Below are positions 1 to 64,000 of a stretch of 64,000 nt of DNA, in pieces; position 1 is the first letter of the stretch; each line of letters begins with the position of its first letter. A model generated the notes under the pieces. It did no database searches. It had not been told where the DNA came from and saw nothing but the letters and a program-made list of their open reading frames with translations. Source of the DNA: Kappaphycus alvarezii. Its lineage: Eukaryota; Rhodophyta; Florideophyceae; Gigartinales; Solieriaceae. The position numbers were made by a program, and so were the translations under genes. The DNA lies in NCBI GenBank assembly GCA_002205965.3, contig NADL03000620.1, positions 2,232,001-2,296,000 of the forward strand, read 5' to 3'.

Positions 1-563
1 CTAGGTCCTAGTGGTGAATTCTATAGTAGGCAGGTAGTTAACTGGTAATAGTAATAATTCTGCCTTTGTGCAGTCTATTGGTACCAGGTAATAATTTGGT
101 AACGAAGTCATTAATTCTTTTATGACCCCAAGAAGTCATTAATTCCTTTGTGAGTTTATATGCACAGGTAGGAATAAAATGACAATTATTTTGGAATAAT
201 TCTATTACAGGGAATTGAAAAATTTTTAATTTTTATGTACTTAATTCTATGACCAATAATTCCCCGTCATCACTAGGTTCAACCATTGGCTTGGAGCCCG
301 TCTTTGGTGGGGATGATTTTGGGGCCAACGGGCATCTCCACTGGTTGACCGAGCCATGGAGATGCTATACAGAACAATAACCATGTCGATTTTCCAGGTT
401 TGTTGCACGCGTGCCACATGACACAACTAGTTCATTGTACTGTGCTATCATGTTCAACGAGGCAATGTGTAGAATGTTTCCCTGACAACATAGCCCTGTA
501 GGCGGATTTTAGTCAGGAGATAAATAAATGTTCACCTCAACTTCAAGCGATGAGGAATATTAA
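1..563. other. AT-rich stretch, no gene seen
   Basis: No coding signal is visible on either strand. The first 280 bases are rich in variants of AATAATTC and contain a direct repeat, GAAGTCATTAATTC plus four bases, at 104-121 and again at 132-149. This could be the cut end of a small repeat element, but its left limit lies outside the window. Confidence 0.4.
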
Positions 564-564
564 T

Positions 565-750
565 GGTGGTGAATCTTTATGAGTTGTGAAATGTTGCACA
601 GAAGCATGCGGAAGGTATTCAGAAATTAGCTACAAATTCGGGCAGCGGGTGGAAACCTGTCGCGCCTGCATTTCTTGTAGAATATACGCAAAAAGGATAA
701 CAATGTTGCGGAGCTCCTGTTGCAACCGCGACAGAAAGCAGCGAATATCG
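565..750 (+). repeat. Diverged copy of a segment found again at 45.56 kb
   Basis: This stretch aligns by eye with 45558-45750 and with the matching part of the second tandem unit at about 57.89-58.08 kb. Shared landmarks are GGTRGTRAATCYTTAYGAGTT at the start, GCAGCGGGTGGAA and GCGCCTGCAT in the middle, and AAGCAGCGAA near the end. Identity is roughly 65-75 percent with small gaps. The homologue at 45.6 kb lies in a 143-codon open frame, so this may be a decayed piece of the same unrecognised coding sequence. It ends about 70 bases before the LINE remnant; whether the two belong together is unknown. Confidence 0.5.
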
Positions 751-821
751 ATACAGTATACAGTAATAAACATTCAAATTCATTACATGACATGCTCGTG
801 ATTATACAGTAATACCGCATG

Positions 822-1664
822 GTATGTCACCATGCTTACAGAAACCGTCGTCGAATACTGAGCCTCGCCTTCCGATTCAGTGGTGCCGCTGCTTTCCTTT
901 AAGCGCACCCAACGACTGCCACGAAAGTTTCCCTCGCCCATTTGAGCATACTGTTACACCGCCACCTCGGTATCCCGGTCTACACAGACTCAATACCGCT
1001 GAACTGTAACCAATACCAGCCACCGTTGGATGTCTACGGTGATCATGCTGCTGACACCTGCCCCTCTTAGTTTGGACGTCGACACTGGCACGACGCCATT
1101 CGTAACGCCATCGTTCATAACCTTTTCCGCACCGCTGGTTTGGACACCCAGCTCGAGGTTCCTGACCTCATCCCTGGTTCCGAACTTCGGCCCGGAGACA
1201 TCCTTGTAAATCCTCCTGCTTCCCCCGCTGACCCCCGTGAGAAACCCTTCGTATGTGACATAGTCATTACATCTCCGTTTACGTTGTCCGCCACAGCAAG
1301 TGCGACGCAAGTCGCAGGCGGCGCCGCTGCCCAAAGATATCGCCGGAAGATTCAGAAGTTGGAACACGAGGAGTCCAGGCGAATTGTCCTCCCTTCCCTG
1401 GACCCGTCCCGCGATACACGCGACCTTGGTTTCCAGTTTCCTCCCCTCGCTTTTGACTCGCTAGGAGCTGCATGCTCTGATACTATCGGTTTCCTTGAAC
1501 GTTTTACTGACCGAGCTGCAAGCAAATGTCACGTCTCGACAATCATCTTCCGCGCATGCTTATATCAAGGCTTAAGCTGCATCATATGGCCGTCGATAGC
1601 GATGGCCACCATTTCGCGCGCTCCACTGCTCGTGACCGATTTGTACCATTCGATTAGATCTTAA
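822..1664 (+). pseudogene. LINE-type reverse transcriptase, C-terminal remnant
   Basis: One plus-strand frame stays open from about 822 to the TAA at 1662-1664, apart from in-frame stops at about 900 and 1068. It carries the sequence that follows the RT domain in many LINE-like polyproteins. In order these are: SGAAAFL; a RHLGIPV segment; a zinc-knuckle-like DVYGDHAADTC; RHWHDAIRNAI and AGLDTQLE; RPGDILV; a DIVITSPF strand; an RKIQKLEHEE helix; and a GFQFPPLAFDSLGAA block ending in QGLS. The RT catalytic region itself is absent, as expected for a 5'-truncated insertion. The family assignment rests on remembered motif order, not a search. The two stops and the missing catalytic domain mean it is dead. 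Confidence 0.65.
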
Positions 1665-2990
1665 TCTTAATAGGCGGTCAGGCAGTGTACACTCAAAATG
1701 ACATACAGGGCGGGTCGCGATACATAGTGCCTAGATAAATAGTGCTAACCTTTATATTGTGCTACCATCAACCCAGTGGCACAAAAATGGCGCGTATTTG
1801 AAACAAACGAAACACTCGGCCATAAACGTGACAAACCCCCGCCAAAACAAGCAAACCCATTACAGATTCCTTCCTAGCACCCACACCAGGGCTTCGAAAC
1901 GTTCCCCCGATGAGACGAACGCTTCTTCATCTGACCAAGCTCGATTTGCTCTGAACTATATATTTCCCAATTCGGTATAGTGCCACCATCTCGGTATTGT
2001 ACGAGGGTAGCACTATATTGTAGTACCCACTGTATGAGTAAGTATTATTATTGCACTGTCGAGAAAAGTTTACATCGCAGCCATCTCCCGCTCACGCAGA
2101 AAAATGGAGAATTTTATGGCATTTGGATTTTTCAAATATTAAATCACCCCACATTTTCCCCCGTAGAAACCTTTTTGGCTTACACCTGAAAATCGTCATA
2201 AGCGCATCCTGAGGCCTGGAGCTTGTATCACTTTTCTCTCGGGACTTTACTACTCTGCTAAAGGAGATATTTCCTGCCAGGGCCAAGTGGAGCAACGGCA
2301 GTTTAAATTATCCCAGGTGTCATTCACGTGAGTCATTGTCTTCATATTTCCAAACAGAACGTGGTGGTAAATCTTTGTCAGTAACAGGGTACTGCCCACC
2401 CTCGGCGACAATATTGCTTCCATATTCCACGTGTGACTTTCTCAAGCCTGCGCATGTGGAACGGGACAACGGCCAAAACAATGTCATGCCTTGATCGCAA
2501 CACGCGCCCGTTTCACCTTGGTATCACTTGTACCCTTTTGGTACACTCTACTTTAGGGTCCATGTATTGAAGAAAGTGAGAAAATGATTTGGTTCTTTAA
2601 TTTTTGAAAAGTTGACATAAGGAGAAATGCGCGCGGTTTCGGTATGAGATGGGCCGTATGGCATAGGGGCTAGTCACACTCGGTGCAGGTCGGGTAGGGC
2701 AAGTATTTTGAAAATGCAGTAGACCTGTGTCGCTTGCGTGTCTGCTTGTACAGAACTGTGGTTTTCAATTTGTTTCGGGATGGTATCGCCACGTTTTCGC
2801 AGTCTTGAGTGTGGATGTAAACATAAGCATGATCAGTATTTGCTGGAAAACACAACCGATGGCCAACCTGGCTGTGGGCCATTGGTGAGGGATTACGTAG
2901 CACGAGGCCAGTCTTGTTTCCAGTCAGCCTTCAGTTGGACATCAAGGTTGCTGCGAAGAGCAGAAACATACAGCAAACCGACGGACCGAC
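1665..2990. other. Intergenic stretch with weak inverted motifs
   Basis: No gene is seen. AGTGCTACC-like words recur in both orientations at about 1725-1772 and 1978-2025 (TATTGTGCTACCATC on the left, GGGTAGCACTATATTG on the right), so a decayed element of about 300 bp with terminal inverted repeats is possible. A very diverged R1-like stretch, ending CACCCCACATTTTCCCCC, lies at about 2127-2163. Confidence 0.3.
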
Positions 2991-3000
2991 ACTGCAGGAT

Positions 3001-3055
3001 AGATCGGGTATATCTTCCAACAGGAAGACACCCAAAACTTTCGCTGCAGTCGCCG
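3001..3055 (-). repeat. R1 interspersed motif, copy 1
   Basis: Read on the minus strand this resembles the arm of the foldback element at 21.2 kb: a run like GAAAGTTTTGGGTGT, then a pyrimidine-rich gap, then TTGGAAGATATACCCGATCT. It is one of at least six copies in the window. A CTGCAG hexamer lies on both sides (about 2992 and 3044); that is too short to claim as a target duplication. Confidence 0.55.
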
Positions 3056-3336
3056 ATTTAGGTTTTACGGGAACATGAATTGCCAATTCCCCAGTGGCGG
3101 AAAATTCATTTTGAGCTCGCGGGTCTGAATCAAGCAGAAGGGCTTGGAAGATGCCGATATTGATCAACTGATAGTAATTTCCAGCCTAGGTTCTGATATC
3201 ACTTCAAGCCTCCTAGAGAACTTCGCAGCATACACACCCGCTTTTCCCCGATATCATTTTTGCCCACTGTACGTACTGTACTGTATACTGTATACTTCCA
3301 CCAATGAAACGTATTAGCCTCGTGGGTATAACCGAC

Positions 3337-3381
3337 CACATCTTCCATGCATTAAAATAACCCAAAAATTCCCCCCAATGA
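3337..3381 (-). repeat. R1 interspersed motif, copy 2
   Basis: The plus strand shows CACATCTTCCATGCATTA followed by AACCCAAAAATTCCCCCC. This matches the R1 order (GATATATCTTCCAAAAGTAA, then CACCCAAAATTTTCCCCC) with several substitutions. Confidence 0.45.
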
Positions 3382-3421
3382 AATTTCGTCGCATTGTTCC
3401 GCGCAAGAGGGAAATGTTGAG

Positions 3422-3475
3422 TGATTTATTGTTTGAAAGATGTGCTCGGTTGTGGCCCGGAACATTGTACAGGGT
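3422..3475. repeat. Dispersed repeat shared with 4552-4605, copy 1
   Basis: GAAAGATGTGCTCGGTTG followed by TGGCCCGGAACATT is repeated at about 4562-4605 with a few changes, and weaker similarity extends about 15 bases upstream. Both copies lie just beyond an R1 copy in the same orientation, so they may be parts of one longer decayed repeat. Confidence 0.5.
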
Positions 3476-4303
3476 GACCAGTAGTACCTCTTCCGCGCAA
3501 GTGATTCGGCCTGAGGATTTGATCGCTTTCCCGAGGAAGCTTGGGCTGGCCCTTGACATGGAACAATGCGCATTTCTGCTGCCTCCTTGCGTAAACTTCC
3601 CTCCATTTTCCCAATCAACTAGAACACTGCGATATCGCAAGCTACTAATGTCACAGGGTCTCATCACTTTGCCGATGACGTGAAGAGGGGCAACATCAAT
3701 ACCCTTTCATTCTGTTTATAAGCTTGTCGACCTCGTCGTAGTGAACGATTCAGTGCCTTAGATGATCAGTTTTGTTTGCTAAGAGTTGCTGCTTCCGCAA
3801 TGGGCCTTCAACCGATGACCCCGCAAGCCTGATTGCACCGGCGCGGAAGTTTAGAGATCTTCAACTTGTGAACCCCCTTGGCAACAACATTTCTTTTCCG
3901 GAATTTGCAGCTGATCAAAATCTTCTAGGACTAACATCCTCCGCCCTCTGGTCGCTGTATTGTAAACATTCTGCATCATCGTCAGATGTCAAGTAGCGAC
4001 GGTTTCTGAGGAAACAGTCAACAACTGGCGCGGAAATATATGGAATCTAATAGTATGTCACAAAACAACATGTGCTACTAGTAGTCCACCAAGAGACTGA
4101 AAAAATGCCCGACCCCACAAAATAACTAATCAATACGAGAGGGCAACTGCTAAAGGGAAATGTTTTGGTAGTGTAATATTTAGAAAGAAGGATCAGCAAC
4201 TGGTGGGTGGTTGCTTTGGAAAGAATGACCGGTCCTTATTGCCCAACTGATCATATTTCATAGACAGTTGTCAGTTTTGCTGCTTGAGAAGAGTGGCGAG
4301 ACA

Positions 4304-4369
4304 CGCTAGAGAGCAGATCGGATATATCTCTCAAAAGTAAATCACCTAAGCCTTCCCCGCTAGAGAGCA
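4304..4369 (-). repeat. Short R1 insert flanked by 12-bp direct repeats
   Basis: A 42-bp R1-like stretch (4316-4357, with GATCGGATATATCTC and CAAAAGTAAATCACCTAAG) lies exactly between two identical 12-mers, CGCTAGAGAGCA, at 4304-4315 and 4358-4369. This is what a very short, strongly 5'-truncated target-primed insertion would leave, with the 12-mer as target-site duplication. It would place the R1 3' end at its GATATATCCGATC side, read on the minus strand. The interpretation is inference; the repeats are seen directly. Confidence 0.6.
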
Positions 4370-4406
4370 CGCCGCATTAAATTAAACGCATTAAATGCGG
4401 CGTGCT
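4366..4406. repeat. 12-bp perfect hairpin
   Basis: AGCACGCCGCAT (4366-4377) and ATGCGGCGTGCT (4395-4406) are exact reverse complements around a 17-nt AT-rich loop. The left arm overlaps the right-hand 12-mer of the preceding R1 insert. There is no gene next to it, so a regulatory role cannot be argued; it may be the tip of a foldback repeat. Confidence 0.5.
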
Positions 4407-4551
4407 ACAGTTAGCATCAAATTATGCTACAGCTATCGCGGTGTGACTTTCAATGAATACTAAACACACCCTCCCAATAGTTTCAATTGATCCCAAAGCG
4501 ACGTTCCCTGTAATTTATCTGACCACTGCGTAGGGTAGAATGTGAGGTGCT

Positions 4552-4605
4552 GTAATATTTAAAAGATATGGTCGGTTGTGGCCCGGAACATTCTAGAGGA
4601 GACTG
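4552..4605. repeat. Dispersed repeat shared with 3422-3475, copy 2
   Basis: This is the second copy of the segment containing CGGTTGTGGCCCGGAACATT, which is identical over those 20 bases. It lies directly downstream, on the minus strand, of the LINE remnant at 4.7-5.3 kb, so it may belong to that element's 3' region. Confidence 0.5.
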
Positions 4606-4689
4606 TGATTCCAGATACAATTCGAAAGTTTTCGTACGATGCTCCCGGAACTTCTGGCTCCTCCATTCCGCGGCTTTAGGGGCTTTCAG

Positions 4690-5280
4690 TGATGTGAACG
4701 GGCTGAAGCTCTTCGACCCTCCGTGCGAGGGGCCCAGAGAGTTGACGACAGTGGCGACAAAGAATTCGGTACCTCCATCGCGACCTTCGGTGGAATGGTG
4801 AGAGTATTTCTCTTTTGACCATACAAACGTGGTTCAAAAATCGGGCGAGTGACAGCCATCTCTACACAGAAGGAAAATGGCCCTAAACCTACAGTTTTGT
4901 TCCAGGCTCGGATGGCGACCGATCGTGCCATCCCTTTGGCCGTAGAGAGCGCGCCAGGGTACCAAAAGTTGATCCCCACACGAGTCCACAGTGCTTTGCT
5001 TCTCTCTGACACGGTGTGCGGATAGCGGCAAGAGGGACCTGACGATAATGTTACAGTCAGGTGTGAAATGTCTTGGTTCGATTGCTAATTTCGGCCCGAG
5101 AGAGGATGCTCAGTACACTCAGTCCGTGACGCCCGAAAGGGCAACAAGGATTGGATGGACGTACTACTCATGGCATAGGTCCGGGAACAAGTGTTAATGA
5201 ATAATTCTTCTATCCCCGTGCTTGGTCCAATTCTTTTTTTATTACTCGCAATCTCTATACTGCCTACAGATCGTGGCATT
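4690..5280 (-). pseudogene. LINE-type reverse transcriptase, C-terminal remnant (second)
   Basis: Minus-strand frames carry another decayed copy of the region after the LINE RT domain. The clearest part is GALSTAKGMARSVAIRAW within an open stretch from 5012 to 4686. It lines up with HIRIVARSVENRAL in the remnant at 22.0-22.4 kb, and with the SLGAA...RAAS region of the plus-strand remnant at 0.8-1.7 kb. Upstream, between 5279 and 5085 and in a different frame, YAMSSTSIQSLLPF resembles the D-x-T-x-x-SPL strand of the same family. At least one frame change separates the two parts. No RT catalytic motif is present. The assignment is by mutual similarity and remembered family layout. Confidence 0.5.
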
Positions 5281-5865
5281 TATCCGTTGTACAACAAGTG
5301 AGATCTACGTGTAAAATTTGTCTTGATGTACTTTCTACTACTCTTTATCTTAATGTAAAGTTCCTCCACTTTTCTAATGGCATCATTTTCCACTATAGCA
5401 GGAAATAGGGAGCTTGGAGCGCTTAGAGCCGGGTGAGTTCAGATGTAGAAGTACGTATTGAAAAGGACCTTAAAGTTGTCATAATTTATTTGAATTATTT
5501 TAATGTAACTCTGGCCGCCCAAGTTATGGAACAGGCGGGTAATTCAAAATTGAAGGGAACCTTGATCTGCACCAAAAAATTTGAGGAAAAACTCCTCATC
5601 GACAGAGGCCCACGTCAAGATCCTCCATCTTCTAAGCTCCAGCTCTACGAAGACTTGGGGAGATCCCGAACTCCTCAAACGTTTATTGCGTTGTTCTCTA
5701 TAGCCCCACATAACTTCTACGCGGAACACAAGTACCATCACAGGCTTACCTGGGATATCGTCTCCTGGAATCCTTTTCCCCACCAGTCGCGAAGCCACAA
5801 ACGTGGAATTTTCATTTCCTCATTATATGCATAATTTACGCAACATCTCAGGCTGAAGAAGCTAA
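5281..5865. other. No recognised gene; possible 5' part of the pogo-like element
   Basis: A 133-codon frame can be read at 5433-5834 (plus), starting with GTG. Its composition is ordinary and it matches nothing I know. It may be untranslated 5' sequence of the transposon that follows. No terminal inverted repeat could be fixed. Confidence 0.3.
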
Positions 5866-7460
5866 AAAAACTTGCTTAGAACAATAACTGCAGTCCAGTC
5901 AGGAGTGCCGATTCGCCAAGCAATCACGGAACTTCGCAAGAAGCCATCGCGACTCCTGTTGTCTAGTTCTGCTCTCTGCTGCTGGTGTAAGCGTGGAGAA
6001 CCAGAAGTAACACCAACGGAGTTTGGTTTTTTCTTGAAAGCACATGATAGCAGGCAGTACGGACCATTCACTGCAACCGAAGAACAAGAGTTCATGAATA
6101 GAATACTAAATGCGTTGTAAAATAAGCTCGAACTAGCATTGGGTGGCATAAAGACGACTCGCTTGCGTTATCAGAGACGAACTAGCTCAGAAACATGGGA
6201 AGAGTAGAGCAGGACTCCCCAAAACGAAATTCGAAAGAGATTGGCTGTCTGATTTTACTCACCACCATAATTATAAGATTTCAAGGTTAGTCCTGCCACC
6301 TGTTGGAAAAATTCAAGTTATTTCATTCAACTATTAAGCTGTGGATGGTTTTTTTGCTCAAGTTAAGTTACTGTATGAAAAGTATAAAATATATCAACCG
6401 TGACAGTTTTTCAACTTGGATGAAACTGGCTCAACTCTGGGTCGAGACTTGTGCGGAGGAATAGTAACAGATTGGCTATTGGCAAAGGAACAAGGGCTGT
6501 GAAACCAAAAGCGAACTTCAAATACAAGAATAAAATACCTCTCTTGGCTTATATTTGCGCTGACGGCGAAGATATTTCACCAAGTCCTGTTTTCAAAGGT
6601 GCACATGAGCTATCCCTCAGTATTGGCTCCTCAGCGACTAAAGTGACAGAACCAATGCAACAGGATGGAATGTGTTTTGGCGCAAGGAAGTTCTCAGTAT
6701 TTACACGTTATTTTTTGAGGCCTGGGCCTCCCAATTCGCTGAGAACGTTCTCATGCGGTTTGGCGAGGACCAGTGGATAGTTGTAATTTATGATGCCTTA
6801 CCGTCTCATAAGTCTTACCAGGTACTGAATTTATTCAAGGAACGGAAGATTATTGCTTTCGCTCTGCCAGCGAATACCAGCGAAAAATTGTAGTCATTGG
6901 ATTTATCAGTGTTCGGCCCCTTCAATTAATATGCAAACCGAGCTACTTCGAAAACAATGGAACGGTACAACTCTCCCGTGCGTCATTCAGGCGAGCTCTA
7001 AGGTTGTGATGTTTGGGAAGCCATTAAGGCAGGGTACATTACCACATCTACATCAACCAATATTACAGATGGATTTATTTGGACTGGTCTATCGCCTCTT
7101 GATCTACGCCTATAGAGACTGGAATACGATACAGCGCTAATGACAGTGCGATTTGCCTCTCCTCGGATATTTTTCGTAAGATAAAGACCCGCATTCTGGA
7201 ATTCAAGCGGTTTGGGCTCCCAGAGCCTACTGTGAAATGCTGTGTTGTGGATACCGTGTGCGGCACAGAGCTGACTCGGGATGGTAAAATGTCTCTAATG
7301 CTGGCTCTGGAGAAAGATATGGTACAACGAGCGAAGGTAAAGCCAAGAATGTTAAAAGATACATATGAGTGTGCGAAAGCAAGTAGAGCACGACATAAAA
7401 AGGAGAAAGTTCGAGAAAATTCAATTTGCGAAAGCCGTCTACCGATCCAATCGACATAAC
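5866..7460 (+). pseudogene. Decayed pogo/Tigger-like (DDE_1) transposase
   Basis: Pieces of a pogo-family transposase appear in order on the plus strand. At 5872-6120 there is a psq-type helix-turn-helix, with TITAVQSGVPIRQAITE and GPFTATEEQEFMNRIL. Near 6412-6435 comes the first catalytic Asp in NLDETGSTLG. At about 6672-6893 there is a KEVLSIYTLFFEAW helix, then IVVIYDALPSH with the second catalytic Asp, and FALPANTSEKL. SLDLSVFGPFN follows after an in-frame stop. From 7075 to 7460 a basic tail, KASRARHKKEKVREN, is typical of the C-terminus. Frames change several times and in-frame stops are frequent, so the copy is dead. Known members cut and paste DNA and duplicate a TA target. Terminal repeats were not identified. 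Confidence 0.75.
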
Positions 7461-7905
7461 GAACCTCTTATTATGTCGTGCAATTTTTGTGAACGCAGAC
7501 TTGTTGCGTGGCAAGGGCTACTCAACAGAGGAGAGTGAGCTTCACAGGCGGTTTGATTTAAGATCAATCGGATTGTGTTTAATTGCCCATGGCTATGCAT
7601 CATGTCGTTGATATTGTCTCCGTAACATGTTACATGTGTGAGGCAATTATCTGTCGCTTTTTTTATTGTTCACTAAATGAATAAATTGATTATGTGGATA
7701 ATTGGCAGGCAATTTAGCTTGTAATTTACTAATTTTAAATAATACCCAAATACCTCTAAAATTTACCAGTTTTAAGAACTGGTACAATAGTTGCTTTTTT
7801 CTTTAGAACTGTCGCTGTTACATAAATTGGCGTGCATTTTTTATGGAAGATGTGTCAGTTGTATCCAAGCGCTAGTGCGGTGTACGATCATTTGAAGATT
7901 AAAAT
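7461..7905. other. AT-rich stretch, no gene seen
   Basis: This is probably the 3' flank of the pogo-like element. AT-rich, with TTTTTAAGAACTGG-like inverted words around 7,765-7,785 but no clear terminal repeat. Confidence 0.3.
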
Positions 7906-7989
7906 CTAAATTAATTTCTGAGAATCCTAAATTCATTTCTGAGAATCCTAAATTCATTTCTGAGAATCCTAAATTAATTTCTGAGAATC
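7906..7989. repeat. Tandem repeat, 4 x 21 bp
   Basis: Four exact-length units of CTAAATTMATTTCTGAGAAT + C run head to tail. The first and last have A and the middle two have C at the variable position. Because 21 is a multiple of three, the minus strand reads as a seven-residue repeat (LGFSEMN/I) inside a 71-codon frame. Nothing else suggests that frame is a gene. Confidence 0.9.
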
Positions 7990-10900
7990 CTATAAGCTCA
8001 CACCGGAACGAAGAATAGGCGGGAATGATGGGGTAGTTTACTTCGTCATCTGACATTTCTATCGAGAGGAATCTAAATATATTTTGGATGAGCGAGAAAT
8101 ACTCTGAAATTACTACGTTTTATTACTGTATAGCTCTGAAAGCATCACGAAAAGGTTGAGAGTTTTTAGAAATAATCCTCTTAAATGAAGGCAACCTCAA
8201 TATTTACAAGACAGTAAGAAATAGCGTCTTTCAACGAATTATTCTTTCTTAAAAAATTACTTCCATCCCACTGCATCTTTTTAAGACCTATTTTCTGCTC
8301 TCCTTCCCCTTTCTATTGCAAATTTATCGCTCTTACCTTTCCATACATTTAGAAGTATTTAATAAATTCACAAAAGACATCTTTTTTTCTTTCTTTGAAT
8401 TTTTGCTGATTTTTCGTTCTTCTATCGGAATTATCCCTGTTAAAGTTTCAGTTTTTGGGTCATAAAGGTTATTCAATAGTGCGATGAAGTTCCAGCGGAA
8501 TAAATCAAGATATGTATTTTAGAAGTTGGTTTTTAATAGTTTTTATCATGGTTTGGAGAGGACAATTCCAGTAATTATTGGGAGCTGATACACAGCAATT
8601 TTTGAATGTACTATTTTCGGATTCTTTTGTCATTTTTCAACATTAGGTGTGTTTCCAAAGATATTTTTGGATATTTTTGTGTGATTGTCAAGAAAATTTC
8701 CACGATCACATGAACTGAGATCTCAGAGTAATTTTCCGACTCTACACCCGTATTTCTTTTATTTGTGGTGCAAATATTTTTAAAAAGGACTTCTTGTAGA
8801 AAATGATTTAGCATCATATTAAGACGGATAAAATGTCAGCGGATTAGGTAAGGAGTAGTGAATAGTACTTCCATTATAAAAGAAAAGAAGGAAGAACTGC
8901 AATCATTCAAATTAATGGGACAGACGCTCATGCTGTGCAGAAAGCGAATACTTTACTTACTTGCTATATGCCGCGTTGATTTAGTTTACCTTGAACTATA
9001 TTGCATGTTTAAAAAGTAATTTTTGGGTGCTATCAACTGTTTTAAGGAGTTTGATGATTTTAATAAGCTTACGCGCATAAAATTTGGTTGATTCGTATTT
9101 TACTAACGAGAAGTGGCCAAAAGAACAAAATCTAGGAGTCTTAAGATCCCTGGCATATTTGGCCTTCTATTAAAAGTTGATTTCCCTCGTGAGTTGATAT
9201 AAACATAAAACATTAAATAATAACCATCATGCAGCTTACTGATACAAATTCGATTAAGTTACTCTTAAATTTAGAATATTCCCTATTCTTGTCCGTCTCT
9301 TCGATAATGATCACCTTGTAACAAAATAAAGTAAAGTTTTATAAAACAAGCAGGCTTGAATTTTTGGATGAAGCATTTTCTCAGAGAGTACATTATAAGT
9401 AAATAGATATGACCAATGAGAATTTATCTGAAAATTTAAAACTAAGTCGAACTCATTTCAAGTTTAAGCAAACCATGACCAATTTGTGGAAAAAATGAGG
9501 GTAATATTCACATTTTGTAAATGGAATAATATTTCACACCACATAGGAAGACTTTGAGTAGATATTGAAACTATTGCAAAATTTGAAGGTCTATCGAAGT
9601 CCCCGTCAGAAAAATAAGAGGTGATTTATGTATCTGACTGAGGTTAATCTCAGACAGAGACATTTTGGAGTTCGTATTAGGTACGCAATTTTAGGTAACT
9701 CAGCAAAAAGAATCAATTCACCTCATTCCTTCTAAATTCTCCTTTATTCACGATCAATAATAACTCAAGAATTTGTTTAGTATACTATTCATGTTTCAGA
9801 AGAATAATCTTTTCGTGGAGATGTCGAATAACAGAGACTCTCGGGTTCAAAACGTTCAATATTATTTAGATTGCCTCAACTTAATGGAGCAAATTTTTCA
9901 TTTCCTTCTGAGATTGTGACCTCAGAAATGGAAAAACCCGCAAACATCTGAAAATCGTTCGAGGTAAGGTTTGTAAAGGACTCTCTAGAGGTATTCGCTG
10001 TAGTATACGATGTACCGGTCTTTGAAAGACTTACTCGCTATGGAGTCAGATCGACCGTATTCTCATTCTTATTATGCTTTTTTTTGGAATGAGTAACCAA
10101 AAAAATGAAAAACTTACTGAGGCCGTGATTCCTAAAACACAGTTATGAAGTTTAGGAGACATTAGATTGGTACAATAACCATGTGTAAACCCACTCTTCT
10201 GCTTTAATGTAAGAAAATTTTGCATTAATTTCGATTGTTCCGTTTCTTGCGTTTAAAATGGAAGCTGTAAAGACAGGTAAGTATCTTTGAAATTAAAACT
10301 TTTCCAATTTCTACCGCATCAACTACAATTTGTGTGTTATTGGATAATTACTTGATCATTTGAAACAAATTATATTTCTCAGCAGACTTAAACAAGCCTT
10401 TTGGAGCCTCAGCGTAATATGGACCGAGAAATTGGTCATCATGTAGCACTCAACGGTCATCATGAAGCGAAAAATGACCTATAAAGATTTTATGTGGGGG
10501 TATTCCACGTCGTTTACTACAATAAATGAGATAAATTTTCAGAACGGGAGTATCTTGTCATGTTTCAATCCCAATTACTTCATTTTCCCAGAGATTATTG
10601 TATTTATCTTCCTTTTGTGAGAGTTTCGAAGAAACTTAATTGTTTCTGCTTTACATGTTGTTTGTCCGCTGCATTGATCATATGGCTCCCTTGAAAGAAA
10701 AATCTCCGAAAGAATTGGAAATAGCACTTGAATTTATTTGGGAACCTTATTTAAGCAATTGAAGCGTTTCAGTCACTGTTGTAATCAGACTCAAATGTTT
10801 TAAGTTAATCAGAATTGAAAAAACTACGCTTCTTCTATGGTCTGGCCCATCTCTGCTAAACCCAGGTCTCAATTACGCCTTTGTAAATTTTCAAACAATA

Positions 10901-12019
10901 GAAATGATTTTCAGTCTGGAGCAGTAACGATTGATGCAAATTTCCTCGCTCATTTTAGATTCTCAAAGTTCTTTCACCCCCGTATCACACCACACAATGT
11001 GTTCTAACAGTATCTCCGGATGCATTCGTAATCGTTCTAAATATGGCACAAACTGTAAATAATGTACTGCTACTGTGCAATGCGCGGTGCGCAGTTCTTT
11101 CGTCTAGGAACGGAACACCGTCAGACAATGAGAAATCCAAGACGCACACACGAAGACTCACAGGGTGTTCGCTGTCCCTCTTTATCTTTAAGCACCCTGC
11201 GTTGCAGTAGCACAGCTCGCCGACGGCGAGGAGAAATGGGGTTGGAAGAGCGAGGGTAATTTTTCTTGGGCGGCTGGACGGTATACTTGTCCTCCGGCTT
11301 GTAAGGCCGGACCGTGGTCCGCGGAATGCTAGAAACTTGGTATGGGTCGATTCCAAAGAACCTTAGGCACCAGGAGTGTAATACAGGACGAAGAAGATGT
11401 AGTACTGGGTCAGCTATGCTGATTATCTCCTTTAAAAATTAGGATGTTGTCACCAACGACAACCTTGAAGTTCCTATTTGTATATAGACGCCGTAGTCCG
11501 TGGCGCCAAGTGTGAGTTAATATCAAAAACAAACAACAAAAGGGTAGTATAATATTGGATAGAGGGGGGGGAGAGAAAGGGGGACCCGGGCGGATAAACG
11601 TGGCTATAGCCAAAGTTGCCGTTGGCAAGGTTTCTGCAAAGGCGGAAGTCGGGAGTCAAGTTCAGAGCCAACACCGGGGTAGCTGTTTAATCTGGGGCTC
11701 TAGTGGTTAGGTAGGAATAAATACTAGTTAACTAGGTTATGGTTATCTAGGGCGGCGGGGTGAGTGAGGTTAGGTTCAGCCAAGTTAGGGAGATCCAAGT
11801 TAGAGAAAAGTAAAGTCGACACTTGGCCCAACAGGTGACCTTCACTTGCGAAAATATCAGGTCCCATTTGGGGGCCGAATGGTCCAGATTGCAAGCCCTC
11901 AAGCCCCATCGGGTGAGGATACAGTACCAAAAATAATAGTGGGCGACAAAAGAAAATTGCCCTTACTGTACTGTACTGTACAAGTGCCTGCTGGTTAGCA
12001 TTGAATCAGATCAAAAAAA
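7990..12019. other. Long AT-rich region, no gene seen
   Basis: From 7990 to about 10950 there is only low-complexity AT-rich sequence with short chance frames. From 10985 to 11930 the GC content rises; the sequence includes a G-run near 11562-11585 and nested short hairpins near 11290-11330. A 123-codon minus-strand frame (11356-10985, starting TTG) is unrecognised and has no supporting features. Part of 11.4-12.0 kb may be the 3' flank or LTR of the Copia remnant that follows on the minus strand, but no matching 5' LTR was found. Confidence 0.35.
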
Positions 12020-15000
12020 CAGATCAAAAAATTAGCTCTGCCGATGGCAGTATAGTATGTGTGCCAATTGCACTACAGTAATGGATGTCTGCTTAGATGA
12101 ATTCCAATTAATTGATGCTTCCCCGAGCAGAATAACGTAGCCACTGACGTAGTACCGATCTGCAGCACCGCACCAATCAGAATCTGCATGGACAGAGAGT
12201 GTTAAGTTGCTTGCCCTTAGATGGGGTGCAACTTTATCTGTACCCATGAGATACCTCATAACACGTTTTACTGCTTTCCAATGAATTGGACGCCGGGTTG
12301 ATAACATGCCTGCTCAAGGCTCCCACTGCAACTGCTATATCTGGACGGGTTCTCGTGCTCAGATATAGCAGGCTTCCAATCGCTTCGCGCTACCTAATGT
12401 TTGCCATTTCAATAGCCTCACTTCTCGTTGGAATAGAATTCGTTGTCAACTCTTGATACATGCTGGGGTCTAGTGGAGTGGAGATTGCTTTACCTATGTC
12501 CATATTTAATTCAGCCAGAAGGTTTGACACGAACTTATCATGAGAAAGATAAAATGTTCCATCCAGTTCCTGCCTACTTTTACTCCAAGAAACTCTTTCA
12601 GGGCTCCTAAATTCCGAATCTTGAACCAATTAGTGAGTGCCTTCTTCCTATCTTCCTGGATACAGTGTCTCACTGTTGGATATCAGTAGAATATCGTCAA
12701 CATATGACAAAATTAATATTTTGCTACTTCCGCTGTCAAGTGCCCAAGCACTTTCAGCATGACATAGCTTGTAGAAACCAATCTCGATGAGCTTCTTATG
12801 TAAATAGAAATAACACACTCTTTGGGCTTGCTTTAGGCCGTAAATATTTTTGCGCAGTTTGTACACGTAACTTGGTTTATTATTATCCTCAAAGCCTTTA
12901 GGCTGGACCACTTAGAGTTATTCAGCAAGCTCTCCATGCAAGAAAGCACTGCTCACATCCATTTGATGCACGAGAGCCTTTTGTGCTCCGGCAATAGTGA
13001 GCGCAATGCGAGCTGTGGTGAAATCCAGTATTGGTGAGTAGAGCGTGCTATATTCACCTGCCTTTTGATTAAATCCAGAGTACAACAAGCCTAGCTTTAT
13101 ACCTATCCACGGAACCATCTGTGTACCGTTTTAGTTTTAGGATGAACTTGTTCGGTAATATGTTCTCCCATATGGACGTGGTACAAGTTCCCATGTCCCT
13201 CTTTCACGCAGCACAGCCATTTCAGCGTTAATGGAGTTAATCCATTCATTGCTATCCGAAGACCTCAGCGCCATTGCAATGGATGGCTGATCTTCAGAAT
13301 AAATGGGTCTTTTCTTAGTGACAAGTGCAGTAGTATCAGCGTACTTTCTGGGGTTTGCTTACCCGAGAGCTCCGTCGAAGTACCACTCCATGGATCTGTT
13401 GCACAACAGAATTCGATTGGTGATGCTCATCAGCAACTGAATTATCATTATTTTCAAGAAGATATTTATCATTTTGATGGGAGCCGTCGATGTCAGTATC
13501 CAGTGGAACATGCTCCAGTTCTCGTATCGAGCTGAGCTCTTAATCATTAGCGTCATCAGTTAAGTCAATCTTTTTGTGAACCGTGTGCTCTTCTCCAGGA
13601 GTTATGGTATCCTTTTTGTTTGGAAATCCAGGAAACACAAGTTCATTAAACCTCGCATGCCTGAAGTGCTCAATACATCTCGAACTTGGACCAAAAATGC
13701 GGTACATATAGCTTCCAATAGAACCCATTAGAATCATGACCTTTGTCTTTAAATCAAGCTTCAATCGCTTTTTGGTTGGTACTGTTACCAAAGCTTCACA
13801 ACCGAAATCTCGGAAGTTTGATGTATTGTGTTTAATCCCGTTCAGCATCTCAATGTGTATCTTATTTCCAAGTGATCTTATAAGAACAATATTTTGTATG
13901 TCCACTGTATTTAAAGCCGCTTCTCCCCGAAACTTGTCACTTAAGTTGGCGTGTGACAGCATACATCTCACGCGCTCAATTATATTTCAGCTCATTCTCT
14001 CAACCAAACCATTAGATTGAGGTTATTAGGAGATGTCAGTGAGTGTTTGATTCCTTCATCAGGAAGAATGGAAGCCACGGATTTGTTGACAAATTCGCTT
14101 CCATTGTCAGTGTGTATCATTTTGATACTTCTCCCTTGTATTGTGTGAAATTGATTAGTGAATGCTCTAATCCCCTTTGAAATATCCATCTTCCGCTGGA
14201 GAGTATACACTCAGGCGTACTTTGATGCACCATCAATGCACAATAGGAAGTACTTGGAGTGTCTCCAGGTTGTCTCGTGAAGTGGCCCGCATACATCCTA
14301 AACATAATGTCTCCCACTGACGAATTGTTGGGTACCAGTGTGCAGTTGTAATGATCAAGAGCCTGTTTTCCTTCAGCACGTGGATGGCACTTAATAATTT
14401 CTGGCTTAGAGCAGCTCATGCCAATGAGATGATGGCTTTTCATCATCTCAGTAATTCTCTATCATTAAAATGACCAAGCCTTAGATGCCAAATGCTCTTC
14501 TTAGTCTTTCTATTGTCATTAACTGCAGCATGGTGAGCCGAGGCAGATGACCCTGATGTTGTGCTCACTGCTGGAATTACATCGATATCTGTAACTGCAG
14601 TGGCATTGACCTTGTAGAGACCACTACTATTAAGAGTGGCATGGGCAAGTGTTTGTCCATTACGCTCATCAATTAAAGTGATTGCACCGTTCTCAATAAT
14701 GACTCGAATGTCCATACAGTCGAGGCAGGGAACAGGCAAATGATTGAGACTCATCTTAGGAGCATAAAAACGTCTTGCAGTTTGATCCACTTGTTCTCAA
14801 CTGCTGAAATAAGATTTCTTGTGCCTTAATATCCAATTTCCACAGTAGTATTGCCACCCAGCTGTATTTGATTGTCGCTCTTGTAGAGCTCTGTGAACAC
14901 ATGACGATCACATCAGATGTTATTAGTAGCGCCACTGTCAAGTATAACCCATTTCTGTAGTACATCGTCCATTTGTTTCACACTTATGTGTTTATGACAT

Positions 15001-15855
15001 GCACCTTAGTCATTTTTGCGACGGCAACTCTAGGCTTAGGCATAACGTTTTGCTCTTTTGCAGCAATGACATTGCCTCTCTGGAACTGGTTGGGACCATT
15101 CTGGATAGGTCCCTGGTTGTCCGGTCTGAAATTGTAACACCGAAGGCCATCCTTGCGGTTTGCAGTCTTGTAAACTGGCTTTTCCCATTTTTTGTTTTTT
15201 CTGTAACTTTCAGCTGCTGCTGCAAGGAACCCTCTGCGTTCCGATTTATCATTTGAGGAGAATTTTTCTTTGTATTAATCGATAAGGCTCTTAGACACGG
15301 TTTCCCATGAGGCCTTTTGTTCGTCCATCGTTTCAATGGCTGCCACTGTAGATTCATATACTCGTGACAGCCTTTTATAGACGATAGCAGGATCGAAACT
15401 TACATAAGCTCATTTATCTTTTCACCGGAGTTTTCGAGCTTTGTAAAACCGAGCTCTAGTTCAGCGACATGGTCAGCAATAGATTCTCCATAATCCAGTT
15501 TTCTAGAGAACACCTCATTTAACAAGCTGAACTTGTTACTTGTTGTTTTCCAGGCATATCTTGCCGTGAGCTTAGTCCACATTTCGAAGGGATCTTTTGA
15601 ATGTTTTTTATACTGATTTAAAGGTTTTCCCCTAGAAATAACACTATCAATGCAACATCTCTCTTTCTGTTCTTATTGTACTGTGAAATTTCGGCATCAT
15701 CATTGTTGCTGGGATGCAGTCTCAATTCCATTTAGGATTCCTATACAGTCCAGTTTTCAAATAAAGCCTCCATACGCAAGCGAAATAAGTGAGAACTTTC
15801 CTCAGGATTATCATTGAATTTTAGAATCTTCTCCTCCTTGATGTTAGCCATAGTG
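12020..15855 (-). mobile_element. Old Ty1/Copia LTR retrotransposon remnant
   Basis: Read on the minus strand, the parts occur in Copia order. The gag region starts near MANIKEEKILKF at about 15850, with a UBN2-like segment around 15580-15400. A GAG-pre-integrase motif (WHLRLGHFN) lies near 14480. An integrase core with MIHTDNGSEFVN lies near 14100, and the integrase C-terminal part at about 13970-13540. Reverse transcriptase follows, with MDVSSAFLHGELAE near 12950 and ILSYVDDILLIS near 12700, then an RNase H segment with HADSDWCGA near 12180. The order gag-integrase-RT-RNase H identifies Copia rather than Gypsy. The copy is badly broken, with well over ten disruptions, so it is old. A tRNA-primer-like GGTAGCATCGC lies just before gag, near 15875. 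Paired LTRs could not be defined. Confidence 0.85.
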
Positions 15856-18371
15856 AGGATGCGGTAGCGATGCTACCGCTGTAAATAACATGTTGTTGTG
15901 GTGGTCTGAGTTCAGATGGTACAGACGATAAATGTATGGAGTATGCAAGTTGGTTTTCGTTCTGCCGTACTTCGATCGTCGGGGCGGTCCTCAGATTTTT
16001 ACAACACAGTAACATAATTATATATGTTCTAATACAACGGATCGTATTACTCATAATTGTCGATACATTCAGAGTGTGACAGTTGGACAAACACTGAACG
16101 GCTTTGATTTGGTTTCATGGTTAAAGGGCGTAGTCAAGATGAATCATTCGATGTGCACTATTTCAATGTAGATCATAGACAAATGATTAAGGTTGTGTTG
16201 GTGTAGTGGTATTCACTTGATTGATTCCGGATGCTCACAAGCTGAGATCCTCACCCATCACAAACTCGTCTTTTGCGGAACCTTTTTCATTTTCGTTTTC
16301 AATAACGGCAGAGGTTTGGATGTTTTGCTCTTGGAAAGTGTATTCGACTCTATCCAAAATTACTCCAGACAGGCACAATCGAGTCATAAGGGTATTCCAA
16401 CACAGTAATGGGGGAGGAACTATGCACCCTGAAAGGGAGCTCTGAATACTCTCCGTACTTTTTCATGTCTTAGAACTCTGAAAGATTTACGGCCACGCTA
16501 AAAGGCTACCGTAGCATGTGATTTAGTTTTCACAGCTTGTAAATTTGGGCAATACAAGTAACATGGTCAATAAGATCGAGTTGTAGGATGTCAAGATTAC
16601 TCTTTAGGTTGCACCCTCTGTAACTCTTAGTGATAATATGCGAGGTCAGGAGAGAGTCAGGGTAACACAAGTCAAGGTTAACATAACATTCACACATATT
16701 ATTTGCACGTATGTTGAACCTGTTGTCCAATTTTCAATTGGCAAATATCTTTGGAGGAAAACGTGTCTAGAAGCGTTTAAAATAATTAAGAGAGGCAAGA
16801 CGACGTAAAAGGAGTACACAGTCTCAGGACAATCTCGGAGCCTTGGAAAGGTTAGAGGTGCACAGTTGTGGTCCATGTTGCGGTGACCTGTTTGTTGATG
16901 ATGGCACTGGTGCTTTGGATATGTATCATGCAGTTGAAGAGTCGTAATCTCCTGTAATGCGTAGAGGTAGTAGTCCAGTCCAGGTTACTCAAGCATGAGT
17001 GCGTTTTAGATATCGTCAAGTGTATCAATGACCAAAAAACTGACGTGGATAGGGAGAGCGGTACGACAGGATGGATATATATAGATCGATGGGGTTTGTA
17101 CCGCTGAGAAACCGCGATGCTGCTCCCCTTCGGATATGTATGTATTGGACGATTGGCTGTGGTGCGATGAGAAAGCGCTATGCCGCTTTACTGGTTTGAA
17201 GAGTCGCTTCCTGTCGAAAGGGCGGATGTTCTGAGACGCAAATCATATCAAAGTATTGATATGATCTACATGACAGGAGGGAGGAAAGGCGGCCGAAGAA
17301 AAATTAGCAGCACGCTTTGCGATGTTGGTCATTAAGTTTCCTTACAGGTACGTCAAAGGCCATGGCGTATGACAGATACTCCACGAGAAAAGATGCGACA
17401 AAAGCAGGGGCAGCGGACTAGTGACGTGACATGAACATTTAGCACCGAGGTAGCGCTGTCCAGAATATCGGATCACGAGTAGAACATGCCATGGCGCAAA
17501 ATTGCAGACAAGAAAGGAACATGGTTTGCACCCAACGCAGAGTTGGTGACGATTGGACGACCATAAAGGCATGCCTATCGATGCATGGTGTGTGTTGAGA
17601 TGGGACAGGGCAGGATTGTACGAGGAGATTGTTCACGGGGCGTTACGACACGTAGTGGTTACCGTCCCAGACCGGTACAGACACGGTGCTGGTTGAGGGG
17701 ATTGCGGAGCCTCAGTTGCAAGAGTCGGGGAGAGGTATTCTTGCAAAAAGTTGTGGTGCCTGCATAGGATGCAGCTTTGGATGAGGTGGAGGCGAGAGGA
17801 TTGCAAGCGTTTTATGTGGACAGGGCGGAAGCAGTTGTTTCATAGCGGCAGGCGGCAGGCGGCAGGCAGCATGGGAGGGAAGGAGAGCAGAGTTGATCGA
17901 GACTTGGCTGTTGTACAGTAGAATGGTGGCAAGGCGTTGGGGTCGGGATGATTATGTTACATTACAGTGAATTACAGTAGAATATGGACAGGGAGCAGGG
18001 GTGTGGGCGGAGGGACACGTGGAAAGGAGTCGAATGCGGCAGCGTGGCGGGGAGCAGCAGCCAAAATGGTTTGGAATATTACTGTACTTTACTGTAATGA
18101 GACGGGTTGTATCGTACAGGCATAGTGGTAACGTGTCCCATTCCGTCACGATATGAGTACTGTACGATACAGTACAGTACAGTACAGTACACGTATCGAT
18201 TGCCTAATTGTCTTGAAGGGCTTCCAATGAACGACTAGTTTTCATACATGGCCAGTGAGCATAATTGCGTCAACCTTACAAAGATAGTGTTGATCACTAT
18301 CTATTGAACACGGACACGGAATGGTCATGACCACTGCGTCTTCTTCACCTACGCTGCATTGACATAGTCTC
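15856..18371. other. No recognised gene; short tandem repeats
   Basis: The start may include the 5' LTR of the Copia remnant. No coding similarity was recognised in 16.1-18.3 kb. Short tandem repeats occur: a GGCAGGC heptamer three times at about 17845-17868, and an ACAGT pentamer at 18169-18190. Variants of TACTGTACTGTAC also occur near 3275 and 11965. Confidence 0.35.
18169..18190. repeat. ACAGT microsatellite
   Basis: Four consecutive ACAGT units follow a GTACTGTAC palindrome a few bases upstream. The pentamer is self-complementary when offset, so the tract can fold back on itself. Confidence 0.8.
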
Positions 18372-18978
18372 TTGCTAAAGTTACCATGCACCATGTACAT
18401 ACATCAGAAACATACATGGCCACTACCTATACCACCACCATTGCCCTCAAATCCATGTCTCCATTGCCTAAATCCCCAAAATCCGAAACACTCTCTTCTC
18501 GTACCTCCTCAAAACCCCCCGTCCCCTCCCCCTCAAAAAATACACACCAGGAAACAAACGCAACTTTATTGTCACACCAACATAATGGCCCCAACATTCC
18601 AAATCACCGCTACGTACCGATCGCCAACCGACCTCTGCTCCTCTCGCGACACTTCATCTCTCCCGCTCAATTTCCCATCAATTTCCCCGAATAAACAATC
18701 CGGCCCATATTCTTGATCCCCCCACATATTCCCGTCCCACTCAACTCCACCTCGCCACCTCCATCCCGCCCCCACCCTTTCGTTCTACCCGATTCCTCTT
18801 TGCCCGACACTTCCCCATCTCCAATCACTCTCCACTACATCCCCTTATCACGCCACGTAACCATCCAATCCACCCACCACCTATCCATCACCCCCACCTC
18901 CTCCACCCTCCTCTTCCTGCCCCGTTCCACTCTCACCCGCCCACACCCTCCCTTTCCAAACAAACAAAATGAAACCTC

Positions 18979-18986
18979 TATATAAA
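18979..18986 (+). promoter_or_regulatory. TATA box of the secreted LPMO-like gene
   Basis: TATATAAA stands alone in a very C-rich, purine-poor stretch, 65 bases before the ATG at 19051. The spacing fits a transcription start near 19010 and a short pyrimidine-rich leader ending CCCCCCAAAATGG. It supports 19051 as the true start. Confidence 0.6.
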
Positions 18987-19050
18987 CCCCCATCCGCACC
19001 CAAACCACCCTACCCTCATCACACATCCCCACCATCCCCATCCCCCCAAA

Positions 19051-20019
19051 ATGGCACCACCAACCCTCCTCCTCCTCCTCTTCCTCCTCCCAAAACACTC
19101 TCCCACAACTGGATGACCCAACCCCCCCCCTACACCCCCAAAACCTTCAACTGCGACAATCCCCCCTGCACAAACGCCTGTCCAATCTCCACCTCCCCGG
19201 CCCCCCTCTCACAACTACCAACGCGGTCAAACCGTCCGCATCACCTGGAATCGCAACAACCATCATGGCGGCATGTACCGTCTCTCCCTCGTCCCCTTCA
19301 ACCTCCGCTACCACCGTCCCTCTCACACACGTTTCACCCTCAAGCACGGCTGCTGGGAAACCGGACAGCACCCTTGTCAACCACAAGAGGATTGCGGTAC
19401 AGACCAAAAACGTCATGCTTACTCTACGGTCATTCAGATACCCTCCGTGTTTCCGGATGGCGATTATGTCATGGGCTATGTCTGGTATGGTGGTGTTCGG
19501 TATCAACGCGACTTTGGCCAGTTTTCCGATTACTTTTCCTGTGCTGTTGTTCGGGTTAAGGGTGGCCGCACTTTGGCCGGCTCGTACAGCGCTTTCTTTG
19601 AGCCTGGGGAAGGGAGTAGGATTGAGGGGGGTATGTGTCGTACGTCCGCGGATCGCATCGGCGATTGTGAGTCGGGCTGTCCGAACAAACCGTCCTTTGC
19701 GGGTATTCCTCGCGTGTTTATGGAAGGAGGATTGCCGAAGATTACCCCGAGGGATGTGAGAAGGGCAGCCCGCGGTAGGGGGATTGATGAGAATGGCCAG
19801 CAGCAGGAAGAGGAGGAGAGAGAAGAAAAGGAGAGAGACGAGGGGAGAGAGAGAGTGGGGGAGTACCGACGAGTCAGTGGATCGGGGCATTTGTTCTGGG
19901 GCCGTTTGTTGTGCCTCGCAGTGTGGCAGGTGTGGTGGAACAGGCTGTCATCGTTTGCCGGGAGGTGGACACAGTTGTTGTTTCAATACCATTGCTCGGT
20001 CCGGCAGGGTTTGCAGTGA
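19051..20019 (+). CDS. Secreted LPMO-like (copper-brace type) protein, frame interrupted
   Basis: The ATG at 19051 opens a typical signal peptide, MAPPTLLLLLFLLPK. The mature part then continues in another frame with SHNWMTQPPPY (His at 19104), the expected first residue of a copper histidine brace, and CDNPPCTNAC. From about 19207 the first frame resumes: YQRGQTVRITWNRNNHHGG, LSLVPF, CWETGQHPCQ, CGTDQKRHAYSTV, then FPDGDYVMGYVWYGG and FSDYFSCAVVRVKGG. Paired cysteines and the NNHHGG histidines fit a secreted beta-sandwich related to chitin-binding/LPMO-like proteins of early-diverging fungi; family recall, not a search. The tail has an E/R-rich coil (about 19800-19860) and a hydrophobic end. 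Total length would be about 320 residues. The two frame changes fall near an A4 and a C6 run and cancel out, so sequencing error is as likely as decay. Role inferred: oxidative attack on, or binding to, structural polysaccharide outside the cell. Confidence 0.6.
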
Positions 20020-21234
20020 GACAATGGGGGCGCCCTGCGTGAAAGAGTAGGGAAGGCGTAATTCCACTCCCTTCGTCCTTCTGGGGTGTAATAGTACGTT
20101 GACTAGACGTTGGGGAGCAATGTAAATATGACAGAGATGGGGTTGCTTGCTGGTGGGAAAGTGTTATCTATCGGTGCTTATGAGTGTTTCTGAAAGGAGT
20201 TTTTGATTCTTGCGTTAAATGAACGGCGCAATCTTCTTATCGATGCTCTGCAAACCATGCTTTCGAAAAGTAGACACGGGCAACCGTTCGGCAACGATTC
20301 ATTTGAAATACTACTTTCCACATAAAATTGCAATGGAATGGGAAATAGTAGTATTTGGAGAGGGTGAAAATTTGGGTTCTCTCACTGAACGGCATGGAAC
20401 AGTCTGCCGTTTCTAGAAATTATCGAGTCCTCGACGTCGCTTTACCGCATAGCTTCCTAGGGCTCTAATCTACTTTGCCATCTCAGCAAATCAACCCCAC
20501 GATTCCCCATAGTTATAGCTCTCCCTGGTCTCCTTGCAGTTGGAAGAGATATGGTAAGGCAGGACACTGGTAGACTATGAGGAAGGAGGACCCACTATGG
20601 AGACTTTGTGGGAGGGGGATTTTCGGTGCTTTACTGCTTAGGTACGTAAAAACGTTACTTTCCGAGACGGGAAGAGGCTTGTGGGCACGCCGCAGCAGCC
20701 GTCATGTCCAATGCGGCCTGCTTGATGGCTGGCCTGAAGGTAGCATTTTAGGAAGCGTAGTTCCTTCCCCATTACGGTGTCGGTATACCCTTTTTGAGTC
20801 GATTGTGGTTGTCTGGAAAACCATGGGATAAATCGGATACATCTTCCAGGAGTAATACACCCGAACCTCTCCCCCTTGTATTGCATTTGGGACAAAGAGA
20901 GAGTATTTGGAAACCTCAGGGTGTTTAGTTATTGAGAGATAGGGGCGGCTGAGTTTCCAAGTACTGTACATCAACAGAGTGTGAGTGTAAGATAATAGAA
21001 GTACATGAGATACAAAGTATTCGTAGTGACAGGTGACTACTATCGTTATCGTACACGAAATAATTTATTGCGAGTGCGAGGTAATCGAGGATTAAAATAG
21101 TTGAATGCGCAACCACCTACTCTGCAGTTGGTATAAACGCTCCGTTAGTTGTAGTGTTGGACCTGTCACATGGTTTGAACACAAGTTCATAGGACTCCCC
21201 ATCCGTACCATTCGTTGGAAAGCAACCCCACCTG
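20020..21234. other. No recognised gene
   Basis: This is the downstream flank of the LPMO-like gene. Short frames around 20219-20974 on both strands match nothing known. One R1 copy lies inside, at 20826-20876. Confidence 0.35.
20826..20876 (-). repeat. R1 interspersed motif, copy 4
   Basis: The plus strand reads AAATCGGATACATCTTCCAG, then AGTAATACACCCGAACCTCT and CCCCC. Order and spacing match the foldback arm at 21741-21785, with about a quarter of the bases changed. Confidence 0.55.
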
Positions 21235-21790
21235 CCCACGATGGGGGAAAATTCTGGGTGTTTTTACTTTTGGAAGATATATTCGATCTATTAATTAGAT
21301 GAAACGTATTCGTGATGAAATTATTGCATTTCTATCGTCCGCAAAGTCATGATCTGGATTAGTTTCTACCAGACAATACTCTAATCATTATTACCGAACC
21401 TGAATTACGCCCACCCAAATTATTGACCTGTTACCTCATTTTTTGGTAGCAGATTTACCCTTGTCCCCATATGTATCTCCATCAATCATCTATTAATAAA
21501 ATTGATTTTCTAATATTTTTTTGAACCAATTCAGGTAATTTTTATTATTCAAGTTGGAACTATTCATCCTTGGATCTAATATATAAACCAATCACTTTGC
21601 GGAATATTCACTATAGCTACCTCAGTATATCTAAGTGAGTGCAACATTGAATGCAGTTTTGACGCAGGGTGAGTAAACAATTTCTTGTACTATGAGAAGC
21701 TGCCTTTCATCACGAATACGTTTCATCTAATTAATAGATCGAATATATCTTCCAAAAGTAAAAACTCCCAGAATTTTCCCCCATCGTGGG
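21235..21790. mobile_element. Foldback element with 86-bp inverted arms
   Basis: The arms at 21235-21320 and 21705-21790 are reverse complements over 86 bases with a single mismatch. They enclose 384 bases of AT-rich, gene-free sequence. The arms begin CCCACGATGGGGGAAAATTC and end CGTATTCGTGATGAAA. Outside them the similarity stops at once. The inner two thirds of each arm contain the R1 motif (TTTTGGAAGATATATTCGAT). The near-identity of the arms, compared with roughly 70-75 percent for other R1 copies, points to a recent insertion or to arm conversion. It could be a MITE or two R1-bearing inserts in opposite directions. No target duplication was recognised. Confidence 0.75.
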
Positions 21791-22019
21791 GTATATCCAG
21801 TAAATATAAAATACCTACTATTGGAAATAAAAATTATTCCACACTTAATAATGTGAAAATAGAGCCAAAATGAATAGATAAAATATTCCTCAATGATTCA
21901 CAATAAATATAACTGTGGGCCCTGAATTAAATATTGTACCACAATTTAGAATATATGGATAGAGACTATAATATTTGCTCAAGTTTCAAATTAGGGTACC
22001 ATTTCAGAACGGATTGCAT

Positions 22020-22369
22020 CTAACGGGTTAACGGGGTTGGTTTACCGCAAATGGGACAACTGATATACTGTAAGTCCCGTGAACTTGGAGTCAAGACATG
22101 GCAGTGCCTACAGTAAATATAATAGAGCGTGTCCACCAAGTAGAAAGTAGCTGGTAGCCCAGTAAAAGCCAGACTCGCGTGGAAGGTGATCATCAACACG
22201 GCTTGTCGTTGAAGAAGAATCGCCCTCACCCTGGAGTATTGGTCCAAGGCTCGGTTTTCAACCGATCGGGCCACAATCCTGATGTGAGAGAACGCATAGG
22301 CATGCCACCCTCCGAGATTAGAGATAGGAACCGGATGAACCTGTTTCTACCAGATAATCAGGCTACCTA
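22020..22369 (-). pseudogene. LINE-type reverse transcriptase, C-terminal remnant (third)
   Basis: A minus-strand frame is open from about 22345 to 22020. It begins with the family's LGGWHAYAF block, then HIRIVARSVENRAL and an amphipathic RAILLQRQAVLMITFHASLAF segment. It ends with two CxxC pairs (CRHC and CPIC, 14 residues apart) that look like a zinc ribbon. The first half aligns with the remnant at 4.7-5.0 kb. No RT core lies upstream, so this is another 5'-truncated fragment. The zinc-ribbon-like end is not shared with the other two remnants and may be chance or a different 3' end. About 230 bases further along the same strand lies an R1 arm, matching the arrangement at 4.3-5.0 kb. Confidence 0.5.
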
Positions 22370-24718
22370 ACACTGATATTTTTGTAGCTTGTCTGCGTTG
22401 GCTGCATTGTATCAAATGGTAGAATACGTACAAATCATTACTTAATCCTTCCGTTATACGCACTAGGAGAGGGGAATAGAAAAGGTTCTAACTTCACTCA
22501 CGTATCTTGTTAGTGAAGTTACGGGCTCAAGAAACTAACAATGGCATTTCTAGTGAACCGTCCATCACCGCTTCGCCACCATTGAACTGTATTCAACTCT
22601 TGCATTTACTATGATACATGAATAAGACGAGACCAGCGTCACGACAATGGACGAAAATTATGGTTACAGATAGTGGCTTTTTCGAGTTGTACCCATTTTT
22701 CATGAAAAATAAATCTGGTATTAGTTTGCATCTGAAATGAATATCCATCAGCGGGACACCGATATTTATAATGACGTCGTGATAAAATCCAAGGAAGCTT
22801 CGAATCTGATTTTCAGATACCTAAAACGCTGACCGTTTATTGAAAAATGGGACTAGTGCAGTTCCATGGATGCAACGAAGAACTCTGTTACAAGTTTCAT
22901 CCATTCGTGTCGAATAGAAAGGGTTGATTTACCGCTTCGGTCCCCGAGTCGGGAGCAAGTTGACCTACTCAGTCAAACTAAGTACTAACCGATCGGTAAT
23001 GACTTGAACAAAAGTCTAAAGGAGTCACTACAATGATTCTAGCTTACCTGTACGGACTAATTACTGCTGACGCAGTGAGAGCATCACAGAACGTAAAGAC
23101 ACACCGCTCGGATAAGTGACACGATCACAGAATATGAGGAGACTACTCCTTACCGGTGAGTTGTTGCCACATTGAAATTCCGACATGGTCAAATAAAAGA
23201 AAGACGACATGCGCGAATTCCCACTCCATTGAGGATCCGCTCTTCCGTCCTCGGTAATTAGATTTTGGATGACTCACTGCTGAGTCATTCCAACAATTCG
23301 GAAATCGAAGTTAATTGTATTTTTGGTCGTAAAATTTGAATTATTGATTGGTGCTACAGTAAACGGTTCACGTTGTTGTGAATACCGAATTTTATACATG
23401 AGAATCCCCTTCTGTGCACCCACTAAGCATATAGCTGTGATACATCGATGTTTGGGTGTTGATGTCGTCGGTTTATGCAGTTATCCTGTCAGTAAGCAAC
23501 ATGAAAATTTTAAATTCACCAAATACATTTCTTATGTCGGTAATCAATATGCTTGTTCAGCTCCACCTGCGAAGTTCTTCGAATACATTAAGTTGTTTTC
23601 TGCCTGTCGATAGTTGTTTTCTACCTTTTTTATCAAATACAACGGGATGAGGAAGCTATATGTGTCGTCAGGACTAAAGAATAAGGAGTTCTAGACTCTA
23701 TCATTGTCAACTTGATGGTGACGGAAGCTCACTAGCAATCTGCGTTGTAGCACAGATAGAAATAGATATGAGATTGCATGTTGACGATTTTTGAGGAAAA
23801 AGAAAAGGGCTGTCAATAAAACTGACTGGAAAAAACCTGTGATGTCAACTTGTGTCTCATACTTCAAATTCATGGTACCGAATATTAGGAATCCATATGG
23901 TATGTTAAGGGATTCGATGAGCTCAATGACTCTACATCTACACAGATAATAAAGATAATTAAAACCTTTTAAAGAGATGTTCATATCTCAAGGAGTGGTT
24001 AAAACCATACGTAGATGAGACACTGTCGATTGAGCAGTTGCCAATCAAGAAGAATGAATTTTCAAACATTTTAGCAGCTGACCTTTTTATCACGTTAGTT
24101 AATGTTAGCGATCTGAACGTGCTAGATGTTGCAATTTTAGCGAAAAAATAAGAAATTGCAGCGGGATTTAGTCACTAGTTTCCTTCTAAAGGAACATCGC
24201 CAATGGAGTTTGAAATACGGATCGCTTGAAATTCTATCTGCGACGAATATTGATAAACAGTTTCAAATGGAGGTACTATTAATTCTGCGAATGGAAAGTT
24301 ATTATAAATTGAAGTTTCATTTGAACAATAATAGCCCAAATAGCAAACTATACACTAAATAAAAAGAGAAAAAGGATGAATGGTAAGATTTATGGAGAGA
24401 AAAGCAGTAAGGATAGCTCAGTTAAGTGCAATTTGAGGGAAAGAAGAGACTTGTAGATATTCTAAATGCATTAATAGCCTACTAAGCAATTTTTCACAGG
24501 AATTGAAAATGGAATTAAATACCATACTAGCGTCTGCGCATGTCCGTAAGGCTCCTTTCTCTGCATGAGTAAGCTTTAATTTTAGACAGGGACAAGAAAT
24601 TAAGAATACTCCAAAAAGAGCAGTTGGTAGAGACATTTTGTGTCATATTGGAAAATAATATAACAATGAAATGAATAAATATGAAGTAATACATATGAGG
24701 GCCGTGATAAATGCCTAA

Positions 24719-25012
24719 CTTTGGTTTAAGAAAAATGGAGAACGGAGATCACTGGAAGAAGAATATGCTTCAGTTGAAATTGTTATGAGCTTTTCGGACC
24801 GAATTCTATTGAACTGTGATAATTAAAATTCTAGCCCGGATCCAGATAAAAGCAGATCAGAAGCAGAGATAAATGCTGACTTGGGCATAAAAATACCTAA
24901 AGATTTGCGCGAGAAAATGGTAAACCAAGGAATTGAAATATTTACTCGCGGAATGGTAAAGGAAGATAAATTACCACATCATAGTAAACAATGGAATACA
25001 TTAACTAACTAA
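24719..25012 (+). pseudogene. Unrecognised open stretch with one in-frame stop
   Basis: One plus-strand frame runs 98 codons to TAA at 25010, with a single TAA at about 24824. The translation has a charged, protein-like composition (RRSLEEEYASVEIVMSFSD, later IKIPKDLREKMVNQGIEIF and TRGMVKEDKLPHHSKQW), unlike the low-complexity chance frames around it. A further stretch, about 25074-25267, follows in another frame (AIDLLRMLEREPGSD). I do not recognise it. It may be a relic of a gene or transposon, or an exon. Confidence 0.3.
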
Positions 25013-28000
25013 TCACTGGAAAATCCCGTAATTCATAAAAAGAGATCGTGAAAAAGACTTCTAACCCTCTAAATTGGCCATAGATCTGTTGAGAATGTTA
25101 GAGAGAGAACCTGGTAGTGATTAAGACGCACTAGGTGACTATTTTATGTACCTACTCAATCTATTTATATTAAAATCACCATTCCGAAATATGGAGCTTA
25201 AGAATTCCTACTTAACACTTTCAAATAGCTTCAACTTGATGTATTGTGTTGTAAGATGGGATCTGTGAGCGCAGATGGCTGAAAAGAATTTTTCATAAGA
25301 AAAAGACCTTGAAAATATGAAAAATAATTGATCTAACGTCATACTATAACCATACCTCAAATGGTCTTTATGAATGATCTAAAAGTGTCATTTGCAAGCT
25401 TTTAAAGTATTTTCTGATTCTGATCTCTCTTTAGAGTACTGATTCTGCCCAAAACTCGTGTTTTAAATTATAAAGTTTTATACAGTGCATAACCGCAGAT
25501 ATCTCAGCACAAGCTGGTCTCTTTTGGCAACAACTATCCGTTGAAAAGAATATTTATGTGTTCAGTTGCAAAGGTATGTACCTACTTGATCCTGGCTAGG
25601 TTACCAGCTGTTATTTTTGCGTTAATAGTTTAGGACTAGAGTCGCAGGGCATAAATGGTAACATTTGTACGTCGAACGCAATATTCAGTGTAGTTTTATG
25701 ATTCATACAGCTCATCAAAATCGAGGGGTTTTCACAAGATATTCTGCCCATTGGAATTGGATATTTTATTAGCAATAATGCTCTCGCTATATGTATGCTC
25801 TACGTAAGGGTAGCGCTAGAATTGCTAATAGAAAAATATCGTACCAGCTATACCATCCATCAACTTGGATGGCGGGGCTTTATAAAAGTCATTCTCTAGA
25901 ATGGCAATCCATTGGAAAATATGGATTTCAAGTGATAGAACTAGTTTTTTTGTACCCTGTAGCACCTGAGGTGCTTGTTAAACCAGACCGAGAATCAGTC
26001 TGGTTGTACGTCAGCTGTAGTATTCCTTTCTTGCGTTCTAAACCCGACAACAGATGCAATTATGATGAAAAATATTTTTGTACATAATTTTTAGCAAATG
26101 CGTAATCGTGACTACTTTCTGTAGGAACCATGAAGATGATATTTCAGAGAATGTGATAGGAAAAATGAGCAAAATTATTTTGTCTGTATCAATATTATTA
26201 ATAGGACTCCAGACGATTAATGAATTACAAATACCGCTCAGAAGCTCTCAAATATTACCTCTCGATTATTTATTTTTGTTTAGATTAGCCAATGAAACTG
26301 GATAACTACAAGATCATAGAGATTATCTAACGGGAACTCCGGTCAAAGCATAAATGTGCATTAAAGTGACCTTGAAATGACACCTTTTATGACTATAAGG
26401 AACCCTGAAAACAAATCGGGATTTATTGGTATGGAGTAATCATGATATTTTCGCCGCGTAGTAAAATAATCTCGAAAGTACTGGAGTCTTTGATATATGA
26501 ATATATACGAAACAAGGGCTTTACAGCATTAATGCAACGATTTAATACGGAAAAGTAGGGGGGCGGACTCAGAGCTTCGGAAAAATCTTGAAATCTGGAT
26601 TTTCGGAAGTTTTGCAGAGATCTCGAAGATGCAAATGTGTTCACTTCAAACAAATGTCATATTGCAAAGAGATTGCTTCCCTGTTCGAAAAGTAATTTTA
26701 TATGTCATCTTTGAAGAATTGCTCAAAGAAGATAGGATGATGTGGCTTCATACTCCAGAGAGGAGTAGTCACCCTGACCTGAAATTAACAGGGCAGTTGT
26801 AATTGAGTAGCAGGCTTAAAGTATAGAATAGATAAAATTGAAGTGATTTTAAATCTGTATGGACATTAAATAAAATTTGAGACCTTTTTTGGGAAGAAAG
26901 GTATGAAGGAATAATGTTACGGTTCGATCACTCTCGTTCAAATCATTCATCATTCCTCTTTGTTTCTATGTAATGTTAGAGCTGCAGGGTTGAAGCATTG
27001 CTTTCTGGTTGTTTACTCTTCCCGAGATTTGAAGATAATGAAAATTTAAATGATTTGGCGGCCAGAGCAGAGGCATCTTTTTTAAACTTCAGGACGTCTA
27101 CTGAGAATAACAGAAATACATGGCTGCACTTTGACTACAAAGCAGAATTTATAAGCCAAGATGTAACTATTATGCCCAGAAATCACCTCAAACCCCTCAC
27201 AGTATCCCACCAGTAACCGTAACAAGTAAATAAACTGTACCAACATATCAGTGTAACTAGTTCACTGTACCCAGACACCAGTATAAACAAAGATCATATC
27301 CCTTCGTAAAAAGTCACTCAAAGGACGCCATAGAGGCTATCCCCGTGGTTCTCGAAAATTTTCGCTCCTCACCATTCAGAAAACTTTCTGTCTTCTAGTT
27401 AGTTGGACCAATGGAAATTTTCCATGATTTATAGTGCTGTCAGTTTCACTGATAGTTGCTGCATGAAACTCCAGAACCTTGCAGTTTGATATATCTAGGG
27501 TCGCAATTCAGTACGGTTTGCTCGCAACTCACCTATGCTATTGTTGAGTGATTTTATATATAAATCCCAGTCTGAAGCTCCGGTCTGTTTACGGGAAGAA
27601 TCAACTAAAAATTCAACCGTCAATAACATTTTGTGGGTTCAACACCCAGCAGAAGACCAATAAAACGAGTCAATTAGTACCAATATAGTATCTTGACTAC
27701 TTCAGACGTCAAGGAAGACATTAAAATTTGGATTATTTTTCAATTGGAGCCCCTACAAAGCGACTATTTTCTGTTCTACGCGCGTATCGGATGCCATGTA
27801 GTATTTTTTCAGAAAGGATACCTGAGTAAAGTAATCTGATAGATTATTTTTAGCCTTTTTCACACTTGTATTTTTTTGCTTCCTTTTTACAATTGTAACA
27901 TAGTTCCAAGGAAAGTTTGCATGAGGTTAAACTAATTGCGCGTGAAAATATTGTAATTTTATCCCTCCTTCCATACCAAAATGGAGAAGATTCTCCAATT

Positions 28001-29071
28001 TATTCCAGTTCATCTCCGATACCCACCAAATACTTTTCTATTAAATATTCTCATCACTTAGCTGCTGCAGACTTAATTTTTACTCTAAAGTTAGAAAATA
28101 TATTCAATATTTTATTCTTCTGGAATGGAGTCGTCACAACTGTTGTGTCAACAACAGCTTGATTTTCTTTTTGAAAAATTATCGCAGAGTCACCACACTT
28201 AATTACTTACTTAAACCTAACTTAAAACCAATCTCCTTTACACTATTTTGGTTTGCACATCTTTTTACAATTTTATGATATAGTTATACTTAATTTTTTT
28301 GACCGTAAAACGGCCCTTCTTGCACTTATCCTATAAGATAACTTATTATGCTTCATTTAAAATCCCCGTCCTTCGACGATTTTGCACACCATTATTGAGT
28401 TAGTCCCACTGAAACCTTTTAGTTAGCTCAATTTGACCTACGAGCAGTACTGAAGTTAATTGGCTAGTTTATTAAATGAAACGGAAAAGTTCTGATACTG
28501 ATGAGGATATTTATAGAGATTATCCTGCGAAATTCTTCGAAGCCACATGTTCCTGGATCATTAAACCTCAAATCGGGACAAAAAATTCATGTCAAAATTT
28601 CAGAGGAAACTAATGAATCTTCATTTTGTATAACTGGTAATTTATAATGGTAGATCTGCAAAAGCAGAGTAGTTTCGAAATTATGAAAAGAATAGTCGAG
28701 AAATGTCTTCTTTTTTGTTGTTCGTAATATAAAGATTATTGAGATGAGCCCATTTCTTTTCTTCTGCGTATTTCGCTCGTCTTTTCTTCAGTGAACAACG
28801 ATTTAGACACTCCACGGTCAAAGTTAGACTTGAGATGGACCCCCCAATTTCCCTCAAAAATTTTCGCCAGCACAAGCATGAATATCCAGACTTTAGAGAA
28901 CTTTCAAGAAAACCGCAATATTTCTCTCGAAGATGCACAGTCTACCTATAAAGTCAAAAAATAGACTTAATATTCTTCATAACGAATCATTGTTTATTCC
29001 AGGCCCCGGGATTCAATGAGGCTTAACGAGCGAATATCTGCACCATTTTGTATGAAATATTTTGTTGGTAA

Positions 29072-29401
29072 TATCATACTTTTCACTTAAGATCCAGAGT
29101 GTCATTCGTATTTACGAAAACCTCCGGTATATCGCATTTAGAGCAAGCAGAAGAAATTAATCTGGCAATACCTCCGGTACTCGCACTGATTACTCTGTCT
29201 TATGTACCTCAAGGAAAAGTTGAGTATGTCTTGGATAATAAGAAAGTTCACAATGGATGTAAGTTCCTGGTGTCGATTCGTTTAATGCCACGCCATGAAG
29301 CGTAGTGGCAACCCAAAAGTATTTTTGACCTTCTGCATGAAGTATCTGCTGTTACAACTGATGCGTTCCATCCTAATAATTCCAAATACATTATAATTTA
29401 A
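29072..29401 (+). pseudogene. Unrecognised open stretch with one in-frame TAG
   Basis: The frame is open for 109 codons up to TAA at 29399, apart from a TAG at 29303-29305. Composition is protein-like: TKTSGISHLEQAEEINLAI, LSYVPQGKVEYVLDNKKV, and after the stop SIFDLLHEVSAVTTDAF. No family is recognised and no start codon or splice site can be fixed. Confidence 0.25.
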
Positions 29402-31389
29402 TAATATTATTGGCAAAGACGTCAGTATTCCAGGGCAGTTATCCAAGTAACAATATCTAAGGACAGAAACCAGATATCCATAATACTGTGGTCTAACATA
29501 GATATTTTCACAGCATTACATCTCTTGTATACCTACCAAACTTAAGGAAGGATTTATTCAGCTGGATTCTAGGGGGAATCCAGCCTCAATCCGTCAAAGT
29601 TTTGCTTCCATGTTTCCGAAATTCAGTTTTAAAAGTTCCCTCTTATCCTTTACAGGTACTTTAGCTCTCTCCCTGATTTTTACAAACCTTCCTGTTAAAC
29701 TAAATCGCTATACTTGTGACTTAATACCTTCCTCTGTATGCACACATCAAGGCATCACTTCTATATTTTTCTTGAAATTTAAAATGCTTAGGCCTCCAAA
29801 TTAACTTCTAGAATGCATCAATTCTCCATCGAGGCACTACTTTGGACGAAAGATCCAGTTGGGTCTGTATTATGTAGAATTATGGGCCAATACGTTTTAA
29901 TCTATCGCAAATAATTTTGTAGCAATCAGGTCACACGTAAACCTGTATGATAAAGCGAAATATTAATAAAGAATAGTTCCTTTAAACAAGGTCAAGGAAT
30001 AGAGAAATTCTTCGGAAATTTTCTCATCTACCCTTTTCCATCGTATCGTGGTGGAGGTGATATCGCCAACATCTCATGGTTTAAATTGACTACTATTGTG
30101 GGTTGGTATGGTCAATGCAGCGATAAGTTAACCTCTACTCTACGAGATGGGGCTTTAATATATATTTTATTCACAGAAGTCAAAAGAAAAGACTTTTTTC
30201 CAACTGGAGGTTCACTTGGGCATCCTGATCCGATAAAAACTGTCCTCATTATCAAACCCTGTTCATAAACTTAGCATGTCAATGCAATACAACTTTATAT
30301 TACTAATTGAAAGCTATTCGGACTCTATTGGTCTATTTTAAGTTTTCGTATTGAGAAATTTGGATTTGGATTTACTATTTTTCATTCTTGCTTAATGGTT
30401 TATAGCTAATTTTTCTAGTTACATACCATGAGTTTAATATTTAAAACACATATTAGTGCTGCTTCATCTTTTGGTTTAGTCTTTACCGTAATAATTTTTA
30501 ATTTCTACTTTAATTATCTTTGTTAGTGTGGTAATTATAGTCTACAGTTTCCATATTAAATGTATAGCAATAAAAATAAAATGACAGAGTCAGGCCAATT
30601 TCAATAGGAAATTTGGGCACTTTTAATTAATAATTGGCCCTCAATTTTTAAAATTCTTTATAGTTAACCTTTTTAGCTCAGTGCCCTGGTTAGTTTTCTT
30701 ACGAAGTTAATAGAAACTTCAAAAATCTGGTCTCCAAAATATGAACGAAAGCCCCGACATTACATTCCATATGCTCTAAGAATCGATCACTTTATTTATT
30801 TTGAACCCCTTGAAGCCCTTAAAACAGAAAATATCACTATTGAGTTCCTAATGTAACCCATACTTACTATATTAGAAATCTTTCTTGATGATGCATATAA
30901 TTCTCAGTATACTAATATTAATACTTCCAGTTTTGACAACCGGCTATCCATTTTAACCCATTTGATACCAAATTTGAGGGAATTGTTACACATTTATATA
31001 TTTCGTACCTGCCAAGAAGACGCTTTACTTCGTTCTTTATACATTATTGCATTTTGAGCAAAAAAAGCATACCAAACGTTGAGCATTAAAACATTGAATT
31101 CGTGTTTGATACATAGGGAGAGCGTTAGAAAATGATATTTTCCGTCTTGGAAGGCCGACAAAATTGTGAAGCCATTCTAAAGAACTTACACTCTAAATAG
31201 AGGACTTGATTTGGTGCCCCTCTGCTGAAAACCTTCCAGGTGTTGACTGATGGTTCTACGCAGTGAAACGCAGTTCCAGGGCCCCTTCATCTGAGAGTAA
31301 CGTACGGAATAATTTTTTTTATATTGGTAGCAAGACTTCATACACATCTGCCATTTCATAACAGCAAATAAAAAACAGACTCAATAAAT

Positions 31390-31764
31390 TAGTCCAAAAG
31401 AAGAGAGGAAGGAAAGTGCGTTAGTGAAGTCAAAAACCCCGATGCAGACAATCGTGCAATCCTCAACAATTCTGAGTGGAGAGAGCTATTTCGTAGGAAT
31501 GGTATACTTCTGTGTATTATTGATCCGAGAAATGGAAAGTTGACGAAGACCATGAAAAAGAAATTCGACTCTCCGAGGAGTAATTTCAATTGGATCAAAA
31601 GCTCTAAGAAGAAAACCCTTGATCATACGTTTCCCATTATTTTGCTCAGAGCGAAACAGATTGCAAGAAGAATTCTAAGTCAGTTCGATGCGGTGCTGGA
31701 GGGTTCTGAATACACAAGTGATGATGACGGGACTGATGGCGATAATTTAATTAATGATTTTTAA
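31390..31764 (+). CDS. Unrecognised open frame with acidic C-terminus, possible last exon
   Basis: A frame of 123 codons is open from just after the TAG at 31390 to TAA at 31762. It reads WRELFRRNGILLCIIDP, then NGKLTKTMKKKFDSPRSNF, then TFPIILLRAKQIARRIL, and ends in an acidic tail, EGSEYTSDDDGTDGDNLIND. There is no ATG at its left end; the first is at 31540. The sequence before it, AATAAATTAG, could be a 3' splice site, with a possible donor GTAACG near 31300. Basic core plus acidic tail is common in nuclear proteins, but no family is recognised. Confidence 0.35.
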
Positions 31765-33705
31765 TCTGACCTGTTTGAAGTGAGTGCTAAATCAATCATG
31801 CTTGGATAATCAAAATCTAGTGAAGGCTTCTAAAACCCCCTAAATCGCTCAAATTTGAAATGCCAAAAATAGTTTACTTCAAAAAATTAAACTACAAGGA
31901 AACGCAGTCCATTTCCTCAAAAGACACAGCTATATCAAAAATAAAGTACGAATCAGCTTGCAAATCAGAAATCCATCCTGAATCAATAATACACACACAT
32001 ATTATCGAGGACAAAATGTTTCAAGAAACAATGCTCTGATCTACTCCAATTTATGCAGTCTTTTAGACTCGACAGCTTGGTTACACGAAATAACCACAGT
32101 CCAAACTGGATGAGCTAGAAGAAACACACAGTACCAGATATGGCAGCCTAACGACAACAAAAGGCGAAAGTTTCGAGACAAGAACGGAAAAGACCATATT
32201 GACTAAATTGATATATGAGTAGGTACCGATAAACTCTATATCAATAAAAATGATACCTAACATTGGAGCATATCTGTCTATGGAAATGACGCACAGGTCT
32301 TCTAGAAGTAATAAGAGTCAAGAAGAGGAAGTAAGTTATAAGATACCTAAAAAGAATATAGCCATGAGATGGATGAATCTCTCAACTACATTATGTCGTT
32401 GGTAGTTTTTTATAAACTTATCTTGCTATCTATTGGGTCTTTCTTCACCCCATGTCTTGATGACATTAAATCTTCAGTATAAATCGATTTGAGTCGGAAG
32501 AGAAACAAAGTAATGGATTTCTTTACTAGATCTGCTGGTAATGTCAACATTCCACATCTTTTAGCCTAATTAAATTAGAGAAGTCTAATTCTAGAACATT
32601 TTTTGCTTTCAAATTTATGTGCTTATTGTGTGCATAAATCGAATACTTGGTTCCGAGTGGTCGAGCATCGGTTCTAACCATCAGCACTACTGCTGTTTCA
32701 GTTAACAATTTTTGAATCTGGTAGATAGAGGTGGCATATTTATCAAGACAAATTGTTAACCAAAGTAATTTCCTTTGCAAACCAAGGTAATGCAAAAAAT
32801 ATTCTGATTCTTCAGAAATGAAAACATTAACTTGTGCAAGTTTTCTTTTCAACAAATGGGAGCGTTGACAGCGATGCTAAATTCGGTAGTTGAACTTCTT
32901 GTTTCTCGCGTCCATCCGAGCCGAAGTCGATAGAAGTGACTTGAGAGAACTGAAGCAGCACTTCGCTGGTGGTAAATGAAATTGGGAACCCTCAGTTCCT
33001 GTGGCTTATCGCAAAACTCTTTTGAAGTAAGAATTGTAGCGCTGATTTGGAGCATAGAGGTGCCAAGCTAGTGCAGAGATTGAATACGAGAGGTAAAGCA
33101 GAGTACTGAAGTAAAATAAGAGTTTAGCACTAATAACAGGACTGCAATGCGTCTCAGGAGACGAGAGAGGAAGTAGATCAGAGTTCAACAGTGGTGGATT
33201 GTAAACTCTATTGGCTTGATTGAATCCACACACTCCTTAGATTGGTTTAGCAGTATTATTAAGCATGAATATGTTTCCTGCAATTTGTCAAGGGAGAAAC
33301 TGATTACAACCTCTTTACGCCCAGAAACTACGTCTCCTAATGTTTGCACATTTTCTTATTTATATTACGCGACAAAATTCCAGTTTCTTTATACTCTTTT
33401 CTTTTTTTCTTTTTCTTTGCAATTATCTCCTTCTCTAGCACTGATTACTTTTAATCTTCCAGGGTTATTCCATGTTCTCGTCCTTAAATATCTTTTTCAT
33501 GATCAAAATTTCTACATGTAATTTTCTCCATAAATTATCCTTTCACTAATTCCCACTGGAAGACATTTTCCGCCTATTTATTTATTCAGAACGCCTTTAA
33601 ATCTGAGCCTAATGAAGCTAATTTAGCCCGTTGTGTGTCGGCTAAAATTTATCCACAACCCTCTAACAATAAGATCCGATAAATTAATTCCATGTAGCAG
33701 CCACC

Positions 33706-34143
33706 ATGCGCGTACTTCCCAATTATCGCCCAATTTCCAAATCCCCCCATCCTCACCCACTCACCGCCTCCTCTCTATTTCGTGAGGACCTAACCGACGT
33801 AGAGGACTACCTCCGTCACCAAACAAAAAGGCGCCTGATGGAGCTTGTAACCCATCTCTTAATAGAGATCGAAGCATAGGGTGCGGCGGAGGGTTACTTG
33901 GAAGAGGCAGATGGTAAGTCAGAGGGGTGGTTCGAAGATTAGGTGGCCCCTGAACTGGTCTACGGGATAGAAAAAGAGGAGGTCGAATATGAGGAAAATG
34001 ACGAGGAGGAGGGGGGAACGGAAACTACCGGAGAGAAAAAAACGAATTATATGGACCAGGTGGTCCCTAACATGGGTCCGTTAGGAGAGATATTAGATGG
34101 GTTGTATATCTCACAGGGAGGGGTAGGAAGTCATGAAACATAA
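33706..34143 (+). pseudogene. Small acidic reading frame with two in-frame TAG codons
   Basis: ATG at 33706 lies in a strong context (CCACCATGC). The frame runs 145 codons to TAA at 34141, broken only by TAG at 33877 and 33940. The N-terminus is basic and proline-rich (MRVLPNYRPISKSPHPHP). The middle is helical (LTDVEDYLRHQTKRRLMELV), and the C-terminal half is very acidic (EKEEVEYEENDEEEGGTE). A GTAAGT donor-like hexamer occurs at about 33914. GC content is higher than in the flanks, so this is probably a distinct insert or a recently dead gene. The family is unknown. A gag-like or small regulatory protein is possible but not supported. Confidence 0.4.
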
Positions 34144-34449
34144 ATAGTTATTTGTGGTGACTTCATGTGGACGTATGGTGTCCTGAGGGAAGTGCTATGA
34201 ACTTATCTAAAGGAAGAAGATTGTCAGGAATTTATTTGTTTAGTTTCTGTCGAATATCATTTATCAGCATTTTTACGTCCAAATGAACCCTTTACTGCGT
34301 TTGCTGGCACTTTTAGCAGTTTCAGAGAGACTTCAGTTTGGGAAAAATCTACATAAACTGAAAATATTGTTTCCTCCGGGAAGAGGAAGGCAAGCTGTGA
34401 GCTAAAATTCGAACTAAAACCTTTCACCTGCTCTATTCTCTATAGAACC

Positions 34450-36035
34450 ATTGCCCTCATATGTAAAAATAGTTATGGGCTAATTTTTTTAAGAAGAAAT
34501 TTTTTTTTCTGTCCTTTTTACTAGCCTATAGTTTCAACGGTAGTGGAGCTCGATCAAAACAAACGTTTCGGTAATTTTAGCGCTAGTCAAGGTACGAACA
34601 AATTTATTCCACTTGATAAACTTTGAATTTAGTGCCAATTTACCACATTTAATCTTGTTTTTGAATGCTTTAGACAAAGTTGTGTATAGTTGAAGCCACT
34701 GAGCACCTCTTGACTGTAATTTTATGTTTTAGAAAAAATATTTTAGTAATGTTTAAGGGCCCCAATTTTTTTCATTGCTGTGCCTTTTTTTTATGATAAA
34801 AATGTTTGTCCTCATATGAGGACAGTGATATCACAGATACACAACAGCCTCCGAGAAATGTGTCAGAGCCTATCCCTTTAGAATTAGTTTCTAGCGCAAT
34901 AACTCTTCTTTCACTGCAATTCACCACTCTTGTCCCGCACCGTCTACTGTAGTACTTTTCTCGCCTTTAAAAACTCTCATCTAGGGTAGCTGGAGGTTAA
35001 CTTTTCTGTTGACCCCATTTTTACTCAAGCAACTTTGTCTAAAAACCTCATCGTGTAGCGGTAATAGCAATAATAAGGCCTTACACGTCAATTTCAAAAG
35101 TTTTTTGATTTATTCGCGACTAAGTTACAGATATTGATTGAAATTCAGCAAGCTTTCCCCTTCTAGCCATTCAATTATTACCAACTAAATATATTCGTGA
35201 CATACCTACCCACTCTATCGTGAGTCGTTAGCGCGAAGAAGGTTTCTAAGGAATCTCTCTGCCGCTTGAAATTCCAATTCAACCACTTTAGCCTCATTTC
35301 TGATCACTACACCTCAAAATTTCCACCTGCATTGGGTAAACGGCCTATGTGTCGATGAAAAACTGATCTAATACCGAGGGGAGATGAGGTATTGAGAGGC
35401 CAAGATGCAAGGTGACGAAGAGAAAATCCCTTTTTCAGAAGTCGAATCTAGTGAATGGTGGGTGGAAGACGAGAGAGCCAACCCACGAATGTTGCAAAGC
35501 AGGAATTAGACTCCTGCAGGGTGGCGCAACCTCCCTATCTGGGAGACTACGCGAAAGAAGGAAGTATTTGTCGCACCTATGGTCCACAAAAGTGGGGTGG
35601 TGTCACTAGTCGCCATCCGCAATAGCATTGTCCTGATATAAGGGCAAATCTCTTTGCTATACAAATATTTACAGGAAATAGGGCGATTATTTTTTTCGAG
35701 ACCGTAGCTATTTATTAGAACAGATACTCTATATCTATAGATTTGCAGTGAACTGTTGCTCAGTAGCCTAAATCTCTGCACTACTTTGTCTAAAGCATCC
35801 ACTTGCAGGTACTGTATTTATAGGGTAAAATGTGGCAAATTAGCACTCAAATTGAAGGATATTGAGCAGTATATATGAAGCGTAATCGGGCCAGCGCTAG
35901 GATTACCGAAAATTTTGTTTTGATCGAGCTTCACCACTGTTTAAATTATAGGTTGGCAGAAAAATTAGAAAAAAACGTCTTTTATCTAAATACTTAGCCC
36001 TAAACTTGTCCTCAATTTTCGCATATGAGGACAAT
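34450..36035. repeat. Large imperfect inverted repeat, about 400-bp arms
   Basis: The left arm (34450-34840) aligns with the reverse complement of the right arm (35611-36035). Shared landmarks are ATTGYCCTCATATG at the outer ends; GAGCTCGATCAAAACAAA and CGGTAAT; GCTTTAGACAAAGT; and a GGACARTG end on the inner side. Identity looks like 65-75 percent, with gaps. The inner 770 bases are not obviously repeated. The arms contain related coding-like words (ALDKVVQRF on the minus strand of the right arm, ALDKVVY on the plus strand of the left). So the structure is best read as two copies of one unclassified element in opposite directions. Confidence 0.6.
34807..34824. repeat. 18-bp perfect palindrome
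   Basis: TGTCCTCATATGAGGACA is its own reverse complement. The same half-site (CATATGAGGACA) recurs at about 36021-36034, paired with TTGTCCTC eight bases upstream, and as CCTCATATG at 34455. It marks recurrent points inside the inverted repeat. Confidence 0.85.
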
Positions 36036-36574
36036 GAGTTTAGCCACCCTATTTAAACCTAATTCTTTTAGGATTTTCACAGCGGGTTATTCAGGACTTT
36101 GCTTGTCGCATCTGCGTATGTCTTTAGTAAAGTAAAGAAATGAACAGGACAATAATGACAATGATACGGTAGACACTAATGTATCGGGGGAGGGGAGTTG
36201 GGGTTTTTTAATTATTCAAAAATATTTTTAGCCTACAGTCCCCGAAATTTAAACTTAAACAAAAAGATTTTTTGCTTCAAAATGACAGAGACTGTCTCTA
36301 TTCTCTCGACTACCTCGACTATGAGATTTGTCTATTAAACGACGAGAGATGGCCAAGATTGATAGAGATATACTGAATTTTTCGGTCACACTAAATAAAC
36401 AAAAAATCTCTATAGAATTAACGAAATTTCAAATGATAAGAGGACTTTTTGCCTGGCAAACGGCTTCTATCTCTAGGGAAAACTTCAAATCCTTTGCCAC
36501 TTTCTTTACGTAAATAGTTTGAGTAGTCCTGTAGACCCGATTAGGCGCTGTATCATCTGCAAATCATTCGCGTC
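36036..36574. other. No gene seen; left flank of the Tc1-like element
   Basis: AT-rich sequence with a G-rich run near 36187-36205 and one short chance frame. The 5' terminal repeat of the Tc1-like element should lie here but was not identified. Confidence 0.3.
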
Positions 36575-36871
36575 ATGCTGACGGGAAAGTACCGCAGCGA
36601 TCTTAAAAAAGGCCAAATTTTGACCATGAGTACGGAGAAAATTCCAGTTTATGCAATTGCAAGAACTCTTTATCGGAGTCCAGGAACAGTCCAGAATTTT
36701 ATCATGAAACAGACTCAAAGACGCTTCACCGAAGCCCCAAGAACACAAAATGCTTTCCGAGTATGACCGACGTCGCATTTTTCGAATGGCATCTACAGGA
36801 AATTCAAGAGCTGTGTAGATCAAGCGGGTGCTATAATTGCAAGTTACTGTTCGTCGTATACAGCATGTGTT
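36575..36871 (+). pseudogene. Tc1-like transposase, 5' half, split by the LTR element
   Basis: The first 63 codons read MLTGKYRSDLKKGQILTM, then IPVYAIARTLYRSPGTVQNF. This is the paired-type helix-turn-helix that binds the terminal repeats in Tc1 transposases. From about 36750 the reading continues in another frame with EYDRRRIFRMASTGNSRAV and VTVRRIQHVLS, the second helix-turn-helix, with two in-frame stops. It stops at GTCTA (36872-36876), where the Gypsy LTR begins. The 3' half resumes after the second GTCTA at 44382. This copy was probably already decaying before it was split. Confidence 0.75.
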
Positions 36872-36876
36872 GTCTA
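36872..36876. repeat. Target-site duplication, left copy (GTCTA)
   Basis: Five bases directly before the TG of LTR A are repeated directly after the CA of LTR B (44382-44386). Five bases is the usual duplication made by Ty3/Gypsy integrases. Confidence 0.85.
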
Positions 36877-37593
36877 TGATGTGCGCAAATTCGCGCACGA
36901 AAAAATCTAGAGGACCATGATTGTATACAGTATCGGAATTGGGAAGATATTTTTACAGTTTTTGAATTTGCAAGATATTTTTAATTTGGGTGAGTGTGGC
37001 AAATTCGTCGGCTGATTTTTTTCATTTTAGGACACGCTGTCATAGTAGATGTCAGTACAGTTCCAGGTTGTGGGTGATACGACAAGTAGCTCTGAAAGGT
37101 CTATATAATGGCCACATCAATTCCCACCCCTGGCCGATGGATGGCTGGCATGGGTATGGCACCTAGATATTTACCTTGAGGAAATATCTTCTAATAGTCT
37201 CTCTGGTTCACACGATTACCGTGAATACATTTTATGGTTATTAGTATGTTTGTTGAGACTTTTGGGGTAGCCAAAAGTCTATATAAGCCGAGTAAACTGC
37301 TTCCTTTAGTGGAGGTGAAGCAAGTTGGCAGACAACTTCAAGCCAAGTCCCGAGTAGTAGGAAGTTGAGAGTCAACTTCAGACCCAAGAAAACTTTTTCT
37401 TACGCTAGTCGCAGAGCGTCGGTGGTAGACCCTGCCCCTTTTATACTTGCTTGTAGCTTCCTCAACTCTCTTCTATATACACTCCCTTTTGTTCGTTCAA
37501 CAATACCACGGCAGCACTTTTGTCGCTCGCAACACCTCCTTCTCAGGGTAATTGGTTCTGAGGATCTCTTCCCCCGCCGATTTACCCCTATCA
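36877..37593 (+). repeat. LTR A (5' LTR of element 1)
   Basis: 717 bp, beginning TGATGTGCGC and ending CCCCTATCA. A TATATAAG box lies at 37280-37287, placing the likely transcript start (R) near 37310. It is almost identical to LTRs B to E. Confidence 0.92.
37280..37287 (+). promoter_or_regulatory. TATA box in LTR A
   Basis: TATATAAG follows an 18-base imperfect palindrome (TTTTGGGGTAGCCAAAAG). The same arrangement is found at 44069-44076, 49600-49607, 56391-56398 and 61920-61927 in the other LTRs, which supports its role as the element's core promoter. Confidence 0.7.
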
Positions 37594-37612
37594 TTTGGTA
37601 CTCTTGTGGAGG
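37594..37612 (+). other. Candidate primer-binding site of element 1
   Basis: TGGTACTCTTGTGGAGG starts two bases after the LTR, where Gypsy elements pair with the 3' CCA end of a tRNA. The matching sequence is at 49913 and 62237. The tRNA could not be named. Confidence 0.5.
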
Positions 37613-37680
37613 GGGTTGCCCCGAGGTATTCGAGTTGAGCAGTAGTAAGGAACACTTCGGGGGATTTCTTTTCTGTAATC

Positions 37681-39552
37681 ATGGATCTCAACGCTGCTCG
37701 TATAACGTTCACAGGGGCAAGACTGAAGACGTTGAGGAGTTTCTTTACACATATGTCAACGTTGTGATGCGTGAGAAGGGCGATGAAGAGAAGGCCGCAA
37801 GTATTCGCCTATCTTCATGGTGACGCAAAGCACAAATATAAGTCCAAGTTTATCGACGGGTGGTCTCTTAACGGGAATGGGCGTAACTTCGGTGAGGTAT
37901 GTGAGTGGCTTGTGAAAGAGTATGCTAAGGAGGTAGAACCAGATGAGATGATTCGTACCGCCATAGAGGCCCGGCTCAACTTCGACGATTTGTTAAGCTC
38001 ATTGGTGTACTTGTGTGATCTTTATGAAAAGGCTGGGTTCAACGCCCAAGCCAAGTACGGAATGCTGCGTAAGGCGGCTATGGGGGATAAGCGGCTCTCC
38101 GATTTCCTCCTCATCAAGGGCCCTCACACTTTTGATGAACTGAAGGGTACCATAGTAGAATTTGTCAAAAATTCGGAGACGTTTCAGTCACTGAGTGAGG
38201 TACCGAGGGAAACCCGCACATCGATGTCTATCGTACATCCTGAAAAGAATTATCAAAGGCCGGCTACTAGTGCAGCGGCATTAGAATCTGTCAGGAGCGA
38301 TGTCAAAAACTTGGAAGAAAGGTTGGAAACCCGATTCGATAATCGACTTGACATGATAACCTCGCAGTTGGAAAGCCTTACTCTTACCATTAAGAAGAAC
38401 CAGTCTGGGGCCCCTAAGGCCGCAGAAGTCTGTTCTTACTGTCACAAGCCTGGACACTTTGCAAACAGGTGTCCTGATAATCCACATAGAAACACTCGTT
38501 GTGCAAAGTGCGGTCGATATGGGCATCATGAAAGTAACTGCTGGTCTAAAGACAACAGAAGAGCAAATTTATCGGAAGCAAGGAGTGAGTCAGGACCAGA
38601 GGTGAAAATCTTACAAAATAGAAGGGATCAAAGGTTGACGGATGCCGGTAACGTATCCATCGCTGAAGAGATTAGTCAAGTCAATGTGACAAAAAGGGAT
38701 GGGGAAGGGAACATTTTATCGAAGAAACCTAGGCTAGAGTATGGAATGCTGGAGCATATCCCAGCACCTGTACCTCCTCGAACCAAGAGGTCTGATCAAG
38801 TTGTTCCAGGAGTGGGAGTCACTCCGGCCAAGAAGACGAAAAAGAGTAAGAAAGTTAAGAGTATCTCTAAGGACGTACTAGAGTATGTGAAGAGGTACAA
38901 TTTGGTGGCTGAGCTTGCATCGGCCCCAACTGGGATAACGTTTGGTCAACTTTTGAGGGGCGACGCAGAGGATGCGAGAAAAGAACTCAAAAAAATTATC
39001 AGGTCTAATAAGTCCGCTAAGGGTAAGAAACTGTTTCTTCAATCGGCCTCGACAGCACCAAGACGTCTTAAGCTGGTACCAGTCAAAGTATTGGGTATGA
39101 AAACCCAAGCTCTCTTCGATTCGGGTGCTGTTCCAAACCTCATTTCAGAAACTTTGGTGACAGATCTAGGTCTCGAAATTACTCCAACGACTCGAAAAAT
39201 AACTGTAGCGGATGGAACCGTCTCAAAATGCATGGGCACTGTTGACAAGGTTTCCGTGTTCTTTGGGGACTCTAAAGTTGATGTAGACTTTCTTGTCATG
39301 CGGATCTCCCTTTCGATGCAATCATTGGCTGCCCACCATGGAAAGACTAGGACATGCATTGACTTGGGCAACCAAATGGTTTCAGTTAATATTGACGGCA
39401 GAACCGTGAAGATGCCCCTGGATTTCGACAAAAGCACGCATCCTGAAGATTTAAAAGAAACGGACAGTGAAGATTTCACTTCTAGCTATGACAGCGAAGA
39501 TTCGGAACCAACTAACACTTTCGGAAGTGGAAAAGGGTACCCTCGGGGGTAA
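37681..39552 (+). CDS. gag-protease region of Gypsy element 1
   Basis: The region begins MDLNAARITF, followed by a helical capsid-like part (FDDLLSSLVYLCDLYEKAG and others). It has two CX2CX4HX4C zinc knuckles near 38430-38550 (CSYCHKPGHFANRC and CAKCGRYGHHESNC) that bind the genomic RNA. After a long Lys-rich linker comes a retropepsin active site, LFDSGAVPNLIS, at 39111-39146, so protease is encoded with gag. An acidic tail ends at TAA 39550-39552, which overlaps the next ATG (TAATG). In this copy the region is broken. Confidence 0.8.
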
Positions 39553-42500
39553 TGAACATGGCATGGGACGATTATGATTCCGGGTTTGAAACAGATGACG
39601 ACTGGATTCTAGGATAAGTTTGAAACCCGAATGTGTTTCTTTTTGCGATGATATCGAATCAAAGGACAGAATTCGGAGCATGAAAGAAGATTACCTTTGC
39701 AAAGAAAATAAGAATACGTCGAATTCCATATATGAAGATGTGAGCACGACGGAAGAGGTCCTTCAAAATATTGAGGTTGAGGATCAAGAAGAAAAAGGGC
39801 GCCAAATGGCAGAAATCCAAGGAAAAGTGCAGCACCTTCCCGCCCCGCCTCACTGAAAATATCCGACATGTTAACATCTTCCGAAGTAATTGCATGGAGC
39901 GTTTCAGATTTAAGACAAGCAAGTGTACCGGTTACTCACTCGTTCGAACTTACCGACACTCAACCGATTTACCACAAGCCTAGACGTCAACCGCCAAAAT
40001 ATGACCAATTTATCTCAGAAAATGTTACAAGTATGCTGAAAAATGATATTATTCGACCAGTTTCATCCCCATGGTCGTTTCCAGTTGTGGTCGCACCAAA
40101 GAAGGATGGAAAGCTGCGTTTTTGCGTCGATTACCGACAACTGAACCAGAGAATGATACCCGATCGATTTCCGATTCCGAACATGGAGGAGATCCTCGAG
40201 GACCTGAAGGACGGGAGATATTTCACCTCAATTGACCTTTACACTGGCTATTGGCAGATTCCATTGGATGAAAAATGTAAGGAAAAAACAACCTTTACCA
40301 GCAAAGCCGGTACGTTCAGGTTCGAAGTGATGCCTTTTGGTCTCATGAATGCACCAGCTACATTCCAAAGAATGATGAACGAGGTTTTGAAAGGACTTCC
40401 ATTCGCAAGAGTCTATATCGATGATGTCGTCATATTCTCAGAAACATTGGATCAGCACATCTCGCACGTCAAGACAGTTGTGGAGAGGATATCGGAGTAT
40501 AGCTTGAAAATTAAGTTGAGCAAATGCTTCTTTGCGAAAACTTCTATCCAATTACTCGGTCATATCGTCGACCAAGAGGGAATTAGAGTGGATCCAGAGA
40601 AAACGAAAAAAATAAAGTTGGCACCAAGGCCCGCTTCAAAGACGGAGGTCCGAAGCTTCTTAGGACTGGCCTCATATTACAGAAGATTTATCAAAGATTT
40701 CGCCAAGACTGCAGCACCGTTACATGCCAGCACTACGAAGAACGGAAAATTTTACTGGAACAAGGAAATGGAAACTGCATTTCAGGAGCTTAAAGATAAG
40801 CTATGTGTCCCCCCAGTTCTCATGTACCCAGATTTCAAGAGACCATTCGTTGTGGAGACAGATGCCTCAGAACGGTCTTTGGGTGCCGTTTTGTCCCAAA
40901 AAGATGAAAACGGAAGACTACACCCTGTTCAATTCGCAAGCCGAACTCTGAATGATGCGGAAAAGAGATACTCAGTCTGCGAGAAAGAAGCGCTAGCTGT
41001 CGTCTTCGCGCTGAAAAAGTTTCGCGTATACCTTTTATCACTCGAGAAATTTGTCTTGATAACTGATCACCAGGCACTTAAAACAGCATTCCAAAAGAAG
41101 GATGTACATCACCGCTTGGCCCGATGGCTCGACATTTTCGCAGAATATCGGTTTGAAATTGTGTATAGACCCGGACGCAATAATCAGCCTGCCGATTACC
41201 TATCCCGCTTGAGGGACGCACTGATTCCAAATGAAAAAGCTTCGGAGGACATCGTCGGAGTCGCCGAGTTGCAGTTGCCGAACGATAACGAGTACGAAGC
41301 TAATATTCACGGACTGATCAAATTCCTCGATGGACTAGAAATGAGAAAGGTTGATCTTGAACACCGAAATTGGGTACGCAGGAATCAAAAGGCTTTTACA
41401 TTGTGGAATGGGAAACTCTTCCGGCACACTAAAGCCGGTCCCCGACTAGTGGCCCCTTTGAAAGAAAGAATGAAGATCTTGAGGACTTTCCATGATGAGC
41501 TAGGGCATTGGGATCTCGAAACAACCAAAAAATTCGTAACTGAGAGATTCTGGTGGCCCGGTATCCATAAGGACGTCTATAATTTCGTGAAAAGCTGCGA
41601 CAACTGCCAAAAATTCACTCCAATACGGAAGTATAAGACAACTCTAAGTTTTCCAGTTTCCGGTCTCTTTGAAACCTTCTCAATTGACTTCGCGGGCCCG
41701 TTCAAGGAAACTTCTTCCGGAAACAAATATCTCCTTATAGGGGTGGAACATCTTACTGGATGGCCAATAGCAGTTGCAGTCGAGGAGGCAAATGCTGAGG
41801 TGGTACTGAGATTCATCGAAAAAGAAATAATTGAACCGTTTGGTCTTCCAAAAAGGATCATCTCGGATAACGCCCTTTGTTTTACTGCAACTTCACTTTT
41901 TTTTGGAAGAGAAAGGGATTCAGCTGAAGACCGTTCTCGCATACGCTCCTATGTCCAACGGGAAAGCGGAGAGGATGGTTGGAACCATCAAACGAGCAAT
42001 ATCGAAAACTATGTGGAGAATGAAATCCAGTGGGAAGATGCCTTACCAAAAGTGTTATACGGCTACCGTCGAAGAAGAGGAAGAAATGGACGCTCACCAT
42101 TCGAGCTAATGTACGGAAGGGCTCCTAGAATGTTACAGAGAGACATGGAAACAAATATTATCGATGAAGAGAGTAGGGAAGTTGAACTACTGGCCACCGA
42201 AGGCTGGAGATCACACCGCGCGCTAACACAGACAAGAAATAAGGATGCAGAACCTGCAGTCAGAACCTTTTCAGTTGGCTCTAAAGTACTTGTAGTACAT
42301 GGAAAAGCAATGCAGCAGGCTGTGAAGTGGCCGGCCTTCCAAACCAAGTACTCGAACCCTTGCATCGTCACGGAGGAAAGACACCCGCACTATCAGCTCT
42401 GTTCAAGCTCAGGGAAGAGATCAAGGAGGGCCATCCATGCACGTCGTCTGGTCCCTTACCATCAGAGGCCTGAAGAATTCCTTCTCACACAGGACTATGC

Positions 42501-43633
42501 GCAACCACGGGGCATACTCATCTTTAACTATAGAATGATTCCTATGGGAGGAAAAAGGGCCTGGGAATGGATCATCTCGGTTACGCGGGACTACTACGAA
42601 CTCCACGTAATCATCCATTTCTACATTAATATATGCCTATGTTTTCGTACGTTGAACGGACCATTGCTACCTGAAGAAGATTTCCGACTATTAATAAGAG
42701 TTCTATTTTCATTCCAAAACGGAAGGTTCACGGAAGCAGGTCCAGAGTTTGTGGAGGTAATATATCATTACTCTATAGGAAGATATGGAATGGTAGCTGC
42801 TGGAGACTTGTCGCAAACGTATCTGAATATTATCCGTCCAATTTACGTATTTCTCAAGAACAACCAAGACGTGCGACTGAGAGGTTACGCCTTACCCCCG
42901 GATATGGAATACAGGCTGGTCCCGTATCCTCTATGGGAACCTTACGTTTCTCCGCCACAAATTGGGAACGTTGGAGGCGGCGAGGATCCTCCTGAAGCAG
43001 TGATGATGACCAGAGGAGGACCTTCAGGAGACAACAACCCGCCCAGAAGAGGTTCCGGTCGTCCCCGAGAGGACCTCGTGCAGGTCCCAGTACGTCAGGA
43101 GCTGGTCGCGGCCATTCATCGGGACCGTCCACCACAACTTCATCTCTAGCTCTCCTTCACAACCATGCACAGCATACAGTCGGAAGAAGAAGATTATCTT
43201 TTTGGCTGCGCAATATCTCCGAGGATGCGAACGATGCGCAGGTCATTTCTTATTTCATGATAAGCATCTGTTTATGTTTTAGGGCGCTACATGGACCGCA
43301 CTTATCTTACGAAGATTCGTTTCATTGATGATGCGCGTCTTCTTTTCTTATCGACATCCATTCCTCCGGCATCTTCCAGAAGAGTTTGCATATCACATAT
43401 ATTTTTTCACTCTTGGAAGATTCGGAAGAGTCACGGAAGAAGAATGTATTCAACCCCACCTCGATGTGATCAAACCAATATATGAGGCTATGCTACAAAG
43501 TGAGGTACCAGTAATGCGAACCTACTTTTTAGAGCATCATATTGGTAATCAGTTGCATCCGTACCCGTTTGAGAGACCATACATTTTATCAATAAGACAG
43601 CGAACACTAACGGAAGCAGAAGAAGAGCAGTGA
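39552..43633 (+). CDS. pol region of Gypsy element 1
   Basis: Order of parts: an acidic linker; reverse transcriptase (PVVVAPKKDGKLRFCVDYRQ, catalytic YIDD at 40414-40425); RNase H (VVETDASERSLGAVLSQ near 40850); an integrase zinc-binding region with HDELGHW and CDNCQKF (about 41490-41610); and an integrase core with DFAGPF, SDNALCF and SNGKAER. Then follow two related C-terminal domains of unknown function (about 42590-42960 and 43190-43620). No recognisable chromodomain follows the integrase. The copy is broken in a few places. Confidence 0.85.
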
Positions 43634-43653
43634 CGAGTCGGGACGTTCGTCTT

Positions 43654-43666
43654 GAGCGAGAGGGCG
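43654..43666 (+). other. Polypurine-type tract before LTR B
   Basis: GAGCGAGAGGGCG abuts the TG of LTR B; the same sequence abuts LTR D at 55976-55988. It is mostly purine and lies where plus-strand priming occurs in LTR elements. Confidence 0.6.
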
Positions 43667-44381
43667 TGATGTGCGCAAATTCGCACGAAAAAATCTAGAT
43701 GAGGACCATGATTGTATACAGTATCGGAATTGGGAAGATATTTTTACAGTTTTTGAATTTGCAAGATATTTTTAATTTGGGTGAGTGTGGCAAATTCGTC
43801 GGTTGATTTTTTCATTTTAGGACACGCTGTCATAGTAGATGTCAGTACAGTTCCAGGTTGTGGGTGATACTACAAGTAGCTCTGAAAGGTCTATATAATG
43901 GCCACATCAATTCCCACCCCTGGCCGATGGTGGCTGGCATGGGTATGGCACCTAGATATTTACCTTGAGGAAATATCTTCTAATAGTCTCTCTGGTTCAC
44001 ACGATTACCGTGAATACATTTTATGGTTATTAGTATGTTTGTTGAGACTTTTGGGGTAGCCAAAAGTCTATATAAGCCGAGTAAACTGCTTCCTTTAGTG
44101 GAGGTGAAGCAAGTTGGCAGACAACTTCAAGCCAAGTCCCGAGTAGTAGGAAGTTGAGAGTCAACTTCAGACCCAAGAAAACTTTTTCTTACGCTAGTCG
44201 CAGAGCGTCGGTGGTAGACCCTGCCCCTTTTATACTTGCTTGTAGCTTCCTCAACTCTCTTCTATATACACTCCCTTTTGTTCGTTCAACAATACCACGG
44301 CAGCACTTTTGTCGCTCGCAACACCTCCTTCTCAGGGTAATTGGTTCTGAGGATCTCTTCCCCGCCGATTTACCCCTATCA
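43667..44381 (+). repeat. LTR B (3' LTR of element 1)
   Basis: 715 bp, TGATGTGCGC to CCCCTATCA, followed directly by GTCTA at 44382-44386. The TATA box is at 44069-44076. Confidence 0.92.
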
Positions 44382-44386
44382 GTCTA

Positions 44387-44986
44387 CATCGCCTTTTGAA
44401 GTATAGAAGGGTGAAAAGGTTCTGGAAATGACGAGCGAGCACAAGAAAACTCGATGGCAGTAGTCTTGCCGACTTTTGTCAGAAGTTAACATTTTCTGGA
44501 CGCATGTCGTCTTTTCGGACTAGAAGAAATATAACATCGCTGGGCCTGAAGTATTCGCGATGTACTGGCATGACTTGTGCAAGGAACCACAGCGCTTCCA
44601 GACGAGGTAAAATGGCAGCGGTGTGATGGTATTGGCGGCTATTTCTTTATGGAACGTCACATTTGATTTTTTATCAGATAAGCAGGACTACAGCAAGTAA
44701 TGCACGACTCCAGAAAGTGGGTTGCTACACTGTACCGCTGAAGTTTTTGGCGAATCGACGACCTGGACATTTCGGTAAGACTAGCATTCACCGTTCCCAA
44801 CGGACCCATTCTTTTCTCTCTCAGCGCATCGTCATAGTGCTACAATTTTCACCTAAATCTTCATATCTAAATATAATTAAAAACGTACGGGGCTTACAGT
44901 TTTGTGGTTATATCCGCGGGGGAGGCGCTACGATAATGTGGCTGCTTTGTGCATCTATTGATAGTGGATACATACTGAACCTCTAG
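44387..44986 (+). pseudogene. Tc1-like transposase, 3' half (unit 1)
   Basis: This continues the transposase split at 36871. It reads EMTSEHKKTRWQ; FWTHVVFSD with the first catalytic Asp at 44518; KKYNIAGPEVFAMYWHDL; and NGSGVMVLAAISLWN. After a frame change comes the open stretch 44663-44986 with IHRSQRTHSFLSQR and YLNIIKNVRG. In family members the latter is PDLNPIENLW, so the catalytic Glu position is Lys here, and the usual QDNAxxH reads GKTSIH. With in-frame TAG and TAA codons as well, the enzyme is dead. Type DD34E is inferred from the motif layout. Confidence 0.75.
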
Positions 44987-45557
44987 CAGAGCCTACACAA
45001 GCGCATGCTCGCAGTAATTGATGAGTAATGGCGAGCGTACGAAGTACTCTATTGTTTAAGTAAAGGGAGAAATGTTTTATTGTGTTGCTTGTAATTTCGT
45101 CACTTTCGGACTACTATTTTTTATTTTCAGCTTCTCTTTTTTTTCGGTATTTAAACTTTACAATTCCGGTAGCTTCTGCGCTACTATAGAGCAGGTGTAG
45201 CCCTGTATTTATAGTCTGCTCAATTTAGAGATGGTTAGTGGCAATGGGGTAATTTTTGAGGACTGACCAATTTCATATTTGCACACTATGTTCCATAATG
45301 CATCAAATAATTGATACAAATAGTCGTCATGTGGGAATCAAGAAACAGTATATCCACCTAGTCAAGAACGGCAAAAATTTGGCCCTAACGCGCTTGTAAT
45401 GTAAAGTTTGTGTATAATTTGCGGGCAACAGTGCCACTTGTTGCAGTAAGCAGTAGAATCTAGCTAGGACCTTGTAACTCTCAGCAGTAATGTACAGTAA
45501 ATTATGTGCGATGTTAATGACGTAAACTTTGATGGCACTTTTACAGTACGGTACGAT
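44987..45557. other. Spacer stretch, no gene seen (unit 1)
   Basis: Probably the 3' flank of the Tc1-like element. No terminal repeat partner was recognised. The stretch is repeated at 57,310-57,885 in unit 2. Confidence 0.35.
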
Positions 45558-46426
45558 GGTAGTAAATCCTTACGAGTTTTAAAGCAAGAAAGTTTGCTGA
45601 TAGTATTCAGAGCTCCATGCAGTCATGCGGCTCATGCAGCGGGTGGAACCTAGCGCGCCTGCATCACTAGAAGGGTACATGCAAATGGGTAAGAAAGTCG
45701 CGAAGTTTTTGCTCAAGGGAGAAACCACGACGGGAAGCAGCGAAGGAATAGAGGCATCGGGAAAACCTCTGGCCTTCGTCCCCAAGGGGTCACAGATGTT
45801 AATCCTGGGGGGAGAGGAGTATATAGTTTTGGTCGTTGTAATCTCCGTAATGAAGATGTCTCTCGCGGCTTGCGATTGTCGCTGCATCGCATGCGATGAC
45901 TATACTTGGCGACATGTGGCGGCTAGCAGAGGGCTGGGCAACGGTACTGTCGAATGCGATATAACTTGTGATATCCCAGTTCGGCATAGTACGTACGTAG
46001 AGCGGCAGGGAGTGCCAGTGTCCAAGAAAGAAAGGGAAGTTCTACAAGGCAGCTAACATGCTGTGGACGCCACGACCGTCTTTGACTCGCTGCAACGGGG
46101 AGTTCTACGAAAAAATCAAAGATCCTGCCATGATCGGTGAACTGGAACTTCGCGTGCTCAACTTCTTGGATTTCCCTCGGTGCAAGCTCCTGTGCTAATT
46201 GCAACCCTTTGCTTTCAAATATTTTGTGGCCCCCTTTGTCGAAACAACCCAGTTTCTCAAGAGATCTTCCCGGCTATCGCTCACCGCCATCATAAACTCC
46301 ACGCAAGTTATTCATTGTCGCCCCCACCAGCGCCTCGGCGCTGTCATTCGGTCTGCTGCTGCTATCGCTAAAATTGCCTGTTCTCGGCTGCATATAACTG
46401 ACATGGACCACACAGTTTGCTCGTAA
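45558..46426 (+). pseudogene. Unrecognised coding segment in the spacer (unit 1)
   Basis: The longest open stretch is 45625-46056 (143 codons). It includes MQRVEPSAPASLEGYMQMGK, KVAKFLLKGETTTGSSEGIE and a cysteine cluster, CDCRCIACDDY. Further plus-strand reading up to 46426 (FYEKIKDPAMIGELELRVLN) is in another frame. The 5' part has a diverged homologue at 565-750, which implies a dispersed family rather than a unique gene. I do not recognise the protein. The minus strand also has a 94-codon frame (46204-45923); it is less likely because the repeat similarity to 565-750 lies outside it. Confidence 0.35.
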
Positions 46427-47083
46427 CTGAGAGCTCAGACCCATTCCTGTTTCCTGAAACAAAAGTGACCTGAACAAACCAATGCCCCAACAGAATAAAG
46501 ACTTTTAAAGGCCTAGGAGGGAAAAACGTTTTTCACCAATGAATTTAACAAATGGTAATAGTGTAAAGAAAAAAAGCAAATACACACAGGGAAGGACGGG
46601 CACACGTCAAAGTGCGAAAGCTCTCTGTGCTTTGTTCTTCAAACTTGGTGGTGCTGCCACTTCTTTATTCTCAACTAGAAGTTAGATATGTACTTATATA
46701 GTGTAATTGGAGCAATGAAATTGATGCCCTAGTCGAATGATATTTCGAGAGTAAAGGCAAGATTAAGATTCCAATTAAGTATCGATCCGAATTGATATCA
46801 TCAAGAAAATTCCAGTTTTGGAATAATTCAAGTTGACGCATGAAATGATGCACTTTAGTATCAATTAAACCATATTACAACTAATTATCAATTAAACAAT
46901 AGCCTTCCTAATGTTTAACATACATTCACCTCTTATGTCGGAGTACAACTCGATTATAGCGATTAATTCCTAGTAGGGCTCATTACCCATTGTTCGACAC
47001 TGTGACTGACCTTATTTGTCTCAAGGTGTCTTTTCATAGCATTATTACTTCTTTTCTCGGTCGGTGAGTCGGTAATATTGTCC
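46427..47083. other. AT-rich spacer stretch, no gene seen (unit 1)
   Basis: AT-rich sequence with TATCAATTAAAC-like repeats near 46857-46897. It lies beyond the 3' end of the minus-strand Copia-like fragment and may include its LTR; no second copy of an LTR was found. Confidence 0.3.
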
Positions 47084-49194
47084 TTAGACTTTATAACTCT
47101 TATAATTATTCGTTCCAAATGTACTAACTTCAATACATACCATAAGTCGGCGCTCAGTATTTTCCCTTGATTGCTGTAAGTAGAAATTAATAGGCGGATT
47201 TTTTTTGCCTATAATTCTCTCCAGATCATGTCTAATCAATAGTACAGAGCAGAAACCATCAAAAAATGAAAGAGTATCTCCATCCGCACTGGATCGGGAG
47301 ATACAACAAGACTTATATGAACAAAAGTGAATAATTTGTGCAGCTATTAGAGCCATCAGCCAACAGTATGATGAAGCCAAGTTGAACATTACTGTCAGGG
47401 TGATTATTGTGAGATGAGGCAGCATAGACAAGAAGGTAGTGTGATTCCTGATCTAGCTTCGAAAAGCGAGGTTTCAAAATGAACTTTTTTGTTCAAATAC
47501 CTGATTATTGAATGCAATTTGCGATTTTCTTCCTTTATGTGGGTATATTCAGCGACCTGAGCCGCAAAGAACACAACACACACATATCTGGACCGGTATG
47601 TATAACCCATGAAACTTAGCACGAACATATCTACACTCGGCAAAGGATGCATTAATATGGAGAAAAAGTAGTTTCATGATGTACTGAGCTTGTGAAAGTC
47701 GACTTTCGGCCTTGTCAGAAATGTTGCAGTCCATCCAAGATATGTAAACATCTCTGCGTCAGACAGCTTGATATCGAAATCTTTGGCAAATATCTGTTTT
47801 TATTCGCTTCTTCTGATCGGAGTACCAGCCTGCAAAATGTCATCCACGTATGATTCGGATAGAGCACTAAGCTTATTATATAGCTTTCTAAAGAAGAAGT
47901 CTGTGTAAAAGGTATGTAAATCACTAGTCCTTTGCTGCATCCGGAGCTTAGCAATTTGAAACTTGTTTTTTTTCTCGCACCAATAGTCTCCATTGCCCGT
48001 TAGGCCTTGCAGCGGGCGAATGGCTTGTAGAATCTCCAAAGTGCAAGGTCAATACATTCAGGATTGACTAATGTCCTACGTTTTAAGCCGAAAGCAGATT
48101 GTAAGTAAGCATATTTCACATCAACGGACCAGATATCAAAACCAATGATGGTTGGAAGTGGTAGTAAGAGTCTTATAGAGGATTAGTGGAGATCATAATT
48201 ATTTTGAATAATGGAATGATTGTCCTTATCTCTACTGCCGCGGAAAAAGACCTGTGCTTTGAAGATAGGCGAGTCAAAATCATTTTGAATGAAGGAGCTT
48301 AGAAGCCTTGAGGGATGTATCTTTCTATTTTGGCCAGCTTCTTCAGCAAATGCAATGCGAAAATGCCATGATCCACCAAAGCAATAATTTCATTGCTCTT
48401 TGCCTCATCGAACTGACTCTTCCGTGGATCCTCATGGTGAGTTTTTTTATGCATGTAGGATAATGCAGGTATGGTTGGCTTTTGATTACAGCTCATTTTA
48501 GTAAGATGCCTTTTCGACTGGTGACGAACAGGTCCCCGATAAATAATCGAGGACCTGTTCGTCACTGGGGAGTACTGACGCGGATGCCCGTTGAAATAGA
48601 TATTTAGAAACGAGTTTCTCGTACAAATCTCTGGCCGCTTGTGCGGTTCGCATTCTCTCTCGTTGATTTGGGCATTCTTTGGGGGAAACATGGAGTAACA
48701 ACGGTTACACGCCAAAAAAAAAGCAGTTATAGCACCAAAATAAGGTTGCAAACTGTGTTATTAATGTCTTGCACAGATTTAGCCAATGTGATGTCCTCAA
48801 GCAAGCGAGGTTGAACGCAGAGAATCTTTTCGTACATAGTGCATAAAGTAGAATGGTATTTCTCTCCAGTCCGCAAGGAGTTATGGCTCTCCATACCATT
48901 GGTGGCTAGGCGAATACCTGCCTGTTCGCAGTTGTACTACCATTCCTTCGGAAGGAACAAAGAACCTTGATCAGTGAGCACGGATTCCGGATTGCCAATG
49001 TACGTAGAGGACCAAACCTGCATTAAATTATTCCACAATTTGTTAGTGTCGCAAGCACGCAAAAATGCAAGAGCACTAAACCTAGTAACAGCGTCGATAA
49101 TATGGAGTACAAGTCTCGCCTTCCGTCCCCGTCTGTGGCTTTTTAAGGTAAATGATATCGAGAATAATGCGATGATTGAATTTGACCTTGTCTG
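47084..49194 (-). mobile_element. Copia-like retrotransposon fragment (unit 1)
   Basis: Read on the minus strand from 49190: an integrase segment (VLHIIDAVTRFSALAFLRAC, then STYIGNPESVLTDQGSLF), then an RT segment near 48020-47800 (GLTGNGDYW, LSESYVDDILQAG and DAEMFTYLGMDCN), then an RNase H-like part towards 47500. The integrase-before-RT order is that of Copia, and the motifs resemble a fungal Copia lineage. Gag and protease are missing, because the fragment is cut at 49194 by LTR C. It is old, with many breaks. Confidence 0.7.
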
Positions 49195-49910
49195 TGATGT
49201 GCGCAAATTCGCACACGAAAAAAATCTAGATGAGGACCATGATTGTATACAGTATCGGAATTGGGAAGATATTTTTACAGTTTTTGAATTTGCAAGATAT
49301 TTTTAATTTGGGTGAGTGTGGCAAATTCGTCGGTTGATTTTTTCATTTTAGGACACGCTGTCATAGTAGATGTCAGTACAGTTCCAGGTTGTGGGTGATA
49401 CTACAAGTAGCTCTGAAAGGTCTATATAATGGCCACATCAATTCCCACCCCTGGCCGATGGGTGGCTGGCATGGGTATGGCACCTAGATATTTACCTTGA
49501 GGAAATATCTTCTAATAGTCTCTCTGGTTCACACGATTACCGTGAATACATTTTATGGTTATTAGTATGTTTGTTGGACTTTTGGGGTAGCCAAAAGTCT
49601 ATATAAGCCGAGTAAACTGCTTCCTTTAGTGGAGGTGAAGCAAGTTGGCAGACAACTTCAAGCCAAGTCCCGAGTAGTAGGAAGTTGAGAGTCAACTTCA
49701 GACCCAAGAAAACTTTTTCTTACGCTGTCGCAGAGCGTCGGTGGTAGACCCTGCCCCTTTTATACTTGCTTGTAGCTTCTCAACTCTCTTCTATATACAC
49801 TCCCTTTTGTTCGTTCAACAATACCACGGCAGCACTTTTGTCGCTCGCAACACCTCCTTCTCAGGGTAATTGGTTCTGAGGATCTCTTCCCCGCCGATTT
49901 ACCCCTATCA
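49195..49910 (+). repeat. LTR C (5' LTR of element 2)
   Basis: 716 bp, TGATGTGCGC to CCCCTATCA, with the TATA box at 49600-49607. It is preceded by GTCTG rather than GTCTA. Confidence 0.92.
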
Positions 49911-49997
49911 TTTGGTACTCTTGTGGAGGGGGTTGCACCCGAGGTATTCGAGTTGAGCAGTAGTAAGGAACACTTCGGGGGATTTCTTTTCGTAATC

Positions 49998-51873
49998 ATG
50001 GATCTCAATGCTGCTCGTATAACGTTCACAGGGGCAAGACTGAAGACGTTGAGGAGTTTCTTTACACATATGTCAACGTTGTGATGCGAGAGAAGGGCGA
50101 TGAAGAGAAGGCCGCAAGTATCTTCGCCTATCTTCATGGTGACGCAAAGCACAAATATAAGTCCAAGTTTATCGACGGGTGGTCTCTTAACGGGAATGGG
50201 CGTAACTTCGGTGAGGTATGTGAGTGGCTTGTGAAAGAGTATGCTAAGGAGGTAGAACCAGATGAGATGATTCGTACCGCCATAGAGGCCCGGCTCAACT
50301 TCGACGATTTGTTAAGCTCATTGGTGTACTTGTGTGATCTTTATGAAAAGGCTGGGTTCAACGCCCAAGCCAAGTACGGAATGCTGCGTAAGGCGGCTAT
50401 GGGGGATAAGCGGCTCTCCGATTTCCTCCTCATCAAGGGCCCTCACACTTTTGATGAACTGAAGGGTACCATAGTAGAATTTGTCAAAAATTCGGAGACG
50501 TTTCAGTCACTGAGTGAGGTACCGAGGGAAACCCGCACATCGATGTCTATCGTACATCCTGAAAAGAATTATCAAAGGCCGGCTACTAGTGCAGCGGCAT
50601 TAGAATCTGTCAGGAGCGATGTCAAAAACTTGGAAGAAAGGTTGGAAACCCGATTCGATAATCGACTTGACATGATAACCTCGCAGTTGGAAAGCCTTAC
50701 TCTTACCATTAAGAAGAACCAGTCTGGGGCCCCTAAGGCCGCAGAAGTCTGTTCTTACTGTCACAAGCCTGGACACTTTGCAAACAGGTGTCCTGATAAT
50801 CCACATAGAAACACTCGTTGTGCAAAGTGCGGTCGATATGGGCATCATGAAAGTAACTGCTGGTCTAAAGACAACAGAAGAGCAAATTTATCGGAAGCAA
50901 GGAGTGAGTCAGGACCAGAGGTGAAAATCTTACAAAATAGAAGGGATCAAAGGTTGACGGATGCCGGTAACGTATCCATCGCTGAAGAGATTAGTCAAGT
51001 CAATGTGACAAAAAGGGATGGGGAAGGGAACATTTTATCGAAGAAACCTAGGCTAGAGTATGGAATGCTGGAGCATATCCCAGCACCTGTACCTCCTCGA
51101 ACCAAGAGGTCTGATCAAGTTGTTCCAGGAGTGGGAGTCACTCCGGCCAAGAAGACGAAAAAGAGTAAGAAAGTTAAGAGTATCTCTAAGGACGTACTAG
51201 AGTATGTGAAGAGGTACAATTTGGTGGCTGAGCTTGCATCGGCCCCAACTGGGATAACGTTTGGTCAACTTTTGAGGGGCGACGCAGAGGATGCGAGAAA
51301 AGAACTCAAAAAAATTATCAGGTCTAATAAGTCCGCTAAGGGTAAGAAACTGTTTCTTCAATCGGCCTCGACAGCACCAAGACGTCTTAAGCTGGTACCA
51401 GTCAAAGTATTGGGTATGAAAACCCAAGCTCTCTTCGATTCGGGTGCTGTTCCAAACCTCATTTCAGAAACTTTGGTGACAGATCTAGGTCTCGAAATTA
51501 CTCCAACGACTCGAAAAATAACTGTAGCGGATGGAACCGTCTCAAAATGCATGGGCACTGTTGACAAGGTTTCCGTGTTCTTTGGGGACTCTAAAGTTGA
51601 TGTAGACTTTCTTGTCATGCCGGATCTCCCTTTCGATGCAATCATTGGCTGCCCCACAATGGAAAGACTAGGACATGCATTGACTTGGGCAACCAAATGG
51701 TTTCAGTTAATATTGACGGCAGAACCGTGAAGATGCCCCTGGATTTCGACAAAAGCACGCATCCTGAAGATTTAAAAGAAACGGACAGTGAAGATTTCAC
51801 TTCTAGCTATGACAGCGAAGATTCGGAACCAACTAACACTTTCGGAAGTGGAAAAGGGTACCCTCGGGGGTAA
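49998..51873 (+). CDS. gag-protease region of Gypsy element 2
   Basis: Same order as in element 1: capsid-like helices, two CCHC knuckles near 50750-50872, a Lys-rich linker (KKTKKSKKVKSISKD), and the protease LFDSGAVPNLIS near 51429-51464 followed by MPDLPFDAIIGCPTMERLG, the usual strand after a retropepsin active site. The acidic tail ends at TAA 51871-51873, overlapping the next ATG. Confidence 0.8.
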
Positions 51874-51875
51874 TG
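51871..51875 (+). promoter_or_regulatory. TAATG stop-start overlap between gag-protease and pol
   Basis: The stop of the gag-protease frame and the first ATG of the following frame share a base. The same pentamer is at 39550-39554 in element 1. Overlapping stop-start signals of this form are used for coupled reinitiation in some RNA viruses and in some non-LTR elements; here it is a candidate only. Gypsy elements more often use a -1 shift. Confidence 0.4.
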
Positions 51876-54800
51876 AACATGGCATGGGACGATTATGATT
51901 CCGGGTTTGAAACAGATGACGACTGGAATTCTAGGATAAGTTTGAAACCCGAATGTGTTTCTTTTTGCGATGATATCGAATCAAAGGACAGAATTCGGAG
52001 CATGAAAGAAGATTACCTTTGCAAAGAAAATAAGAATACGTCGAATTCCATATATGAAGATGTGAGCACGACGGAAGAGGTCCTTCAAAATATTGAGGTT
52101 GAGGATCAAGAAGAAAAAGGGCGCCAAATGGCAGAAATCCAAGGAAAAGTGCAGCACCTTCCCGCCCCCGCCTCACTGAAAATATCCGACATGTTAACAT
52201 CTTCCGAAGTAATTGCATGGAGCGTTTCAGATTTGACAAGCAAGTGTACCGGTTACTCACTCGTTCGAACTTACCGACACTCAACCGATTTACCACAAGC
52301 CTAGACGTCAACCGCCAAAATATGACCAATTTATCTCAGAAAATGTTACAAGTATGCTGAAAAATGATATTATTCGACCAGTTTCATCCCCATGGTCGTT
52401 TCCAGTTGTGGTCGCACCAAAGAAGGATGGAAAGCTGCGTTTTTGCGTCGATTACCGACAACTGAACCAGAGAATGATACCCGATCGATTTCCGATTCCG
52501 AACATGGAGGAGATCCTCGAGGACCTGAAGGACGGAGATATTTCACCTCAATTGACCTTTACACTGGCTATTGGCAGATTCCATTGGATGAAAAATGTAA
52601 GGAAAAAACAACCTTTACCAGCAAAGCCGGTACGTTCAGGTTCGAAGTGATGCCTTTTGGTCTCATGAATGCACCAGCTACATTCCAAAGAATGATGAAC
52701 GAGGTTTTGAAAGGACTTCCATTCGCAAGAGTCTATATCGATGATGTCGTCATATTCTCAGAAACATTGGATCAGCACATCTCGCACGTCAAGACAGTTG
52801 TGGAGAGGATATCGGAGTATAGCTTGAAAATTAAGTTGAGCAAATGCTTCTTTGCGAAAACTTCTATCCAATTACTCGGTCATATCGTCGACCAAGAGGG
52901 AATTAGAGTGGATCCAGAGAAAACGAAAAAAATAAAGTTGGCACCAAGGCCCGCTTCAAAGACGGAGGTCCGAAGCTTCTTAGGACTGGCCTCATATTAC
53001 AGAAGATTTATCAAAGATTTCGCCAAGACTGCAGCACCGTTACATGCCAGCACTACGAAGAACGGAAAATTTTACTGGAACAAGGAAATGGAAACTGCAT
53101 TTAGGAGCTTAAAGATAAGCTATGTGTCCCCCAGTTCTCATGTACCCAGATTTCAAGAGACCATTCGTTGTGGAGACAGATGCCTCAGAACGGTCTTTGG
53201 GTGCCGTTTTGTCCCAAAAAGATGAAAACGGAAGACTACACCCTGTTCAATTCGCAAGCCGAACTCTGAATGATGCGGAAAAGAGATACTCAGTCTGCGA
53301 GAAAGAAGCGCTAGCTGTCGTCTTCGCGCTGAAAAAGTTTCGCGTATACCTTTTATCACTCGAGAAATTTGTCTTGATAACTGATCACCAGGCACTTAAA
53401 ACAGCATTCCAAAAGAAGGATGTACATCACCGCTTGGCCCGATGGCTCGACATTTTCGCAGAATATCGGTTTGAAATTGTGTATAGACCCGGACGCAATA
53501 ATCAGCCTGCCGATTACCTATCCCGCTTGAGGGACGCACTGATTCCAAATGAAAAAGCTTCGGAGGACATCGTCGGAGTCGCCGAGTTGCAGTTGCCGAA
53601 CGATAACGAGTACGAAGCTAATATTCACGGACTGATCAAATTCCTCGATGGACTAGAAATGAGAAAGGTTGATCTTGAACACCGAAATTGGGTACGCAGG
53701 AATCAAAAGGCTTTTACATTGTGGAATGGGAAACTCTTCCGGCACACTAAAGCCGGTCCCCGACTAGTGGCCCCTTTGAAAGAAAGAATGAAGATCTTGA
53801 GGACTTTCCATGATGAGCTAGGGCATTGGGATCTCGAAACAACCAAAAATTCGTAACTGAGAGATTCTGGTGGCCCGGTATCCATAAGGACGTCTATAAT
53901 TTCGTGAAAAGCTGCGACAACTGCCAAAAATTCACTCCAATACGGAAGTATAAGACAACTCTAAGTTTTCCAGTTTCCGGTCTCTTTGAAACCTTCTCAA
54001 TTGACTTCGCGGGCCCGTTCAAGGAAACTTCTTCCGGAAACAAATATCTCCTTATAGGGGTGGAACATCTTACTGGATGGCCAATAGCAGTTGCAGTTGA
54101 GGAGGCAAATGCTGAGGTGGTACTGAGATTCATCGAAAAAGAAATAATTGAACCGTTTGGTCTTCCAAAAAGGATCATCTCGGATAACGCCCTTTGTTTT
54201 ACTGCAACTTCACTGCTTCGTTTTTTGGAAGAGAAAGGGATTCAGCTGAAGACCGTTCTCGCATACGCTCCTATGTCCAACGGGAAAGCGGAGAGGATGG
54301 TTGGAACCATCAAACGAGCAATATCGAAAACTATGTCGGAGAATGAAATCCAGTGGGAAGATGCCTTACCAAAAGTGTTATACGGCTACCGTCGAAGAAG
54401 AGGAAGAAATGGACGCTCACCATTCGAGCTAATGTACGGAAGGGCTCCTAGAATGTTACAGAGAGACATGGAAACAAATATTATCGATGAAGAGAGTAGG
54501 GAAGTTGAACTACTGGCCACCGAAGGCTGGAGATCACACCGCGCGCTAACACAGACAAGAAATAAGGATGCAGAACCTGCAGTCAGAACCTTTTCAGTTG
54601 GCTCTAAAGTACTTGTAGTACATGGAAAAGCAATGCAGCAGGCTGTGAAGTGGCCGGCCTTCCAAACCAAGTACTCGAACCCTTGCATCGTCACGGAGGA
54701 AAGACACCCGCACTATCAGCTCTGTTCAAGCTCAGGGAAGAGATCAAGGAGGGCCATCCATGCACGTCGTCTGGTCCCTTACCATCAGAGGCCTGAAGAA

Positions 54801-55955
54801 TTCCTTCTCACACAGGACTATGCGCAACCACGGGGCATACTCATCTTTAACTATAGAATGATTCCTATGGGAGGAAAAAGGGCCTGGGAATGGATCATCT
54901 CGGTTACGCGGGACTACTACGAACTCCACGTAATCATCCATTTCTACATTAATATATGCCTATGTTTTCGTACGTTGAACGGACCATTGCTACCTGAAGA
55001 AGATTTCCGACTATTAATAAGAGTTCTATTTTCATTCCAAAACGGAAGGTTCACGGAAGCAGGTCCAGAGTTTGTGGAGGTAATATATCATTACTCTATA
55101 GGAAGATATGGAATGGTAGCTGCTGGAGACTTGTCGCAAACGTATCTGAATATTATCCGTCCAATTTACGTATTTCTCAAGAACAACCAAGACGTGCGAC
55201 TGAGAGGTTACGCCTTACCCCCGGATATGGAATACAGGCTGGTCCCGTATCCTCTATGGGAACCTTACGTTTCTCCGCCACAAATTGGGAACGTTGGAGG
55301 CGGCGAGGATCCTCCTGAAGCAGTGATGATGACCAGAGGAGGACCTTCAGGAGACAACAACCCGCCCAGAAGAGGTTCCGGTCGTCCCCCGAGAGGACCT
55401 CGTGCAGGTCCCAGTACGTCAGGAGCTGGTCGCGGCCATTCATCGGGACCGTCCACCACAACTTCATCTCTAGCTCTCCTTCACAACCATGCACAGCATA
55501 CAGTCGGAAGAAGAAGATTATCTTTTTGGCTGCGCAATATCTCCGAGGATGCGAACGATGCGCAGGTCATTTCTTATTTCATGATAAGCATCTGTTTATG
55601 TTTTAGGGCGCTACATGGACCGCACTTATCTTACGAAGATTCGTTCTTGATGATGCGCGTCTTCTTTTCTTATCGACATCCATTCCTCCGGCATCTTCCA
55701 GAAGAGTTTGCATATCACATATATTTTTTCACTCTTGGAAGATTCGGAAGAGTCACGGAAGAAGAATGTATTCAACCCCACCTCGATGTGATCAAACCAA
55801 TATATGAGGCTATGCTACAAAGTGAGGTACCAGTAATGCGAACCTACTTTTTAGAGCATCATATTGGTAATCAGTTGCATCCGTACCCGTTTGAGAGACC
55901 ATACATTTTATCAATAAGACAGCGAACACTAACGGAAGCAGAAGAAGAGCAGTGA
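51873..55955 (+). CDS. pol region of Gypsy element 2
   Basis: Linker, RT (YIDD at 52734-52745), RNase H (near 53170-53520), and integrase with zinc-binding (about 53800-53930) and catalytic parts (DFAGPF near 54005, SDNALCF near 54180, SNGKAER near 54275). An open stretch from 53826 to 55955 holds the integrase and everything after it. Following the integrase come domain 1 (about 54897-55270), a Gly/Pro/Arg-rich linker (about 55271-55500) and domain 2 (about 55510-55915), ending with TGA just before the purine tract. The two domains share CLCFRxLxGP, EDxxLLxRVxFS, GRxGxV, IxPIY and PYPxxxPY. Confidence 0.87.
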
Positions 55956-55988
55956 CGAGTCGGGACGTTCGTCTTGAGCGAGAGGGCG

Positions 55989-56704
55989 TGATGTGCGCAA
56001 ATTCGCACGAAAAAATCTAGATGAGGACCATGATTGTATACAGTATCGGAATTGGGAAGATATTTTTACAGTTTTTGAATTTGCAAGATATTTTTAATTT
56101 GGGTGAGTGTGGCAAATTCGTCGGTTGATTTTTTCATTTTAGGACACGCTGTCATAGTAGATGTCAGTACAGTTCCAGGTTGTGGGTGATACACAAGTAG
56201 CTCTGAAAGGTCTATATAATGGCCACATCAATTCCCACCCCTGGCCGATGGGTGGCTGGCATGGGTATGGCACCTAGATATTTACCTTGAGGAAATATCT
56301 TCTAATAGTCTCTCTGGTTCACACGATTACCGTGAATACATTTTATGGTTATTAGTATGTTTGTTGAGACTTTTGGGGTAGCCAAAAGTCTATATAAGCC
56401 GAGTAAACTGCTTCCTTTAGTGGAGGTGAAGCAAGTTGGCAGACAACTTCAAGCCAAGTCCCGAGTAGTAGGAAGTTGAGAGTCAACTTCAGACCCAAGA
56501 AAACTTTTTCTTACGCTAGTCGCAGAGCGTCGGTGGTAGACCCTGCCCCTTTTATACTTGCTTGTAGCTTCCTCAACTCTCTTCTATATACACTCCCTTT
56601 TGTTCGTTCAACAATACCACGGCAGCACTTTTGTCGCTCGCAACACCTCCTTCTCAGGGTAATTGGTTCTGAGGATCTCTTCCCCCGCCGATTTACCCCT
56701 ATCA
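55989..56704 (+). repeat. LTR D (3' LTR of element 2)
   Basis: 716 bp, with the TATA box at 56391-56398, followed by GTCTA at 56705-56709 and the Tc1-like 3' half. Confidence 0.92.
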
Positions 56705-56709
56705 GTCTA

Positions 56710-57310
56710 CATCGCCTATTTTGAAGTATAGAAGGGTGAAAAGGTTCTGGAAATGACGAGCGAGCACAAGAAAACTCGATGGCAGTAGTCTTGCCGACTT
56801 TTGTCAGAAGTTAACATTTTCTGGACGCATGTAGTCTTTTCGGACTAGAAGAAATATAACATCGCTGGGCCTGAAGTATTCGCGATGTACTGGCATGACT
56901 TGTGCAAGGAACCACAGCGCTTCCAGACGAGGTAAAATGGCGGCAGCGGTGTGATGGTATTGGCGGCTATTTCTTTATGGAACGTCACATTTGATTTTTT
57001 ATCAGATAAGCAGGACTACAGCAAGTAATGCACGACTCCAGAAAGTGGGTTGCTACACTGTACCGCTGAAGTTTTTGGCGAATCGACGACCTGGACATTT
57101 CGGTAAGACTAGCATTCACCGTTCCCAACGGACCCATTCTTTTCTCTCTCAGCGCATCGTCATAGTGCTACAATTTTCACCTAAATCTTCATATCTAAAT
57201 ATAATTAAAAACGTACGGGGCTTACAGTTTTGTGGGTTATATCCGCGGGGGAGGCGCTACGATAATGTGGCTGCTTTGTGCATCTATTGATAGTGGATAC
57301 ATACTGAACC
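56710..57310 (+). pseudogene. Tc1-like transposase, 3' half (unit 2 copy)
   Basis: Near-identical duplicate of 44387-44986: the same FSD, WHDLCKEPQRFQTR and IHRSQRTHSFLSQR segments and the same lost catalytic positions. There is no 5' half to its left in this unit, because the left flank of element 2 is Copia-like. This is strong evidence that the segment was copied as part of the 12.3-kb unit. Confidence 0.75.
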
Positions 57311-57885
57311 TCTAGCAGAGCCTACACAAGCGCATGCTCGCAGTAATTGATGAGTAATGGCGAGCGTACGAAGTACTCTATTGTTTAAGTAAAGGGAGAA
57401 ATGTTTTATTGTGTTGCTTGTAATTTCGTCACTTTCGGACTACTATTTTTTATTTTCAGCTTCTCTTTTTTTTCGGTATTTAAACTTTACAATTCCGGTA
57501 GCTTCTGCGCTACTATAGAGCAGGTGTAGCCCTGTATTTATAGTCTGCTCAATTTAGAGATGGTTAGTGGCAATGGGGTAATTTTTGAGGACTGACCAAT
57601 TTCATATTTGCACACTATGTTCCATAATGCATCAAATAATTGATACAAATAGTCGTCATGTGGGAATCAAGAAACAGTATATCCACCTAGTCAAGAACGG
57701 CAAAAATTTGGCCCTAACGCGCTTGTAATGTAAAGTTTGTGTATAATTTGCGGGCAACAGTGCCACTTGTTGCAGTAAGCAGTAGAATCTAGCTAGGACC
57801 TTGTAACTCTCAGCAGTAATGTACAGTAAATTATGTGCGATGTTAATGACGTAAACTTTGATGGCACTTTTACAGTACGGTACGA

Positions 57886-58756
57886 TGGTAGTAAATCCTT
57901 ACGAGTTTTAAAGCAAGAAAGTTTGCTGATAGTATTCAGAGCTCCATGCAGTCATGCGGCTCATGCAGCGGGTGGAACCTAGCGCGCCTGCATCACTAGA
58001 AGGGTACATGCAAATGGGTAAGAAAGTCGCGAAGTTTTTGCTCAAGGGAGAAACCACGACGGGAAGCAGCGAAGGAATAGAGGCATCGGGAAAACCTCTG
58101 GCCTTCGTCCCCCAAGGGGTCACAGATGTTAATCCTGGGGGGAGAGGAGTATATAGTTTTGGTCGTTGTAATCTCCGTAATGAAGATGTCTCTCGCGGCT
58201 TGCGATTGTCGCTGCATCGCATGCGATGACTATACTTGGCGACATGTGGCGGCTAGCAGAGGGCTGGGCAACGGTACTGTCGAATGCGATATAACTTGTG
58301 ATATCCCAGTTCGGCATAGTACGTACGTAGAGCGGCAGGGAGTGCCAGTGTCCAAGAAAGAAAGGGAAGTTCTACAAGGCAGCTAACATGCTGTGGACGC
58401 CACGACCGTCTTTGACTCGCTGCAACGGGGAGTTCTACGAAAAAATCAAAGATCCTGCCATGATCGGTGAACTGGAACTTCGCGTGCTCAACTTCTTGGA
58501 TTTCCCTCGGTGCAAGCTCCTGTGCTAATTGCAACCCTTTGCTTTCAAATATTTTGTGGCCCCCTTTGTCGAAACAACCCAGTTTCTCAAAGAGATCTTC
58601 CCGGCTATCGCTCACCGCCATCATAAACTCCACGCAAGTTATTCATTGTCGCCCCACCAGCGCCTCGGCGCTGTCATTCGGTCTGCTGCTGCTATCGCTA
58701 AAATTGCCTGTTCTCGGCTGCATATAACTGACATGGACGACACAGTTTGCTCGTAA
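57886..58756 (+). pseudogene. Unrecognised coding segment in the spacer (unit 2 copy)
   Basis: Duplicate of 45558-46426, with small run-length differences that change where the frames join. The part corresponding to the 143-codon stretch begins at 57954. Its retained similarity to 565-750 is equal to that of the unit 1 copy. Confidence 0.35.
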
Positions 58757-59412
58757 CTGAGAGCTCAGACCCATTCCTGTTTCCTGAAACAAAAGTGACC
58801 TGAACAAACCAATGCCCCAACAGAATAAAGACTTTTAAAGGCCTAGGAGGGAAAAACGTTTTTCACCAATGAATTTAACAAATGGTAATAGTGTAAAGAA
58901 AAAAAGCAAATACACACAGGGAAGGACGGGCACACGTCAAAGTGCGAAAGCTCTCTGTGCTTTGTTCTTCAAACTTGGTGGTGCTGCCACTTCTTTATTC
59001 TCAACTAGAAGTTAGATATGTACTTATATAGTGTAATTGGAGCAATGAAATTGATGCCCTAGTCGAATGATATTTCGAGAGTAAAGGCAAGATTAAGATT
59101 CCAATTAAGTATCGATCCGAATTGATATCATCAAGAAAATTCCAGTTTTGGAATAATTCAAGTTGACGCATGAAATGATGCACTTTAGTATCAATTAAAC
59201 CATATTACAACTAATTATCAATTAAACAATAGCCTCCTAATGTTTAACATACATTCACCTCTTATGTCGGAGTACAACTCGATTATAGCGATTAATTCCT
59301 AGTAGGGCTCATTACCCATTGTTCGACACTGTGACTGACCTTATTTGTCTCAAGGTGTCTTTTCATAGCATTATTACTTCTTTTCTCGGTCGGTGAGTCG
59401 GTAATATTGTCC
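58757..59412. other. AT-rich spacer stretch, no gene seen (unit 2)
   Basis: Duplicate of 46427-47083. Confidence 0.3.
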
Positions 59413-61517
59413 TTAGACTTTATAACTCTTATAATTATTCGTTCCAAATGTACTAACTTCAATACATACCATAAGTCGGCGCTCAGTATTTTCCCTTGAT
59501 TGCTGTAAGTAGAAATTAATAGGCGGATTTTTTTTGCCTATAATTCTCTCCAGATCATGTCTAATCAATAGTACAGAGCAGAAACCATCAAAAATGAAAA
59601 GAGTATCTCCATCCGCACTGGATCGGGAGATACAACAAGACTTATATGAACAAAAGTGAATAATTTGTGCAGCTATTAGAGCCATCAGCCAACAGTATGA
59701 TGAAGCCAAGTTGAACATTACTGTCAGGGTGATTATTGTGAGATGAGGCAGCATAGACAAGAAGGTAGTGTGATTCCTGATCTAGCTTCGAAAAGCGAGG
59801 TTTCAAATGAACTTTTTGTTCAAATACCTGATTATTGAATGCAATTTGCGATTTTCTTCCTTTATGTGGGTATATTCAGCGACCTGAGCCGCAAAGAACA
59901 CAACACACGCAATATCTGGACCGGTATGTATAACCCATGAAACTTAGCACGAACATATCTACACTCGGCAAAGGATGCATTAATATGGAGAAAAAGTAGT
60001 TTCATGATGTACTGAGCTTGTGAAAGTCGACTTTCGGCCTTGTCAGAATGTTGCAGTCCATCCCAAGATATGTAAACATCTCTGCGTCAGACAGCTTGAT
60101 ATCGAAAATCTTTGGCAAATATCTGTTTTTATTCGCTTCTCTGATCGGAGTACCAGCCTGCAAAATGTCATCCACGTATGATTCGGATAGAGCACTAAGC
60201 TTATTATATAGCTTTCTAAAGAAGAAGTCTGTGTAAAAGGTATGTAAATCACTAGTCCTTTGCTGCATCCGGAGCTTAGCAATTTGAAACTTGTTTTTTT
60301 TCTCGCACCAATAGTCTCCATTGCCCGTTAGGCCTTGCAGCGGGCGAATGGCTTGTAGAATCTCCAAAGTGCAAGGTCAATACATTCAGGATTGACTAAT
60401 GTCCTACGTTTTAAGCCGAAAGCAGATTGTAAGTAAGCATATTTCACATCAACGGACCAGATATCAAAACCAATGATGGTTGGAAGTGGTAGTAAGAGTC
60501 TTATAGAGGATTAGTGGAGATCATAATTATTTTGAATAATGGAATGATTGTCCTTATCTCTACTGCCGCGGAAAAAGACCTGTGCTTTGAAGATAGGCGA
60601 GTCAAAATCATTTTGAATGAAGGAGCTTAGAAGCCTTGAGGGATGTATCTTTCTATTTTGGCCAGCTTCTTCAGCAAATGCAATGCGAAAAAATGCCATG
60701 ATCCACCAAAGCAATAATTTCATTGCTCTTTGCCTCATCGAACTGACTCTTCCGTGGATCCTCATGTGAGTTTTTTATGCATGTAGGATAATGCAGGTAT
60801 GGTTGGCTTTTGATTACAGCTCATTTTAGGTAAGATGCCTTTCGACTGGTGACGAACAGGTCCCGATAATAATCGAGGACCTGTTCGTCACTGGGGAGTA
60901 CTGACCGATGCCCCGTTGAAATAGATATTTAGAAACGAGCTTCTCGTACAAATCTCTGCCGCTTGTGCGGTTCGCATTCTCTCTCGTTGATTTGGGCATT
61001 CTTGGGGGAAACATGGAGTAACAACGGTTACACGCCAAAAAAAAAGCAGTTATAGCACCAAAATAAGGTTGCAAACTGTGTTATTAATGTCTTGCACAGA
61101 TTTAGCCAATGTGATGTCCTCAAGCAAGCGAGGTTGAACGCAGAGAATCTTTTCGTACATAGTGCATAAAGTAGAATGGTATTTCTCTCCAGTCCGCAAG
61201 GAGTTATGGCTCTCCATACCATTGGTGGCTAGGCGAATACCTGCCTGTTCGCAGTTGTACTACCATTCCTTCGGAAGGAACAAAGAACCTTGATCAGTGA
61301 GCACGGATTCCGGATTGCCAATGTACGTAGAGGACCAAACCTGCATTAAATTATTCCACAATTTGTTAGTGTCGCAAGCACGCAAAAATGCAAGAGCACT
61401 AAACCTAGTAACAGCGTCGATAATATGGAGTACAAGTCTCGCCTTCCGTCCCCGTCTGTGGCTTTTTAAGGTAAATGATATCGAGAATAATGCGATGATT
61501 GAATTTGACCTTGTCTG
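59413..61517 (-). mobile_element. Copia-like retrotransposon fragment (unit 2 copy)
   Basis: Duplicate of 47084-49194, with the integrase part next to LTR E and the RT part near 60140-60370. It is cut at the same base (GTCTG then TGATGTGCGC) by LTR E. Confidence 0.7.
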
Positions 61518-62234
61518 TGATGTGCGCAAATTCGCACACGAAAAAAATCTAGATGAGGACCATGATTGTATACAGTATCGGAATTGGGAAGATATTTTTA
61601 CAGTTTTTTGAATTTGCAAGATATTTTTAATTGGGTGAGTGTGGCAAATTCGTCGGTTGATTTTTTCATTGTAGGACACGCTGTCATAGTAGATGTCAGT
61701 ACAGTTCCAGGTTGTGGTGATACGACAAGTAGCTCTGAAAGGTCTATATAATGGCCACATCAATTCCACCCCTGGCCGATGGGTGGCTGGCATGGGTATG
61801 GCACCTAGATATTTACCTGAGGAAATATCTTCTATAGTCTCTCTGGTTCACACGATTACCGTGAATACATTTTATGGTTATTAGAATGTTGTTGGAGACT
61901 TTTGGGGTAGCCAAAAGTCTATATAAGCCGAGTAAACTGCTTCCTTTAGTGGAGGTGAAGCAAGTTGGCAGACAACTTCAAGCCAAGTCCCGAGTAGTAG
62001 GAAGTTGAGAGTCAACATTCAGACCCAAGAAAACGTTTTCTTACGCTGGTCGCAGAGCGTCAGTGGTAGACCCTGCCCCTTTTATACTTGCTTGTAGCTT
62101 TCTCAACTCTTTTCTATATACACTCCCTTTTGTTCGTTCAACAATACCACGGTAGCACTTTTGGTCGCTCGCAAAACCTCCTTCTCAGGGTATCGGTTCT
62201 GAGGATCTCTTCCCCCGCCGATTTACCCCTATCA
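61518..62234 (+). repeat. LTR E (5' LTR of element 3)
   Basis: 717 bp, TGATGTGCGC to CCCCTATCA, with the TATA box at 61920-61927. It carries more small differences than LTRs A to D do among themselves. Confidence 0.9.
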
Positions 62235-62321
62235 TTTGGTACTCTTGTGGAGGTTTGCACCCGAGGTATTCGAGTTGAGCAGTAGTAAGGAACACTTCGG
62301 GGGGATTTCTTTTCGGTAATC

Positions 62322-64000
62322 ATGGATCTCAATGCTGCTCGTATAACGTTCACAGGGGGCAAGACTGAAGACGTTGAGGAGTTTCTTTTCACATATGTCA
62401 ACGTTGTGATGCGAGAGAAGGGCGATGAAGAGAAGGCCGCAAGTATCTTCGCTATCTTCATGGTGAGCAAAGCACAAATATAAGTCCAAGTTTATCGAAG
62501 GGTGGTCTCTTAACGGGAATGGGCGTAACTTCGGTGAGGTATGTGAGTGGCTTGTGAAAAGAGTATGCTAAGGAGGTAGAACCAGATGAGATGATTCGTA
62601 TCGCCATAGAGGCCCGGCTCAACTTCGATGATTTGTTATGCTCATTGGTGTACTTGTGTGATCTTTATGAAAAGGCTGGGTTCAACGCCCAAGCCAAGTA
62701 CGGAATGCTGCGTAAGGCGGCTATGGGGGATAAGCGGCTCTCCGATTTCCTCTTCATCAAGGGCCCTCACACTTTTGATGAACTGAAGGGTACCATAGTA
62801 GAATTTGTCAAAAATTCGGAGACGTTTCAGTCACTGAGTGAGGTACCGAGGGAAACCCGCACATCGATGTCTATCGTACATCCTGAAAAGAATTATCAAA
62901 GGCCGGCTACTAGTGCAGCGGCATTAGAATCTGTCAGGAGCGATGTCAAAAACTTGGAAGAAAGGTTGGAAACCCGATTCGATAATCGACTTGACATGAT
63001 AACCTCGCAGTTGGAAAGCCTTACTCTTACCATTAAGAAGAACCAGTCTGGGGCCCCTAAGCCGCAGAAGTCTGTTCTTACTGTCACAAGCCTGGACACT
63101 TTGCAAACAGGTGTCCTGATAATCCACATAGAAACACTCGTTGTGCAAAGTGCGGTCGATATGGGCATCATGAAAGTAACTGCTGGTCTAAAGACAACAG
63201 AAGAGCAAATTTATCGGAAGCAAGGAGTGAGTCAGGACCAGAGGTGAAAATCTTACAAAATAGAAGGGATCAAAGGTTGACGGATGCCGGTAACGTATCC
63301 ATCGCTGAAGAGATTAGTCAAGTCAATGTGACAAAAAGGGATGGGGAAGGGAACATTTTATCGAAGAAACCTAGGCTAGAGTATGGAATGCTGGAGCATA
63401 TCCCAGCACCTGTACCTCCTCGAACCAAGAGGTCTGATCAAGTTGTTCCAGGAGTGGGAGTCACTCCGGCCAAGAAGACGAAAAAGAGTAAGAAAGTTAA
63501 GAGTATCTCTAAGGACGTACTAGAGTATGTGAAGAGGTACAATTTGGTGGCTGAGCTTGCATCGGCCCCAACTGGGATAACGTTTGGTCAACTTTTGAGG
63601 GGCGACGCAGAGGATGCGAGAAAAGAACTCAAAAAAATTATCAGGTCTAATAAGTCCGCTAAGGGTAAGAAACTGTTTCTTCAATCGGCCTCGACAGCAC
63701 CAAGACGTCTTAAGCTGGTACCAGTCAAAGTATTGGGTATGAAAACCCAAGCTCTCTTCGATTCGGGTGCTGTTCCAAACCTCATTTCAGAAACTTTGGT
63801 GACAGATCTAGGTCTCGAAATTACTCCAACGACTCGAAAAATAACTGTAGCGGATGGAACCGTCTCAAAATGCATGGGCACTGTTGACAAGGTTTCCGTG
63901 TTCTTTGGGGACTCTAAAGTTGATGTAGACTTTCTTGTCATGCCGGATCTCCCTTTCGATGCAATCATTGGCTGCCCACATGGAAAGACTAGGACATGCA
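62322..64000 (+). CDS. gag-protease region of Gypsy element 3, partial
   Basis: It begins MDLNAARITFTGG and extends through the capsid-like part, zinc-knuckle region and Lys-rich linker to the protease active site near 63750, then runs off the window. It is broken in this copy; the pol region is outside the window. Confidence 0.8.

Follow-up and report, generated by a model that had tools for sequence, protein, structure and literature searches.

A tandemly doubled, unrecognised domain behind the integrase of Ty3/Gypsy retrotransposons in the red alga Kappaphycus alvarezii, a putative targeting module

How LTR retrotransposons choose their insertion sites is understood for few lineages. In chromoviruses, which have the order gag, protease (PR), reverse transcriptase (RT), RNase H (RH) and integrase (IN), a chromodomain follows the GPY/F module within the same ORF. 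The chromodomain and a DnaQ-like exonuclease are named as well-known accessory domains of LTR elements in PMC6338049. In integrases of the CRM clade, GPY/F is followed by a type II chromodomain, by a CR motif or by nothing further; for this clade a "putative targeting domain" is described, with the CR motif encoded within the 3' LTR (PMC3059260). Bdelloid LTR elements have captured extra ORFs; Juno, Vesta and TelKA possess family-specific coding sequence downstream of the integrase, and GPY/F is altered to GPC in TelKA and Vesta6c (PMC5408684).

The K. alvarezii element described here shares with chromoviruses the gene order and the extra domain behind a GPY/F-like module in one ORF. In place of a chromodomain, which Pfam did not detect behind this module, it has about 370 residues (from the extended first copy, D1, to the stop) with a doubled, unrecognised and probably helical domain. 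As in CRM elements with a CR motif, the integrase has a C-terminus other than a chromodomain and there are relatives that end soon after GPY/F, but here the module is doubled and its ORF stops 33 bases before the 3' LTR, in contrast to the CR motif as described (PMC3059260). By position, the module corresponds to the "putative targeting domain" of the CRM clade. The GPC variant of TelKA and Vesta6c (PMC5408684) recurs in four loci of the K. alvarezii genome (L056, L064, L066 and L068), whereas the window copy has SNPC at this place (both read by eye). With Juno, Vesta and TelKA the element shares the presence of family-specific coding sequence downstream of the integrase; the bdelloid ORF3s are separate, however, whereas this module is fused to the integrase and matches no described ORF3 domain in Pfam. 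In the open-licence PMC literature, of which our coverage is far from complete, we found neither a published description of the domain nor a family with a tandem unrecognised domain at this place, in agreement with the earlier note made from the sequence, which knew of no such family; the parts of PMC2864245 and PMC3605345 that were available describe no comparable module either.

The window, that is, the whole stretch of 64,000 nucleotides that was analysed, contains the element twice (Table 1). The assignment of the element to Ty3/Gypsy (Metaviridae) follows from the order PR-RT-RH-IN between LTRs according to Pfam and from the 5-bp target site duplication (TSD) that flanks element 1; the LTRs of element 2 are 716 bp long. 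The earlier note had seen the same layout in element 1. This is correct for the overall arrangement, but while D1 of element 1 lies near the end of an ORF (39781-43149), its second copy, D2, is split over two frames (42996-43328 and 43283-43633). Moreover, positions 36870-51679 match 49188-64000 at 99.2%, which reveals a tandem array with a period of 12.32 kb, each unit comprising one Gypsy element and the approximately 4.8 kb that follow it downstream. At 61517 a third unit begins, which is cut short by the end of the window, so that three units are reached, which are about 98-99% alike. Elements 1 and 2 belong to a single array, and element 1 therefore is no independent case; independent support for the doubled domain comes from other genomic copies and families. 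The array junction at the LTR edge is consistent with unequal recombination between neighbouring copies. Small indels between the units disrupt different frames and may be assembly errors. Outside approximately 36.4-57.5 kb, where the window contains 56 ORFs of at least 100 aa, traces of Copia-like elements (SH3_retrovirus, E 6e-14; gag_pre-integrs, E 0.001; one ORF each) and one further aspartyl protease ORF, probably of the third array unit, were detected. Overlapping GC-rich ORFs on the plus strand at 18861-20016 (among them one of 248 aa at 19273-20019) had no Pfam match at E <= 0.001 and may represent a host gene.

Table 1. Features of the Gypsy elements in the window
Feature	Position	Strand	Basis
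Element 1, layout as element 2; TSD GTCTA (5 bp)	36877..44381	+	Translation, self-comparison, ends read
5' LTR of element 2 (TGATG...TATCA)	49195..49910	+	49194-49910 98.9% identical to 55988-56704; ends read
gag-protease ORF: two CCHC zinc knuckles, aspartyl protease	50081..51730	+	Pfam PF13650 E 4e-11; zf-CCHC only E 0.06, knuckles by eye
Reverse transcriptase	52368..53225	+	Pfam RVT_1 E 7e-30
RNase H	53122..53856	+	Pfam RT_RNaseH E 1e-39
Integrase: H2C2, rve core, GPY/F-like module	53817..54833	+	Pfam Integrase_H2C2 E 4e-10, rve E 1e-9; module by eye
D1, first domain copy	54834..55286 (core 54903-55271)	+	Core alignment, upstream extension, profiles; Pfam match none
Linker, Gly/Pro/Arg/Ser-rich	55287..55469	+	Composition; 61 residues once D2 extended upstream
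D2, second domain copy	55470..55952 (core 55539-55907); stop 55953-55955	+	Core alignment, upstream extension, profiles; Pfam match none
3' LTR of element 2	55989..56704	+	LTR-LTR identity; ends read

Translation of element 2 bore out that 54897-55940 is open and contains the motifs named in the earlier note; the ORF 53817-55955 runs free of stops from the integrase through D1, the linker and D2. The two domain cores align without gaps, with 45 of 123 residues identical (37%) and 72 of 123 positive (BLASTP E 1e-28 against a database of one sequence). The Smith-Waterman score is 219, whereas none of 2000 shuffles scored above 60. The mutual similarity that had been proposed as a check was also found with profiles kept pure, one of six D1 copies alone and one of five D2 copies alone (profile-profile probability 99.1, E 7.4e-19). 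At the DNA level D1 and D2 are 50% identical; their synonymous distance was not computable, which we read as saturation. Upstream of the cores, 23 further residues align in register: their ungapped score of 19 (shuffle mean -25) was matched in a fraction of 0.00015 of 20,000 shuffles, although the 60 upstream residues, when aligned locally with gaps, give no significant score on their own (20% of 2000 shuffles scored equally high). The repeat unit therefore comprises about 146 aa. Hence, the two homologous stretches recognised earlier are real, but they start about 23 residues before the point assumed and exceed the 110-120 residues suggested. The Gly/Pro/Arg/Ser-rich linker between the halves is present as well. 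The 84-residue stretch up to the D2 core, whose first 61 residues are the linker, has a pI of 12.0 and contains 11 Arg and no Lys, and is flanked by the acidic domains D1 (pI 5.9) and D2 (pI 5.5).

Searches of Pfam, PHROGs, NCBIfam and the PDB sequences gave no meaningful match for either D1 or D2, so that a match of the two halves to two unrelated known families, which would have spoken against a duplication, was not seen in these collections. Pfam returned nothing for the 352 residues at the C-terminus (E up to 1), nothing for D1 and D2 (E up to 10), and no chromodomain in ten domain copies (E up to 1). The best weak library matches were DUF6355 (E 0.15) and GlmD (E 0.17), each in one of the ten copies, and a ten-member profile had weak matches to the PDB sequences 6vr4 (E 0.18) and 8gi1 (E 3.7). 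Searches for relatives covered viral contigs, prokaryotic contigs and the K. alvarezii genome itself; relatives were confirmed neither in viral contigs (two domain scans and one integrase scan) nor in prokaryotic contigs (one scan). Descent from the element's own gag was considered as well and rejected, as D1-D2 has no meaningful similarity to it. A low-confidence AlphaFold2 model of D1 (pLDDT 51.9) with four main helices suggests that this domain is mainly helical, while D2 gave no usable model (pLDDT 38.6). Foldseek listed 58 matches to the D1 model at E <= 10 and none at E <= 0.001.

Further copies were sought in the assembly from which the window derives (336.0 Mb in 884 contigs). Its 5.8S rRNA region looks red-algal, as does an actin gene that reads through in a single frame; among the PDB sequences this actin is nearest to that of Dictyostelium, and none of the 60 matches listed carries the name of a red alga. 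The best 150 of 5520 (D1) and of 5371 (D2) first-look candidates were all 100% identical to the query, and the domain copy number is thus a lower bound only, because near-identical copies crowd the best 150 matches. Divergent families were sought by DNA patterns for CLCFRxLxGP with codon choices unused by the window copies, in which F, I, M or V could replace some L. These patterns hit 6, 33 and 32 places (reversed-pattern controls hit none each time), and 24 of the 71 places were fetched as loci. Together with 28 loci found by near-identical matches they form a set of 52 domain-selected loci, which by its construction cannot show absence. Both D1 and D2 occur at 51 of the 52 (E <= 1e-3), in part as remnants, such as the D2 of L045, whose match spans residues 14-42; L047 has D1 only within the 3 kb examined. 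The unbroken frame from integrase through D2 also exists elsewhere in the genome, as one frame of 1373 aa contains D1 (C84:307935) and D2 (C84:307251). Locus L055, where the integrase was not matched near the domain, was considered as a host gene and rejected: it has stops inside and lies behind gag-pol-like fragments, and thus is a broken element copy.

The internal region of eight loci (L016-L021, L023 and L027) matches that of the window up to position 55990. For L017-L020, L023 and L027 it is only within the LTR that similarity sets in again (from 49570/56360, at about 93-97%), a sign that their LTRs may differ in the 5' part, whereas in L016 and L021 it was not seen to resume within the stretch examined. 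At L031 (G000:C581:57744-57859) a 5S rRNA gene lies apart from the host arrays, whose period is about 1.5-1.6 kb; it looks bacterial and possibly stems from a contaminant or an associated bacterium.

A view independent of the domain was obtained with a profile of the integrase zinc-binding region, from which six of at least 150 places were examined. Two of them (L058 and L061) have both D1 and D2. Two others (L057 and L060) have lost a large internal part and retain no more of the module than the tail of D2; the deletion joins integrase residue 168 to D2 residue 101 at the same point in both and perhaps marks a spreading non-autonomous derivative. L059 passes from integrase residue 220 into other sequence and, like L056, has neither D1 nor D2. 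In the family of L056, none of five loci (L063, which is the same place as L056, L064, L065, L066 and L067) has D1 or D2, and the same holds for the one locus, L068, of a second family with 14 equal-scoring integrase matches. The module thus is absent from six copies of two families. In L056, L064 and L066 the reading frame, followed by eye, stops about 40 residues past the GPC module. The pol ends with 'IHARRLVPFVVRPRSPQN' in L064 and in the same manner with 'IHARRLQLYTRRPKHLC' in L068. In a hand alignment, the extended D1 begins about 8 residues beyond the stop of these relatives, and thus the module starts close to the end of their integrase. The single-copy family predicted by the earlier note, according to which the domain should occur as one or two copies, was not found: elements either have two copies, lack the domain altogether or keep it in a degraded or partly deleted state, and the sole D1-only case among the loci seen is L047.

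The history of the module was followed in phylogenetic trees. In an unrooted tree of 24 integrase sequences (without L068 and without rows of fewer than 200 usable residues), in which broken copies inflate branch lengths, the L063 family stands apart (support 1.000), and the module-bearing loci are distributed over at least two groups, one of which consists of L033, L034, L038, L040, L041 and L042 (support 0.998). The module is present in several lineages; either one branch acquired it, or the L063 and L068 families lost it. Among 11 stop-free sequences, D1 copies cluster with D1 and D2 copies with D2 (support 1.000), and the duplication therefore is older than the divergence of the lineages examined. 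The core alignment, the pure profiles and the joint occurrence at nearly all domain-selected loci likewise support the earlier suggestion that the domain was duplicated inside the element. In trees of the single halves (rows with fewer than 70 usable residues dropped), L033, L034, L038, L040, L041 and L042 form one D1 clade (26 rows, support 0.996), while L032, L033, L034, L048-L052 and L054 form one D2 clade (23 rows, support 0.999). All four combinations of these types occur: L033 and L034 have both, the window has neither, L038, L040, L041 and L042 have the D1 type only, and L049, L051 and L052 have the D2 type only. The D1 and D2 trees conflict, and the halves therefore have been exchanged between lineages. 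L042 is a telling example, with a D2 that is 87% identical to that of the window, a D1 of 63% and an integrase of 51-54% identity. Recombination between D1 and D2, as by template switching during reverse transcription, is the simplest account; chimeric assembly is possible at single loci and would be an unlikely source of repeated combinations.

Selection was assessed by dN/dS between the window copy and pieces of at least 90 residues from the 24 pattern loci, leaving out pieces more than 97% identical and domain pieces below 39.5%. In four of five stop-free D1 pairs, dN/dS lies between 0.18 and 0.36 (L053 0.18, L049 0.20, L048 0.36, L045 0.36); the fifth, L036, reaches 0.51. The four stop-free D2 pairs comprise L036 (0.10), L039 (0.79), and L049 and L052, in which synonymous sites are saturated and pN is 0.39 and 0.33, respectively; in distant D2 pairs generally, pN of 0.31-0.39 contrasts with pS of at least 0.87. 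Integrase pieces of the pattern loci gave similar values (0.10-0.79 where computable). Copies with stops vary more widely, up to 0.98 in D1 of L037, as expected of decaying insertions. D1 and D2 are thus under purifying selection in most stop-free pairs, which supports the earlier view that both halves were kept by selection.

The D1-linker-D2 region may be regarded as an accessory module that was acquired downstream of an already complete Ty3/Gypsy integrase, and its tandem duplication would have preceded the divergence of the element lineages examined. Its likeliest role would be that of a putative targeting domain, at the position of the chromovirus chromodomain or the CR motif. The two mainly helical domains and the flexible, Arg-rich linker could form a two-point tether that would hold the complex of integrase and cDNA to a chromatin or nuclear protein of the host, with the linker adding nucleic-acid contacts. 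The module would stay on the integrase, bind a host factor and affect where or how the element integrates. The unbroken frame in element 2 and genomic copies, the relatives whose pol stops close to where the module begins, the presence of both halves at 51 of the 52 loci, the low dN/dS of most stop-free D1 pairs and the CRM precedent for the position favour such a two-headed tether, which we propose tentatively as a good possibility; the low-confidence structure models and the high dN/dS of some pairs (D1 of L036 and L037, D2 of L039), which decaying copies would also show, argue against it. The targeting or nucleoprotein-binding function suggested in the earlier note is likewise putative. Of 17 3' flanks read, the 14 with at least 60 bases were compared, and besides the window's own pair only one pair was similar (the two window flanks represent one site, and flanks resembling the 5' leader were dropped before the count). 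In the flanks, G is slightly favoured at the first position and C at the sixth (11/17 each). No common target emerged from the flanks compared, so strict DNA-sequence targeting is unlikely.

The main alternative to the tether is that the element protease could cut the module off the integrase, which would point to another role, namely that of a free protein that would act in assembling particles, packaging RNA or nuclear transport and whose RG-rich linker would bind nucleic acid. The strongly basic linker region between acidic domains would suit such a protein, and extra proteins after the integrase exist in other LTR elements (the bdelloid ORF3s; PMC5408684). We nevertheless consider this somewhat unlikely, as the module has no separate ORF, does not meaningfully resemble the element's gag, and is comparable by position to chromodomains and CR motifs, which belong to the integrase. 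Patchy presence among related families, doubling and exchange of halves are patterns expected of proteins that interact with the host, and the module might counter or co-opt a host defence or silencing factor instead of choosing the insertion site. However, selection is purifying rather than diversifying in most stop-free comparisons, and the Pfam and NCBIfam searches revealed no family known from defence or counter-defence, which renders this explanation improbable. An origin as what is left of a third, envelope-like ORF that became joined to pol would fit the position after the integrase and the hydrophobic stretch that opens each domain core. Yet the highest 19-residue hydropathy is 1.44, below the usual threshold of 1.6 for a membrane anchor, and thus no clear anchor exists. 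D1-D2 lies within the integrase ORF, and the separate ORF3 with a transmembrane anchor of errantivirus-like, env-bearing Gypsy elements was not found; we know of no env-like ORF with such a tandem repeat, and regard this origin as very improbable. That D1 and D2 are alike by chance, or that the tail is neutral baggage, would agree with the many broken genomic copies but is contradicted by the D1/D2 score far above all shuffles, the low dN/dS in most stop-free pairs and the presence of both halves at 51/52 loci, and deserves hardly any credence.

With the integrase-bound tether as the preferred reading, old, selected and swapped copies of the module may help to decide where or how the element inserts. 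A doubled, selected and unrecognised module behind the integrase, present in high copy in one genome alongside related families that lack it, allows a natural comparison between elements that have it and elements that do not. Should it serve in targeting, it would join chromodomains and the CR motif as a further type, and the exchange of halves would show how targeting could evolve by parts. It is a rather doubtful, more far-reaching idea that the module represents a new integrase-targeting fold, a two-headed tether whose halves are traded by recombination between red-algal Gypsy lineages, so that swapping one half would provide new host partners. The module may also help to account for the abundance of such elements in the large genome of a cultivated red seaweed.
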